A stretch of DNA of 47,039 nt, from positions 1 to 47,039 of the forward strand of contig MNYW01000083.1 in the NCBI GenBank assembly GCA_001873295.1. Direction: 5' to 3'. This stretch comes from Nitrospirae bacterium CG2_30_70_394. Its GTDB lineage: Bacteria; CG2-30-53-67; CG2-30-70-394. Below are positions 1 through 47,039 of this stretch, one piece after another. The notes below the pieces were generated by a model. That model had not been told where the DNA came from. It made no database searches and was given only the letters and a program-made list of their open reading frames with translations. A program made the translations under genes and the position numbers. Every line of letters begins with the position of its first letter. Position 1 is the stretch's first letter.

Positions 1-135
1 CAGCTCCACCTTCTCGCCGCTGGCGAGGGCATCGCGGATGGAGTCGAAGATCGAGTTGACGACCACCTCGCACTGGCGCCGATTCAGCCCCTCGATGGCA
101 TCCTGAATGGTCGTCACCAAATCGATACGGGTCAT
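1..135 (-). CDS. ihfB: Integration host factor / HU-family DNA-binding protein, N-terminal part
   Basis: The first 45 codons run off the left edge of the window. The translation starts MTRIDLVTTIQDAIEGLNRR and continues to GEKVEL, matching the two N-terminal helices of HU/IHF proteins just before the conserved RGFG turn. These proteins are small dimeric nucleoid proteins that bend DNA. The MT start and the position directly after sppA on the same strand favour the IHF beta subunit, since sppA and ihfB are neighbours in many Proteobacteria and Desulfobacterota. The DNA-binding arm lies outside the window, so HU or IHF alpha cannot be excluded. Confidence 0.75.
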   Translation of the reverse strand, partial: MTRIDLVTTIQDAIEGLNRRQCEVVVNSIFDSIRDALASGEKVEL

Positions 136-325
136 AAGATGCTCGGGTGAAGAGTGTTTGAAAACAACACGTTTAGAGAACACGAGTGGCGCTGTCAAGC
201 GGTGGTGCCGGGGGCCCATCACGGCGGTCCCACGCACGGCGTGACCATGGTTTTGGGGTTGGGTGCAGGATGGGCGGTGGATGGCACGGCGCCTGGCTGG
301 CCGGCCACGGCGCCGCGCCGTGCGC

Positions 326-1201
326 TCAAAACGGCGCCAGGTAGCAGAGGCCGGAGGTGGGGGTGAGTTGCGGGAGCCAGCGGGAGAGGGCGGCGGAGTC
401 GACCACCCGGCGGAGGCGACGCATGCCGCGCTCCTGGGGGCGGAGGAGCTCGGGGGTGGGGCCGAGGTTGGTGATCTCGCCGGCGATGCGGAGCGCCTCG
501 TGCAGGCTGCCGAGGTCGTCCACCAGCCCCGCCTCTTTGGCCTGCGCTCCGGAAAAGATGCGGCCGTCGGCGAGTGCCCGCACCTGCGCCTCGGGGAGGT
601 GGCGTCCCGTCGCCACCGCTTGCACGAACTGGCCGTAGACCGAGTCGATCACCCCGGCAAGCAGGGCGCGCTCGTCGTCGGTCATCGCGCGGGTGGGGGA
701 GCCGATGTCCTTGTACCGGCCAGACTTCACCACCTGGCTGGAGACTCCGAGGCGGTCGAGGAGGGGGTCCACGCGGGTGAAGTGCATGATCACCCCGATG
801 GAGCCGGTGAGGGTGCCGGGGTCGGCGACGATCCGCTTCGCGCCGCAGGCGATGTAGTAGCCGCCGCTCGCCGCGACGTTCCCCATGGAGATGACCACCG
901 GCTTGTGGTGCTCTTCCTGGAAGCGCAGCAGGGCCGCGTGGATCTCCTGCGACGGCGCCACCGCGCCACCGGGCGAGTCGATGCGCACCACCAGGCCGCG
1001 CACCCGCGGGTTGTCGGCGAGGTCGTCAATGTCGCCGACCACCTCCTCCGACTCAGCGATGATGCCGTTGAGGTCGATGTAGCCGAGCCGATCCGCCTCT
1101 AAGGGGAGGACGCCGTCGCCGCTGCCGAGGTGAAACAGAAGGAAAATCAGCCCGAGGAAGGCGGCGAGGAAAAGGAGGCGTTTGAGGTTGTGGGCGCGCA
1201 T
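326..1201 (-). CDS. sppA: Signal peptide peptidase SppA, short (36K) type
   Basis: A 291-residue membrane-bound serine protease that degrades cleaved signal peptides. One N-terminal membrane segment lies at about residues 8-25, followed by a single S49 peptidase domain. The likely nucleophile is Ser112 in NVAASGGYYIA and the likely general base is Lys164 in GRYKDIGSP, the Ser/Lys dyad of the family. The length fits the single-domain form rather than the 67K E. coli protein. I chose the ATG at 1201 because it directly precedes the Lys/Arg-rich start of the membrane anchor; an in-frame upstream start at 1249 would add 16 hydrophilic residues and lies at the edge of a perfect palindrome. It is probably cotranscribed with the ihfB-like gene 190 bp downstream. 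Confidence 0.9.
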   Translation of the reverse strand: MRAHNLKRLLFLAAFLGLIFLLFHLGSGDGVLPLEADRLGYIDLNGIIAESEEVVGDIDDLADNPRVRGLVVRIDSPGGAVAPSQEIHAALLRFQEEHHKPVVISMGNVAASGGYYIACGAKRIVADPGTLTGSIGVIMHFTRVDPLLDRLGVSSQVVKSGRYKDIGSPTRAMTDDERALLAGVIDSVYGQFVQAVATGRHLPEAQVRALADGRIFSGAQAKEAGLVDDLGSLHEALRIAGEITNLGPTPELLRPQERGMRRLRRVVDSAALSRWLPQLTPTSGLCYLAPF

Positions 1202-1222
1202 GGGGAGCTCGCACCATCTTCG

Positions 1223-1249
1223 TTGGTTGCCGGCAGTGCCGGCAACCAA
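1223..1249. promoter_or_regulatory. Perfect 13-bp inverted repeat upstream of sppA
   Basis: Two 13-base arms (TTGGTTGCCGGCA and its exact complement) are separated by one base, ending 22 bp before the sppA ATG. It could be an operator for a dimeric regulator or a hairpin in the sppA leader RNA. No T-run follows on either strand, so a terminator is unlikely. Confidence 0.5.
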
Positions 1250-1360
1250 GAAGAGCGAGGCTGATGCGAGGAGTCTGTCGGATTGGGTTGTGCGTGGTGG
1301 CAGCCAGCGGGCGCGAGTCCGGATCGGGAGCCGTTCGTAGCGCTACGTGGGGCTAGGTCA

Positions 1361-1510
1361 CGAGGGACAGCCCACGAGCGGGCGTAAGTCCAGCTGTTCA
1401 ACCGCGCCGGCCACCCACCGCGCCCGGTAATCTTCCGAAAGCCCAGCCTGCACCGGCGGTGGCCACAGAAGCGGCCTCTCGCGATCGGCCACCGTGCAGC
1501 GCTGGCCCAT
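1361..1510 (-). pseudogene. Decayed IS1182/DUF772-type transposase N-terminal fragment
   Basis: About 50 codons read MGQRCTVADRERPLLWPPP, then VQAGLSEDYRARWVAGAVEQ and LDLRPLV. This follows the start of IS1182-family transposases: the LLPPS..DWLPEDHLARFV stretch and then VEQLDLS. The reading frame then diverges, and no DDE catalytic core, second ORF or terminal inverted repeat is visible. It looks like a small relic of an insertion sequence near the frd operon. The identification rests on remembered family sequence and needs a profile search. Confidence 0.45.
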
Positions 1511-1856
1511 CACCCCTCCCGGTGAGGTCTCCCGGACCCGCGTCCATCTAACCCTCCAGACCCCGACCGGTCCCGAAAGGGTGACAGACTCCAGTGGGCG
1601 GCCGCGGGGAGGGTCGATTCGGGCCGGTGGCATCTACGCCGAGAGGCGGCGCTCTGGGGAAGATTGGACACGGCAGGAGATTGCTTGTATTTCAGGAGTT
1701 TATGGCGGTCGCTCGCCCTCCGGCTCAAGCAGATTCGCGCCCCACCGGGGCCCGGTGCAGCACCCTGCGAGGAAACGCCCCATTGATTCGTGCGCCCGGC
1801 CTGTCCCACAATCCGTCCCTCGACGTGACGCCTCCCGGCTTCCGTCGCCGGAGGTG

Positions 1857-1871
1857 TTGGATTTCATCCAA
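1857..1871. promoter_or_regulatory. Dyad TTGGAT-N3-ATCCAA upstream of frdC, possible CRP/FNR-family site
   Basis: This is a perfect 6-bp inverted repeat with a 3-bp spacer, about 95 bp before the frdC ATG in the AT-rich promoter region. It resembles CRP/FNR-family sites (TTGAT-N4-ATCAA) but is one base longer. A weak TAATCT hexamer at 1899-1904 would put the dyad near the activator position of about -45. Anaerobic control of fumarate reductase is common, but the binding protein here is unknown. Confidence 0.35.
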
Positions 1872-1916
1872 ATAGATGTACGGATGATTTAGCGTTCGTA
1901 ATCTGTCTCGATTTCG

Positions 1917-1941
1917 GGAGATCTACCGGCCGGTAATCTCC
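1917..1941. promoter_or_regulatory. Imperfect 12-bp inverted repeat just upstream of the frdC ribosome binding site
   Basis: The arms GGAGAT(C)TACCGG and CCGGTAATCTCC are complementary apart from one extra base and end 5 bp before the AGGTGG ribosome binding site at 1946-1951. It could act as an operator or as a leader hairpin controlling access to the ribosome binding site. Confidence 0.4.
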
Positions 1942-1959
1942 AACTAGGTGGAAAGCGAA

Positions 1960-2727
1960 ATGAAGAGTTTATTGCAAGAGGAAGTGCGCAAGAGTCGGAT
2001 GCCGGCGCGGTTGGATCTTCTTCAGAGTCTGTCGGGGCTCGTGCTTGGCCTGTTTATGTGGGTCCATCTCATCCTGGTGTCGAGCATTTTGCTTGGCAAA
2101 GGTGCGATGAATGCGGTCGCTCGTTTCATGGAGTTGAGCTTCCTTCGCGAAGACGGCTCTGGAGGGTACCCGTTTATTCCGTGGGTGATTGCCTTCGGAA
2201 TTTTTCTTGTCTTTATCTTTCACGCTGGGCTGGCGATGCGGAAGTTCCCATCCACGTGGAAGCAAAATCGGGTCTTTCTCTCCCACATGCAGATGATGCG
2301 CCACCCGGATACGAGCCTGTGGTATGTGCAGGTTGTGACCGGGTTCATTATGTTTTTCTTGGGCTCGGTGCATCTCTACGTCATCATGACGAATGCCGGT
2401 AGTATCGATCCTTACGCCTCCGCGGATCGCTTCGTGACCGACTGGATGTGGCCGCTCTTCCTCATCCTACTCTTCGCGGTCGAGTTGCACGCGGCAATCG
2501 GGATGTATCGCTTGGCGATCAAGTGGGGGATTTTAGACGGGGAAGATCCACGGGTGGCACGCAAGAAGTTTAAGAAGATTAAGAATATCACCAGCGCGTT
2601 TTTTCTGACGCTCGGCATCCTCTCCTGGATTGCCTACGTGTATATCGGTATCCAACACCGTGCGCACGCCGGCGAGCGGTACATCTCCTCCACGGCCGTT
2701 GAGTATTCCTTCGTAGCGCGAGGCTGA
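1960..2727 (+). CDS. frdC: Fumarate reductase diheme cytochrome b subunit
   Basis: This 255-residue membrane anchor carries electrons between menaquinol and the Fe-S subunit. It has five membrane segments. Four candidate axial histidines lie at 36, 88, 138 and 177, with spacings (52, 50, 39) close to those of Wolinella succinogenes FrdC (His44, 93, 143, 182). Glu58 is 22 residues after the first histidine and Glu175 is two before the last, matching Wolinella Glu66 (quinol site) and Glu180 (E-pathway). I chose the ATG at 1960, 8 bp after an AGGTGG ribosome binding site; a GTG at 1948 is the alternative. It is first in frdCAB. Related enzymes, for example in Geobacter, also work as succinate dehydrogenase, so direction is open. 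Confidence 0.93.
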   Translation: MKSLLQEEVRKSRMPARLDLLQSLSGLVLGLFMWVHLILVSSILLGKGAMNAVARFMELSFLREDGSGGYPFIPWVIAFGIFLVFIFHAGLAMRKFPSTWKQNRVFLSHMQMMRHPDTSLWYVQVVTGFIMFFLGSVHLYVIMTNAGSIDPYASADRFVTDWMWPLFLILLFAVELHAAIGMYRLAIKWGILDGEDPRVARKKFKKIKNITSAFFLTLGILSWIAYVYIGIQHRAHAGERYISSTAVEYSFVARG

Positions 2728-2732
2728 TTTAG

Positions 2733-4703
2733 ATGAAAGTCGTATACACCGATTCTCTTGTGATCGGGGCCGGCTTGGCCGGCCTCCGTGTCGCTGTCGC
2801 GAGCAAGATGCGTGGGTTGGACACCCTCATTTTGTCGCTCATTCCGGCCAAGCGTTCCCACTCTGCCGCCGCCCAGGGCGGCATGCAGGCGAGCCTCGGG
2901 GCCGCCGCGAAGGGGGAGGGGGACAACGAAGACATCCACTTCGCGGATACCGTCAAGGGCTCCGACTGGGGTTGCGATCAACCGGTCGCGCGGATGTTTA
3001 CCCACGTCGCACCCAAGGCGATCCGCGAGCTCGCGGCTTGGGGGGTGCCGTGGAGTCGTGTGCGCGGCGGTGATCACGAGGTGGTGATCAACGCCCAGCG
3101 GACCATCATCCACGAGAAGGAAGAGGCGCATGGCCTGATCATGGCCCGCGACTTCGGTGGCACGAAGAAGTGGCGCACCTGTTACACCTCTGATGGCGCC
3201 GGCCACACGATGCTCTACGCCATGGACAATAAGGCGATTGAGCTCGGCATTCCGGTCCATGAGCGGATGGAGGCGGTCGCTCTGATTCATGAAGGTGATC
3301 GTTGCCGCGGGGCAGTGGTTCGGGACCTCATCACCGGCGAGTTGATCGCCTACGTGGCGAAGGCGACCACGATCGCCACCGGCGGCTACGGGCGCATCTA
3401 CGGGGTGACCACCAACGCGGTCATCGTCGAGGGCATGGGGGCCGCTATCGCCTTGGAGACAGGCAAGGCGCCGCTGGGAAACATGGAAGCGGTGCAGTTC
3501 CATCCGACCGCGATTGTCCCCGTCGGCATCCTGATGACCGAGGGGTGTCGTGGTGACGGCGGGGTTCTGCGTGACGTCGATGGCTACCGTTTCATGCCCG
3601 ACTACGAGCCGGAAAAGAAGGAGCTTGCCAGCCGCGACGTCGTGTCACGGCGGATGACCGAGCACATGCGCAAGGGCAAGGGTGTTCCGTCACCGTATGG
3701 CGATCACCTGTGGCTCGATATCACGATCCTTGGCAAGGAGCACATCGAGCGCAATCTGCGCGAGGTTACGGAGATCTGCAGAAACTTTCTTGGTGTCGAC
3801 CCGGTCAAGGACTACATTCCGGTGCGGCCGACCCAGCACTATTCCATGGGGGGTGTACGCACCAACTGGACCGGGGAAAGCCCTGGGCTACGAGGGCTCT
3901 TTTCCGTGGGTGAGGCCGCATGCTGGGATCTCCACGGCTTCAATCGTCTGGGCGGCAACTCCGTCGCCGAGACGGTCGTCTCAGGGATGATCGTGGGCGA
4001 ATATGTCGCCGACTATTGTGAGCAGTCGACTTTGGAGATCTCGACCGGTGTGATCGCCGGCTTTATGGAGCGCGAACGGGCGCGCATCGACGCGCTGCTG
4101 GCCCGTCCGAGTGGGGAGAAGGTGTACGAGCTCAGGTCGGCGATGCAGCAGATCATGATGGACAAGGTGGGCATCTTCCGGACGGGAGAGAAGTTGCAGG
4201 AGGCCCTTGATGGGCTGAAGGATCTCTTGCGGCGGAGCAGGAACATTGCCCTGACCAACAAGATCGGATCTTCCAATCCCGAGCTTGTGGATGCACTGCG
4301 GCTCCAGCGCCAGCTCAAGCTGGCGGTTACGGTGACCAAAGGCGCGCTGCTGCGCACCGAGAGCCGCGGTGCCCACACCCGCGAGGACTATCCAGAACGT
4401 AACGATCGGGACTGGCTCAAGCGCACTTTGGCGTACTGGAAGAATGAGGCAGACGAGGAGCCGACGATCGAGTACGAAGATCTCGACATTTCAAAGATGG
4501 AGCTTCCACCCGGCTTCCGTGGTTACGGAACGGACAACACGATCCATCACCCGAACACGGCGGGGCGAGTCCAACAAGCCGCCGAGATCGTGCAGTCAAT
4601 GCCGGGTGCCGATCGCTTCCAAGTTCAAAACGCGCTGATGCCGTTCGACCTTCCTGCCAAGTACAAAGAGAAGAACGAGCGCATAGGGGTGGGCTGCAAA
4701 TGA
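2733..4703 (+). CDS. frdA: Fumarate reductase / succinate dehydrogenase flavoprotein subunit
   Basis: This 656-residue catalytic subunit has the length of Wolinella FrdA. It interconverts fumarate and succinate on the cytoplasmic side. An N-terminal FAD-binding segment ([10 protein letters not shown]) is followed by the covalent-FAD histidine in SHSAAAQGG (His43). The dicarboxylate site includes His257 (FHPTA), Arg301 (SRDVV), His369 ([10 protein letters not shown]) and Arg405 (HGFNRLGG); the first four sit at the same numbers as in Wolinella. The ATG lies 5 bp after the frdC stop and the 3' end overlaps frdB by 4 bp (ATGA), so the three genes are one translational unit. Confidence 0.95.
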
Positions 4704-5467
4704 GCAATCACGTGAATACTCCGACGGCACACGGAAACGACAAGGGCCGGAAACTTCGGTTCCACATCTTCCGTTACAACCCGCAACTGCCTGGCGACAA
4801 GCCACGCATGCAGACCTTCGAGATCGAAGAGCAACCGGGGATGACGATCTTTGTCGCGCTCAACGAGATCCGTGAGCGCCAAGATTCTTCGTTGCAGTTC
4901 GACTTCGTGTGTCGTGCTGGTATCTGCGGCTCTTGCGGCGTGGTGATCAACGGCCGGCCTGACCTCGCGTGTCACACCCTGACCGCGAAGTTTAGCGGCG
5001 GAGAGATCACCCTCCTTCCCCTTCCCGCCTTCGAACTGATCGGTGACCTGTCGGTCAACACGGGCAAGTTCATGCGCTCCATGAGTGAGCGGATTGAAAG
5101 CTGGATCCATAGCGAGGAGGCGAAGCACTGCGACTTCAATGTCCTCGAAGAGCGCATGGATCCGGACCTCGCGGACAAGATCTACGAGTTGGATCGCTGC
5201 ATCGAGTGCGGCTGCTGTATCTCCGCCTGTGGCACCAAGCGCATGCGCGAGGACTTTCTCGGCGCCGTTGGCTTTATGCACGTGGCGCGTTTTCATCTTG
5301 ATACTCGAGACCAGCGAACCGACGACGACTGGTACGAGATCATCGGCGACGATGACGGCATCTTCGGCTGCATGAGCCTGATGGGCTGTGAGGACAACTG
5401 CCCGAAGGATCTTCCGCACCAGGCCCAGATCGCCTTCCTGCGCCGCAAGATGGTGATGGTCCGCTAG
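4700..5467 (+). CDS. frdB: Fumarate reductase iron-sulfur subunit
   Basis: A 255-residue electron-transfer subunit linking the FrdC hemes to the FrdA flavin. A [2Fe-2S] ferredoxin domain has Cys71, 76, 79 (CRAGICGSC) and Cys91. The C-terminal domain has Cys167, 170, 173 and 177 ([11 protein letters not shown]), then Cys224, 230 and 234 ([13 protein letters not shown]), which fits one [4Fe-4S] and one [3Fe-4S] cluster. All expected ligands are present. The start codon overlaps the frdA stop (ATGA). A strong hairpin 5 bp after the stop probably ends the frdCAB transcript. Confidence 0.95.
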
Positions 5468-5471
5468 GGAT

Positions 5472-5500
5472 CGCCCCGGCCGGCGGGGCTGGCCGGGGCG
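5472..5500 (+). terminator. Strong GC hairpin after frdB
   Basis: A perfect 10-bp stem (CGCCCCGGCC and its complement) with a 9-nt loop begins 5 bp after the frdB stop. There is no T-run after it, so it may stabilise the 3' end or act with Rho. Confidence 0.55.
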
Positions 5501-5548
5501 CTTGGGCCCGCGCCCCCCCGCAGGATTTCCGGCCGGCAGGCAGACAAC

Positions 5549-5800
5549 GGCCACGCGGTGCACGGAAGGCGGGAGCTCGCCGAGATGGCGCGGCGCCAAA
5601 GGTGGCGTGCGCGCCGGGCCACGGCGGTGTACGGAAGGCGAAAGCTCGCCGAGCGGCTCCCCGGGCCGAGGTTGAGGCCACACGCCACGGCGCTGTGCCG
5701 AACGTGGAGGCCCGCGGCGCCCTCTCTCAAGGCGGGGGTGAAGCCGCGCGGCCGGCCCAAAGGGCTGTGCCGAACGTGGAGGCCCGCGGCGCCCTCTTTC
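5549..5800. repeat. Degenerate four-unit direct repeat array with 66-72 bp period
   Basis: Two near-identical copies at 5549-5584 and 5617-5653 (ending GCTCGCCGAG) are followed by two at 5692-5728 and 5764-5800 (GCTGTGCCGAACGTGGAGGC core, one mismatch over 37 bp). The two pairs are related to each other through a shared CCACGGCG.TGT.C.GAA.G pattern. Units start about every 66-72 bp, with 32-38 bp of unrelated sequence between repeats. The array fills most of the 396-bp gap between frdB and psd. No gene is evident; a CRISPR-like array without cas genes, or a decayed repeat element, are the alternatives. Confidence 0.6.
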
Positions 5801-5863
5801 GCTGTGGATCGGGTTGGCTCTCCCCGGCGGTTTTCCGCGGCGGGTGTGGCAGGATGGCCACTT

Positions 5864-6682
5864 ATGTCCCTCTTCCTCCTTCGCCGCCTCCCCCTCGCCG
5901 TGGTGTCGCGCCTCGTGGGATGGGTGGCGCGGCGCCGCCTGGGGCCGCGCCTGCTCCAGCCACTCCTGCGAGCCTACGCGCGCCACTACCGGGTGAACCT
6001 CGGCGAGGCAGAAACGGCGCTGACCGCGTATCCCACGGTCGAGGCCTTTTTCACTCGCCGCCTGCGGCCGGGCAGCCGGCCGGTGGCAACGACGCCCCTC
6101 GTGTCGCCGTGCGACGGCTGGCTGGCCCCGGCGGAGCGGATCACCGGGGATCGGGCGATCACCGCCAAGGGGTACCCGTACCGACTCGCCGACCTCCTGG
6201 GTCCGCTCGCGCCCTGGGGGTCGCGCCTCGCCGGCGGTCAGTGGCTCACCCTCTATCTGTCGCCGCGCGACTACCACCGCTTCCACGCCCCCGCGGCGAT
6301 GGTGGTGGTGGAGAGCTGTCACCTCCCGGGCCGGCGCTGGCCGGTGAATGGCTGGGGGATCGACCACCTCCCGGACCTCTTCGTGGAGAACGAGCGGGTG
6401 GTGGTGGCGGCGGAGACCACTGCGGGGTGGCCGCTGGTGATGGTCTTCGTGGCGGCGCTCAACGTCGGGCGGATCGAGCTACACGGGGTGGGTCCCGCTA
6501 CCGGTCAGGGTAGCCGCCACCACTGGGCGCTCACCGCGGGCGAGGAGATGGGCTACTTCGGCCTCGGTTCGACCATCCTCCTGCTCTTGCCGCCGTCCGC
6601 GCCTCCGCTGCTGGCGCGCGGCGGTGGCGCCCCTATTCGGGTCGGTGAGGCCTTGGCGAACGCGCCGCCTGGAGGGCGATGA
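5864..6682 (+). CDS. psd: Phosphatidylserine decarboxylase proenzyme
   Basis: A 272-residue proenzyme that decarboxylates phosphatidylserine to phosphatidylethanolamine at the inner membrane. The self-cleavage motif LGST is at residues 234-237; cleavage before Ser236 would make the pyruvoyl group. Asp84 (SPCDG) and His138 (SPRDYHRFHAP) complete the expected Asp-His-Ser set. The open frame extends 102 codons upstream through the repeat array, but homology begins at MSLFLLRRLP, so the ATG at 5864 is preferred. It is about the length of the short bacterial form. Its last 50 bp overlap the end of the convergent DedA gene. Confidence 0.9.
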   Translation: MSLFLLRRLPLAVVSRLVGWVARRRLGPRLLQPLLRAYARHYRVNLGEAETALTAYPTVEAFFTRRLRPGSRPVATTPLVSPCDGWLAPAERITGDRAITAKGYPYRLADLLGPLAPWGSRLAGGQWLTLYLSPRDYHRFHAPAAMVVVESCHLPGRRWPVNGWGIDHLPDLFVENERVVVAAETTAGWPLVMVFVAALNVGRIELHGVGPATGQGSRHHWALTAGEEMGYFGLGSTILLLLPPSAPPLLARGGGAPIRVGEALANAPPGGR

Positions 6683-7214
6683 GGGCGCCGACGACGCCGG
6701 CGACCAGCATCACCACGAGAATCGCGATGCCGCGGTGGTCGTGGGCCCGCTGGATCATGTCGATGGCGAACTCCCCGAGGAAGTAGCCGGCGGCGGTGAA
6801 GATGATCGCCCACGGGAAGGCGGAGGAGGCGTTGAGGAGTAGGAAGCGGCTCGGCGGCGTGCGCAGCATCCCGAAGGTGAGGGGCAAAAGGATCCGGAAG
6901 CCGTACATGAAGCGCGACGCCGGGATCAGCCAGCCGTGGTAGCGGTCAATGAGTTCCATCGCTTTGTTCACCCGGCCGGAGAAGGCGCGTACCCGCCGGA
7001 TGATCGGCTCCCCGCGCCAGCGGCCCAGGTAGTAGTAGCCCTGATCGCCGATCACCGCGCCCACCACCGCCACCCCGTACACCTCCCAAAAGCTGAACAT
7101 GCCGATGTGGGCGAGGAAGCCGGCCACCACCAACACCAGCTCCCCCTCGAGGACGCAGCCGACGAAGACGAACCAGAGGCCGTAGTCGAAGAGGTAGGAC
7201 TGGACCTGGTCCAT
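6633..7214 (-). CDS. DedA-family inner membrane protein
   Basis: A 193-residue membrane protein of the DedA/SNARE-associated (VTT) family, whose members affect membrane lipid carrier recycling and proton-motive-force homeostasis. Family features include E-G-E near the start (VLEGELVLVVAGFLA), the GDQGYYYLGRWRG segment, and the SRFMYGFRILLPLTFGM re-entrant segment, followed by two C-terminal hydrophobic helices. It converges with psd and overlaps its 3' end by 50 bp. The true substrate is unknown, although undecaprenyl phosphate flipping is known for some relatives. Confidence 0.88.
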   Translation of the reverse strand: MDQVQSYLFDYGLWFVFVGCVLEGELVLVVAGFLAHIGMFSFWEVYGVAVVGAVIGDQGYYYLGRWRGEPIIRRVRAFSGRVNKAMELIDRYHGWLIPASRFMYGFRILLPLTFGMLRTPPSRFLLLNASSAFPWAIIFTAAGYFLGEFAIDMIQRAHDHRGIAILVVMLVAGVVGALIALQAARSPRPHRPE

Positions 7215-7326
7215 CGGGGTTCGCTTCGTTTTCGGGGAGGTGGGGAGTTGGGTTAGGGATGGGGTCGGCCGCCGGCCGCGGGCGATCTTTTCACGACGCT
7301 ATCCGTACCTGCCCGCTCTCCCGCCC

Positions 7327-7710
7327 CTATTCCCACACATCCGGGTAGCGCACGGTCACCACCGTGTGGATGCCGCCGCGGACCTTGAAGTCTGCCACCA
7401 CCTCCATGCGCCGCGGTGCGGTGGCGGCCACCAGGTCGTCGAGGACCTGGTTGGTGACCGCTTCGTGGAAGGCACCTTCGTCGCGGTACGACCAGAGGTA
7501 GAGCTTCAGGGACTTGAGCTCGACGCAGGTCTGATCGGGACAGTAGCGGATGGTGAAGGTGGCGAAGTCGGGCTGGCCGGTGACCGGGCAGAGGCAGGTG
7601 AACTCCGGGCAGACCAGCTCGATGTCGTACTCCCGGTCCGGGTACGGGTTAGCGAAGGTGTCGAGGTTGCGCGACGGCCCGCGGTGTTCCCCCGCACCGA
7701 GCCGCCCCAT
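7327..7710 (-). CDS. queF: NADPH-dependent 7-cyano-7-deazaguanine reductase, short type
   Basis: Reduces preQ0 to preQ1 in queuosine tRNA modification, in the cytoplasm. The protein is about 127 residues, the unimodular (YkvM-like) size. The catalytic cysteine lies in the [20 protein letters not shown] stretch and the NADPH/substrate motif is [20 protein letters not shown], where most homologues have ESKS. The ATG at 7710 is preferred; a GTG at 7716 overlaps the trxB stop and would add two residues. Its tight linkage to trxB suggests one transcript. Confidence 0.9.
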
Positions 7711-7712
7711 GC

Positions 7713-8657
7713 TCACTGGGCCGCCTCGACGAGGAAGTGCTCGGCGTCGAGGGCCGCCTGGCAGCCGGTGCCGGCGGCGGTGATCGCCTGCTTGTAGACC
7801 GGGTCCATTACATCGCCGCAGGCAAAGACGCCGGGGACGGAGGTGGCGGTCGAGTGGGGCGCGGTGGTGATGAAGCCGGCAGGGTTCAGCGCCAGCTGGC
7901 CGTTGAGGAAGGCGGTGTTCGGCTGGTGGCCGATGGCCATGAAGATGCCGTCCGCGGGCCGCTCGGTGATCGCGCCGCTCTTCACGTTCTTGACCCGCAC
8001 GCCGGTGACGTGGGGTGGGTCGCCCGCGCCGAGGATTTCCACGATCGTCGAGTCCCAGAGGCAGGTGATCTTGTCATTCGCCTGCACCCGGTCGGCGAGG
8101 ATCTTGCTCGCGCGCAGTTGGTCGCGGCGGTGGACGAGAGTGACCCGGGAGGCGAACTTGGTGAGGAAGAGAGACTCCTCCGCTGCCGTGTCGCCGCCGC
8201 CGACCACGTAGACCTCCTTGTCGCGAAAGAAGAAGGCGTCGCAGGTGGCGCAGGCAGAGACCCCGAAGCCGCGGTACCGCGTCTCCGACTCCAGCCCCAG
8301 CCAGCGCGCCGAGGCGCCCGTGGCGACGATCAAACAGTCGGCGGTGTAGGGGTCGCCGCCGGTGGTGACGGAGAACGGCCGCTGCCTTAGATCGACGCCC
8401 GTGACCACCTCGAAGAGGCAGCGGGTACCAAACCTTTCCGCCTGCCTCTTCATCAATTCCATAAGCTCGGGTCCCTGGATCCCTGCAGGGAAGCCGGGAA
8501 AGTTATCCACCTCGGTGGTCATGGTGAGTTGGCCACCCGGCTGCGGCCCCTCCAGGACCAGGGGGTTGAGGTCGGCGCGAGCCGCGTAGAGCGCCGCGGT
8601 GTAGCCCGCCGGGCCGCCGCCGATGATGACGAGTTTCTCGTGGTGGGTGTCGGCCAA
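7713..8657 (-). CDS. trxB: Thioredoxin reductase
   Basis: A 314-residue low-Mr flavoprotein that reduces thioredoxin with NADPH. It has an N-terminal FAD motif [16 protein letters not shown], the redox-active CATC pair in [14 protein letters not shown], a second nucleotide-binding motif [11 protein letters not shown], then [10 protein letters not shown] for the NADPH phosphate, and the C-terminal FAD motif [11 protein letters not shown]. Length and order fit bacterial TrxB. Its stop is adjacent to the queF start. Confidence 0.95.
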
Positions 8658-8753
8658 GGCGTCCTCCTCGGGTGGAGCGCCACCGTACGGGGCGGCGATT
8701 TGCGCGGGGCGGGATGGTAGGAGGGGGGTAGAGGGTACGCAACCGAGCCGCCC

Positions 8754-9788
8754 TCAGGGCGCCGCCACCCGCCACGAGGTGACCGCCCAGCGGTGGTCCG
8801 CCTTGCGCTGGGCGGAGGCGGTAATGCGGTTGGTGGGGCGGGTGAGGGGGAGCTCGACCCGGGCGCGGAGCCAGCCCGTGGCCGGGTCGAAGTGCGCGTC
8901 GAGGCGGCCGCGTTCGGAGAGGAAGAGGTTCACCTGGTCCGGCCGGTACTGCTCCGGCGCCCGCAGGCGGATCGCGATCTCGCCCACCGTTCGCCCTCCC
9001 AGCAGCCCAACGTCGGGGTGGCGTTCCACCCACGGCAGGGGTGGTTGGGCCACCGCCTCGGCGAGGGCGGCGACCGACCCGAGGCTCCCCACCATGGGGT
9101 TGCGGGGTAGGCGCCCCAGGGGTGTCTCCGCGCCCACGTTGCCACGGTCCTGGGTGAGCTGGACCGGGTAGCCGAGGTGGCGCGCGACCTCTTCACTGCC
9201 CAGCGTGTACTCGCCGTACGGGGCGGCGAAGGGGATCGGTGTGATCCCGAGGCGCGCCTGTAGCAGGTGGGCGGCGGCGGTCAAGTCGTCGCGCAGGTGG
9301 GTCTCCCAGGTGGGATCGCCGTAGAGGTGGCGGTGGCGATGGCCGTGGTTGCCGAGGCTTACCCCCGGTCTCCGGGCGAGCTCGGCGAGCTGCTCCCAGC
9401 TCATGAAGTCGGGAAAGCGCGCCTCCATCGCCTCGGTGTAGACGAACAGGGTGTAGGGGTAGCCGCGTGCCGCGAGGATCGGCGCGGCGATCGCGTAGAT
9501 CGAGCGGTAGGTGTCATCGAAGGTAATCACCACGCTCTTGGGCGGCGGCGGGGCGCCGCGCGCCAGGGCCGCGGTGAGCTCAGCGAGGGGGATCACCCGC
9601 AGGTGGTGGTCGGCGATCCACGCCATCTGGTCGCGGAACGCTCCCACGCTGATCGAGGTGGAGGGGTGGGCGGTCTCGTCCACCCGGTGGTAGAGGAGGA
9701 GGGTGCAGTAATCGCCGCCTGCCGCCGCCCCCCCCACCGCCGGGAAGAGGAGGATGAGGAGGAGGGCGAGGAGGGTTAGACGTTGCAT
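8754..9788 (-). CDS. Exported polysaccharide deacetylase (NodB/CE4 type)
   Basis: A 344-residue protein with an N-terminal signal peptide (about residues 1-23) and a NodB homology domain. The metal-binding signature is visible as VVITFDDTYRS (TFDDT rather than TFDDG) and GNHGHRHRHL; FAAPYGEY is the motif-3 equivalent. A beta-rich C-terminal region of about 130 residues is of unknown role. CE4 enzymes remove acetyl groups from chitin-like polymers, peptidoglycan or exopolysaccharide such as PNAG; the substrate here is unknown. It follows a Bax-like glucosaminidase on the same strand after a 70-bp gap, which suggests a joint role in the cell envelope. The open frame continues upstream, but the ATG at 9788 starts the signal peptide. 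Confidence 0.85.
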   Translation of the reverse strand: MQRLTLLALLLILLFPAVGGAAAGGDYCTLLLYHRVDETAHPSTSISVGAFRDQMAWIADHHLRVIPLAELTAALARGAPPPPKSVVITFDDTYRSIYAIAAPILAARGYPYTLFVYTEAMEARFPDFMSWEQLAELARRPGVSLGNHGHRHRHLYGDPTWETHLRDDLTAAAHLLQARLGITPIPFAAPYGEYTLGSEEVARHLGYPVQLTQDRGNVGAETPLGRLPRNPMVGSLGSVAALAEAVAQPPLPWVERHPDVGLLGGRTVGEIAIRLRAPEQYRPDQVNLFLSERGRLDAHFDPATGWLRARVELPLTRPTNRITASAQRKADHRWAVTSWRVAAP

Positions 9789-9858
9789 GGTGGGTCCGTC
9801 GCGACCACCGCACCCGGGGAGCGCACCGCGCTGCTCCAGCCGCCGTGGCGGCAACAGC

Positions 9859-10701
9859 TCACCCCTCGCCGGGCAGGATGGCGACGGCGAAGGTGATCGT
9901 GGCTCCCTCCAGGCGGTTGTCGTCGATGATCTGGCGGATCTCCTCCACGTACGCATCGCCCTGCTGGGAGTAGGCGCGCAGCCCCGTCGCCAGGGTGGAG
10001 CCGTCCACCGGCCGCCCCGCGTCGCGCAGGCGCGCACGCAGGCTGCGCAGGGGGCGGTAGGCGCGGTGGGTGTTGATGTTGCGCAGGTAGCTGCGCACCG
10101 AATGGCTGGTGGTGCGGTAGGCGGCGACGCGGTAGTCGGCGTCCGGATCGGCGGCGCGCGCCGCCAGCCCCGGGGTGTCGCCGGTGACCCACTGGCCAAA
10201 GAGGTTGTTGCCGTCGTGGACGAACCGCGACGTTCCCCAGCCCGACTCCATCGCCGCCTGCGCCAAAACCAGGGCGGCGGGGAGGGTGTCGACGCGCACG
10301 AGGAGCTCGTCCACCGTGGCCGCAGGGACCGGGCCGGTGGCGGGCGGGATCAAGGGGGTGGGTAACTGGTAGTCGCGCACCAGGCCGTTAAGGACGCGCC
10401 GCTCGCGGGCGCAGAGGCGGCCGGAGGCCAGCGCCTGCCGGCGGTGGAGGAGCCAGCGGCGCTCGCCCGCCACCCGCTGATTCTCCGCCTCGACCACCGG
10501 CAGGAGGGCGTCGAGAAAGAGCCGTTTGCGATCGGGGATGGAGGTGACCTGGGCGAGGTCGCGGGGAAAGGGGCGCGTGTACGCCACGCCGGTGGTGGGG
10601 GGCGCGGCTCCAGCACCGCCGATCCCGACGATCACCGCACCCGCCCCGAGGAGGGCGAAGGTGGCGGCGGCGAGGGGGCGGGCGAGGGGGGTGGGGATCA
10701 T
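9859..10701 (-). CDS. Bax-like glucosaminidase-domain protein
   Basis: A 280-residue exported protein with a signal segment (residues about 8-32) and a C-terminal N-acetylglucosaminidase (GH73-like) domain of the kind seen in E. coli Bax. The probable catalytic Glu is in AQAAMESGWGTSRF, and GNNLFGQW follows as in the family. A helical region of about 100 residues precedes the domain. It probably cleaves peptidoglycan or a related glycan in the periplasm. It lies 66 bp after the response regulator gene on the same strand. Confidence 0.82.
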   Translation of the reverse strand: MIPTPLARPLAAATFALLGAGAVIVGIGGAGAAPPTTGVAYTRPFPRDLAQVTSIPDRKRLFLDALLPVVEAENQRVAGERRWLLHRRQALASGRLCARERRVLNGLVRDYQLPTPLIPPATGPVPAATVDELLVRVDTLPAALVLAQAAMESGWGTSRFVHDGNNLFGQWVTGDTPGLAARAADPDADYRVAAYRTTSHSVRSYLRNINTHRAYRPLRSLRARLRDAGRPVDGSTLATGLRAYSQQGDAYVEEIRQIIDDNRLEGATITFAVAILPGEG

Positions 10702-10767
10702 GAAAGATGAGCCATGGAGGGGGAGGTCCCTTTTCGGCGGCGTGGCCCAAGGGGAGCAGGGCGGGGG

Positions 10768-11445
10768 TCACTCGGGGAGGCGCAGGACATAGCCCGCACC
10801 GCGCACCGTGTGGATCAGCGGCGGGTCGAATCCCTTGTCGATCTTCTTCCGGAGGTAGTTCACGTAAACGTCGACGACGTTGGTGAACGATTCCTCCGTT
10901 CCCCCCCACACATGCTCGGTGAGGCGGGCCCGGGAGAGGACCTTTCCGGGGTTTTGCATGAAGTAGAGGAGGAGGGAGTACTCCTTGGCGGTGAGCTGGA
11001 TCTCTTGGCCGGCGCGGCTCACCTGACGGCTCACCGGGTCGAGGTGGAGGTCGGCGAGGGTGATCGCGGCGGTGGTCTGGAGCGCTTGACTCCGGCGCAT
11101 GAGGGCCTGGATGCGGGCGAGGAGCTCGTCGAAGGAGAAGGGCTTGGGGAGGTAGTCGTCCGCCCCCGTCTCCAGGCCGTGGACCCGGTCCTCCACCTCG
11201 CCCAGGGCGGTGAGCATGATCACCGGCACCGTGTTGCCCGCGCCGCGCAACTCGGCGAGGACCGCGAAGCCGTCCTTCTTCGGCAGCATGACGTCGAGGA
11301 TCACCACGTCGAACGCCCCTTGGCTCGCCTCAAAGGCCCCCTCTTCGCCATCGGCGGCCACCACCACCCGGTACCCCTCCTCGGTGAGGCCGCGGCGGAT
11401 GAACTCTGAGACCTTCAGCTCGTCTTCGATGAGGAGGATACGCAT
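10768..11445 (-). CDS. OmpR/PhoB-family response regulator, orphan
   Basis: A 225-residue regulator with a receiver domain (acidic pair in LIEDEL, phospho-acceptor Asp51 in VVILDVMLP, Thr in MLTAL, Lys in DDYLPKPFS) and a C-terminal winged helix ending RGAGYVLRLPE. It is most like the CopR/CusR/QseB-type group. No histidine kinase gene lies next to it, so its partner is elsewhere. Targets cannot be read from the sequence; neighbours are envelope enzymes downstream and the Trk system upstream. The open frame extends upstream of the ATG at 11445 only as low-complexity sequence. Confidence 0.9.
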   Translation of the reverse strand: MRILLIEDELKVSEFIRRGLTEEGYRVVVAADGEEGAFEASQGAFDVVILDVMLPKKDGFAVLAELRGAGNTVPVIMLTALGEVEDRVHGLETGADDYLPKPFSFDELLARIQALMRRSQALQTTAAITLADLHLDPVSRQVSRAGQEIQLTAKEYSLLLYFMQNPGKVLSRARLTEHVWGGTEESFTNVVDVYVNYLRKKIDKGFDPPLIHTVRGAGYVLRLPE

Positions 11446-11767
11446 GGCGAGTCGCCGGGCCGGCGCGCGGGACCCGGATTGTCCTGTACCGGCGGGCGGT
11501 GGGGAAGGGGAGGGGGTGAAGGATGAGGAGGGGGTGCTGGCGTCCCACCCCGCACCGGGGCCATGAGGGGCGAAGGAGGATAGGTGCGGCGCCCCCCCCG
11601 GCGGCTCGATTCGTTTGGCGTCGTGGTTCTCTCGCGACGCGACCAGCAAGCAGGTGGAGGAGATCGGCGGCGGCTCGATTCGTTTGGCGTCGTGGTTCTC
11701 TCGCGAACCCCGCCGGCGCGCGGGGTGGGGGGTTCATCCGCCCATCCCCTGGGCGCGCGCCGCCTGC
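11446..11767. other. 322-bp gap between trkH and the response regulator gene
   Basis: It holds the paired direct repeat listed next and purine-rich, low-complexity sequence at 11495-11535. I see no gene and no clear promoter. Confidence 0.5.
11599..11706. repeat. Direct repeat pair, 39 bp each with a 30-bp spacer
   Basis: Exact copies lie at 11599-11637 and 11668-11706 (starting CGGCGGCTCGATTCG and ending GGTTCTCTCGCGA). The 30 bp between them are unrelated to the sequence after the second copy, so this is not a simple tandem duplication. The GGYTCTCTCGCG end recurs at 45834 and 45893. Confidence 0.75.
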
Positions 11768-13213
11768 CTATCGCCGCCAAAACTCGGGCAGAAAGAGGAC
11801 CAGCACGGTGTAGAGCTCCAGGCGGCCAAGGAGCATGCACAACGACAGGATCCACTTGGCGGCCCCGGGGAGGGCTGCGAAGGTGTGCGAGGGGCCGACC
11901 ATGCCGAGCCCCGGGCCGACGTTCCCCATGGCGGTGATGACCGCGGTGGTCGCAGTGATCAGGTCGATGCCGAGGCTGGTGAGGGCCAGGCTGGCGATGA
12001 CCAAGACCAACAGATAGAGGAAGAAGAAACCCCAGATCTCATGGACGATCTCCGGGTCCACGGTGCGGCCGGAGAGGCGCACCTGGGTCACCGCGTGCGG
12101 GTGGACGAGGTGGCGGAGCTGCTGGAACCCCTGTTTGAAGAGGAGGAGGATGCGGACGCTCTTGATCCCCCCACAGGTGGAGCCGGCCATGGCACCGGTA
12201 AACATCACGGTGAGCAACACCCCCTGGGTGACGAAGGGCCACAGCGCATAGTCGGCGGTGGCAAAGCCGCTCGTGGTGATCACCGAGGCGACCTGGAAGA
12301 TCCCGAAACGCGCGGCGCTACCCCAGGTGTGGCCGGCGACACGCAGGGCCACGACGGTGAGGAGACACGCCCCGCTGAACAACAGGGCGAAGAACTTCAG
12401 CTCCGAGTCGCCCTGCAGGGTGCGCCACCGCCCGGCGAGGATGCGGTAGTGGAGGACGAAGTTGATCCCGCCGGCAAGCATGAAGAGGGTCACCACCCAG
12501 TCCACCGCCGCCGACTGGTAGAAACCCACAGAGGCGTCGTGGGTGGAGAAGCCACCGGTGGCGAGGGTGGCGAGGCTGTGGCAGACGGCGTCAAAGGGGG
12601 AGAGGTGGAGGGCGATGAGGATGGCGGTCTCGGCGAGGGTGAGGAAGGTGTAGATCCCCCACAACCGCGCCGCTGTGTCGCGCACCCGCGGGCTGAGCTT
12701 GTCCGCCACCGGCCCGGGGGTCTCCGCCTTGAAGAGCTGCATGCCGCCGACGCCCAACAGCGGCAGGATGGCGATCGACAGCACGATCATCCCCATGCCG
12801 CCGAGCCACTGGGTGATTGCCCGCCACAACAAGATCGCGTGCGGCATCGCGTCGAGGCCGGAGAAGATCGTCGAGCCGGTGGTGGTGAAGCCGCTCATCG
12901 CCTCGAAGAAGGCGTCGGTGGGCGAGCGGGTGAGACCGCAGAAGAGGTACGGCAGGGCGCCGAGGGTGGCGGCCAGCAGCCAGGTGAGGGTGACGATGAC
13001 AAACCCCTCGCGGTGGGAGATCTCAGGCGTCTTGTTCGGGGTGGTGGCGAGGAGGATGAGGGCGAGGCCAAGGCCGCACAGGGAGGCGATCCCCAGGCCG
13101 GTGGCGGATGGGTCGCCGGTGAGGGCGCCGTACGCCCACGGCACCGCCATCGCCAGGCCGAAGAAGGCGGCCATGACGCCGAGAATGCGAAAGATGATGG
13201 CGAACTGGAGCAT
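11768..13213 (-). CDS. trkH: Trk potassium uptake protein TrkH, membrane subunit
   Basis: A 481-residue membrane protein that takes up K+. Four selectivity loops are visible: SGFTTTGSTIF, ATGGFSTHDAS, TTSGFATADY and AMGNVGPGLG. About ten membrane helices fit the family. The ATG at 13213 aligns with the usual TrkH start (E. coli begins MHFRAITRIVG). No Shine-Dalgarno sequence precedes it: the 45 bases upstream on the coding strand are almost all pyrimidine. trkA lies just upstream on the same strand. Confidence 0.94.
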   Translation of the reverse strand: MLQFAIIFRILGVMAAFFGLAMAVPWAYGALTGDPSATGLGIASLCGLGLALILLATTPNKTPEISHREGFVIVTLTWLLAATLGALPYLFCGLTRSPTDAFFEAMSGFTTTGSTIFSGLDAMPHAILLWRAITQWLGGMGMIVLSIAILPLLGVGGMQLFKAETPGPVADKLSPRVRDTAARLWGIYTFLTLAETAILIALHLSPFDAVCHSLATLATGGFSTHDASVGFYQSAAVDWVVTLFMLAGGINFVLHYRILAGRWRTLQGDSELKFFALLFSGACLLTVVALRVAGHTWGSAARFGIFQVASVITTSGFATADYALWPFVTQGVLLTVMFTGAMAGSTCGGIKSVRILLLFKQGFQQLRHLVHPHAVTQVRLSGRTVDPEIVHEIWGFFFLYLLVLVIASLALTSLGIDLITATTAVITAMGNVGPGLGMVGPSHTFAALPGAAKWILSLCMLLGRLELYTVLVLFLPEFWRR

Positions 13214-13396
13214 GGGGGGGGGCAGTAGAAAGGAGGAGGTAGAAAGTAGAAAGGGGGAGGCGACACGAAGGGGCTGTGCGGGTCGGGTGGCTCGCCGGGA
13301 ATGGACCACGGCGTTACCCGCGTGGCGGATTTCTACGTGGCCTCGGCGCCGCCGTGGCTGCCTCCAGCTCCCGTCCTACCTCCTACCTCCTACCGC
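13214..13396. repeat. Intergenic element bounded by polypurine/polypyrimidine inverted ends
   Basis: Between trkA and trkH, a purine tract at 13214-13257 (GGAGGTAGAAAGTAGAAAGG core) faces a pyrimidine tract at 13371-13396 (CCTACCTCCTACCTCCTACC). They can pair as loose inverted termini around about 115 bp of unrelated sequence. The left tract abuts the trkH ATG. Similar tracts flank other gaps in this window. Confidence 0.5.
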
Positions 13397-13401
13397 GGTC
13401 C

Positions 13402-14766
13402 TCACCACGCGGTCGCCTTCATCTGCAGCGCCTTTTCCACCTTCTTCACCGCCGGCTTCAGCGCCACGATCACCACCCGGTCGCCCGCCTCCACCACGTC
13501 GCTGCCGGTGGCGATCCGGGACTCGCCCTCGTGCAGGATGGCGCCGACGATCGCCCCCTTCGGGAAGTTCACCTCCGCCAGGGGGGTGCCCACGAGGTCG
13601 GAGCCGGCGATCGCTACCGCCTCCATGATCTCCGCCTGGTCCTCCACCAGTTGATCCACCGCCAGGACCTTGCCCTTGCGGATGAAACGCAGGACCGCGC
13701 CGACCGTGGAGAGGCGCGGATTGAGTGCCGCGTCGATCCCCAGCGACGGCGCCAGCGGCACATACTCGGGCCGGTTGAGGAGGCAGAAGACCTTCCGCGC
13801 GCCGAGGCGGCGAGCGAGCATCGAGGCGAGCATGTTGTCCTCCTCATCGTGGCTCACCGCGAGGAAGAGGTCGCAGCTCCCCACGTTTTCCTCGCGCATG
13901 AGGTCGACGTCGGTGAGGTCACCATGTAGGACGATGGCGCGGGCGAGGTTCTCCGACAGCACCGCACAGCGCTGCTCGTCCGGCTCGATGATCTTCACCG
14001 TGATGTTGCTCGACTCCAGGTTGTGGGCGACGGTCTGCGCCACCTGGCCGCCGCCGCCGATCACCACGTGGGTAATCGGCGGGCCGGCGAGGCCGAGCTT
14101 GGGAAGGCGGGCGTCGAGGTCGGCGGGGCGGCCGAGGAGGTAGATCTGGTCGTCGGCGTGGAGGTGGTCGGTGCCGTGCGGGATGAGGACCCGGCCGTCG
14201 CGCAGGACCGCGCACACCAGCACCCGCGCCTCGGCGTTGGGCGGGAAGCTGCGCTTCAGCGGCTCGCCCACCAGGGCGGAGCCGGCCTGAATGTGGAAGG
14301 CGGCGAGGCGCAGGGTGCCGTCGCCGAACTCGAGGACCTCGGTGGCGGCGGGGAAGTCGATGAGTCGCTGGAGGCGGGCCGCTACCTCCATCTCCGGGTG
14401 GATGATCAGGTCGATCCCCACCGCCTCCGAGGCGAGAATCTCGCCCACCTCCGCGTATCCCACCTCGCGGATGCGCGCCACCTTGTGCGGCACGCCGAAG
14501 CGATGGGTGGCGATCATGCAGGTGGTCAGGTTCACCTCGTCCGAGTCGGTGACCGCCACCAAGATCTCTGCATCCTCCGCGCCCGCCTCACCGAGGACCC
14601 GCGGCACGCTGCACTTCCCCACCACCCCTTGAATGTCGAGGAGCTCGCTGGCGCGCGCGATGCGCGCCGGATCGAGGTCAATGAGGGAGACCGAGTGGCC
14701 GTTGCGAGAGAGCCAGCGGGCAATGTTGAACCCCACCTCACCGGCACCGGCGACGATCACACGCAT
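13402..14766 (-). CDS. trkA: Trk system regulatory NAD-binding subunit TrkA
   Basis: A 454-residue cytoplasmic gating subunit of the Trk K+ uptake system. It contains two RCK_N/RCK_C units: the first begins [16 protein letters not shown] with the NAD-binding GxGxxG, and the second is near residue 235 ([16 protein letters not shown]), each followed by an RCK_C domain. Length matches full two-unit TrkA. The gene pair trkA-trkH supplies a complete transporter core, although E. coli-type systems also use TrkE/SapD ATPase activity. Confidence 0.95.
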
Positions 14767-14793
14767 GGCTGGCTCCGAAGTCCGGACGGTGGC

Positions 14794-16011
14794 CTATCGG
14801 CCGATGGGTTCGAGATCCACGGTGCGGATCTCCCGCTCGCTGGCGGCGCGGATGGTGATGCGCAGCTCCGGGAGCTGCAAGCGCTCCCCCTCGACCGGGA
14901 TGCGATGGAACTGCTCCAGAAGGAAGCCGGCCACCGTGTCGTACTGCTGGCTCACGAGCTCGATGGAGGTCTCCTCCTCCAGCTCGTCGAGGGTGAGACG
15001 TGCCTCCACTCGCCAGCCACCGCCTTGCAAGGCGGTGATGGGTGAACGTTCCACCACGTCGTGCTCGTCGGTGATCTCGCCAACCAGCTCCTCGATCACG
15101 TCCTCGGCGGTGACGATACCGGTGGCGCCGCCGTACTCGTCCACTACCACCGCCAAATGGATTTGGCGCTCGCGCAGGCAATCGAGGAGGAGGTCGGCGG
15201 TCATCGTTTCCGGCACGTAGAAGGGTGGCTGGGTCAGGGTGGAGACCGGCTGGCGGTCATCGTTCACCGCCAGGAGGTCGAAGGCGTTGAGGATGCCGAC
15301 GATGTTGTAGATCCGGTGACGGAGGACTGGAAAACGCGAGAAGCGGGTCCGGTTCACCACCTGGATCGCCTCCGCCACCGTCTGCTTCTCCTCCACCGCG
15401 ACCACGTCGACGATCGGCACCATGATCTGACTCACCTCCGTCTCCTTCAGATCGAAGATGCGGCCGATCATCGCCTCCTCGTCGGGCGTCTCCTCGTGGC
15501 GAAACCGGTCGAGGTCGCGCAGGGAGTCGAGCTCCTCGCGGTTGAGATAGACGAGGTGGCGATCCCCCGCCCGCCTCCCGCCCAGAAGGCGCTCTAGGTG
15601 GAGGAGCGGGAGGATCCCCGGCCACAGGGGGGCGAGGGCGGCGGCGAAGTAAGGCAGCTCCGCCACGGCGCGCTCCGGAGTGGAGCGCCGGCTCAAGGCC
15701 ACCGCGGCGACCACCCCCCCGGTGATCGCCACCAGGGTCAGGCCGCGGCCGGCGCCGGCGGGCAAGAGCGGCGCGAGGGCGGCGACGGCCACCGCCAGGA
15801 GGGGGATCTGCACCAGGCGCAGGGTTGCCTGCAGGGCGACCGGCTCCTTCAAAGCGGCGAGCAGGGGGGTGAGGGAGGGCGCCTCGGCGGCGGTCGCTTG
15901 CAGGTCGATCTTGTTCACCACCTCCAGGTGGTGGTCGAGACGGGCGAGGGCCACCGCCGCCACGATCGCGGTCACGGCGAGGCCGAGCAACAAGATCGTC
16001 ACCCCCATCAT
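14794..16011 (-). CDS. CBS-pair / CorC_HlyC-domain protein (CNNM/hemolysin-C-like), copy 1
   Basis: A 405-residue protein with an N-terminal hydrophobic region (membrane segments near residues 3-20 and 65-105), the linker [27 protein letters not shown] typical of CNNM/CorC proteins (shown here only for position, residues about 190-220), two CBS domains, and a C-terminal CorC_HlyC domain starting near [13 protein letters not shown]. The family is linked to Mg2+/Co2+ efflux or homeostasis; CBS pairs bind adenosine nucleotides. Its ATG overlaps the stop of the upstream homologue (ATGA), so the two are translationally coupled. A full DUF21 domain is not obvious. Confidence 0.8.
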
Positions 16012-17141
16012 CCCTCCGCCTCGTGGGGGGGCCGCGGCGGGGCGTGGACCTCCAGGGTGACGACGCGCAGGCCATCCACCGCGCTTACCACGATCTCCAC
16101 CCCCTCGACCTCCAGCCGCTCGCCGACCGCCGGGAAGTGGTCGAGCCGGTGGATCACGAAGCCGCCCAGGGTCTCGAAGTCGTTGCCCTGGATGTGGGTG
16201 GCGAAGGTGTCGTTGAACTCCTCCGGGGAGGCCATCGCCGAGACTCGGAAGCGGCCATCGCCGAGCGGTTCGATCGGTCGCTCCTCGCCCCCTTCGCCAA
16301 GCTCGCCGACCAGCTCGCGCAGGATGTCTTCCATGCACACCAGCCCCGAGGTAGTGCCGTGCTCGTCGATGACGATGGCGACGTGGACGTGGCTGCGCTG
16401 GAAGTCGCGCAACAGCTCGTCAATGGCGCGCGTCTCGGGGACGAAGAGGGGCGGCTGGGCGAGGTCGCGCAGCGGCGGGAGGGCGGTGCGGCCGGCGGCC
16501 AAAAGGTCCTTGGCGTAGACGATCCCCAGTACGTGGTCGAGGTCGCCGTCGATCACCGGCACCCGCGAGAAGCGACCGCGGAGGAGCTCGGGGATGATCC
16601 GCTCCGGGGGCAGGTCGGCGGCGAGGGCGAAGATGTCGGGGCGTGGCGTCATCACCTCGCGTACCTGCGTCTCGCCGAAGCTATAGACGTTGTGGAGCAG
16701 CTCGCGGATCGTGTCGTCCGACTCCTCCACGGCGGTCGGCGGCGGGGGCGGCGGCGGGGCGCGGTGCAACCATGACCGCAGCGGGGTGGCGAGGAGGGGG
16801 GCGATACAGAGATCGCCGAGGTGGGCAACCCGGCGACACATCCGGTCGGAGAGGTGGTCCGCGACCCGCAGGGGCAGCGGGTCGCGGACCAGCACTACCG
16901 CGGTCAGGCCGAGGGCGAGGTGAATCGCTTCGAGGTCACCGCGCAGCAGGCCGCCCGCGGCGAGGGCGGCGACCAGCGCCGCGACGGTGCAGGCGAGCTC
17001 CACGGCGTGGTGGGCCTCCCCCTCAGCCGGCGCCGGCGGCTCCAGCTCCACCTGGCGTCCCGCACAACGGCGGACGAGGTTCGCCGTGAACAGGAGCGCC
17101 ACGAGGGCAACGAGGATGAGTCCCGCCGGATCTGGGTCCAA
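16008..17141 (-). CDS. CBS-pair / CorC_HlyC-domain protein (CNNM/hemolysin-C-like), copy 2
   Basis: A 377-residue paralogue of the next gene, with short hydrophobic N-terminal segments (LILVALVALLFTAN; ACTVAALVAALAAGGLL), a proline run, the ETQVREVMTPRPDIFAL linker, two CBS domains (EHGTTSGLVCMEDILRELVG in the second) and a C-terminal CorC_HlyC domain (GRFRVSAMASPEEF). No ATG or GTG fits the start; TTG at 17141 follows AGGAAAGATCGG, a good ribosome binding site. It overlaps copy 1 by 4 bp. The two may form a heteromer; ion specificity is unknown. Confidence 0.78.
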   Translation of the reverse strand: MDPDPAGLILVALVALLFTANLVRRCAGRQVELEPPAPAEGEAHHAVELACTVAALVAALAAGGLLRGDLEAIHLALGLTAVVLVRDPLPLRVADHLSDRMCRRVAHLGDLCIAPLLATPLRSWLHRAPPPPPPPTAVEESDDTIRELLHNVYSFGETQVREVMTPRPDIFALAADLPPERIIPELLRGRFSRVPVIDGDLDHVLGIVYAKDLLAAGRTALPPLRDLAQPPLFVPETRAIDELLRDFQRSHVHVAIVIDEHGTTSGLVCMEDILRELVGELGEGGEERPIEPLGDGRFRVSAMASPEEFNDTFATHIQGNDFETLGGFVIHRLDHFPAVGERLEVEGVEIVVSAVDGLRVVTLEVHAPPRPPHEAEG

Positions 17142-17167
17142 ACCGATCTTTCCTATGCTGTGGATTC

Positions 17168-17240
17168 CGAAGGAGGGAGGGGGTAGAGCGCGCACCTCCG
17201 CACCGCCGCGGTGGCGCCTCCCCCCTTCCTCCTTCCTGTG
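17168..17240. repeat. Short purine/pyrimidine inverted repeat between aspS and the CNNM pair
   Basis: GAAGGAGGGAGGGGG at 17168-17182 can pair with the pyrimidine run at 17219-17236 across about 35 bp. It belongs to the same class of R/Y tracts that bound other gaps here and may also act as a 3' hairpin for aspS. Confidence 0.4.
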
Positions 17241-17242
17241 CC

Positions 17243-19018
<1,776 letters not shown>

Positions 19019-19511
19019 GTCCGTACCCTCCGTGCGGCCCGACGGGACCGAAATGGGGCGGCAGTGTACCAGTCAGCGGCGGCGGGCAGTAGCGGCGCCT
19101 CGCCTCCAGAGTCGGTCGCTTTGGCGATCGGCGCGCCCACCCGCGGGCCCGATCCGGGCCGAGAGCCGGTCGCAGCCGGAGACCGGGACAAGGTCCGGCT
19201 CGCCCCTACGGACCGGTCGCAGGCAGGACCGCCGCGTCGCGGGTGGTGCGGGCGGTGGCCGGAGCCAGGCGCGGCGGTACCGCCGGTGTGGGCGCCCTAG
19301 ATTCCGCACGGGTCGTGGATGGCGGCCGGGAGGGGCGGGGCGCGCGGCGGGTTCTGAGGCGACCGCCAGCCGGTCGCGGGTCGGCGCCCGCCGCGGGATG
19401 CGGACCGGTGGAGGCGTGATCGCTCGGCCGGCGCGCCGGCGGGTGAGCGAGATGGGTGGGCAACACACTGAGGGTGCGGCCCCGTCGTTTCGGGTAGGCG
19501 TTCCGTGCGCG

Positions 19512-19601
19512 GGCGACGCGGTGCGCGCGGGGGTGGGTCGGTGGGGGGAGATGAGCGGGTTGGCCACCGCTACGGCGACGCGGTGCGCGCGGGGGTGGGT
19601 C
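19512..19601. repeat. Direct repeat pair, 28 bp each with a 34-bp spacer
   Basis: Exact copies lie at 19512-19539 and 19574-19601 (starting GGCGACGCGGTGCGC). The spacer is not repeated after the second copy. It has the same geometry as the pairs at 5.5, 11.6 and 45.7 kb but a different sequence. Confidence 0.7.
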
Positions 19602-19616
19602 TCCCTTGATGGGTGT

Positions 19617-19641
19617 CAAAGCCGCGCCGGGCGTGGCTTTG
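19617..19641. terminator. Hairpin upstream of the respiratory operon
   Basis: An 11-bp stem (CAAAGCC..GGCTTTG with one G-T pair) and a 3-nt loop lies about 110 bp before the first gene. It may be a leader hairpin, attenuator or operator. The following bases (GCGCGGAAAA) lack a T-run on the plus strand. Confidence 0.35.
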
Positions 19642-19750
19642 CGCGGAAAAGAAGCGGCAAGCTAGTGTAATGGTGGTCTTTCCGTTGATTGGCCCCGCGG
19701 GGGCGTGGTAGCGTCCGCGCCCGTTCGGCGCAGGTAGGGGGAGAGCAGCC

Positions 19751-21604
19751 GTGGCACCGGCCTACAACCAGAGAAAGTTCGACCTGAAGATCGTCGACCA
19801 GGAGTACCTGTTCGGGAACTTCTCCTGCGCCGCCGGCTGTCCGGTCTACACCCACGCCGGCGAGTACGTGCAGGCGATCGCCGAGGGCGATTTCGAGCGC
19901 GCCTACGCGGTGGCGCGCGGCCCCAACGTCTTCGCCTCGGTGTGCGGCCGCACCTGCTCCCATCCGTGTGAGCAGCAGTGTCGCAAGGGGGTGGTGGCAA
20001 AGCGGCCGATCTCGATTCGGGCGCTGAAGCGATATGTGACGGAGAAGTACGGGGTGGAGATCACCCGCAACCTGCAAAAGAGCCTCTCGTTTTCCACCGC
20101 CCCGGGCTCCACCCACCCCACCCCCAACGGCCACAAGGTGGCGATGGTCGGTGCCGGTCCAGCGGGCATCTCGTGCGCCCACGACCTCGCCCGCCTCGGC
20201 TACGAATGCCACGTCTACGAGCGGCTCGAGGTCCCCGGCGGGATGCTCTACGTCGGGATTCCCGAGTACCGCCTGCCGCGCGAGCTGATCAAGAACGAGG
20301 TGGCGGCGGTGGAGCTGCTCGGGGTACAGATCCACTACGGCCAGGAGTGCGGCAAAGACTTCACCGTCCAGTCGCTCTTTGACGACGGCTGCGAGGCGGT
20401 CTTCCTTGGCATCGGCGCCCACCTCGGCCGCGGCTTGCCGATCCCCGGCAAGGAGCTTCAGGGGATCCACGTCGCCGTTCCCTTCCTGCGCGACGCGGCC
20501 CTCTACCGGCCGATCGCGGAGCTGGGCGAGCGGGTGTTGATCATCGGCGGCGGCAACGTCGCGATGGACGTGGCGCGCACCACCATCCGGGTGAAGCCGG
20601 AGGTGAAGGAGGTGCGGATCACCTGTTTGGAAAGCCGCGACAAGATGCTCGCCTTCCCCTGGGAGCTGGAGGAGGCCATGGAGGAGGGGGCGACCCTCGA
20701 CGCCGGTTGGGGGCCCCTGGAGTTTGTCGGCGAGAAGGGCCGGCTCACCGGCGTGCGGATGAAGCAGATCGCCTCGATCTTCGACGCCGCGGGCAAGTTC
20801 AACCCAGAGTACGTGGAGGGGAGCGAGACGATCTTCGCCTGCGATACCTGCGTGCTGGCCATCGGCCAGGGGATCGACACCACCTTTCTGACCGCGGCGG
20901 ATGGGGTAAAGGTGGGGCCACGCGGCAACATCGAGACCAATCCACAGACGATGCAGACCTCCAACCCGCGCGTCTTCTGCGGCGGCGACGCGGCCTTCGG
21001 GCCTAGGCTGGTGATCGATGCGGTGGCCGAGGGGAGCCGGGCGGCGCGCGGCATCGACGAGCTGATCCAGGGGCGGTCGCGGATCATCAAGCTGTGGTCC
21101 TCCACCGAGGTCCCCAACTTCCACGTCAGCCCGCTGATCGACCTTGACGCCAAGCGGCCCGAGGTCTTTGCGATGGCGGCGGACTACGACTACCGCCCGC
21201 GCATCGAGCCGCTCACGATCTCCTTCGACGATCGTCACAACTGGAAAGAGGTGGAGCAGGTCTACTCGCAGGCGGATGCGCGCGCCGAGGGCAACCGCTG
21301 CCTGCGCTGCAACTTCAACACCGTCTTCTCGTCGGCCACCTGCATCCTGTGCGGCGGCTGTATCGACGTCTGCCCGGAAAACTGTCTGTCGATCATCGAC
21401 GTCGCGCAGATCCACGCCGCCACCGGGTCCGCCATGGAGCAACTCTTGGCGGCGCGCTACGCGGGTGAGGCGGCGCCGAACGGCGCGGCCATCATCAAGG
21501 ACGACGCCCGGTGCGTGCGCTGCGACCTCTGTGTCCGGCGCTGCCCCACGGACGCGATCACCATGGAGCGGTACGAGGAAAGGGAGGTGGCTCTCGATGT
21601 CTGA
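19751..21604 (+). CDS. GltD-like FAD/NAD(P)H oxidoreductase with ferredoxin domains
   Basis: A 617-residue cytoplasmic iron-sulfur flavoprotein. The N-terminal Fe-S domain has Cys26, 30, 65, 69, 73 and 77 (CAAGCP; VCGRTCSHPCEQQC), as in the small subunit of glutamate synthase. FAD binding is at about 133-139 (VGAGPAGIS) and the NAD(P) site at 265-271 (IGGGNVAMD). After CLRC (517-520), the C-terminus has two [4Fe-4S] sets: CILCGGCIDVCP (531-542) and CVRCDLCVRRCP (588-599). There is no membrane segment. It starts with GTG after AGGTAGGGGGAG. It is the first gene of the bc operon and overlaps the Rieske gene by 8 bp, so it probably delivers or takes electrons between NAD(P)H or ferredoxin and that complex. 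A lone GltD-like enzyme is the alternative. Confidence 0.88.
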   Translation: MAPAYNQRKFDLKIVDQEYLFGNFSCAAGCPVYTHAGEYVQAIAEGDFERAYAVARGPNVFASVCGRTCSHPCEQQCRKGVVAKRPISIRALKRYVTEKYGVEITRNLQKSLSFSTAPGSTHPTPNGHKVAMVGAGPAGISCAHDLARLGYECHVYERLEVPGGMLYVGIPEYRLPRELIKNEVAAVELLGVQIHYGQECGKDFTVQSLFDDGCEAVFLGIGAHLGRGLPIPGKELQGIHVAVPFLRDAALYRPIAELGERVLIIGGGNVAMDVARTTIRVKPEVKEVRITCLESRDKMLAFPWELEEAMEEGATLDAGWGPLEFVGEKGRLTGVRMKQIASIFDAAGKFNPEYVEGSETIFACDTCVLAIGQGIDTTFLTAADGVKVGPRGNIETNPQTMQTSNPRVFCGGDAAFGPRLVIDAVAEGSRAARGIDELIQGRSRIIKLWSSTEVPNFHVSPLIDLDAKRPEVFAMAADYDYRPRIEPLTISFDDRHNWKEVEQVYSQADARAEGNRCLRCNFNTVFSSATCILCGGCIDVCPENCLSIIDVAQIHAATGSAMEQLLAARYAGEAAPNGAAIIKDDARCVRCDLCVRRCPTDAITMERYEEREVALDV

Positions 21605-22097
21605 TCCCACTGTCGAGCCGGAGTTCAGCTACGACCAGTTTTCCCGCCGGGACTTCTTCACCTTGGTGGGCGGGGTCGCCATGGCCGGCACCTTCGGCGC
21701 CGCCTTGGTGGCGTCGTTCCGCTACATGTGGCCGAACGTCCTCTACGAGCCGCCCACCCGCTACAAGATTGGCCCCCCGGCCGAGTACCCGGTGGGGGTC
21801 AACTTCGTCGCCGACCAGCGGATCTTCGTGGTCCGCGGGGTCTACGGCCTGCAGGAGAACGAGTACCGGGTGGTGTCGGCGATCTGCACCCACATGGGGT
21901 GCACCCCGAAGTGGGTGCAGGCGAACGAGCGCTGGGAGTGCCCGTGCCATGGCAGTCAGTTCAACACCCTCGGGGTGAAGGTGGCCGGGCCGGCGCCGCG
22001 GCCGCTGCCGTGGTACGAGGTGAGCATGGGCAACGACGGCCGCTTGCTGGTGGACCAAAACAAGGTGGTCGCCGCCGACTTCAAGCTGAGTGTGTGA
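21597..22097 (+). CDS. Rieske iron-sulfur protein, Tat-exported
   Basis: A 166-residue subunit of a cytochrome bc-type complex. A twin-arginine signal (SRRDFF, residues 16-21) is followed by a membrane helix (about 22-41). The [2Fe-2S] ligands are Cys97/His99 (CTHMGC) and Cys115/His118 (CPCHGS), with Cys102 and Cys117 for the disulfide. It accepts electrons from quinol at the periplasmic face. The ATG lies inside the 3' end of the preceding oxidoreductase gene, so the two are translationally coupled. Confidence 0.95.
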   Translation: MSDPTVEPEFSYDQFSRRDFFTLVGGVAMAGTFGAALVASFRYMWPNVLYEPPTRYKIGPPAEYPVGVNFVADQRIFVVRGVYGLQENEYRVVSAICTHMGCTPKWVQANERWECPCHGSQFNTLGVKVAGPAPRPLPWYEVSMGNDGRLLVDQNKVVAADFKLSV

Positions 22098-22149
22098 CGG
22101 CCTGGACCCGCGGGCGGGGGGAGCGCCACCGAGGAGTGAGGAGGAAGAG

Positions 22150-22899
22150 ATGAGCCGCGTCGCCGATGTCCTGTTCGCCAACCGGGTGTGGAAGTCCGTC
22201 TTCCGCCACGGCTATCCAAGCAACCCGCGCAACCGTGCGGAGGTGATGTTTCAAAACGTCTTCCTCCACATCCAGTCGGTGAAGGTCTTCAAGCGGAGCC
22301 TGCAGGTGAGCGCCACCTTTGGCCTCGGGTTGACCCTCGCCTACCTCTTCCTCCTCCTCACCCTCAGCGGCTTTTTGCTGATGTTCTACTACGTCCCGGA
22401 GGTGCACCGCGCCTACGCGGACATGAAGGACCTGGAGTTTGCGGTGAGCTTCGGGGTGGTGCTTCGGAACATGCACCGGTGGGGTGCCCACGCGATGGTT
22501 GCCTTCACCTTCTTGCACATGGCGCGGATCTTTTACACCGGCGCGTACAAGGCACCGCGGGAGTTCAACTGGCTGATTGGCATCCTGTTGCTGGTCATCA
22601 CCCTCTTCCTCTCCCTCTCCGGCTACCTCCTGCCGTGGGACCAGCTCGCCTACTGGGCAATCACCATCGTGTCCAACCTGATCCGCACGACGCCGCCGGC
22701 CGACATCGTCGGCGCCGGCGCCAGCTATTTCGTCCTCGGGGGCACCCAGATCGGGCAGAACACCCTGATCCGGTTCTACGTGATGCACGTCTTTGGCCTG
22801 CCCGCCATCGCCGGAATCTTGATGGTGGTGCACTTCTGGCGGATCCGGAAGGACGGCGGTCTGGCGCGTCCGGACGAGAGCAACATCCCCTTGCGCTAG
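22150..22899 (+). CDS. Cytochrome b6-like subunit of a split cytochrome b
   Basis: A 249-residue membrane protein with four helices carrying two b hemes. Likely ligands are His109/His123 (13 residues between) and His213/His228 (14 between); the 14-residue second spacing is that of b6-type proteins. SGYLLPWDQLAYWA is the quinol-site region. The protein has no cysteine at all, so the covalent heme ci of cytochrome b6f is absent. The ATG follows GAGGAAGAG. The N-terminus is extended by about 45 residues before the first helix. Confidence 0.94.
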   Translation: MSRVADVLFANRVWKSVFRHGYPSNPRNRAEVMFQNVFLHIQSVKVFKRSLQVSATFGLGLTLAYLFLLLTLSGFLLMFYYVPEVHRAYADMKDLEFAVSFGVVLRNMHRWGAHAMVAFTFLHMARIFYTGAYKAPREFNWLIGILLLVITLFLSLSGYLLPWDQLAYWAITIVSNLIRTTPPADIVGAGASYFVLGGTQIGQNTLIRFYVMHVFGLPAIAGILMVVHFWRIRKDGGLARPDESNIPLR

Positions 22900-22954
22900 C
22901 ACCGGGCCGGGCGGTCTTGGCGAGTTGCGCAGGCGGGACTCGAGGGAGGCAGCG

Positions 22955-23476
22955 ATGGCAGCGAAGCCGATGGACAACATGAAGTCGTACGGTCTGATGA
23001 ACCTGGTGCAGGGGAAGAGCCCGGCGATCCAGAAGGACCCGTACGACATGGTGATGAGTTGGCCCCACCTTCTCTTCCGCGAGGTGGTCCTTTTCCTCAT
23101 TGTCCTAACGATCATCATGGGGATGTCGATCCTGTTCAACGCGCCCCTGGAGGAGATGGCGGACCCGAAGAACACCCCCAACCCGGCCAAGGCGCCGTGG
23201 TACTTCCTCGGCTTACAAGAGGCGCTCTCCTGGGGTCCGCCGGTCCTCGGTGGGATCGTCTTCCCGACGGTCCTTGCCGGCTTGCTCATTGCCGTGCCGT
23301 ACCTCGATCGGTCGCGCGACGGCATCGGCGTCTGGTTTCACCCCAAGCGGCGGACCATCAACATCCTCTTTACCGTGGGGATGGTCCTGTGGTTTGGCCT
23401 GATCGTCGTGGGGACCTTCCTGCGTGGCCCCAGTTGGGAGTTCTTCTGGTTCTGGGAGCCGTGGCCCATCCACTGA
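22955..23476 (+). CDS. Subunit IV-like C-terminal part of split cytochrome b
   Basis: A 173-residue protein with three membrane helices that completes the cytochrome b. The quinol-oxidation loop reads KAPWYFLGLQEAL (residues 79-91): the Glu of the usual PEWY motif is replaced, giving APWY, as seen in several bc complexes of anaerobes. The C-terminus (FLRGPSWEFFWFWEPW) is typical of menaquinol-type complexes. The ATG at 22955 follows GGGAGGCAGC; an in-frame ATG 30 bp upstream lacks homology. It lies 55 bp after the b6 gene. Confidence 0.92.
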   Translation: MAAKPMDNMKSYGLMNLVQGKSPAIQKDPYDMVMSWPHLLFREVVLFLIVLTIIMGMSILFNAPLEEMADPKNTPNPAKAPWYFLGLQEALSWGPPVLGGIVFPTVLAGLLIAVPYLDRSRDGIGVWFHPKRRTINILFTVGMVLWFGLIVVGTFLRGPSWEFFWFWEPWPIH

Positions 23477-23544
23477 ACCGGGCGGGCGGGGCCGTTGTGT
23501 GAACAGCGAGGCCGGGGCGTGACCGCGGCCATCGGGAGAGGCGG

Positions 23545-25860
23545 ATGAGCACGAGCGTGGGCATCGTCATTGCGGTTCTGGTCCTGGCGGCGATCGCCGT
23601 CTTGCTGAAGATGAAGGCGTGGCGCCCCCTCTTCTTTGTCTTGGGGCTGGTGGTCTTCGGTCTCTTCTGGGGCCAGGTGGTGAAAGACCAGATTCACCCG
23701 TACGACGCTTACCAGCAGGAGTACCGGCAGCGGCTCGTGGAGCTCGCTGGCGGCGACCCGGCCAAGGTCGACTTCAAGCCCGGGATCGTTCAGCGCTACA
23801 TCCCGGCACTCAACCGCAGCGACCGGTGTGAGACCTGCCACCTCGCTGTCGACAACCCGCGCTTCAAGGACGCGAAGCAGCCCTTCACCACCCACCCAAA
23901 TATCTCGACCCATCCGCCGGACCGGTTCGGATGCACCGTTTGCCACGAGGGCGTCGGGATCTCCGTCGACCTCCGCGGCGCCCATGGCCACCAGGAGAAC
24001 TGGCGCAACCCGGTTCTCGACAAGCGGCTCGTCCAGTCGCGTTGCGTCCAGTGTCACGAGCGCGGTGCGGCGCTCACCGGCTCCAGCCTCTACGCCCAGG
24101 GGGAGATCCTGTTCAACCGGGTTGGCTGCCTTGGCTGTCACCCGGTGAAGGGGCAAGAGCTGGAACGGCTGCCCGGGCCCGACCTGAGGATCCTCCCCAA
24201 CAAAATGCAGCTCGACTGGCTGGCCGGCTGGCTCAAGGATCCGAACAGCTACCTCAAGAAGAGCTACATGCCGAACTTCGAGCTGAGCGACGACGACGTG
24301 AAGGCGATCACCTCCTACCTCGTTGCCTCCGCCCGTGGCTACCTGGCCGACCAGGGCGTGCCGAGTCTCGGCCGCGACGTCCCCACCGATCCCACGAAGG
24401 TGGCCGAGGGTAAGCAGCTCGTTCTGTCGGTCGGCTGCTTGGGCTGTCACAACATCGACGACGCTGTCCTGGTGGACGAGGCCGGTCTCGACCCGACGGT
24501 GCGCGAACGCAACTTCGGCCCTGACCTGGCGCGCACCGGCGACAAGCTCCACGGCCAGTGGATCAAGGAGTGGGTCCTCAACCCGCAGGGGCAGGACCCG
24601 AAGACCACCATGCCCAACATGCGCCTTAGCCCGAAGGAGGCCGAGGCGATCGCCGCCTACTTGCAGCAGAAGGGTGACTCCACGGTGGCGAAGATCGACC
24701 TCGCCGCCGAGCCCGACAACGCCGAGCTGGTGGCGCGGGGCAAACAGCGGATCGAGTGGTTCAACTGCTCCGGTTGCCACCCGATCGCCGGCTTTGAGGG
24801 GCGCGCCTTCTACGGCCCCGAGCTCACCTTCGAGGGCGACCTGGACTACTTCCGCCTCGCCTTCGATTTGAAGAAGGAGGAGATGGTTGAGCGCGACGAG
24901 AAGGAGAAGGTCCAGAGCCACCTCCATGTGGCCAACTTCGTGCGCATGAAGCTGGAAGATGCGCGCCAGTTCCGGCCGGAGCTACTGAAGATGCCCAACT
25001 TCCACTTCTCCCCCCAGGAGGTGGAGGCGCTCACCGTCTACGTCACCTCCCTCAAGGCGCGGGTCTACCCGGCGTCGTTCCACGTCGAGATGGACGACCG
25101 CCGCAAGGCGATCTCCCGTGGCCGCGAGATGTTCGCCCGCTACAACTGCCGCGGTTGCCACGAGCTCGACCCCGCGGCGCCGCGCTCCTCCGGCCACCTG
25201 CGCGCCTATTACGCGGGTGAGGCCAAGGCCCTGGCGCCGCCGGTCCTCCACGGTGAGGGACGCAAGGTCCAGCCCCTGTGGGTCCAGGGCTTCATGCAGC
25301 GCCCGATCACCCTGCGGCCGTGGCTGGCCGTGCGCATGCCCACCTTCGGCCTCAGCGATGGCGAGGCGGAGACCCTCTCCGCCTACTTCATCGCCCTGGA
25401 GGAGAGTCAGCACCCGTTTTACGGCGTCGATTCCGGCAACCTCGACCCGGTCTCCGTGGCCGAAGGCAAAGAGCTCTTGATGCGCTTCAAGTGCCTCAAG
25501 TGCCACGTCCTCGGTGCGGAGATCCCGAAGGACAAGGCACCCAACGAGCTCGCCCCCAATCTGGAGCTCACCAAGAGCCGCCTGCGTCCGGCATGGATCG
25601 ACGAGTGGCTCACCGATCCCCAGGGGTTCCAGGCGGGGACCCGCATGCCCAACTTCTTCTTCTTCGACGAGATCGAGGACGAAAACGGCGAGGCGGTCCT
25701 CGACGCCGCCGGCAACCCGAAGCTCGACTACACGAACGACACGGCCAAGGACAACCTCGCCCAGATCCACAAGATGCGCGACTACCTCATGACCCTCGAC
25801 GCCGCCGAGGCGCGCCAGATGTGGTCGCGCCTTGGAAGCGGCGGTGACGCGGCGCAATGA
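23545..25860 (+). CDS. Membrane-anchored octaheme cytochrome c
   Basis: A 771-residue protein with eight CxxCH sites: RCETCH, GCTVCH, RCVQCH, GCLGCH, GCLGCH, NCSGCH, NCRGCH and KCLKCH. Each later site is followed by a mono-heme cytochrome c fold with a distal Met in motifs such as MPNF and MPTF. Two hydrophobic helices at about 4-22 and 28-46, with a positive KMKAW loop between them, predict that the hemes face the periplasm with no cleaved signal. It follows subunit IV by 68 bp and probably replaces cytochrome c1/f as an electron-wire subunit. The ATG follows GGGAGAGGCGG. Confidence 0.9.
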   Translation: MSTSVGIVIAVLVLAAIAVLLKMKAWRPLFFVLGLVVFGLFWGQVVKDQIHPYDAYQQEYRQRLVELAGGDPAKVDFKPGIVQRYIPALNRSDRCETCHLAVDNPRFKDAKQPFTTHPNISTHPPDRFGCTVCHEGVGISVDLRGAHGHQENWRNPVLDKRLVQSRCVQCHERGAALTGSSLYAQGEILFNRVGCLGCHPVKGQELERLPGPDLRILPNKMQLDWLAGWLKDPNSYLKKSYMPNFELSDDDVKAITSYLVASARGYLADQGVPSLGRDVPTDPTKVAEGKQLVLSVGCLGCHNIDDAVLVDEAGLDPTVRERNFGPDLARTGDKLHGQWIKEWVLNPQGQDPKTTMPNMRLSPKEAEAIAAYLQQKGDSTVAKIDLAAEPDNAELVARGKQRIEWFNCSGCHPIAGFEGRAFYGPELTFEGDLDYFRLAFDLKKEEMVERDEKEKVQSHLHVANFVRMKLEDARQFRPELLKMPNFHFSPQEVEALTVYVTSLKARVYPASFHVEMDDRRKAISRGREMFARYNCRGCHELDPAAPRSSGHLRAYYAGEAKALAPPVLHGEGRKVQPLWVQGFMQRPITLRPWLAVRMPTFGLSDGEAETLSAYFIALEESQHPFYGVDSGNLDPVSVAEGKELLMRFKCLKCHVLGAEIPKDKAPNELAPNLELTKSRLRPAWIDEWLTDPQGFQAGTRMPNFFFFDEIEDENGEAVLDAAGNPKLDYTNDTAKDNLAQIHKMRDYLMTLDAAEARQMWSRLGSGGDAAQ

Positions 25861-25965
25861 AGTCCGCTTGTCTAGCCGCGTCGATCCATCAACCGTGATC
25901 TGTCCGCACCCTGACCACCATTCGTCGCGACATCGTGTCGCGGCGTGACCCCAGGAGGAGTAGCC

Positions 25966-26664
25966 ATGAGTAGACACCCTGTCCTTTCCACCACCGCCAC
26001 CCTCGCCATGGCCCTCGGCCTCGCCGCCTCGCCGGCGAGCGGAGGCGACCTCAGCGGCAAGATCACCTACAAGGGCACCCCGCCCGCGGCGTCCATGCTG
26101 GACACCAAGTCCGACCCGGTCTGCCTCAAGGCCCACGGCACCATCCCCTCGGAAGAGGTGGTGGTGGGCGCGGGTGGCGGCCTGCAGAACGTCTTCATCT
26201 ACGTGAAGGAGGGGCTGGCGGGACAGAAGTTCGAGCCCACCGCAAACGCGGCGACCCTCGACCAGCAGGGGTGCCAGTACCGGCCCCACGTCCTCGGGGT
26301 GATGGCCGGGCAGAAGATCGACATCCTCAACAGCGACGAAACCCTGCACAACGTCCACCCGGTCCCCAAGGACAACCGCGAGTGGAACCTCGCCATGCCC
26401 TTCAAGGGGCAGAAGGTGACCAAGAAGTTTTCCAAACCGGAGATTGGCATCCACGTCACCTGCAACGTCCACGGCTGGATGAGCAACTACATCTGCGTGG
26501 TCGACAACCCCTTCTTCGCGGTCTCTGGAAACGACGGCACCTTCACCATCGCCGGCCTCCCGGATGGTGACTACACCCTCGCCGCCTGGCACGAGAAGTT
26601 TGGCGAAAAGACCGCCAAGGTCACCGTCAAGGGCGCCACCGCCACCACGTTCAGCTTCGAGTAG
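25966..26664 (+). CDS. Periplasmic cupredoxin-like protein with an amicyanin-type short loop
   Basis: A 232-residue exported protein (signal peptide about 1-26). A cupredoxin domain supplies candidate type 1 copper ligands His128 (ETLHNVHP; His131 possible) and Cys166, His169 and Met172 in TCNVHGWM. The C-x2-H-x2-M loop has the short spacing of amicyanin. A C-terminal carboxypeptidase-regulatory-like beta domain (FTIAGLPDGDYTLAAWHEKFG) follows. The family is often annotated as methylamine utilization protein or plastocyanin-like. The ATG follows AGGAGGAG. It lies 105 bp after the octaheme gene and before a terminator, so it may be the soluble or surface electron acceptor of the complex. Confidence 0.85.
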   Translation: MSRHPVLSTTATLAMALGLAASPASGGDLSGKITYKGTPPAASMLDTKSDPVCLKAHGTIPSEEVVVGAGGGLQNVFIYVKEGLAGQKFEPTANAATLDQQGCQYRPHVLGVMAGQKIDILNSDETLHNVHPVPKDNREWNLAMPFKGQKVTKKFSKPEIGIHVTCNVHGWMSNYICVVDNPFFAVSGNDGTFTIAGLPDGDYTLAAWHEKFGEKTAKVTVKGATATTFSFE

Positions 26665-26695
26665 AGCCGCCGGCCGCCGGCCGCGGAGCAAGATC

Positions 26696-26729
26696 AGCCC
26701 CCCGGACTCCCTGAGCCCGGGGGGCTTTT
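26696..26729 (+). terminator. Rho-independent terminator closing the respiratory operon
   Basis: Arms AGCCCCCCGG and CCGGGGGGCT form a 10-bp stem extended by CTC/GAG across one mismatch, followed by TTTTG. It lies 32 bp after the cupredoxin stop and also separates it from the convergent helicase gene. Confidence 0.9.
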
Positions 26730-26816
26730 GTTGTGGCTCGTGCCCGCGGAGAGATCCACCCCACGACGCCGGCGCGGTTGTCCCTTTTGCCTTCGCGGGA
26801 GGCTGGGTCTTGTGGG

Positions 26817-29357
26817 TCAGACGCCGATGCGGCGGAGGCGGAGGATGGGGTTTTCGGGGAGGGCGGGGTCGGGGAGGTCGATCTCTGCCTCCAGCCACCA
26901 GGTGCCATCGCCGGCGGGATCGAGGAGGGTCTGGGTGCAACGCCAGCGGCGCGGGGGGTTCTCGTGCAGGGTGGTGAGGTGGGGGCGGCGGGCGGCGGGG
27001 GTGAAGAGGATCTCGCCGTACTCGGCGAAGTAAGGGGCGAGGGCCTCCTCGATCCGGCGGGCGTCCCACGGATCCGCCTCGTCGGGACAGAGGCAGGTGG
27101 CCGCCTCCTCGTAGTCGCGCTCCGCCAGGGCGCCCACCAGGCGGTGGAGCTCGGTGCGCACCCGGGCAATAAAGGCGCGCGGGTTGCGGTGGGGGTTGAG
27201 GGATACCGGTTCGGCCGCCGGCGTCGCCTCCGGGTGGAGGCGGCGCTCCGGGTGTTGCATCTCCTCCCACTCCTCCAGCAGGGAGGCGTCGGCGGTCTCC
27301 AAGAGCGCGCGCACGTAGGCGACGATCTCGTCCACCGCATCGTCCTTGTACACATCGGGGACCGTGTGGCGGAGGCAGTTGTAGACCTGGCTCAGGTAGC
27401 GCAGGAGGACCCCCTCGGCGCGGGCGATGGCCAGGTAACGGACGTAGAGGGGGAAGGTGTAGAGCCCCTCCACCATCTCTCGCGCCACCCCCTTGGGGCG
27501 GATGTTCTCCCCCGCCACCCACGGGTGGTGGGCGGCGAAGCGGTTGAAGAGGGTGTAGATCTGCTCGGCGTTCGGCTTCGGGTAGGTGACCTCCTCCAGG
27601 CGCGCCATCCGCTCGTCGTACTCCACCCCCTCCGCCTTCAGGCGGCCGATCAGCTCGTCCTTGGCGTGGCGGATCTGGCCGTAGAGAACCGCCTGGGGGT
27701 TTTCGAGGATCGACTCCACCAGGGAGAGGAGGGCGAGGGGATAGCCGGGGTCGTCGCGATCGAGCTCGGCGAGGGCCGAAACGAGGAAGAGGGAGAGGGT
27801 GGTATGGAGTGAGAAGTCGTGCTGCAGGTGGCTGGCGAGCCGCAGGTCGCTGGTGGGGCGGCCGGGGCGGCGGGCGACGGTGATGATCCCGGCGCCGCGC
27901 AGGGAGCGGAACAGGGTGGCGGCGCGCCGCCGGTGGTAGCGCTTGGCGCCGTCGCCGTCGTGGGCGTGGCGGATCAGGTCGATGACCGCGCCGTAGCCGC
28001 CGGCGCGCTCGTGGTGCTCGATGCCGTGCTGGAGGCGCTGGAGGAGCAGCCCGTGGGTGATCTCGAAACGCGACTCGAGGGGTTCGGGGGGCTGGCTGGT
28101 GAGGCGCACGAAGGTCGCCTCGTTCCAGTTCACGAACCCCTTGGGTGCGGCCCGTTTGACGACCCGCCGCTTGTTGCCCTCCGCCACCTTCGCCACCGCC
28201 CGTTTGTTGGCGATGGTGTGTTCCGGCGCCTGGGCCACCACCCAGCCCGCGTCGTCGAACCCCTTGCGGCCGGCGCGGCCGGCGATCTGCAGAAAGTCGC
28301 GCACAGAAAGCAGCGCAACCTTGTCGCCGTCGTACTTCGAGAGGCGCGAGAAGAGGACCGTGCGGATCGGGATGTTCACCCCGACGCCCAAGGTGTCGGT
28401 GCCGCAGATCACCTTCAGCAGCCCTGCCTGCGCGAGCCGCTCCACTAGCCGCCGATAGCGCGGCAACAAGCCGGCGTGGTGGACGCCGATGCCATGGCGC
28501 AGAAAGCGGGAGAGCTCCTTGCCGTACGGGGTGTCGAGGCGCACGCCGGTGAGTTCCTTGCCGAGGGCGCGCTTCTGCTCGGCGTCGGTGATCTTCGCTG
28601 AGGTGAGCGCCTGGGCCTGGTCGGCGCAATCGCGTTGGGTGAAGTGGACGATGTAGATCGGCGCCCGCTGGCTCTCGACCAGCGCCTCGACGGTCTCGTG
28701 GATCGGCGTCTCGCGGTACTCGAAGGTGAGCGGCACCGGCCGCTCCACCGCGCTCACCTCGGCGACCGCACGGCCGGTGCGGGCGGTGAGCCGCTCGCGG
28801 ATCGCCGCGGTGTTGCCGAGGGTGGCGGACATGAGGAGGAAGGTAGTGGCCGGCAGGGCCAGCAGCGGCACCTGCCACGCCATGCCGCGGTCGCGGTCGC
28901 CGTAGTAGTGAAACTCGTCCATCACCACATAGGGCGCGTCCACCTCGTCGCCGCGGCGCAGCGCCTGGTTGGCGAGGACCTCGGCGGTGCAGCAGCAGAT
29001 CGGGGCATCGGGGTTGATCGTCGCGTCTCCCGTCTGCATCCCGACCCGCTGCGGGCCGAAGGTGGCGCACAGGGCGAAGAACTTCTCGTTCACCAGCGCC
29101 TTGATCGGCGCGGTGTAGATCGACCGGCTCTGCTCGCTCAGCGCCTTGAAGTGCAGCGCCGTGGCGACCAGCGACTTGCCCGAGCCGGTGGGGGTGGCGA
29201 GGACCACGTGGTGGCCGGCGAACAGCTCGAGGATCGCCTCCTCCTGCGCCGGGTAGAGGGTGAGCCCCTGACCCGCCACCCAGGTGAGGAAGCGGTCGAG
29301 GACGTCGCCGGCGGCGAGGTGGCTCCCTTCCGGGAGGAGGTCGGCGAGGGTGGCCAT
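26817..29357 (-). CDS. Ski2-type superfamily 2 DEAD/DEAH-box helicase with DUF3516-like C-terminus
   Basis: An 846-residue helicase. Core motifs: ATPTGSGKS (Walker A, near residue 55), DEFHYY (motif II), SATLG (motif III), HHAGLLPRYRR, TDTLGVGVNIP and QIAGRAGRKG (motif VI). The C-terminal half of about 400 residues resembles the DUF3516 region of bacterial Ski2-like RNA helicases. The role is probably RNA or structured nucleic-acid remodelling; substrate unknown. The ATG at 29357 is preceded on the coding strand by a long pyrimidine tract and no Shine-Dalgarno sequence. Confidence 0.88.
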   Translation of the reverse strand: MATLADLLPEGSHLAAGDVLDRFLTWVAGQGLTLYPAQEEAILELFAGHHVVLATPTGSGKSLVATALHFKALSEQSRSIYTAPIKALVNEKFFALCATFGPQRVGMQTGDATINPDAPICCCTAEVLANQALRRGDEVDAPYVVMDEFHYYGDRDRGMAWQVPLLALPATTFLLMSATLGNTAAIRERLTARTGRAVAEVSAVERPVPLTFEYRETPIHETVEALVESQRAPIYIVHFTQRDCADQAQALTSAKITDAEQKRALGKELTGVRLDTPYGKELSRFLRHGIGVHHAGLLPRYRRLVERLAQAGLLKVICGTDTLGVGVNIPIRTVLFSRLSKYDGDKVALLSVRDFLQIAGRAGRKGFDDAGWVVAQAPEHTIANKRAVAKVAEGNKRRVVKRAAPKGFVNWNEATFVRLTSQPPEPLESRFEITHGLLLQRLQHGIEHHERAGGYGAVIDLIRHAHDGDGAKRYHRRRAATLFRSLRGAGIITVARRPGRPTSDLRLASHLQHDFSLHTTLSLFLVSALAELDRDDPGYPLALLSLVESILENPQAVLYGQIRHAKDELIGRLKAEGVEYDERMARLEEVTYPKPNAEQIYTLFNRFAAHHPWVAGENIRPKGVAREMVEGLYTFPLYVRYLAIARAEGVLLRYLSQVYNCLRHTVPDVYKDDAVDEIVAYVRALLETADASLLEEWEEMQHPERRLHPEATPAAEPVSLNPHRNPRAFIARVRTELHRLVGALAERDYEEAATCLCPDEADPWDARRIEEALAPYFAEYGEILFTPAARRPHLTTLHENPPRRWRCTQTLLDPAGDGTWWLEAEIDLPDPALPENPILRLRRIGV

Positions 29358-29387
29358 GGCGGGGAGAGAGGGGGGGGAAAAAGGGCG

Positions 29388-29484
29388 GGCAGCGGGGATG
29401 GGGCGAAGGGTGGAGGAAGAGGTGGGGAAAAGGTCGGTCCGGTGGGCTTCGGATCGTTTGGGGGCGCAGGCAGCGGGGATGGGG
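29388..29484. repeat. 16-bp direct repeat upstream of the helicase gene
   Basis: GGCAGCGGGGATGGGG occurs at 29388-29403 and 29469-29484, 81 bp apart, within a purine-rich plus strand. Significance is uncertain in such a GC-rich region. Confidence 0.4.
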
Positions 29485-29570
29485 TGGGGCGGGTGGGGCG
29501 ATCCGGCGGGCTCCACCGCTCACGCCAACCTCTTTTGCCGGCTACCCCGCGGTCGTGGCGCGCGGCGCGT

Positions 29571-30425
29571 TCACTCCCCGGTGAGGTGGGCAGCTTCGGT
29601 CTCCGCCGCCGCGTCGGCCAGGGCGACGCGGTTGCGGCCACCGTGCTTGGCCTGATAGAGGGCGCCGTCGGCGCGCGCGATGAGGGCCTCGCCGCTCACC
29701 GGGTGTTCCACGTCGAGGCGGGAGAGGCCAATGCTGATGGTGATCGGCCCGGCCTCCGGCGGGAGGGCGAAGGGGTGGCTGGAGACGGTGGTCAGCAGCC
29801 GGTGGGCGAGGCGGAGCGCCTCGGTCTCGTCGGTGTAGGGGAGGAGGATGACGAACTCCTCGCCGCCGTAACGGGCGGAGATATCACTCGCCCGCAGCCC
29901 CGAGCGGATCAACTCGGCGATGGTCCGTAGCACCCGGTCGCCGGCCGGGTGGCCGTAGGTGTCGTTCACCCGCTTGAAGTGGTCGATGTCGATCATCATC
30001 AGCGACAGGGGCAGGCGGTGGCGGCGGGCGGCGCGCAGGTACTCCGCCAACCGCTCGAAGAAATAGCGCCGGTTGTACATGCCGGTGAGCTCGTCGGTGA
30101 CCGAGATCGCCTCCAGGCGGAGGTTGAGCCCCTCCATCAGGGTCGCCTGCGCCGCCGCCTCCCGCTGCTCGCGGACGATCGCGTCGAAGGCGCGACCGAG
30201 GAGATAGCCGGCGATGGCGAAGCAGAGCCCCGAGCCGAGGGTCATGTAGCCATAGAGGAGGGCGTGGTTGGCGAGCTCGACCTTCACCTCCGGCCACGAC
30301 CACAGCCCCTGGTGGGGAATCTGGAGGATGAACCAGCCAAGCGGCGCGATGAACGCGATGGCGACGCCCAGAAGCGGAAAACGCCACCGCCGGGGAATGG
30401 GGTCTCTGACGCGATCCGCGGCCAT
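29571..30425 (-). CDS. Membrane-anchored diguanylate cyclase
   Basis: A 284-residue inner-membrane protein that should make cyclic di-GMP from two GTP. Two membrane helices (about residues 17-33 and 50-72) frame a short periplasmic loop. A GGDEF domain follows, with MMIDIDHFKRVNDTYGH, the active-site motif GGEEF, and an inhibitory I-site RASD five residues before it (RASDISARYGGEEF). No EAL domain is present. The short periplasmic loop leaves little room for a ligand-binding domain. I chose the ATG at 30425. Confidence 0.92.
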   Translation of the reverse strand: MAADRVRDPIPRRWRFPLLGVAIAFIAPLGWFILQIPHQGLWSWPEVKVELANHALLYGYMTLGSGLCFAIAGYLLGRAFDAIVREQREAAAQATLMEGLNLRLEAISVTDELTGMYNRRYFFERLAEYLRAARRHRLPLSLMMIDIDHFKRVNDTYGHPAGDRVLRTIAELIRSGLRASDISARYGGEEFVILLPYTDETEALRLAHRLLTTVSSHPFALPPEAGPITISIGLSRLDVEHPVSGEALIARADGALYQAKHGGRNRVALADAAAETEAAHLTGE

Positions 30426-30499
30426 GGCGCTACTTTCCCGTGGTCCAGGCCGTCCGTCAAAGCGGCGTGGTCGCCCACGCCCGGGGACGCCAAGGAGAG

Positions 30500-30718
30500 C
30501 GACCGGTCGTGACCTCGGCGTCTGTGCGCGAGACCCGCCTTCCAGCCCCGCGCCTCGCCCGATTGCTGCGCCCGCGACGCCCACCCCTTTCTACCTTCAA
30601 TTTCTCCTGCGTTGAGTCGTCTGCCCCCCTTTCCGATTCGCGCCGATTCGCAGTGAATCGCGGCCCGCTCGACAAGCCATCTTCCCTCCCCCTTTCTACT
30701 TCCTACTTTCCTTTGCGC
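30500..30718 (-). repeat. Dispersed intergenic repeat, copy B
   Basis: Read on the minus strand it begins with a purine tract (GGAAAGTAGGAAGTAGAAAG), continues GGGAAGATGGCTTGTCGAGC and CTGCGAATCGGCGCGAATCG, then a second tract (GAAGGTAGAAAGGGG), GCAATCGGGCGAGGCGCGGG and GTCTCGCGCACAGACG. The same modules occur at 38.4, 42.4 and 46.5 kb. It is non-coding; frequent indels between copies argue against a protein. Confidence 0.75.
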
Positions 30719-30752
30719 GAGCCCTGCCTTGTGGGCCGCGGCCGAAAGCAAA

Positions 30753-30782
30753 GGGCCCGGGGGTCGATCGACCCCCGGGCCC
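30753..30782 (-). terminator. Perfect 30-bp palindrome terminating the RND operon
   Basis: Fifteen-base arms (GGGCCCGGGGGTCGA and its complement) lie 33 bp after the pump stop codon. On the minus strand they are followed by TTTGCTTT, as expected for an intrinsic terminator of the pump operon. Confidence 0.8.
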
Positions 30783-30815
30783 CGGGTGCTACGGCTTGGG
30801 TGGGTGAGTTGCGCC

Positions 30816-33800
30816 TTAGGCGCTCACCGGCCCCTCTTCGGGCGGGGTCTCGGGCGGCGGTGCGGCGGCCTGCTGTTCGCGTCGCAGCCGCGCCTTCTGC
30901 TTCGCCTCCTTGAAGGTCCGCTTCTTCTCCCGTACCTCCTGGTGCTGGAGGTGGTTGAAGAGGTAGATCGGGACCATCACCAGGGAGAGCAAAGTGGAGG
31001 CGCCGGTCCCCCAGATCAGGGAGGTGGCGAGGCCGTTGAAGATCGGGTCGAGGAGGATGACGAAGGCGCCGACGAAGACCGCCGCGGCGGTGAGGAAGAT
31101 CGGCATGGTCCGCAGGGCGCCGGCCTCGATGCAGGCGTCGCGCATCGACATCCCCTCCTCACGGCGCTCCATGGCGAACTGCACCACCAAAATCGAGTTG
31201 CGGACGATGATCCCGGCCAGGGCGATCATCCCCATCATCGAGGTGGCGGTGAACCAGGTTCCGGTGAGCCAGTGGCCGGGCATGATCCCCACCAGGGTGA
31301 AGGCGATCGGCGACATGATGACGCCGGGCACGGAGAAGGAGCGGAACCAGCCCACCAGCAGGACCCACATGACGAGTAGGGCAATGCCGAAGGCGCCACC
31401 CATGTCGCGGAAGGTCTCGACGGTGGTGTGCCACTCGCCGTCCCACTTCACCACCACATCCTTCTCCGTCTTCGGCTGGAGGAAGAGGTGCTGCTTGATC
31501 GGCCGCCCCGCTGGGGTGGTGATCTCCTGAATCGGACCCCACATGTTGATGAGGGCGTAGACCGGCGAGGCGTTGCGGCCGGCGACGTCGCCGGTGACGT
31601 AGATCACCCGTTGGAGGTTCTCGTGGTAGATCGACTTCTCCTCCACGGAGCGCTCCACCTTGACCAGCTCGGCGAGGGAGATCACCCGACCCGACGGCGT
31701 CGGCAGGCGGATCTCCTTCAGGGCCTCCACGGAGTTGCGCCGCGCCACCGGGAAGCGCAGGTGGATGGGGACCGGGGCGAGCTCGCCGCTGAGGCGCAGG
31801 TGGGAGATGTCCATCCCCGCCATCGCCATGCGCAGGGTCTTCACCACCATCTCTTTGGAGAGCCCCACCTGGTTCACCTTCTCGTCGTCAACGACGAGCG
31901 TGTCTTTTGCCTGGTCGTCCTCGTAGTACCAGTCCACGTCCACCACGTCCTGGGTGTGGTCGAAGACCTCGTGGACCTGCTTGGCCACCGCCACCTGGGA
32001 CTCACGGTCGCCGCCGTAGATTTGGCAGACGAGGGTGGAGAGGTTGGGCGGGCCGGGGGGCGGCTCGAGCACCTTGATCCGCGCCCCATACTTGTCGGCG
32101 ATCGCGTGCAGGGCTGGCCGGACACGGGTGGCGATGTCGTGGTTCTGCTCGGTGCGGAACCGCTTGTCGACGATGTTCACCTGGATTTCGGCGACGTTGG
32201 ACCCCTCGCGCATGAAATAGTGGCGTACCAGGCCGTTGAAGTTGAAGGGCGAGGCGGTGCCGGCATAGATCTGGTAGTCGGAGACCTCGTTTACCGTGCG
32301 CAGGTAGTCGCCGAGCTCCATGGCGACCCGCGTGGTGTCTTCGAGGGTGGTCCCCTCGGGGGTGTCGATGACGACGCTGAACTCGCTCTTGTTGTCATAC
32401 GGCAACAGCTTGACGAGCACCATCTTGGTCCCCACCAACCCCATTGCCGCCATCATCATCACCATCACCGTGAGATAGCAGATCCACTGTAAGCCGCGGT
32501 GGTCGAGGATCGCCCCCATGGTCCGCTGGTAGAAGTGGTAGTAGGCGGTCTGCTTGGCGTAGTCGGCGTGCGACTCCTCTACATCGGTGCGCCGCCGGGT
32601 GGTGATCGGTTCGGGCTCGTAGTGTTTGAGGAACTTGTTGGCGCACCACGGCGTCACCATCAGGGCAACTGCCAGGGACATGAGCATGGCGGCGGAGGCG
32701 TTCACCGGCATGGGGCGCATGTAGGGCCCCATGAGGCCGCCCACCACCGCCATCGGCATGAGGGTGACGATGACCGTGAAGGTGGCAAGGATCACCGGCG
32801 GCCGCACCTCGTTCACCGCGTAGATGATCGCCTGGATCGGCGGCAGCCTGCGCATAGAGAAGTGGCGGTGGATGTTCTCCACGTCGACGATCGGGTCATC
32901 TACCAAGATGCCGATCGACATGATCAGGGCGAACAGGGTCACCCGGTTCAGGGTGTAGCCGATGGACCAGCTCCAGAAGAGGGTGATCGACAGCACCACC
33001 GGCACTGCGATGAGCACCACCAGCGCGTCGCGCCAGCTCAGAAAGACGCCCACCAGGAGGATGACCGAGACGGTGGCGATCCCGAGGTGGAAGAGGAGCT
33101 CATCCGCCTTGTGGCCAGCGGTGAAGCCGTAGTTTCGGGTGAAGGTGTAGTGGACGTCCTCGGGGATGAGCTGGGAGCGGATCTGTGCCAGCTTCTGCTC
33201 CACCGCCGCGGCGGCGTTCACCGAATTCGTCCCCTTCTTCTTGGCGACCGTGATCGTCACCCCGGGGATGGTGTGGCCGTGTGCATCCGCGGGCCATTCG
33301 ATCGTCTTGCCCAGGGCCTCTTCCTCGGCCTGGTATTGGGGACCGACGCCGAACAGGACGTAGTTGTCGACCTCCCCTGGACCGTCCTCAATCTCGGCCA
33401 CGTCGCGCAGATAGACCGGCCTGCCCTGGAAGGTCCCCACCACCAGGTTGCCCACCTCGCGGGCGTTCTGCAGGAAGGTACCCGCGTCCACCAGCAACTC
33501 CTGGTCGTTCACCTGGAACTTGCCCGCCGGCATCGACCAGTTCGCCGCCTGAACCACCTGCGCGATCTGCGGCGGCGAGGTCATGTGGGCCGCCATCTTC
33601 TGGGAATCGAGGATGACGCGGAGGGTGCGCGGCCGGCCGCCGATGATGTCGACCTCCGCGGCGTCGGGGATCTGGGCGAGCTGGTCGGCGATCGGCTGGG
33701 CCATGCGCCGCAGGTCGTAGTCGCCGTAGTTTTCGCTGTACAGGGTGACCGCGACCTGTGGGACGTCGTTGATGTCCCGCAGCTTGATCATCACCTGCAC

Positions 33801-34232
33801 CATCGGGCTGCCCGGGGCGAAGCTGACTCCGCCGCCCGGCGCCTTGTCGATGTTGTTGAAGATCTTGTCGTAGAGCTGAACGAGGGAGCGCTGCTGGTCG
33901 GAGTTGACGTAGAAGCGCGCGGTAACCACACCATAGTTGGCGTGGCTCATGGAATAGACGTACTCCACCGGGAAGTCGTCGATTCCCCAAATCAGCCGTT
34001 CGAGCGGCTTGACGACCTGGGACTCCACCTCCTCGGCGGAGGCACCTGGTACCGCGACGATGATGTCCACCATCGGCACCACAATCTGCGGATCCTCCTC
34101 GCTCGGGGTCACGAGGACCGCGAAGAGGCCGAGGATCAGGGCGGTGCCGATGAATAGCGGCGTCAGCTTGCTGGTCGTGAAATAGCCGACCAGCTTGCCG
34201 AGGAAGGTCTCGTCGGTCGTGTAGTGGGCCAT
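30816..34232 (-). CDS. RND efflux pump inner-membrane transporter, AcrB/HAE-like
   Basis: A 1138-residue proton-driven transporter with 12 predicted membrane helices and two large periplasmic loops. The helix 4 relay is SIGILVDDPIVDVENI, with the paired Asp of the family. The helix 10 position that is Lys940 in AcrB appears as Arg in GIIVRNSILVVQF. Extra length (about 90 residues over AcrB) includes a lysine/arginine- and proline-rich C-terminal tail. The substrate cannot be read from the sequence; drugs, lipids and metals are all possible. It overlaps no neighbour but starts 3 bp after the adaptor stop. No TolC-type gene is adjacent. Confidence 0.9.
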   Translation of the reverse strand: MAHYTTDETFLGKLVGYFTTSKLTPLFIGTALILGLFAVLVTPSEEDPQIVVPMVDIIVAVPGASAEEVESQVVKPLERLIWGIDDFPVEYVYSMSHANYGVVTARFYVNSDQQRSLVQLYDKIFNNIDKAPGGGVSFAPGSPMVQVMIKLRDINDVPQVAVTLYSENYGDYDLRRMAQPIADQLAQIPDAAEVDIIGGRPRTLRVILDSQKMAAHMTSPPQIAQVVQAANWSMPAGKFQVNDQELLVDAGTFLQNAREVGNLVVGTFQGRPVYLRDVAEIEDGPGEVDNYVLFGVGPQYQAEEEALGKTIEWPADAHGHTIPGVTITVAKKKGTNSVNAAAAVEQKLAQIRSQLIPEDVHYTFTRNYGFTAGHKADELLFHLGIATVSVILLVGVFLSWRDALVVLIAVPVVLSITLFWSWSIGYTLNRVTLFALIMSIGILVDDPIVDVENIHRHFSMRRLPPIQAIIYAVNEVRPPVILATFTVIVTLMPMAVVGGLMGPYMRPMPVNASAAMLMSLAVALMVTPWCANKFLKHYEPEPITTRRRTDVEESHADYAKQTAYYHFYQRTMGAILDHRGLQWICYLTVMVMMMAAMGLVGTKMVLVKLLPYDNKSEFSVVIDTPEGTTLEDTTRVAMELGDYLRTVNEVSDYQIYAGTASPFNFNGLVRHYFMREGSNVAEIQVNIVDKRFRTEQNHDIATRVRPALHAIADKYGARIKVLEPPPGPPNLSTLVCQIYGGDRESQVAVAKQVHEVFDHTQDVVDVDWYYEDDQAKDTLVVDDEKVNQVGLSKEMVVKTLRMAMAGMDISHLRLSGELAPVPIHLRFPVARRNSVEALKEIRLPTPSGRVISLAELVKVERSVEEKSIYHENLQRVIYVTGDVAGRNASPVYALINMWGPIQEITTPAGRPIKQHLFLQPKTEKDVVVKWDGEWHTTVETFRDMGGAFGIALLVMWVLLVGWFRSFSVPGVIMSPIAFTLVGIMPGHWLTGTWFTATSMMGMIALAGIIVRNSILVVQFAMERREEGMSMRDACIEAGALRTMPIFLTAAAVFVGAFVILLDPIFNGLATSLIWGTGASTLLSLVMVPIYLFNHLQHQEVREKKRTFKEAKQKARLRREQQAAAPPPETPPEEGPVSA

Positions 34233-34235
34233 GAC

Positions 34236-35420
34236 CTACATCGCCTCCATGATCGGGCTGCCGTCTTCCACCTCGTTCAGCTTGTTGAGGACGATGCGTT
34301 CCCCTGCCTTGAGGCCGGCGATGATCTCGACCTGCGAGTCGCTACTGCGGCCGAGGCGGACGAAGCGGAGGTGCGCCTTGTTGTCAGCCCCCACCACGAA
34401 GACGCTGGTGAACTGGTACCACCGCTTCACCGCGTCGCTTGGGATGTAGATCGACTCCGCCCCTTGGCCCACCGCGAAGGTGGCGCGACCAAACATGCCC
34501 GCCTTCACCACCGTGGTCTCGGGGAGGTTGACCCGCACCATGTAGGTGCGGCTCATGGGATCCACCGACGGGATAACCTCGCTCACCGCCAGTTGGCTTG
34601 CCAGGCCGGCAGACTCGATCTCGACGTTCACCGCCTGTCCCTGGACCACCTGCGCCCCCTCGTCCACCGGCACCGTCAGGCGATAGGTGCGCGCCTCAAT
34701 GGTGAACAGCGGGTGGCCGGGGGCGGCGAGGTCACCCACGTCCGCCATCTTCTGGGTGACCCGGCCGTCGAAGGGGGCCTTGACCACCGTGTAGTCCTGG
34801 TAGATCTCAGCGGACTTGAGCCCCGCCTCCGCCTGGCTCTTCTGCGCTTCGAGGGCCGCGATCTGCGCCTCCGCCTGGGCAACCATCGCCTGGGCGCCGG
34901 CATAGGCAGCGTTCACATCGTCGAGCTCCTTCTTCGCAAAGGAACCCTCGCCGTAGAGCTGGTTGAACCGCTCGTGGTGGGCGGTAGCCGCGATGAGCTG
35001 CGCCTCGGCCGCCCGCTTCGCCGCCCGGGCCACCTCGATTCCCTTGGAGGCCGCGTGTACCCCGGCGTTGGCCTGGGCAACCTTGGCGCTCACCTCGCCA
35101 TCGTCGAGGACGCACAAGACCTGGTGGTGGCTCACGTCGTCGCCCTCCCGGACCTTGATCTCCTTGATCTTGGCCATGATCTGCGGCGCTACCTGCGCCA
35201 CCTCGTGCGACTCGACGGTACCCATCACGGTCACCGTGCGTGAGGGCGCGGACTGCTGCACCGTGCCCACCTTCACGTCGGTCACCGTCATGGCGGCGTC
35301 GGGCGTCTCTCCCGCCTCGACCTTGTCAGGACCAATGATCGGTAGGTTGCCCTGATCCCACCCGATCATCAGGTAGCAGGGGAAAACGAGGAGAAGGAAA
35401 AACTTGAGCCAGAAGCGCAT
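34236..35420 (-). CDS. RND periplasmic adaptor (membrane fusion protein)
   Basis: A 394-residue adaptor anchored by one N-terminal membrane helix (about 4-20; no lipobox Cys context). Domain order: barrel-sandwich half (APQIMAKIKEIKVREGDDV), an alpha hairpin of about 90 residues rich in Ala, Glu and Gln, the second lipoyl half (TVVKAPFDGRVTQKMADVGD), a beta barrel and the membrane-proximal domain. It would link the transporter to an outer membrane channel. The ATG at 35420 follows GGGAGGGGCC. It is the first gene of the two-gene pump operon. Confidence 0.9.
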   Translation of the reverse strand: MRFWLKFFLLLVFPCYLMIGWDQGNLPIIGPDKVEAGETPDAAMTVTDVKVGTVQQSAPSRTVTVMGTVESHEVAQVAPQIMAKIKEIKVREGDDVSHHQVLCVLDDGEVSAKVAQANAGVHAASKGIEVARAAKRAAEAQLIAATAHHERFNQLYGEGSFAKKELDDVNAAYAGAQAMVAQAEAQIAALEAQKSQAEAGLKSAEIYQDYTVVKAPFDGRVTQKMADVGDLAAPGHPLFTIEARTYRLTVPVDEGAQVVQGQAVNVEIESAGLASQLAVSEVIPSVDPMSRTYMVRVNLPETTVVKAGMFGRATFAVGQGAESIYIPSDAVKRWYQFTSVFVVGADNKAHLRFVRLGRSSDSQVEIIAGLKAGERIVLNKLNEVEDGSPIMEAM

Positions 35421-35691
35421 GGGCCCCTCCCGGAGCTGGGCGGCGTGTCCAGGGAACACGCCGCGGGATACTGGTGACCGCGAAAATTATGAGATGACGG
35501 TTAGGCGGCGAGGAATGGATCGAGTCTGACAATGCACTCTACCGAGATCAAGATGGGAGATCTTCCCCCCGGGCGACTGCGCAACCCGAAGTCTGCCTCG
35601 CAATAGGCATACGAGAGCCCCCTGCTTAAGAATGGTTGCGAACTTTTTTTCCGCCCCCGCCCCAATCGCTACAGGGGCCGGGCTCGGGCGG

Positions 35692-37928
<2,237 letters not shown>

Positions 37929-37929
<1 letters not shown>

Positions 37930-38246
37930 CAGGCGGGCTCCATGGTGCACTTCAACGGGTGTTCCTGGCGGCGGGCATAGGCGGTCACCTGCGCCACCTT
38001 GGTTTCCGCCACCTCGCGGGTGAAGACGCCGGCAACCCCGACCCCGTTGCGGTGGACGTTCATCATGATTTCGTAGGCGCTCGCCTCGTCGAGGTGAAAA
38101 AAACGGGTGAGGAGCTCCACCACGAACTCCATGGTGGTGTAGTCGTCATTGTGCAGCAGCACCTTGTACATGGGCGGCCGCACCACCTGCGACCGCTCGC
38201 GAGTCCGTGTCTCGCCCTGCCCGCCGGGCCGCTCGTTGCCTGCCAT
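37929..38246 (-). CDS. clpS: N-end rule adaptor ClpS
   Basis: A 105-residue adaptor that brings proteins with N-terminal Leu, Phe, Tyr or Trp to ClpA. The substrate pocket motif is [13 protein letters not shown], followed by [21 protein letters not shown] hydrophilic N-terminal tail of about 25 residues matches the flexible tail used to modulate ClpA. It forms an operon with clpA. Confidence 0.95.
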
Positions 38247-38297
38247 GGCGCCAGTCTACCCGTGGAGCCCACCACACGGCAGCACCACACGGCAGCA

Positions 38298-38336
38298 GGT
38301 AAAGTAGCTTGGGGTCAGGTCTTTACTTTATACCCC
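38298..38336. repeat. Possible REP/RAYT-associated sequence
   Basis: The minus strand reads GTATAAAGTAAAGACCTGAC and then CCC. This resembles a string often found beside REP-associated tyrosine transposase genes in Proteobacteria. TAAAGTA and TACTTTA form short inverted arms here. No transposase gene is present, so this would be an orphan copy; the match is from memory. Confidence 0.35.
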
Positions 38337-38385
38337 TGGTCCAACACCGGACTCTGATGCGCCACGTCACCCCAATCCGCTGACC

Positions 38386-38535
38386 CCTGCGAAGGGGCGC
38401 GAAGGGGGAGGGGGCAGACGCAGTAAAAGGTAGGAAGTAGGAGGGGGAAGGAGGGAGGCGAGGGGGGGCGCGGGCGAACGGCCGGGCATGGGTTGTCGCC
38501 GGGAAGGCAGTCTCGCGCACAGAGACGGAGACGCG
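38386..38535 (+). repeat. Dispersed intergenic repeat, copy D (partial)
   Basis: Begins CTGCGAAGGGGCGCGAAGGG, then GGGGGCAGACG, a purine tract (GGTAGGAAGTAGGAGGGGG) and GGAAGGCAGTCTCGCGCACA. The order follows the right half of copy B. The GATGGCTTGT module is missing. Confidence 0.6.
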
Positions 38536-38720
38536 CGCGGAGGGGGTGGCGCCGGCGGTGAAGCAACCGGAGAACGGTGCGCGCCGGCGCGAAGGGGCGC
38601 CGCGGGTCGGGGACTTTTCGAGTGCGAGCGTGGGTTGCCAGCGCCGTGGCGGGCGCGGCCGTGCCCAGTGGGGTGGGGTTTGCCACGGTGGGGCTACCAC
38701 GGCGCCGGCGCGGAGCAGCG

Positions 38721-40751
38721 ATGGTCCCCCCCTTCACCAACGACCTGATCCACGAGACCAGCCCATATCTCTTGCAGCACGCCCACCAACCGGTGGCGTG
38801 GCGGCCGTGGGGGGAGGCGGCGTTGGCGGCGGCGCTCCAGCTCGATCGGCCGATCCTGCTATCCATCGGCTACGCCGCTTGCCACTGGTGCCACGTGATG
38901 GCCCACGAGTCGTTCGCGGACGCGGAGACCGCCCGCTTCATGAACGACCACTTCATCTGCATCAAGGTCGATCGCGAGGAGCGGCCCGACCTCGACCAGC
39001 TCTACCAGACCGCGTTGCAGCTCCTCACCGGGCGCGCCGGTGGCTGGCCCCTGACCCTCTTCCTCACCCCCGCTGGCGCGCCGTTTTTCGGCGGCACCTA
39101 TTTTCCGCCCGCCGACCGCCATGGCCTCCCCGCCTTCCGCCGGGTCCTCGCCGGGGTGGCGCGCCACTACCGGGAGCAGCGGGGAGAGGCGGCGGCGGAC
39201 GGCGGCCGGGTGGTGGCGGCGCTGGCGGAGATGGAGGCGGCGAGCCCGCCCGGGAGAGTCGGCGCGCCCCTCGTGGCCGGCGCGGTGGAGGAGATCGCCG
39301 CCCAGGTCGACCCGGTCCACGGCGGCGTCGGCGGCGCCCCCAAGTTTCCCCAGACCGCCTGCCTCACCCTGCTGTTGCGCGCCGGCGGCCGGGCGCGCGC
39401 GCTGGCGCTGCTCACCCTCGACGCGATGGCCGCGGGCGGCATCTACGACCACGTGGGTGGTGGCTTCGCCCGCTACTCGACCGACGAGCTGTGGCTCGTC
39501 CCGCACTTCGAGAAGATGCTCTACGACAACGGCCTACTCGCCGCCCTCTACCTGGAGGCGTACCAGGTGACCGGCAAGCGCGCCTACGCGCGGGTGGTGG
39601 AGGAGACCCTCCGCTATCTCCAGCGCAACCTCTACCGCGACGGCGGCGGCTTCTACGCCAGCCAGGACGCGGACAGCGAGGGGGTGGAGGGGCGGTACTA
39701 CGTCTGGAGCCGCGCTCAGATCGACGCCCTTCTCGGCAGTGAAGCCGAGCTGTTTTGCCGCGCCTACGGGGTGAGCCAGGCGGGCAACTGGGAGGGGCAG
39801 AACATCCTCCATTTGGCCCGTTCGACCGCCGCGCTGGCGGCGGAGACGGGGGTAGCGCCTCCAGCATTGGACGAGCTTTTGGCCCGCGGCCGCGCGCGCT
39901 GCCTCGCCGCCCGCGAACAGCGCCCTGCCCCGTCCACCGACACCAAGGTGATCATGAGTTGGAACGGCATGGCGATCTCCGCCTGCGCCCGCGCCGCCCT
40001 CTGCCTCGATCTCGACTGGGCACTGGCGATGGCCACCGCGAGCGCCGACTTCCTGTGGGAGGCGAGTTGGCGCGCCGGCCGCCTCCACCGCACCTGGACC
40101 GACGGCGCGGCGCGCCACGATGGCGTCCTCGACGACTACGCCTACCTTGGCGCCGCCCTCCTCGACCTCTACGAGGCGACCGGTGAGGGGCGCTTCCTGG
40201 CGCGCGGGGCCACCCTCGGCGAGGCGATCGTCGACCGCTTCTTCGCCGGCGACGGAAGCGGCTTCTACCTCACCGCCGAGGATGACGACCGCCTCATCCA
40301 CCGGCCGCGCGCGCGCCATGACCAGTCGATCCCGTCAGGGGCGGCGGCGGCGTGCGCCCTGCTCCTGCGCCTGGCGGTGTTCACCGACAACGCGCGGCTG
40401 CAAGAGGCGGCAGAGCAGACCCTCGCGCACCACGCCGGCGCCATGGCCGCCCAGCCGGTCGCCTACGCCGGTCTGTTGGCGTGCGTCGAACCCGTCCTCG
40501 ATCCGCCCGTGGAGATCACCCTGGTGGGCGACCCAAGCGCGCGCCGCGCCTGGGTCCGCCGCCTTGCCCAGCTCCACCTCCCGCACCGTGGGGTCTGCCA
40601 CCTGCCGTGCGACCCGCCGGTGGCCGGCGCCATCGCCGCCGGCAAAGAGGCCCAGGGCGGCGGGGTCACTTGCTACCTGTGTCGCCACACTACCTGCACC
40701 CCGCCGATGCGCCGCTGGGAGGAGCTGGAGCGGGCGCTGGCGGGTGGCTGA
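38721..40751 (+). CDS. DUF255 / YyaL-type thioredoxin-domain protein
   Basis: A 676-residue protein of the widespread YyaL/SSP411 family. An N-terminal thioredoxin-like domain starts [19 protein letters not shown] and has a CHWCH motif (Cys54, Cys57). The rest is a six-hairpin glycosidase-like alpha/alpha barrel with GGAPKFPQ and [14 protein letters not shown] motifs. The family function is not established; sugar epimerase or redox roles have been proposed. The ATG at 38721 matches the family start, although the open frame extends 48 codons upstream. Base composition is like its neighbours. Confidence 0.88.
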
Positions 40752-40909
40752 CACCGGTGGCGGGATTGGGGACAATGGCGGTTTGCGGGCGCGGCGACCG
40801 GCCGCGACCGCGTTGGGTTCACCGCCGGGCCGTTGGGCGAGCGCCAGCCCACCGGGCTGGCCGGCGCCCGGGGGTTGGCGGGCAGATAGGTAGAAGAGAG
40901 CGAGAAACC

Positions 40910-42358
40910 ATGAGCCCTGAGACCGCCGCGATCCCCGCCATCCATTTCGGCACCGACGGCTGGCGGGCGCCGCTCGGCTGCGGCCCCACCTTCCTGCAGG
41001 TCGGCAGGATCGCCGCGGCGGTGGCCGACTGGCTCGCCGAGGAGGGGTGGCACGGCCGGCCGGTGGCGATCGGCTACGACACCCGCCTGCTGGCTTCGGT
41101 GCTGGCGGAGGAGGCGGCGCGGGTCCTGGCTGGCCGCGGCGTTGCGGTGCGCCTCGCCAAGACCTTCATCCCGACTCCGTGTCTCTCCTACATGGTCACC
41201 GCCGAGACCTGCGCCGCGGGGCTGATGATCACCGCCAGCCACAACGCACCGAACTACATCGGGGTGAAGGTGAAGGCGTCCCACGGCGGCTCCATCGACG
41301 ACGCTGCCGCGGCCAGGATCGCGGCGCGGGCCAGCACGCTGGTTGGGGCCGACCTGCCGCCGCTCACCACCACCTTCGACGGCCTCAAGCGGGCGAAGCA
41401 GATTTCCGTGGTGGATGAGCGGCGCGCCTACCTCGCCCACATGCTCCGTTGCCTCGGCCCGGTGCCCGAGCGACGGTGCAGCTTCTCCCTGCTCGCCAGC
41501 TCCATGCGCGGCGCCACCCAAGGGCTCTTGCCCCAGGCATTCGCCGACCGGGGGTTGAACATCAGCGAGATCGAGAACGAGCGCGACGTCACCTTCGGCG
41601 GCCGCAAGCCGGAGCCGGTGGCGGCCAACCTCGCGTTGGAGCGCAAGCTGCGCATCCTCTGGGATCGCGACGTGGTCTTCGTCACCGACGGCGACGGCGA
41701 CCGCCTGGCGTTGATCGACGAGCGCGACCGGGTGCTCACCGCCCACGACCTCTTCCTCATCCTCCTTCGCCACCTGGTGGAGGTGCGCGGGCAGCGCGGC
41801 GCGGTGCTGCACGCGGTCAACCTGTCGCGCGCCATCCCGGCGATGGCGCGCCACTACGGCCTTCCCGAGCGGCGCGTCCCGGTGGGGTTCAAACACGTGG
41901 CCGCGGCGATGGTCAGCGGCGACGTTCTCATCGGCGGCGAGGAGGCGGGGGGGATCGGCATCCAGGGCTATCTCAAGGAGCGCGACGCGATCTACCTAGC
42001 GCTGTTGGTGGCGGAGGCGATGTGGGAGCGGCGCCAGCTCCTCGGCCGGATGGTGGATGAGTTGCGCGCGGAGTTTGGGGTTGGCCCGTACGAGCGGCGT
42101 GACCTCACCCTGACCGCAAGCGAGCGGGCGCGGGCGAACGAGCGGCTCGCCGGCGAGGTCCCGGCGACCTTGGGCGGCCGTGCGGTGGTCGAGGTCGATC
42201 GGATCGACGGCCTGCGCCTCACCCTCGACGACACCACCTGGCTCCTCGCCCGCCCGTCCGGCACCGAGCCTTTGGTGCGCCTCTACGCGGAGGCCGCCCC
42301 CGGCGGCGACCCCGCGCGCTGGCTCGACGCCGCGCAGGCGTGGCTCATCGCGCCGTAG
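40910..42358 (+). CDS. Phosphoglucomutase/phosphomannomutase family protein
   Basis: A 482-residue alpha-D-phosphohexomutase that moves phosphate between C1 and C6 of a hexose phosphate. Visible motifs: FGTDGWRA at the start, the phosphoserine loop TASHNAPNYIG (Ser110), the metal loop DGDGDRLAL, the sugar-binding loop GGEEAGGIG and the phosphate-binding loop RPSGTEPLVR. Precise substrate (glucose, mannose or glucosamine phosphate) cannot be decided. The ATG at 40910 follows AAGAGAGCGAG. A repeat-rich gap follows it. Confidence 0.9.
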   Translation: MSPETAAIPAIHFGTDGWRAPLGCGPTFLQVGRIAAAVADWLAEEGWHGRPVAIGYDTRLLASVLAEEAARVLAGRGVAVRLAKTFIPTPCLSYMVTAETCAAGLMITASHNAPNYIGVKVKASHGGSIDDAAAARIAARASTLVGADLPPLTTTFDGLKRAKQISVVDERRAYLAHMLRCLGPVPERRCSFSLLASSMRGATQGLLPQAFADRGLNISEIENERDVTFGGRKPEPVAANLALERKLRILWDRDVVFVTDGDGDRLALIDERDRVLTAHDLFLILLRHLVEVRGQRGAVLHAVNLSRAIPAMARHYGLPERRVPVGFKHVAAAMVSGDVLIGGEEAGGIGIQGYLKERDAIYLALLVAEAMWERRQLLGRMVDELRAEFGVGPYERRDLTLTASERARANERLAGEVPATLGGRAVVEVDRIDGLRLTLDDTTWLLARPSGTEPLVRLYAEAAPGGDPARWLDAAQAWLIAP

Positions 42359-42874
42359 GGGCGGGGCCGGGGTGGAGGTAGAAAGGGGGAGGGCAGAGGT
42401 GAGGGGGGGCGCGGACGCCGCGATCGGGAGGCGCGGGAAAGGGAAGATGGCTTGTAGAGCGGGCCCCGAACCACTGCGAATGGGCGCGAATCGGGGAGGG
42501 AAGGAGGCGAGGAACGCGCGGGAGGAGGTAGATAGAAAGAGGTGGGTGTCGCAAGCGAAGCAATCGGGCGAGGTGCGGGCCGGGAAGGTGCGCTCGCGCG
42601 GCGCCACCGCACCGGGGGGTGAAGCGCCGCCCCTTCCTACCTCCTACTACCTTCCTTTGCGTTGCGTTGTGTCCATCCCCCCTGGCTTCCGTCCTTCACC
42701 CCCCCCTCCCCCCTGTTGGTTACCTTCCCCTCCGCGCCTCTGCGCCTCTGCGCGAGCCCGTCTTTCCAGGCCCCACGGTGGTTGGCGATGCGGCTGGCGA
42801 CGCCGGCGCACGAATCGACGCTACACTGGCGAGCGGGCGGCGAGCGGAGAGGGCGCGGCTCGGGAGGAGAGGCG
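42359..42874. other. 516-bp gap before the V-ATPase genes
   Basis: Mostly occupied by dispersed repeat copy A and its inverted partial modules at 42631-42660 (pyrimidine tract) and 42741-42775 (CTCTGCGCGAGCCCG). The V-ATPase promoter should lie between about 42775 and 42875, but no good hexamers are seen. Confidence 0.55.
42374..42660 (+). repeat. Dispersed intergenic repeat, copy A
   Basis: Purine tract GGAGGTAGAAAGGGGGAGGG, then GGGAAGATGGCTTGTAGAGC at 42441, CTGCGAATGGGCGCGAATCG, a second tract GGAGGTAGATAGAAAG, GCAATCGGGCGAGGTGCGGG, and a closing pyrimidine tract (CCTTCCTACCTCCTACTACC) in inverted orientation to the first. Clearly homologous to copy B over most of its length, with indels. 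Confidence 0.75.
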
Positions 42875-43216
42875 ATGGTGGAACGACCCGCAGGGGAGGT
42901 AGCGGCGGCTCAGGGCATCGCGGCGGTCCTCGCCGCGGAGCGCGACGCGCGGGACGCGGTGGCGGCGGCGCGCGTGGCGGCGGCGGAGATCGTCGCCGCG
43001 GGCCGGGCGCGGGCGCGCACAATCTTGGAGCGCGGCGAGCAGCGGCTCACCCGGGCGCGAGAGCGGGTCGAGGGGCGGGTCGCCGGGCGGATCGCCGCGT
43101 TGGAAGAGAAGGCGGAGCGCCTGCAAGGGCCGGTGGAGGTGGACGACGCCACCCTCCAGCGCCTGGCCGGTGCGGTGCAGCGGCTGGCGGCGGAGCTCAC
43201 CGGGGGGGAGGCGTGA
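42875..43216 (+). CDS. V-type ATPase peripheral-stalk coiled-coil subunit (G/H or E-like)
   Basis: A 113-residue, almost fully helical protein rich in Ala, Arg and Glu, with a continuous coiled coil from about residue 10 to 85 (RDARDAVAAARVAAAEIVAA, then RARARTILERGEQRL). This is the pattern of the small stator subunit (AhaH/G) of archaeal and bacterial V/A-type ATPases. Function is inferred mainly from position, directly before C, I and K genes. It could instead be a shortened subunit E. The ATG follows GGGAGGAGAGG and the stop overlaps the next start (GTGA). Confidence 0.65.
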   Translation: MVERPAGEVAAAQGIAAVLAAERDARDAVAAARVAAAEIVAAGRARARTILERGEQRLTRARERVEGRVAGRIAALEEKAERLQGPVEVDDATLQRLAGAVQRLAAELTGGEA

Positions 43217-43920
43217 GGGCCACCTTTGCCTACGCCCAGGCGCGGATCGGCGCGCGGCTGGCGCGCCACCCGGAGGCGGCGGTGTGGGGTCATCTCGCCA
43301 CCGCCCGCACGGTGGCCGCCTACCTGACCGCGGCGCGCCGCTCACCGGTGGCGCCGTGGCTCGCCAGCCTCGCCTCCACCGCCACCGCCCATGAGATCGA
43401 ACGCACCCTGCGCGCCGAGGTACGGCGGGCGGTGGCGGAGGTGGCGGGCTGGGTCACCCCGGCGTGGCGACCGGCGGTGGGATGGCTGCGCCACCTGACG
43501 GTGGTGGAGCTGCTGGCGGGGGTGTGGAGCGGGGAGGCGGTGGCCTGGCTGGCGCCGGACCCCGCCCTCGCCGCCTATGGGGGCGGGGAGGGGGCCCTTG
43601 CTTCCCTCGGCCTGACCGAGGTGGCGGCGGCGGTGCGCGCGGGTACCTCGCCGCTCGCCGCCTGGCTCGACGGCTGGCAGAGGCGGTGGCCCGACGCCTC
43701 CCCAGCGCCGCTGGCCGATCGGTTACGCCGCCTGGGTTCGCCCTCTCTGGGGGCGGGCGACGCGGCACAGGGGGTGCGCCGGGCGCTCCTCCACCTGATC
43801 CACCGCCAGGCGGCGGAGCCGGTCGTCCCCCTTGCCTACCTCACCCTGGTGGTCCTCGACCTCGCGACCCTGCGCGGCGAGCTGGTGGCGCGCGCCTGCT
43901 TCGAGGGGGGCGAGGGGTGA
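43213..43920 (+). CDS. V-type ATPase subunit C-like (AC39/V0D) protein, short
   Basis: A 235-residue helical protein. Its start, RATFAYAQARIGARL, fits the N-terminal YxYANARV signature of subunit C, the cup that connects the rotor axle to the membrane ring. It is about 100 residues shorter than usual for the family, and the rest is Ala/Leu/Trp-rich with few recognisable motifs. It starts with GTG overlapping the upstream stop and ends overlapping the subunit I start, both by 4 bp. Position in the operon supports the call as much as sequence does. Confidence 0.65.
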   Translation: MRATFAYAQARIGARLARHPEAAVWGHLATARTVAAYLTAARRSPVAPWLASLASTATAHEIERTLRAEVRRAVAEVAGWVTPAWRPAVGWLRHLTVVELLAGVWSGEAVAWLAPDPALAAYGGGEGALASLGLTEVAAAVRAGTSPLAAWLDGWQRRWPDASPAPLADRLRRLGSPSLGAGDAAQGVRRALLHLIHRQAAEPVVPLAYLTLVVLDLATLRGELVARACFEGGEG

Positions 43921-45722
43921 GCCTCCGTCCCCGTCCGGCCCGCTGGTTCGAGCTGGTGGTGGTGCGCGGCGAGGCGATGCGTGCCGCCGCGTCGCTCGCC
44001 GCCACCGGCGCAATGGAGGTTGAGGCTTTGCCCGGCGCCCCCCTGCACGGCGCCTCCCTCACCCGTTCGATTGCCCGCTTTCGCGACCTCGCCCGCCGCC
44101 ACGGTCGCTACTGGCCGGCGGTGGAGGTGGCTCTCTCTCCCCTGACCCGGTCACCGCGGCCGGCGGTGGCCGCGGCCTTGCGCCGTCTCGCCCGGTGGGA
44201 GCGGGAGGGCGAGGCGACGATCCGCCTCCTCCAGGGGTTCGAGGCGGAGCGCGACCGGTTGCGCCTCTGGCAGACGGTGGCAGGAAGGCTGGGCGCCAGC
44301 GGGGTGGAGGTGGCGGGCCTGCTCGCGGCCGGCCCCGCCCTGGCGGTGGAGGTTGCCCTCCTCCCCGCGGTCGCCGCCCGGCTGGGGGTGGCGCGCCCGA
44401 TCCTCACCCTGCAGGTGGCCCTCGACAGTAGCCGCACGGCGGTGGTGCTGGTGGGCCCGCCGCCCGAGGTGGCCCGCGAGGTGAGCCGCCTGGTGGAGCT
44501 GCGGGGCCGGCTCCTTACCCGCCTGGCGTGGCCCGGCGGGGAGGAGTTGGTGGGGTGGCTGGCGGCGCGCCTGGCCACGGTGGAGGGGGAGATCGAACGC
44601 GCCTATGTCGCCCTCTTCGCCCTGGCGGAGCGGCTGGACCTCGCCGCCGCCCTCGCCGACCTCACCACCGTCGCCTGGTTCGTCGAGCGGGTCGGGCCGG
44701 TGGCGGCCACCCCCCTCTTCCTTCGTCTCACCGGCTGGACCTCCGACCCCGCCGCCTTGGTGCGCGCCTTGGAATGGGATGGGGTGGCGGCGCTGCTGAC
44801 CCTGCCGCAGCCGCCCGCCGGGGTGCGGCCGCCGTCGCTGCTGGTGAACCCGCCGTGGGTCCGTCCCTTCGAGCTCTTTGCCCAGGCGTTGGGCACCCCG
44901 GGAGAGGGGGAGGTGGACCCGTCGCCGTTGCTCGCCGTGGTGGTGCCGCTGCTGTTTGGCTACATGTTCGGCGACGTCGGCCAAGGCCTGGTCCTGGCGG
45001 CGCTCGGAATCGGACTGTGGCGGCGCGGGCCGGTGGCGCGGCTGCTCGCCGCCGGTGGCGTCGCCGCCGCCCTCTTCGGCCTCCTCTTTGGCTCCCTCTT
45101 CTGCCGCGTCGATCTCCTCTCCCCCCTCTGGCTGCACCCCCTCGACCAGCCAATCGCACTCCTCGTTTTTCCGATCGTTGCCGCGGTCCTCCTCCTCGCC
45201 GGCGGCCTCTGCCTCGCCGGGTTGGAGGCGGTGTGGGTGGGGGAGGGGGGGCGGTGGCTGCGGGAGGAGGGGGCGCTCCTCTTCGTCTACCTCGGCCTCG
45301 CCGGCGGCATCGCCTTCCGGCCGCTTTTCGGCCTGGCGGTGGTTGGGGCCCTCTACCATCTGGCGGTGGCACTCCTCGCCGGTGGCGGGGCCGGAGCCGC
45401 CGTCGCCCTGGGCCGGCTGGTGGAGGAGGGTCAGCGGCTGGGGGTGAACACCCTCTCCTTTGCGCGGGTCGGCGCCTTTGCCCTCGCCCACGCCGGCCTC
45501 GCCTCGGTGGTGGTTACCCTCGCCCACGCCGCGGGCCCCTTGGCGCCGCTGGTCTGGGTGGTGGGCAACGCGGCGGTCATCGTGCTGGAGGGGCTGATCG
45601 TCTCCATCCAGACCACCCGCCTCGTCCTCTTCGAGTTCTTCGCCCGCTTCCTGCGCGGCGAAGGGCGGCCGTTCCAACCCCTCACCCCGCCCACCCTCGC
45701 GGAGGTCGGCCATGGTGGGTGA
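43917..45722 (+). CDS. V-type ATPase subunit I (a-type, ion channel half)
   Basis: A 601-residue subunit with a long cytoplasmic helical half (about 1-330) and a membrane half of seven to eight helices. PPSLLVNPPWVRPFELFAQA and VPLLFGYMFGDVGQGLVLA are highly characteristic of the family. RLGVNTLSFARVGAFALAHAGL includes the conserved helix Arg (LSFARV) that works against the rotor Glu, and LIVSIQTTRLVLFEFFARF closes the domain. Starts with GTG in a GTGA overlap. Its 3' end, with the stop codon, is repeated 72 bp downstream. Confidence 0.93.
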   Translation: MSLRPRPARWFELVVVRGEAMRAAASLAATGAMEVEALPGAPLHGASLTRSIARFRDLARRHGRYWPAVEVALSPLTRSPRPAVAAALRRLARWEREGEATIRLLQGFEAERDRLRLWQTVAGRLGASGVEVAGLLAAGPALAVEVALLPAVAARLGVARPILTLQVALDSSRTAVVLVGPPPEVAREVSRLVELRGRLLTRLAWPGGEELVGWLAARLATVEGEIERAYVALFALAERLDLAAALADLTTVAWFVERVGPVAATPLFLRLTGWTSDPAALVRALEWDGVAALLTLPQPPAGVRPPSLLVNPPWVRPFELFAQALGTPGEGEVDPSPLLAVVVPLLFGYMFGDVGQGLVLAALGIGLWRRGPVARLLAAGGVAAALFGLLFGSLFCRVDLLSPLWLHPLDQPIALLVFPIVAAVLLLAGGLCLAGLEAVWVGEGGRWLREEGALLFVYLGLAGGIAFRPLFGLAVVGALYHLAVALLAGGGAGAAVALGRLVEEGQRLGVNTLSFARVGAFALAHAGLASVVVTLAHAAGPLAPLVWVVGNAAVIVLEGLIVSIQTTRLVLFEFFARFLRGEGRPFQPLTPPTLAEVGHGG

Positions 45723-45795
45723 GAATCGAAACTCGCGGACATGCCAGCGATGTGGTGCGCGCCCACCCTCGCGGAGGTCGGCCATGGTGGGTGAG
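45688..45795. repeat. Direct repeat pair, 36 bp each with a 36-bp spacer, duplicating the subunit I 3' end
   Basis: Exact copies lie at 45688-45723 and 45760-45795 (CGCCCACCCTCGCGG start, GGTGGGTGAG end). Each copy contains the last codons and stop of the subunit I gene (TLAEVGHGG then TGA). The 72-bp period keeps frame. CCCACC and GGTGGG within the repeat are inverted. Confidence 0.85.
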
Positions 45796-46043
45796 CGCGA
45801 TGGCCTGCCTCCCCTGCACCAGGTTGGTCCTAAGGCTCTCTCGCGGGTTGTTTCGGGGGAGGTGCGGGTGTCGGTGGCCCGGTGGCTCGCACGGCTCTCT
45901 CGCGGGTCACCCCCTCGCCCCGCCGAGCCTTCCCCCCCTTTGCGCCCGCTGGGGCTCTGGGCGAGCCTCCCCTTGTTGGTGGCGACCCCGCGCGTTGTTC
46001 CTGTCGCCGACCCCGCACCCTGTAGAACCCCAAGGAGGTTCCT
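45723..46043. other. 321-bp gap between subunits I and K
   Basis: Unusually large for this operon, whose earlier genes overlap. It contains the second copy of the subunit I tail, then GGCTCTCTCGCGGGT at 45834-45848 and 45893-45907 (59-bp spacing). No gene; a perfect AAGGAGG ribosome binding site for subunit K is at 46032-46038. Confidence 0.6.
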
Positions 46044-46385
46044 ATGCGTCTGAAGCTCACCGTCGTGCTCTCCCTCGTCACCCTGCTGTTCGCCGGGGGC
46101 GCCACCTGGCTCCTCCTTGGCGCGGTCCCCGCCCTCGCCGCCGGGGCGGGGATGGAGCTGGACCCCGGGATCTGGCGCTGGGGGATGGTCGCCGCCGCGG
46201 GAGCCACCGGCCTCTCGGTCCTGGCCGCGGCCTACGCGGTGGCGGTGGTCGGGTCGGCGGCTGCCGGCGCCTTGGCGGAAAAGCCCGAGCTCTTCGGCCG
46301 CCTGCTCATCTTCGTCGGCCTGGCGGAGGGGATCGCGATCTACGGCCTGATCGTGTCGATCCTCATCCTCAACCGGCTGGGCTAA
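46044..46385 (+). CDS. V-type ATPase subunit K (c-ring proteolipid)
   Basis: A 113-residue proteolipid. An N-terminal hydrophobic segment (about 5-34, possibly a cleaved signal as in Thermus) is followed by one hairpin of two helices. The ion-carrying carboxylate is Glu95 in LAEGIAIYGL, and AEKPELFGRLLIF is the conserved polar loop. One hairpin per subunit, rather than two, resembles Thermus and F-type c subunits, which suits ATP synthesis as well as pumping. Whether the ion is H+ or Na+ cannot be decided by eye. Strong AAGGAGG ribosome binding site. Confidence 0.92.
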   Translation: MRLKLTVVLSLVTLLFAGGATWLLLGAVPALAAGAGMELDPGIWRWGMVAAAGATGLSVLAAAYAVAVVGSAAAGALAEKPELFGRLLIFVGLAEGIAIYGLIVSILILNRLG

Positions 46386-46944
46386 GGGTTGGCCGCCGCT
46401 CCCCCGCGGGGCTGCGGCGGGCCAAGTAGGAGGTAGGAAAGGGGAGGAGGGAGGCGAGGGTGGGGTCGCGGGGGAACCGCCGCCTTGGTCGCGGCCTGAA
46501 AGGCGGGTGTCGCGCGGAGGGGCGGCGCGGGGGAGGGAAGATGGCTTGTCGAGCGGGCCGCAAACTGCGAACGGGCGCGAATCGTGGACGGGGAGGAGAC
46601 GAGGGCCGCGCTGGAGTTGGCGATCGGCTCCGCCCGGCGTGCACCTCGGCGCCCCCGTGGTCACGACCGGTCGCCCCGCTTTGGGTCTTGGTCTCTTCGT
46701 GTGACGCGGCCGTTTTGCCTTCGCGCGCCTCCCTGTTGGGCGGCTGCACGTTTTGCGGCTCCTCGTCACGGTCGCCAAAGTGCGACAGACTCCTGGAGGT
46801 CGGTCGCTTGGGTGATCGAGTGGGAAGGCCGGCGCTGACCCGCGGACGACGGGGTGGGGTCGAGAAGGAGGTCGTTGCAAGGCCACCTGACCCCACTCCA
46901 CCCCCATCGCCTCTGCTCCTTCCTACCTCCCTCCTCCCTCCCCC
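46386..46944. other. 559-bp gap between subunit K and the next V-ATPase gene
   Basis: Occupied by dispersed repeat copy C, further low-complexity sequence, and a closing pyrimidine tract at 46917-46944 that abuts the next ATG. I find no convincing gene in it. Confidence 0.55.
46425..46690 (+). repeat. Dispersed intergenic repeat, copy C (modules rearranged)
   Basis: Purine tract AGTAGGAGGTAGGAAAGGGG, then CTGAAAGGCGGGTGTCGCGC (matching the distal end of copies B and D), then GGGAAGATGGCTTGTCGAGC at 46535 and CTGCGAACGGGCGCGAATCG, ending with GTCACGACCGGTCGC shared with copy B. The module order differs from copies A and B. Confidence 0.7.
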
Positions 46945-47039
46945 ATGCCCGCCATCCTCTTTCTCGGCGAGGAGCTGACCGCGGCGGGGCTGCGTCTTGC
47001 CGGGGTTGCGGCGCGGGTGGTGGGGGAGGGTGGGGTGGA
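46945..47039 (+). CDS. V-type ATPase subunit F-like, N-terminal part
   Basis: Thirty-one codons before the right edge read MPAILFLGEELTAAGLRLAG and then VAARVVGEGGV. The small Rossmann-like start, with FLGEE..AAGLRLAGV, matches the beginning of V/A-type ATPase subunit F (I-GDE-T..GFRLAG), a rotor-axle regulator. It fits the operon position. No Shine-Dalgarno sequence is visible; the 28 bases before the ATG are pyrimidines apart from one A. Confidence 0.7.
   Translation, partial: MPAILFLGEELTAAGLRLAGVAARVVGEGGV

What the first reader, a model, noticed from the sequence alone, without database searches (positions are those of the whole stretch)
19751..26664. bc-type complex with its own NAD(P)H/ferredoxin flavoprotein, octaheme wire and cupredoxin
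Seen: a GltD-like FAD protein with an N-terminal Fe-S domain and two C-terminal [4Fe-4S] sets starts the operon and overlaps the Rieske gene by 8 bp. Split cytochrome b, an eight-heme cytochrome c and a cupredoxin follow, with a terminator at the end. Known: bc complexes oxidise quinol and pass electrons to high-potential acceptors; I recall comparable extra subunits around anammox and other anaerobe bc complexes. Inference: the flavoprotein may dock on the cytoplasmic side, so the complex could couple quinol oxidation to NAD(P) or ferredoxin chemistry (bifurcation or reverse electron flow).
Basis: partly seen in the sequence, partly recalled or inferred. Interest (0 to 1): 0.78.

Follow-up and report, generated by a model that had tools for sequence, protein, structure and literature searches.

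The report
Quinol complex with built-in NAD flavoprotein
This bacterium's only cytochrome bc-type respiratory complex is encoded together with an NAD-type flavoprotein, an eight-haem cytochrome and a blue-copper protein; the same gene set occurs in at least 15 phyla, so an unproven energy-coupling idea proposed for anammox bacteria could now be tested in culturable ones.

Summary
Six genes (19751-26664, +) encode a FAD/Fe-S protein, Rieske protein, cytochrome b6, subunit IV, octahaem cytochrome c and a type-1 copper protein, followed by a strong terminator. The unit is not unique. In a genome scan that kept the 80 best flavoprotein matches, about 70 had bc genes alongside, nearly all in the same order, over at least 15 named phyla, including cultured Geothrix and Anaeromyxobacter. 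The kind is published: two Kuenenia (anammox) Rieske/cytochrome b complexes carry an NAD(P) oxidoreductase and are proposed to make NAD(P)H by splitting quinol electrons (Hauser 2025, after Kartal 2013). The window belongs to a different subtype. Its flavoproteins form their own clade, apart from the Brocadia one, and carry 'CLE' instead of 'YRR', which in DsrL marks NAD(H). Linked b6 proteins usually lack the haem-cN cysteine (kept in 6/100, versus 25/33 unlinked relatives; confounded by ancestry). The histidine proposed to bind a new interface haem is invariant, but also in flavoprotein-free relatives, so it is not specific. Best reading: one quinol electron goes through octahaem c and copper protein towards cbb3 oxidases, the other through b haems and Fe-S clusters to NAD+. 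Partnership is well supported; direction of flow is not shown.

The parts
19751..21604 (+). FAD/Fe-S pyridine-nucleotide oxidoreductase (617 aa, no TM, no signal): Fer4_20 + Pyr_redox_2 + C-terminal 2x[4Fe-4S]
20027..20029 (+). K93 codon: Lys at the position of the fourth (Glu) ligand of the FAD-proximal Fe-S cluster in NfnB; Lys in 81/82 linked homologues
   Evidence: NfnB ligand set from PMC7596348; Kuenenia model with buried Lys from PMC12954380; position match is inference from alignment
20630..20632 (+). E294 codon in 'CLE', replacing the NADP-binding 'YRR' motif; predicts NAD(H)
   Evidence: DsrL precedent PMC7596348
21597..22097 (+). Rieske [2Fe-2S] protein with Tat-like SRRDFF anchor; CTHMGC...CPCHGSQF
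22150..22899 (+). cytochrome b6 (249 aa, contains no cysteine); four bP/bN ligand His 109, 123, 213, 228
22267..22269 (+). H40 codon: equivalent of the proposed interface-haem ligand (Kuste4571 His43 / Kustd1481 His62)
22321..22323 (+). G58 codon where b6f cytochrome b6 has the haem-cN cysteine (Cys35)
22955..23476 (+). subunit IV (173 aa, three predicted TM helices), Qp-site motif APWYFLGLQE in place of PEWY
23545..25860 (+). membrane-anchored octahaem cytochrome c (771 aa, 8 CXXCH)
25966..26664 (+). secreted type-1 copper protein (cupredoxin + C-terminal CarboxypepD_reg-like domain), Cu ligands H128, C166, H169, M172
26696..26733 (+). intrinsic terminator ending the operon

Best explanation
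The operon encodes a b6f-type quinol-oxidising complex with a dedicated cytoplasmic NAD(H) flavoprotein. Quinol is oxidised at the periplasmic (Qp) site. One electron goes to the Rieske protein, then along the octahaem cytochrome c to the copper protein and on to a high-potential oxidase (the genome has cbb3 oxidases and an NO reductase). The other electron goes through haems bP and bN, possibly a haem at the b6 dimer interface held by H40, into the flavoprotein's Fe-S clusters and FAD, and reduces NAD+. Shown: gene content, conservation, co-inheritance, cofactor-binding residues, NAD-type signature. Inferred: physical docking, the interface haem, and the direction of electron flow.
For: Conserved FAD-Rieske-b6-IV-c order across at least 15 named phyla. 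One supported flavoprotein clade made almost only of bc-linked proteins (98% SH-aLRT). Flavoprotein and b6 distances correlate (Mantel r 0.82, none of 500 permutations above 0.11). No TM segment in the flavoprotein and a Tat-type Rieske anchor place them on opposite sides of the membrane. Equivalents of the Kuenenia proposed haem-b ligands are present with exact spacing in the Brocadia homologue (His to Arg/Lys 204/205 residues) and align with window H40, R233, K234. All four b-haem ligands are present. 'CLE'-type Glu replaces 'YRR' in 95 of 97 FAD-upstream complexes, NAD(H)-type by DsrL precedent (PMC7596348). High measured potentials of Kuenenia Rieske proteins (+303 and +335 mV, the latter with the same Ser/Phe pair as here) fit NAD(P)+ reduction (PMC12954380). 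It is the only b6-like protein found in this genome, which has cbb3-type oxidases and norBC.
Against: No biochemical proof of NAD(P)+ reduction by any such complex. H40 is also invariant in 33 of 33 close relatives without an adjacent flavoprotein gene, so it is not evidence of flavoprotein wiring. The haem-cN loss is confounded with phylogeny: only 2 independent starred contrasts, not significant. The genome also has NuoF-type subunits and no RuBisCO, so a need for extra NADH is not obvious. The opposite direction is thermodynamically easier unless coupled to a strong oxidant.
Confidence: 0.5

Rival explanations
1. Reverse direction: the flavoprotein takes electrons from NADH and injects them on the cytoplasmic side of cytochrome b6, reducing quinone there, like a non-pumping NADH entry point or the proposed FNR/ferredoxin route into b6f in cyclic electron flow.
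For: Flavoproteins of this family work in both directions (DsrL kinetics, PMC7596348). NADH to quinone is downhill. The organism has oxidases to use the quinol.
Against: It would waste energy next to a complex I (argued for Kuenenia in PMC12954380; NuoF genes here). It does not explain why a high-potential octahaem and copper exit is kept in the same operon. Haem cN, the usual candidate entry point, is missing here.
Confidence: 0.25
2. An ordinary Q-cycle complex with a loosely associated regulatory or redox-sensing flavoprotein that is co-expressed but does not exchange electrons with cytochrome b.
For: No docking measured. bc1 complexes work without haem cN. H40 is shared by flavoprotein-free relatives.
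Against: Gene order held over at least 15 phyla, a dedicated clade, and an Fe-S relay of four clusters conserved in nearly all. In Kuenenia all subunits of Kuste4569-4574 co-migrate (PMC12954380).
Confidence: 0.15
3. Electrons are exchanged with ferredoxin rather than, or as well as, NAD at the C-terminal ferredoxin-like domain, or the flavin itself bifurcates as in Nfn.
For: Closest solved structures are Nfn/Stn bifurcating subunits, and the C-terminal 2x[4Fe-4S] domain could be a ferredoxin docking module.
Against: Nucleotide-binding domain is complete with an NAD-type signature. No Nfn small-subunit partner gene in the operon. The proximal cluster has Lys in place of the Glu ligand of NfnB.
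Confidence: 0.1

Closest known systems
Kuenenia stuttgartiensis Rieske/cytochrome b complexes Kuste4569-4574 and Kustd1480-1485 (Kartal 2013; Hauser 2025, PMC12954380)
   Same: Rieske, b6-like cytochrome b, subunit IV, hexa/octahaem cytochrome c and a FAD/Fe-S NAD(P) oxidoreductase; proposed interface-haem His and Arg; Ser with Phe beside the Rieske cluster as in Kustd1480; proximal cluster with three Cys and a Lys
   Different: Gene order differs (flavoprotein first here); subunit IV has three predicted TM helices, five in Kuenenia models; no haem-cN cysteine, haem cN modelled in Kuenenia; NAD-type 'CLE' signature, while the Brocadia homologue with Kuenenia-like order has 'YRR'; a copper protein instead of an HAO-like octahaem enzyme
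Cyanobacterial/chloroplast cytochrome b6f complex
   Same: Split b6 plus subunit IV, b6f-type Rieske, four b-haem ligands
   Different: No cytochrome f, no haem-cN cysteine, APWY for PEWY, octahaem c and flavoprotein added
DsrL NAD(P)H:acceptor oxidoreductase (PMC7596348)
   Same: Same architecture: N-terminal Fe-S domain, GltD/Nfn-like FAD and NAD domains, C-terminal two [4Fe-4S]
   Different: DsrL partners DsrAB sulfite reductase; here the partner genes are Rieske/b6
NfnABC / StnABC bifurcating transhydrogenases (PDB 9bov, 8oh5)
   Same: Best sequence and fold matches, sequence match over residues about 6-526
   Different: No Nfn/Stn partner subunits; membrane quinol complex instead
Nitrospina gracilis b6f-like complex with octahaem c (PMC3578206)
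   Same: Split cytochrome b, b6f-type Fe-S subunit and octahaem cytochrome c; also noted in Kuenenia and Methylomirabilis
   Different: No flavoprotein reported with it in the passage read

Membership tests
Flavoprotein-linked Rieske/cytochrome b complexes (Kuenenia type) | NAD(P) oxidoreductase gene next to Rieske and b6-type cytochrome b | tested here: met
Flavoprotein-linked Rieske/cytochrome b complexes (Kuenenia type) | hexa/octahaem cytochrome c instead of cytochrome c1 or f | tested here: met
   (8 CXXCH)
Flavoprotein-linked Rieske/cytochrome b complexes (Kuenenia type) | proposed interface-haem His and nearby Arg/Lys in cytochrome b | tested here: met
   but shared with flavoprotein-free relatives
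Flavoprotein-linked Rieske/cytochrome b complexes (Kuenenia type) | haem cN in cytochrome b | tested here: not met
   window b6 has no cysteine; G58 at the Cys35 position
Flavoprotein-linked Rieske/cytochrome b complexes (Kuenenia type) | five-helix subunit IV | tested here: not met
   173 aa, three hydrophobic segments
Flavoprotein-linked Rieske/cytochrome b complexes (Kuenenia type) | flavoprotein physically part of the complex; NAD(P)+ reduction by quinol | not testable with these tools
   co-migration reported only for Kuenenia (PMC12954380, citing de Almeida 2016); NAD(P)+ reduction shown for none
Glutamate synthase small subunit (GltD) | scores above curated GltD/GltA cut-offs | tested here: not met
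   TIGR01316 281 of 471.75, TIGR01317 199 of 447.7, TIGR01318 230 of 482.95
Glutamate synthase small subunit (GltD) | linked to a glutamate synthase large subunit gene | tested here: not met
   operon contains none; homologues sit next to bc genes
DsrL | linked to dsrAB | tested here: not met
   no dsr gene in the operon
NCBIfam PRK12771 (NF009410) | score above curated cut-off | tested here: not met
   391 of 516 bits
Cytochrome b6f complex | split b6/IV, Rieske, cytochrome f, haem cN cysteine | tested here: not met
   split b and Rieske present, but no cytochrome f and no haem-cN Cys
Type-1 copper proteins (cupredoxins) | His-Cys-His-Met ligand set in a cupredoxin fold | tested here: met

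The most novel reading that the evidence does not exclude
A widespread, previously uncatalogued class of respiratory complex III (at least 15 phyla, probable aerobes included) makes NADH directly from quinol by sending the low-potential electron of the quinol bifurcation out of the membrane to a dedicated NAD flavoprotein instead of back to quinone. Its flavoprotein was recruited separately from that of the Brocadia-type anammox version, and it usually has no haem cN.
Probability: 0.35. Interest if true: 0.88.

Novelty: new variant of a known kind. Interest (0 to 1): 0.62.

Why it matters
Whether a bc-type complex can drive NAD(P)+ reduction by quinol electron bifurcation has been an open proposal resting on slow-growing anammox bacteria and AlphaFold models. 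This window and its relatives show the arrangement is common, including in cultured organisms (Geothrix campi, Anaeromyxobacter sp. PSR-1), where a gene removal or purification is far easier. If the proposal holds, it changes how reverse electron transport and energy budgets are modelled in many soil, sediment and aquifer bacteria. The NAD-type signature, the missing haem cN, and the presence of the proposed interface-haem histidine in flavoprotein-free relatives are concrete constraints on the mechanism.

Tried and rejected
H40 as a flavoprotein-specific haem ligand: rejected as specific, because all 33 flavoprotein-free relatives have it. Haem-cN loss as adaptation to the flavoprotein: strong in raw counts (6/100 vs 25/33), but independent contrasts are too few. 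Gene fusions joining flavoprotein to Rieske or b6 as direct proof of contact: none seen; only b6-IV fusions. Identity as a glutamate synthase subunit: rejected. Sequence match of the copper protein to PDB: none meaningful; settled by fold search instead. The flavoprotein model from a 12-row alignment was only moderate (pLDDT 69), so cluster geometry was not read from it. Searching the phylum of a named locus failed. Key papers ten Brink 2013 and Dibrova 2013 are not in the library, so earlier notice of the wider distribution cannot be excluded.
Full report
What is there. Six genes run in one direction from 19751 to 26664. The first is a 617-residue soluble FAD protein whose stop overlaps the Rieske start by 8 bp. 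Then come cytochrome b6 (22150), subunit IV (22955), an octahaem cytochrome c (23545) and a secreted copper protein (ATG 25966), followed by a strong terminator. Pfam gives Fer4_20, Pyr_redox_2 and a C-terminal dicluster domain for the first protein, Rieske, Cytochrome_B and Cytochrom_B_C for the next three, and cytochrome c domains for the fifth. A genome of the same genus has the identical six genes (75-94% identity).

The flavoprotein. It has the Nfn/GltD fold: the best PDB matches by sequence and by model include NfnABC 9bov, StnABC 8oh5 and NfnI 5jca. It fails all curated GltD cut-offs and also the closest model, PRK12771 (391 of 516 bits). Conserved cysteines are enough for four clusters: C30, C69, C73 with K93 nearest the FAD; C26, C77, C517, C520; and two C-terminal [4Fe-4S] sets (the cluster assignment is inference by alignment with NfnB as described in PMC7596348). 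A proximal cluster that lacks its fourth Cys and has a buried Lys close by is what the Kuenenia models show (PMC12954380).

Nucleotide preference. GltD/Nfn-type relatives and DsrL-2 proteins carry YRR after the second strand of the NAD(P) domain. In DsrL, YRR enzymes use NADP(H), and DsrL-1 enzymes without it prefer or require NAD(H) (PMC7596348). Here the motif is CLE, and Glu sits at that place in 95 of 97 FAD-upstream complexes. The two exceptions and the Brocadia-type proteins have Arg or Lys there.

Conservation and ancestry. The genome scan kept 80 loci; about 70 have bc genes beside the flavoprotein, nearly all in the order flavoprotein, Rieske, b6, subunit IV, multihaem c, in at least 15 named phyla, Acidobacteriota most often. 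The sample is the best 80 matches to this flavoprotein, so the fraction is not a population estimate. In the flavoprotein tree (quick search, SH-aLRT only) the linked CLE proteins form one starred clade (70 rows: 66 linked, the other 4 at contig ends or near a Rieske gene). The Brocadia L138 protein and L047 fall outside it. Scalindua L066, also anammox, has the window's type with a copper protein. Flavoprotein and b6 distances correlate (Mantel r 0.82; shared species history contributes).

Cytochrome b6. All four b-haem His are invariant apart from truncated rows. The Kuenenia proposal places an extra haem b between His43 (or His62) of the two b subunits, near Arg247 (or Arg266/Lys267). In the Brocadia homologue the matching residues are 204 and 205 apart, exactly as in the Kuenenia proteins, and they align with window H40, R233 and K234. 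H40 is invariant in all flavoprotein-linked b6 proteins, but equally in 33 of 33 members of the same clade without an adjacent flavoprotein gene. So it belongs to the clade, not to the flavoprotein link. The haem-cN cysteine is kept in 6 of 100 linked and 25 of 33 unlinked b6 proteins (one further linked row, below the score limit, also lacks it); the window's b6 has no cysteine at all. On the b6 tree these traits change 5 and 9 times, with only two well-supported independent contrasts, so the association cannot be separated from descent.

The exit side. The Rieske has the Ser/Phe pair (CHGSQF) described for Kustd1480, measured at +335 mV. Subunit IV has APWYF in place of PEWY, as do 76 of 77 relatives. 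The copper protein has H128, C166, H169, M172 invariant and its model resembles plastocyanin and amicyanin.

Cell context. The genome (2.65 Mb, 94% complete) has this as its only b6-like match at E 1e-8. Four Rieske-domain hits exist; two of the others read as ferredoxin-type proteins and the third, of 118 aa, was not read. Two cbb3-like oxidase genes, norBC-like genes (types judged by eye) and two NuoF matches are present; RuBisCO is not. An aerobic or denitrifying life with this complex as the only quinol:cytochrome c link is therefore likely (inference).

How it most likely works, and what is not shown. The flavoprotein is predicted cytoplasmic and the Rieske periplasmic, so the only plausible electron path between them is through cytochrome b. 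Quinol-driven NAD+ reduction coupled to a high-potential acceptor fits the parts, as proposed by Kartal 2013 and developed in PMC12954380 for anammox. The reverse (NADH feeding quinone) is not excluded. No assay, structure or mutant for this subtype was found in the library searched. Literature searches found the anammox proposal and the Nitrospina octahaem note (PMC3578206), but nothing on the wider flavoprotein-first subtype. Two key older reviews were not available, so priority is uncertain.

Verdict. The partnership is well supported by comparative evidence, and the bifurcation mechanism is plausible but unproven. It is a new, widespread variant of a known kind.

Noticed in passing
L138 (Brocadia), L047, L230, L135: Other arrangements exist: in Brocadia and L047 the flavoprotein lies after b6 or after the c subunit, with YRR and a haem-cN Cys in b6; L230 also has YRR and the Cys; L135 has Rieske-FAD-b6 order with CLE and the Cys. 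This suggests more than one recruitment of a flavoprotein to this complex.
   Followed up: partly
L169-L180, L198-L243: Flavoprotein-free relatives of the same b6 clade mostly keep the haem-cN cysteine and are followed by multihaem cytochromes; their function is unknown.
   Followed up: partly
L062, L063, L066, L068 and other Acidobacteriota/Scalindua loci: The copper-protein gene sits just upstream of the flavoprotein instead of at the operon end, so it travels with the complex but changes place.
   Followed up: partly
window 2733-5467: Succinate dehydrogenase/fumarate reductase flavoprotein and Fe-S subunits.
   Followed up: no
window 43464-46385: V-type ATPase I-subunit-like and c-subunit-like genes.
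   Followed up: no
window 30816-35459 (-): RND-type efflux pump of 1138 aa next to a HlyD-type membrane-fusion protein.
   Followed up: no
window 38577-40751: Thioredox_DsbH (DUF255) domain protein.
   Followed up: no
whole genome G000: The window's class has only a handful of held genomes and the next relatives are listed only as 'same domain', so the host is from a sparsely sampled lineage that could not be named here.
   Followed up: no

Follow-up and report, generated by a model that had tools for sequence, protein, structure and literature searches.

Modular repeats dispersed in the gene gaps of a Nitrospirae genome are probably in part relics of elements that carry a GxxExxY gene between inverted ends

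The window, that is, the whole 47,039-nucleotide contig MNYW01000083.1 of Nitrospirae bacterium CG2_30_70_394, carries short repeat modules in four gene gaps, at 30.5, 38.4, 42.4, and 46.5 kb (copies A, C, B, and D, respectively; Table 1). Each copy contains a subset of the modules. The earlier note, which was placed on copy B, had described such modules in all four gaps, three copies being forward and one reverse, and both statements are correct; the modules belong to a non-coding repeat family found throughout the genome. A copy with reordered modules and an inverted partial set were also described there: it is copy D that has a CGCAGAG-like module ahead of the GGAAGATGG module, and the clearest inverted set comes after copy B (42722-42779).

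Table 1. Repeat modules in the four gene gaps of the window
Feature	Copy	Position	Strand	Basis
GGAAGATGG and GCGAAT-unit module (M1)	A	30619..30685	-	iterated nhmmer, own-genome sample, E 5e-15; alignment
GCAATCGGGCGAGG...GTCTCGCGCACAGA module (M3/M4)	A	30513..30578	-	nhmmer, E 1e-12 as M4, 4e-8 as M3
M1 with GCGAAT units	B	42442..42508	+	nhmmer, E 6e-15
GCAATCGGGCGAGG module (M4)	B	42548..42611	+	nhmmer, E 1e-13
M5 (GGGGGGTGAAGCGCCGCCCCTTCCTAC...), also on other contigs	B	42606..42699	+	nhmmer, E 2e-22
Inverted CGCAGAG end (plus-strand CTCCGCGCCTCTGCGCCTCTGCGCGAG)	after B	42722..42779	-	local alignment; nhmmer
Partial GCGAA unit pair (CTGCGAAGGGGCGCGAAGGG)	C	38383..38410	+	2 mismatches
CGCAGAG-type end with GTCTCGCGCACAGAGACGGAG	C	38469..38549	+	nhmmer, E 3e-10
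Degenerate CGCAGAG-type module (M3), before M1	D	46465..46528	+	nhmmer, E 1e-8
M1 with GCGAAT units	D	46536..46600	+	nhmmer, E 6e-15
M7, found after M1 in several copies	D	46610..46677	+	nhmmer, E 2e-14

The word GGGAAGATGGCTTGTCGAGC occurs three times in the window (30667-30686, minus strand; 42441-42460, plus strand, one mismatch; 46535-46554, plus strand) where 0.01 occurrences are expected, and CTGCGAAnnGGCGCGAATCG four times (30634, minus strand; 42474 and 46565, plus strand; 38387, plus strand, two mismatches) against an expected 0.08. Two exact copies each were found of GCAATCGGGCGAGG and GTCTCGCGCACAGA, which are weaker, as about one chance match is expected for either when two mismatches are allowed. 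A separate feature at 30754-30786, the perfect palindrome GGGCCCGGGGGTCGATCGACCCCCGGGCCC, lies downstream of the gene at 30816-34232, is 100% conserved in the genome of a sister species of the same genus (G001), and is perhaps a terminator.

In the window's own genome (G000; an assembly of 2.65 Mb in 182 contigs), copy B gave 53 matches at E ≤ 1e-3, spread over many contigs. In a sample of which 75% was assigned to coding sequence by a coarse gene caller, about 90% of the copies lay outside genes. The description of the family as an abundant, dispersed, non-autonomous repeat is supported. The stretches analysed covered 417 kb of G000 and 299 kb of G001 and were picked for containing matches, so that densities in them are not genome averages. 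Iterated profiles in the own-genome sample yielded 27 matches at E < 0.05 for M1 (GGAAGATGG... plus GCGAAT units) and 39 for M3 (GTCTCGCGCAGAGACGCAGAGGCGCGGAGG), as well as the further modules M4-M7; full-length copies of M5 were located by nhmmer in three other stretches (L043, L049, and L050). At the orthologous gaps in G001 (that at 42.4 kb; L032, 300-700; L037, 8.2-8.95 kb), the repeats are absent or other palindromes stand in their place. Therefore, the turnover of copies must be fast. Some orthologous gaps in G001 (L095:4505-4600, L096, and L093) are filled by REP palindromes of the GTAGGAGCGGGTTGTACCCGCGA type.

Two of the modules consist of two to three near-identical units of 8-10 bp. 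The core of M1 is an array with a 10-bp period, CGCGAAT-nnn-CGCGAAT-nnn-CGCGAAT, and its aligned copies vary by the loss of exactly one 10-bp unit; the other unit module reads CGCAGAG-n-CGCAGAG-n-CGCGGAG. No match to the exact lineage module was found among 84,980 GTDB species. The bare GCGAAT trimer was found in 99 stretches from at least eight phyla, the taxa comprising Acidobacteriota, Planctomycetota, Verrucomicrobiota/Lentisphaerae, Nitrospirota, Armatimonadota, Ignavibacteria, Bacteroidota, and Pseudomonadota. An inverted partner lay on the inner side of 44 of 110 GCGAAT arrays, with a median spacer of 25 bp, compared to 6 of 110 on the outside. Two arrays directly adjoin the beginning of a reading frame for GxxExxY, where ATGAACGCGAATGAACGCGAA reads MNANERE. 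The corresponding family, PF13366, was present in 12 of 15 genomes with the repeat, which had been chosen by hand for taxonomic breadth, and in 3 of 14 control genomes; within the window's own phylum it was present in six of the eight genomes of the collection. A search of open-licence PMC texts for the modules as sequence strings returned nothing relevant.

In most of the genomes checked, GxxExxY genes were found to have inverted unit arrays close to their start and stop, the unit word differing between loci (CCGCAGATGAACGCAGATGAACGC at L247, CCGCCAAGACGCCAAGGACGCCAAG at L259 and L268, CACGGAATACACGGAAAGCACGGAA at L251, CTCGCGCGGAGACGCAGAGGCGCAGG at L249, and others). Over 36 such loci, the inverted flank-to-flank score had a median of 42, whereas flanks paired across loci and control intervals each gave 16. 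The score of 33 of the 36 loci exceeded the control 99% level; the low value of L285 is an artefact of misplaced coordinates, as its ends are plain in the sequence. A looser control with the open reading frames of the same loci, which include antisense frames sharing the flanks, gave 41 versus 17 (p ~1e-13), and Y1_Tnp loci scored 31.5. GxxExxY loci on plasmids of Sphingomonas, Bernardetia, Gemmatirosa, and Bacteroides also have inverted flanks, as does a short version in Treponema. Two other plasmid loci, one fusobacterial (L301) and one from Prevotella (L302), appear to have direct flanks that are not clearly inverted, perhaps a different type of end.

The bounded genes scored 138-147 bits against TIGR04256 (cut-off 35) and 143.5 bits against PF13366 (cut-off 22). 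An intact element carries this single gene, encoding a GxxExxY protein of about 125 residues. K84 and Y100 are invariant in it and D72, E82, and Q96 nearly so. The fold, predicted at high confidence (pLDDT 96.5), is that of a PD-(D/E)XK nuclease with D72, E82-x-K84, and Q96-xxx-Y100, and the closest structures are alkaline and lambda exonucleases, Cas4, and MGME1.

Insertion of gene and ends as a unit is supported at several places. In Sphingomonas, the gene and its repeats lie between fabD and fabG, and in Bacteroides between radA and the next gene; in relatives, the two neighbours are adjacent at either site, and neither the GxxExxY gene nor the repeats are present. In Gemmatirosa, the flank repeat of one gene recurs at at least 39 and at least 34 places on two plasmids (at least 73 in total). 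No target-site duplication was seen at the compared sites, where the flanks are strongly diverged, and no transposition event was seen among them. No GxxExxY gene was found in phages.

The connection to the window is closest for the CGCAGAG-type modules. In G001, the GxxExxY genes at L276 and L285 are bounded by CGCAGAG ends, CACCGCAGAGACGCAGAGGACGCAGAGG and CGCAGAGACGCAGAGGGGCGGAGACGCAGAG. When these were compared with the 47-kb window, the best match fell at 42728-42752, within the repeat at 42.4 kb, with a score of 35-37 compared to maxima of 27-30 in shuffled gaps. The end after copy B is also the window's best match to the ends of the GxxExxY gene at L249. Within the window, this is the only CGCAGAG end that clearly exceeds the shuffles. 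The GCGAAT copies of the window are decayed, and their link to GxxExxY genes therefore runs via the family consensus; this consensus and the loci L252, L250, L265, and L273, with no site in the same genus, suggest a tie of M1 to GxxExxY. The earlier note had held that the repeats match no known element. This is right only in part, since two of the modules correspond to inverted ends that bound GxxExxY genes within the genus and beyond it.

One orthologous site exists in two states. In G001 (C30), it has the structure TIR-GxxExxY-TIR (L276), whereas the syntenic site in G000 (C125) is gene-less and has the same inverted pair, CACCGCAGAGGCGCAGAGAACGCGGAGG and CTCCTCTGCGCCTCTGCGGTGA, around a spacer of a few bases, the flanks being 79-82% identical. 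Inverted ends are thus common to the dispersed modules and to a gene-bearing element, as is typical of MITEs (CGCAGAG ends of L276 and L285; C125 allele). For L285, no synteny with G000 was found. Only a single GxxExxY gene was found in the own genome; it is truncated at the end of a contig and starts in a different array, CACGAAGG, that is also repeated in the gene gaps of this genome. No significant GxxExxY coding remnant was detected in the window by tblastn.

We consider it probable that the modules are mosaics which include solo ends and gene-less, MITE-like inverted pairs derived from GxxExxY elements. In its intact form, such an element would comprise the gene with imperfect inverted repeats within tens of bp, each end being built of two to three tandem units with a period of 8-10 bp, composed of CRC and a 4-nt word that differs by subfamily (GAAT, AGAG, AGAT, CAAG, or GGAA). 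GxxExxY may bind the repeated units of both ends, and the units may be cut or resected as a hairpin or single-stranded DNA, whereupon host synthesis or repair would copy the unit elsewhere. The nuclease would recognise the units and drive their copying, probably by cutting or resecting the ends with the help of host repair, and would have a catalytic role in mobilisation. Internal deletion or loss of the gene would leave short palindromes, and further decay solo ends that accumulate in gene gaps like REPs and MITEs. In the window's own genome, an end of the GCGAAT type, joined to the lineage-specific arm GGAAGATGG..., was probably amplified, CGCAGAG-type ends are common as well, and the remaining modules may have hitchhiked. 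Points against this reading are that neither target-site duplications nor transposition events were seen, that the own GxxExxY gene has a different end, that three of the 15 repeat-bearing genomes lack PF13366, that the GCGAAT copies of the window are decayed, and that two plasmid loci have direct flanks. Most of the mosaic length also lies outside the account by GxxExxY ends, namely the left arm of M1 (GGAAGATGGTTTGTAGAG; AAGATGG...), GTAGGAA heptads, M4, M5, and M7. A wider claim, which might equally well prove right or wrong, is that GxxExxY genes and their periodic inverted ends form a large trans-phylum mobile class run by a RecB/Cas4-like PD-(D/E)XK nuclease and not by a known transposase, many short periodic intergenic repeats of Bacteria (CGCGAAT, CGCAGAG, CACGGAT, and CGCCAAG families) being its gene-less offspring.

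Alternatively, the GxxExxY genes could be passengers, or homing-type nucleases, that entered palindromic repeats already present and spread by other means. The gene-less pair at C125/C30 could indeed be the older state, its spacer being too short to show a gene remnant, and three of the 15 repeat-bearing genomes lack a GxxExxY gene. However, the matching of flanks is largely locus-specific across many unit words, so that each gene would need a palindrome of its own, and the absence of both gene and repeats in the Sphingomonas and Bacteroides relatives also speaks against pre-existing repeats; we regard this explanation as unlikely. A role of the repeats as structured RNAs or as terminators in 3' untranslated regions is far less probable still. 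The gene-less inverted pairs do fold into strong hairpins (-41.5 kcal/mol at C125), and there is some excess of convergent gaps, but the copies have no fixed orientation relative to genes (coarse gene caller) and are replaced by other sequence in orthologous gaps. The RNA family considered in the earlier note found no support either in Rfam (no match in the window at gathering score) or in an alignment of 18 M1 copies, which gave only three weak pairs and no compensatory change.

Mobilisation of REP-like repeats by Y1 (HUH) transposases, either RAYT or TIRYT, is equally hard to credit, even though the own genome has five Y1_Tnp genes, Y1_Tnp was present in all eight repeat-bearing genomes tested, and TIRYT ends lie beside several module copies (e.g., at 38310-38335 of the window). 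A RAYT or transposase with matching ends, proposed earlier as a check, did not turn up: none of the five Y1 genes has a copy next to it, and among 35 Y1 loci from nine genomes the GCGAAT dimer (CGCGAATnnnCGCGAAT) was never found within ~1.5 kb. A GT[AG]G foot was not apparent by eye in the module consensus. With no GCGAAT dimer near any of these 35 loci, the Y1 reading, RAYT or TIRYT, is largely refuted. TIRYT ends carry the motif GGGGWSAS and flank Y1 genes (PMC3733652). The Y1 genes of the own genome (L051-L055) are flanked by inverted GGGGTCAG ends that represent this motif; it flanks these genes and not the modules. TIRYT and module systems share the same gaps.

The proposed GxxExxY elements resemble REP/RAYT systems (REPtrons) and REPINs in that short intergenic repeats, often in inverted pairs, occur as dispersed gene-less copies and also bound a gene of their own. 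They differ in the enzyme, which is a PD-(D/E)XK nuclease (QxxxY, RecB/Cas4-like) instead of an HUH Y1 enzyme, and in the ends, which are tandem 8-10-bp units in which no GT[AG]G foot was seen by eye. TIRtrons (Di Nocera et al., 2013, PMC3733652) likewise have a gene within terminal inverted repeats, which occur as dispersed families too, but their motif and Y1 genes fit the five Y1 genes of the own genome and not the modules. Like MITEs, the gene-less copies would stem from an element with inverted ends by internal deletion; the differences are that the partner gene is not of a known transposase type and that no target duplication was seen. TIGR04256/PF13366, whose curated cut-offs the repeat-bounded genes far exceed, carries no annotation beyond a nuclease fold, and no open-licence PMC paper was found to link it or the name GxxExxY to repeats or mobility; three such papers mention the family, with titles and abstracts on subjects other than repeats.

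Dispersed bacterial repeats that had no explanation are hereby tied to a common protein family which is annotated but has no assigned function. The occurrence of GxxExxY genes between inverted repeats in many phyla suggests that such elements make up a large class of mobile DNA, apparently one not described before. Should the nuclease move the ends, the enzyme behind this mobility would be an unfamiliar one, and the system would be REP-RAYT-like in kind and spread across many phyla; the prediction is specific and open to testing in cultured strains such as those of Gemmatirosa, Bacteroides, or Sphingomonas. A separate repeat of 125-170 bp, unrelated to the modules, was also observed at L032:9638-9809 and L037:10065-10230, with about 20-25 weaker copies in G001.
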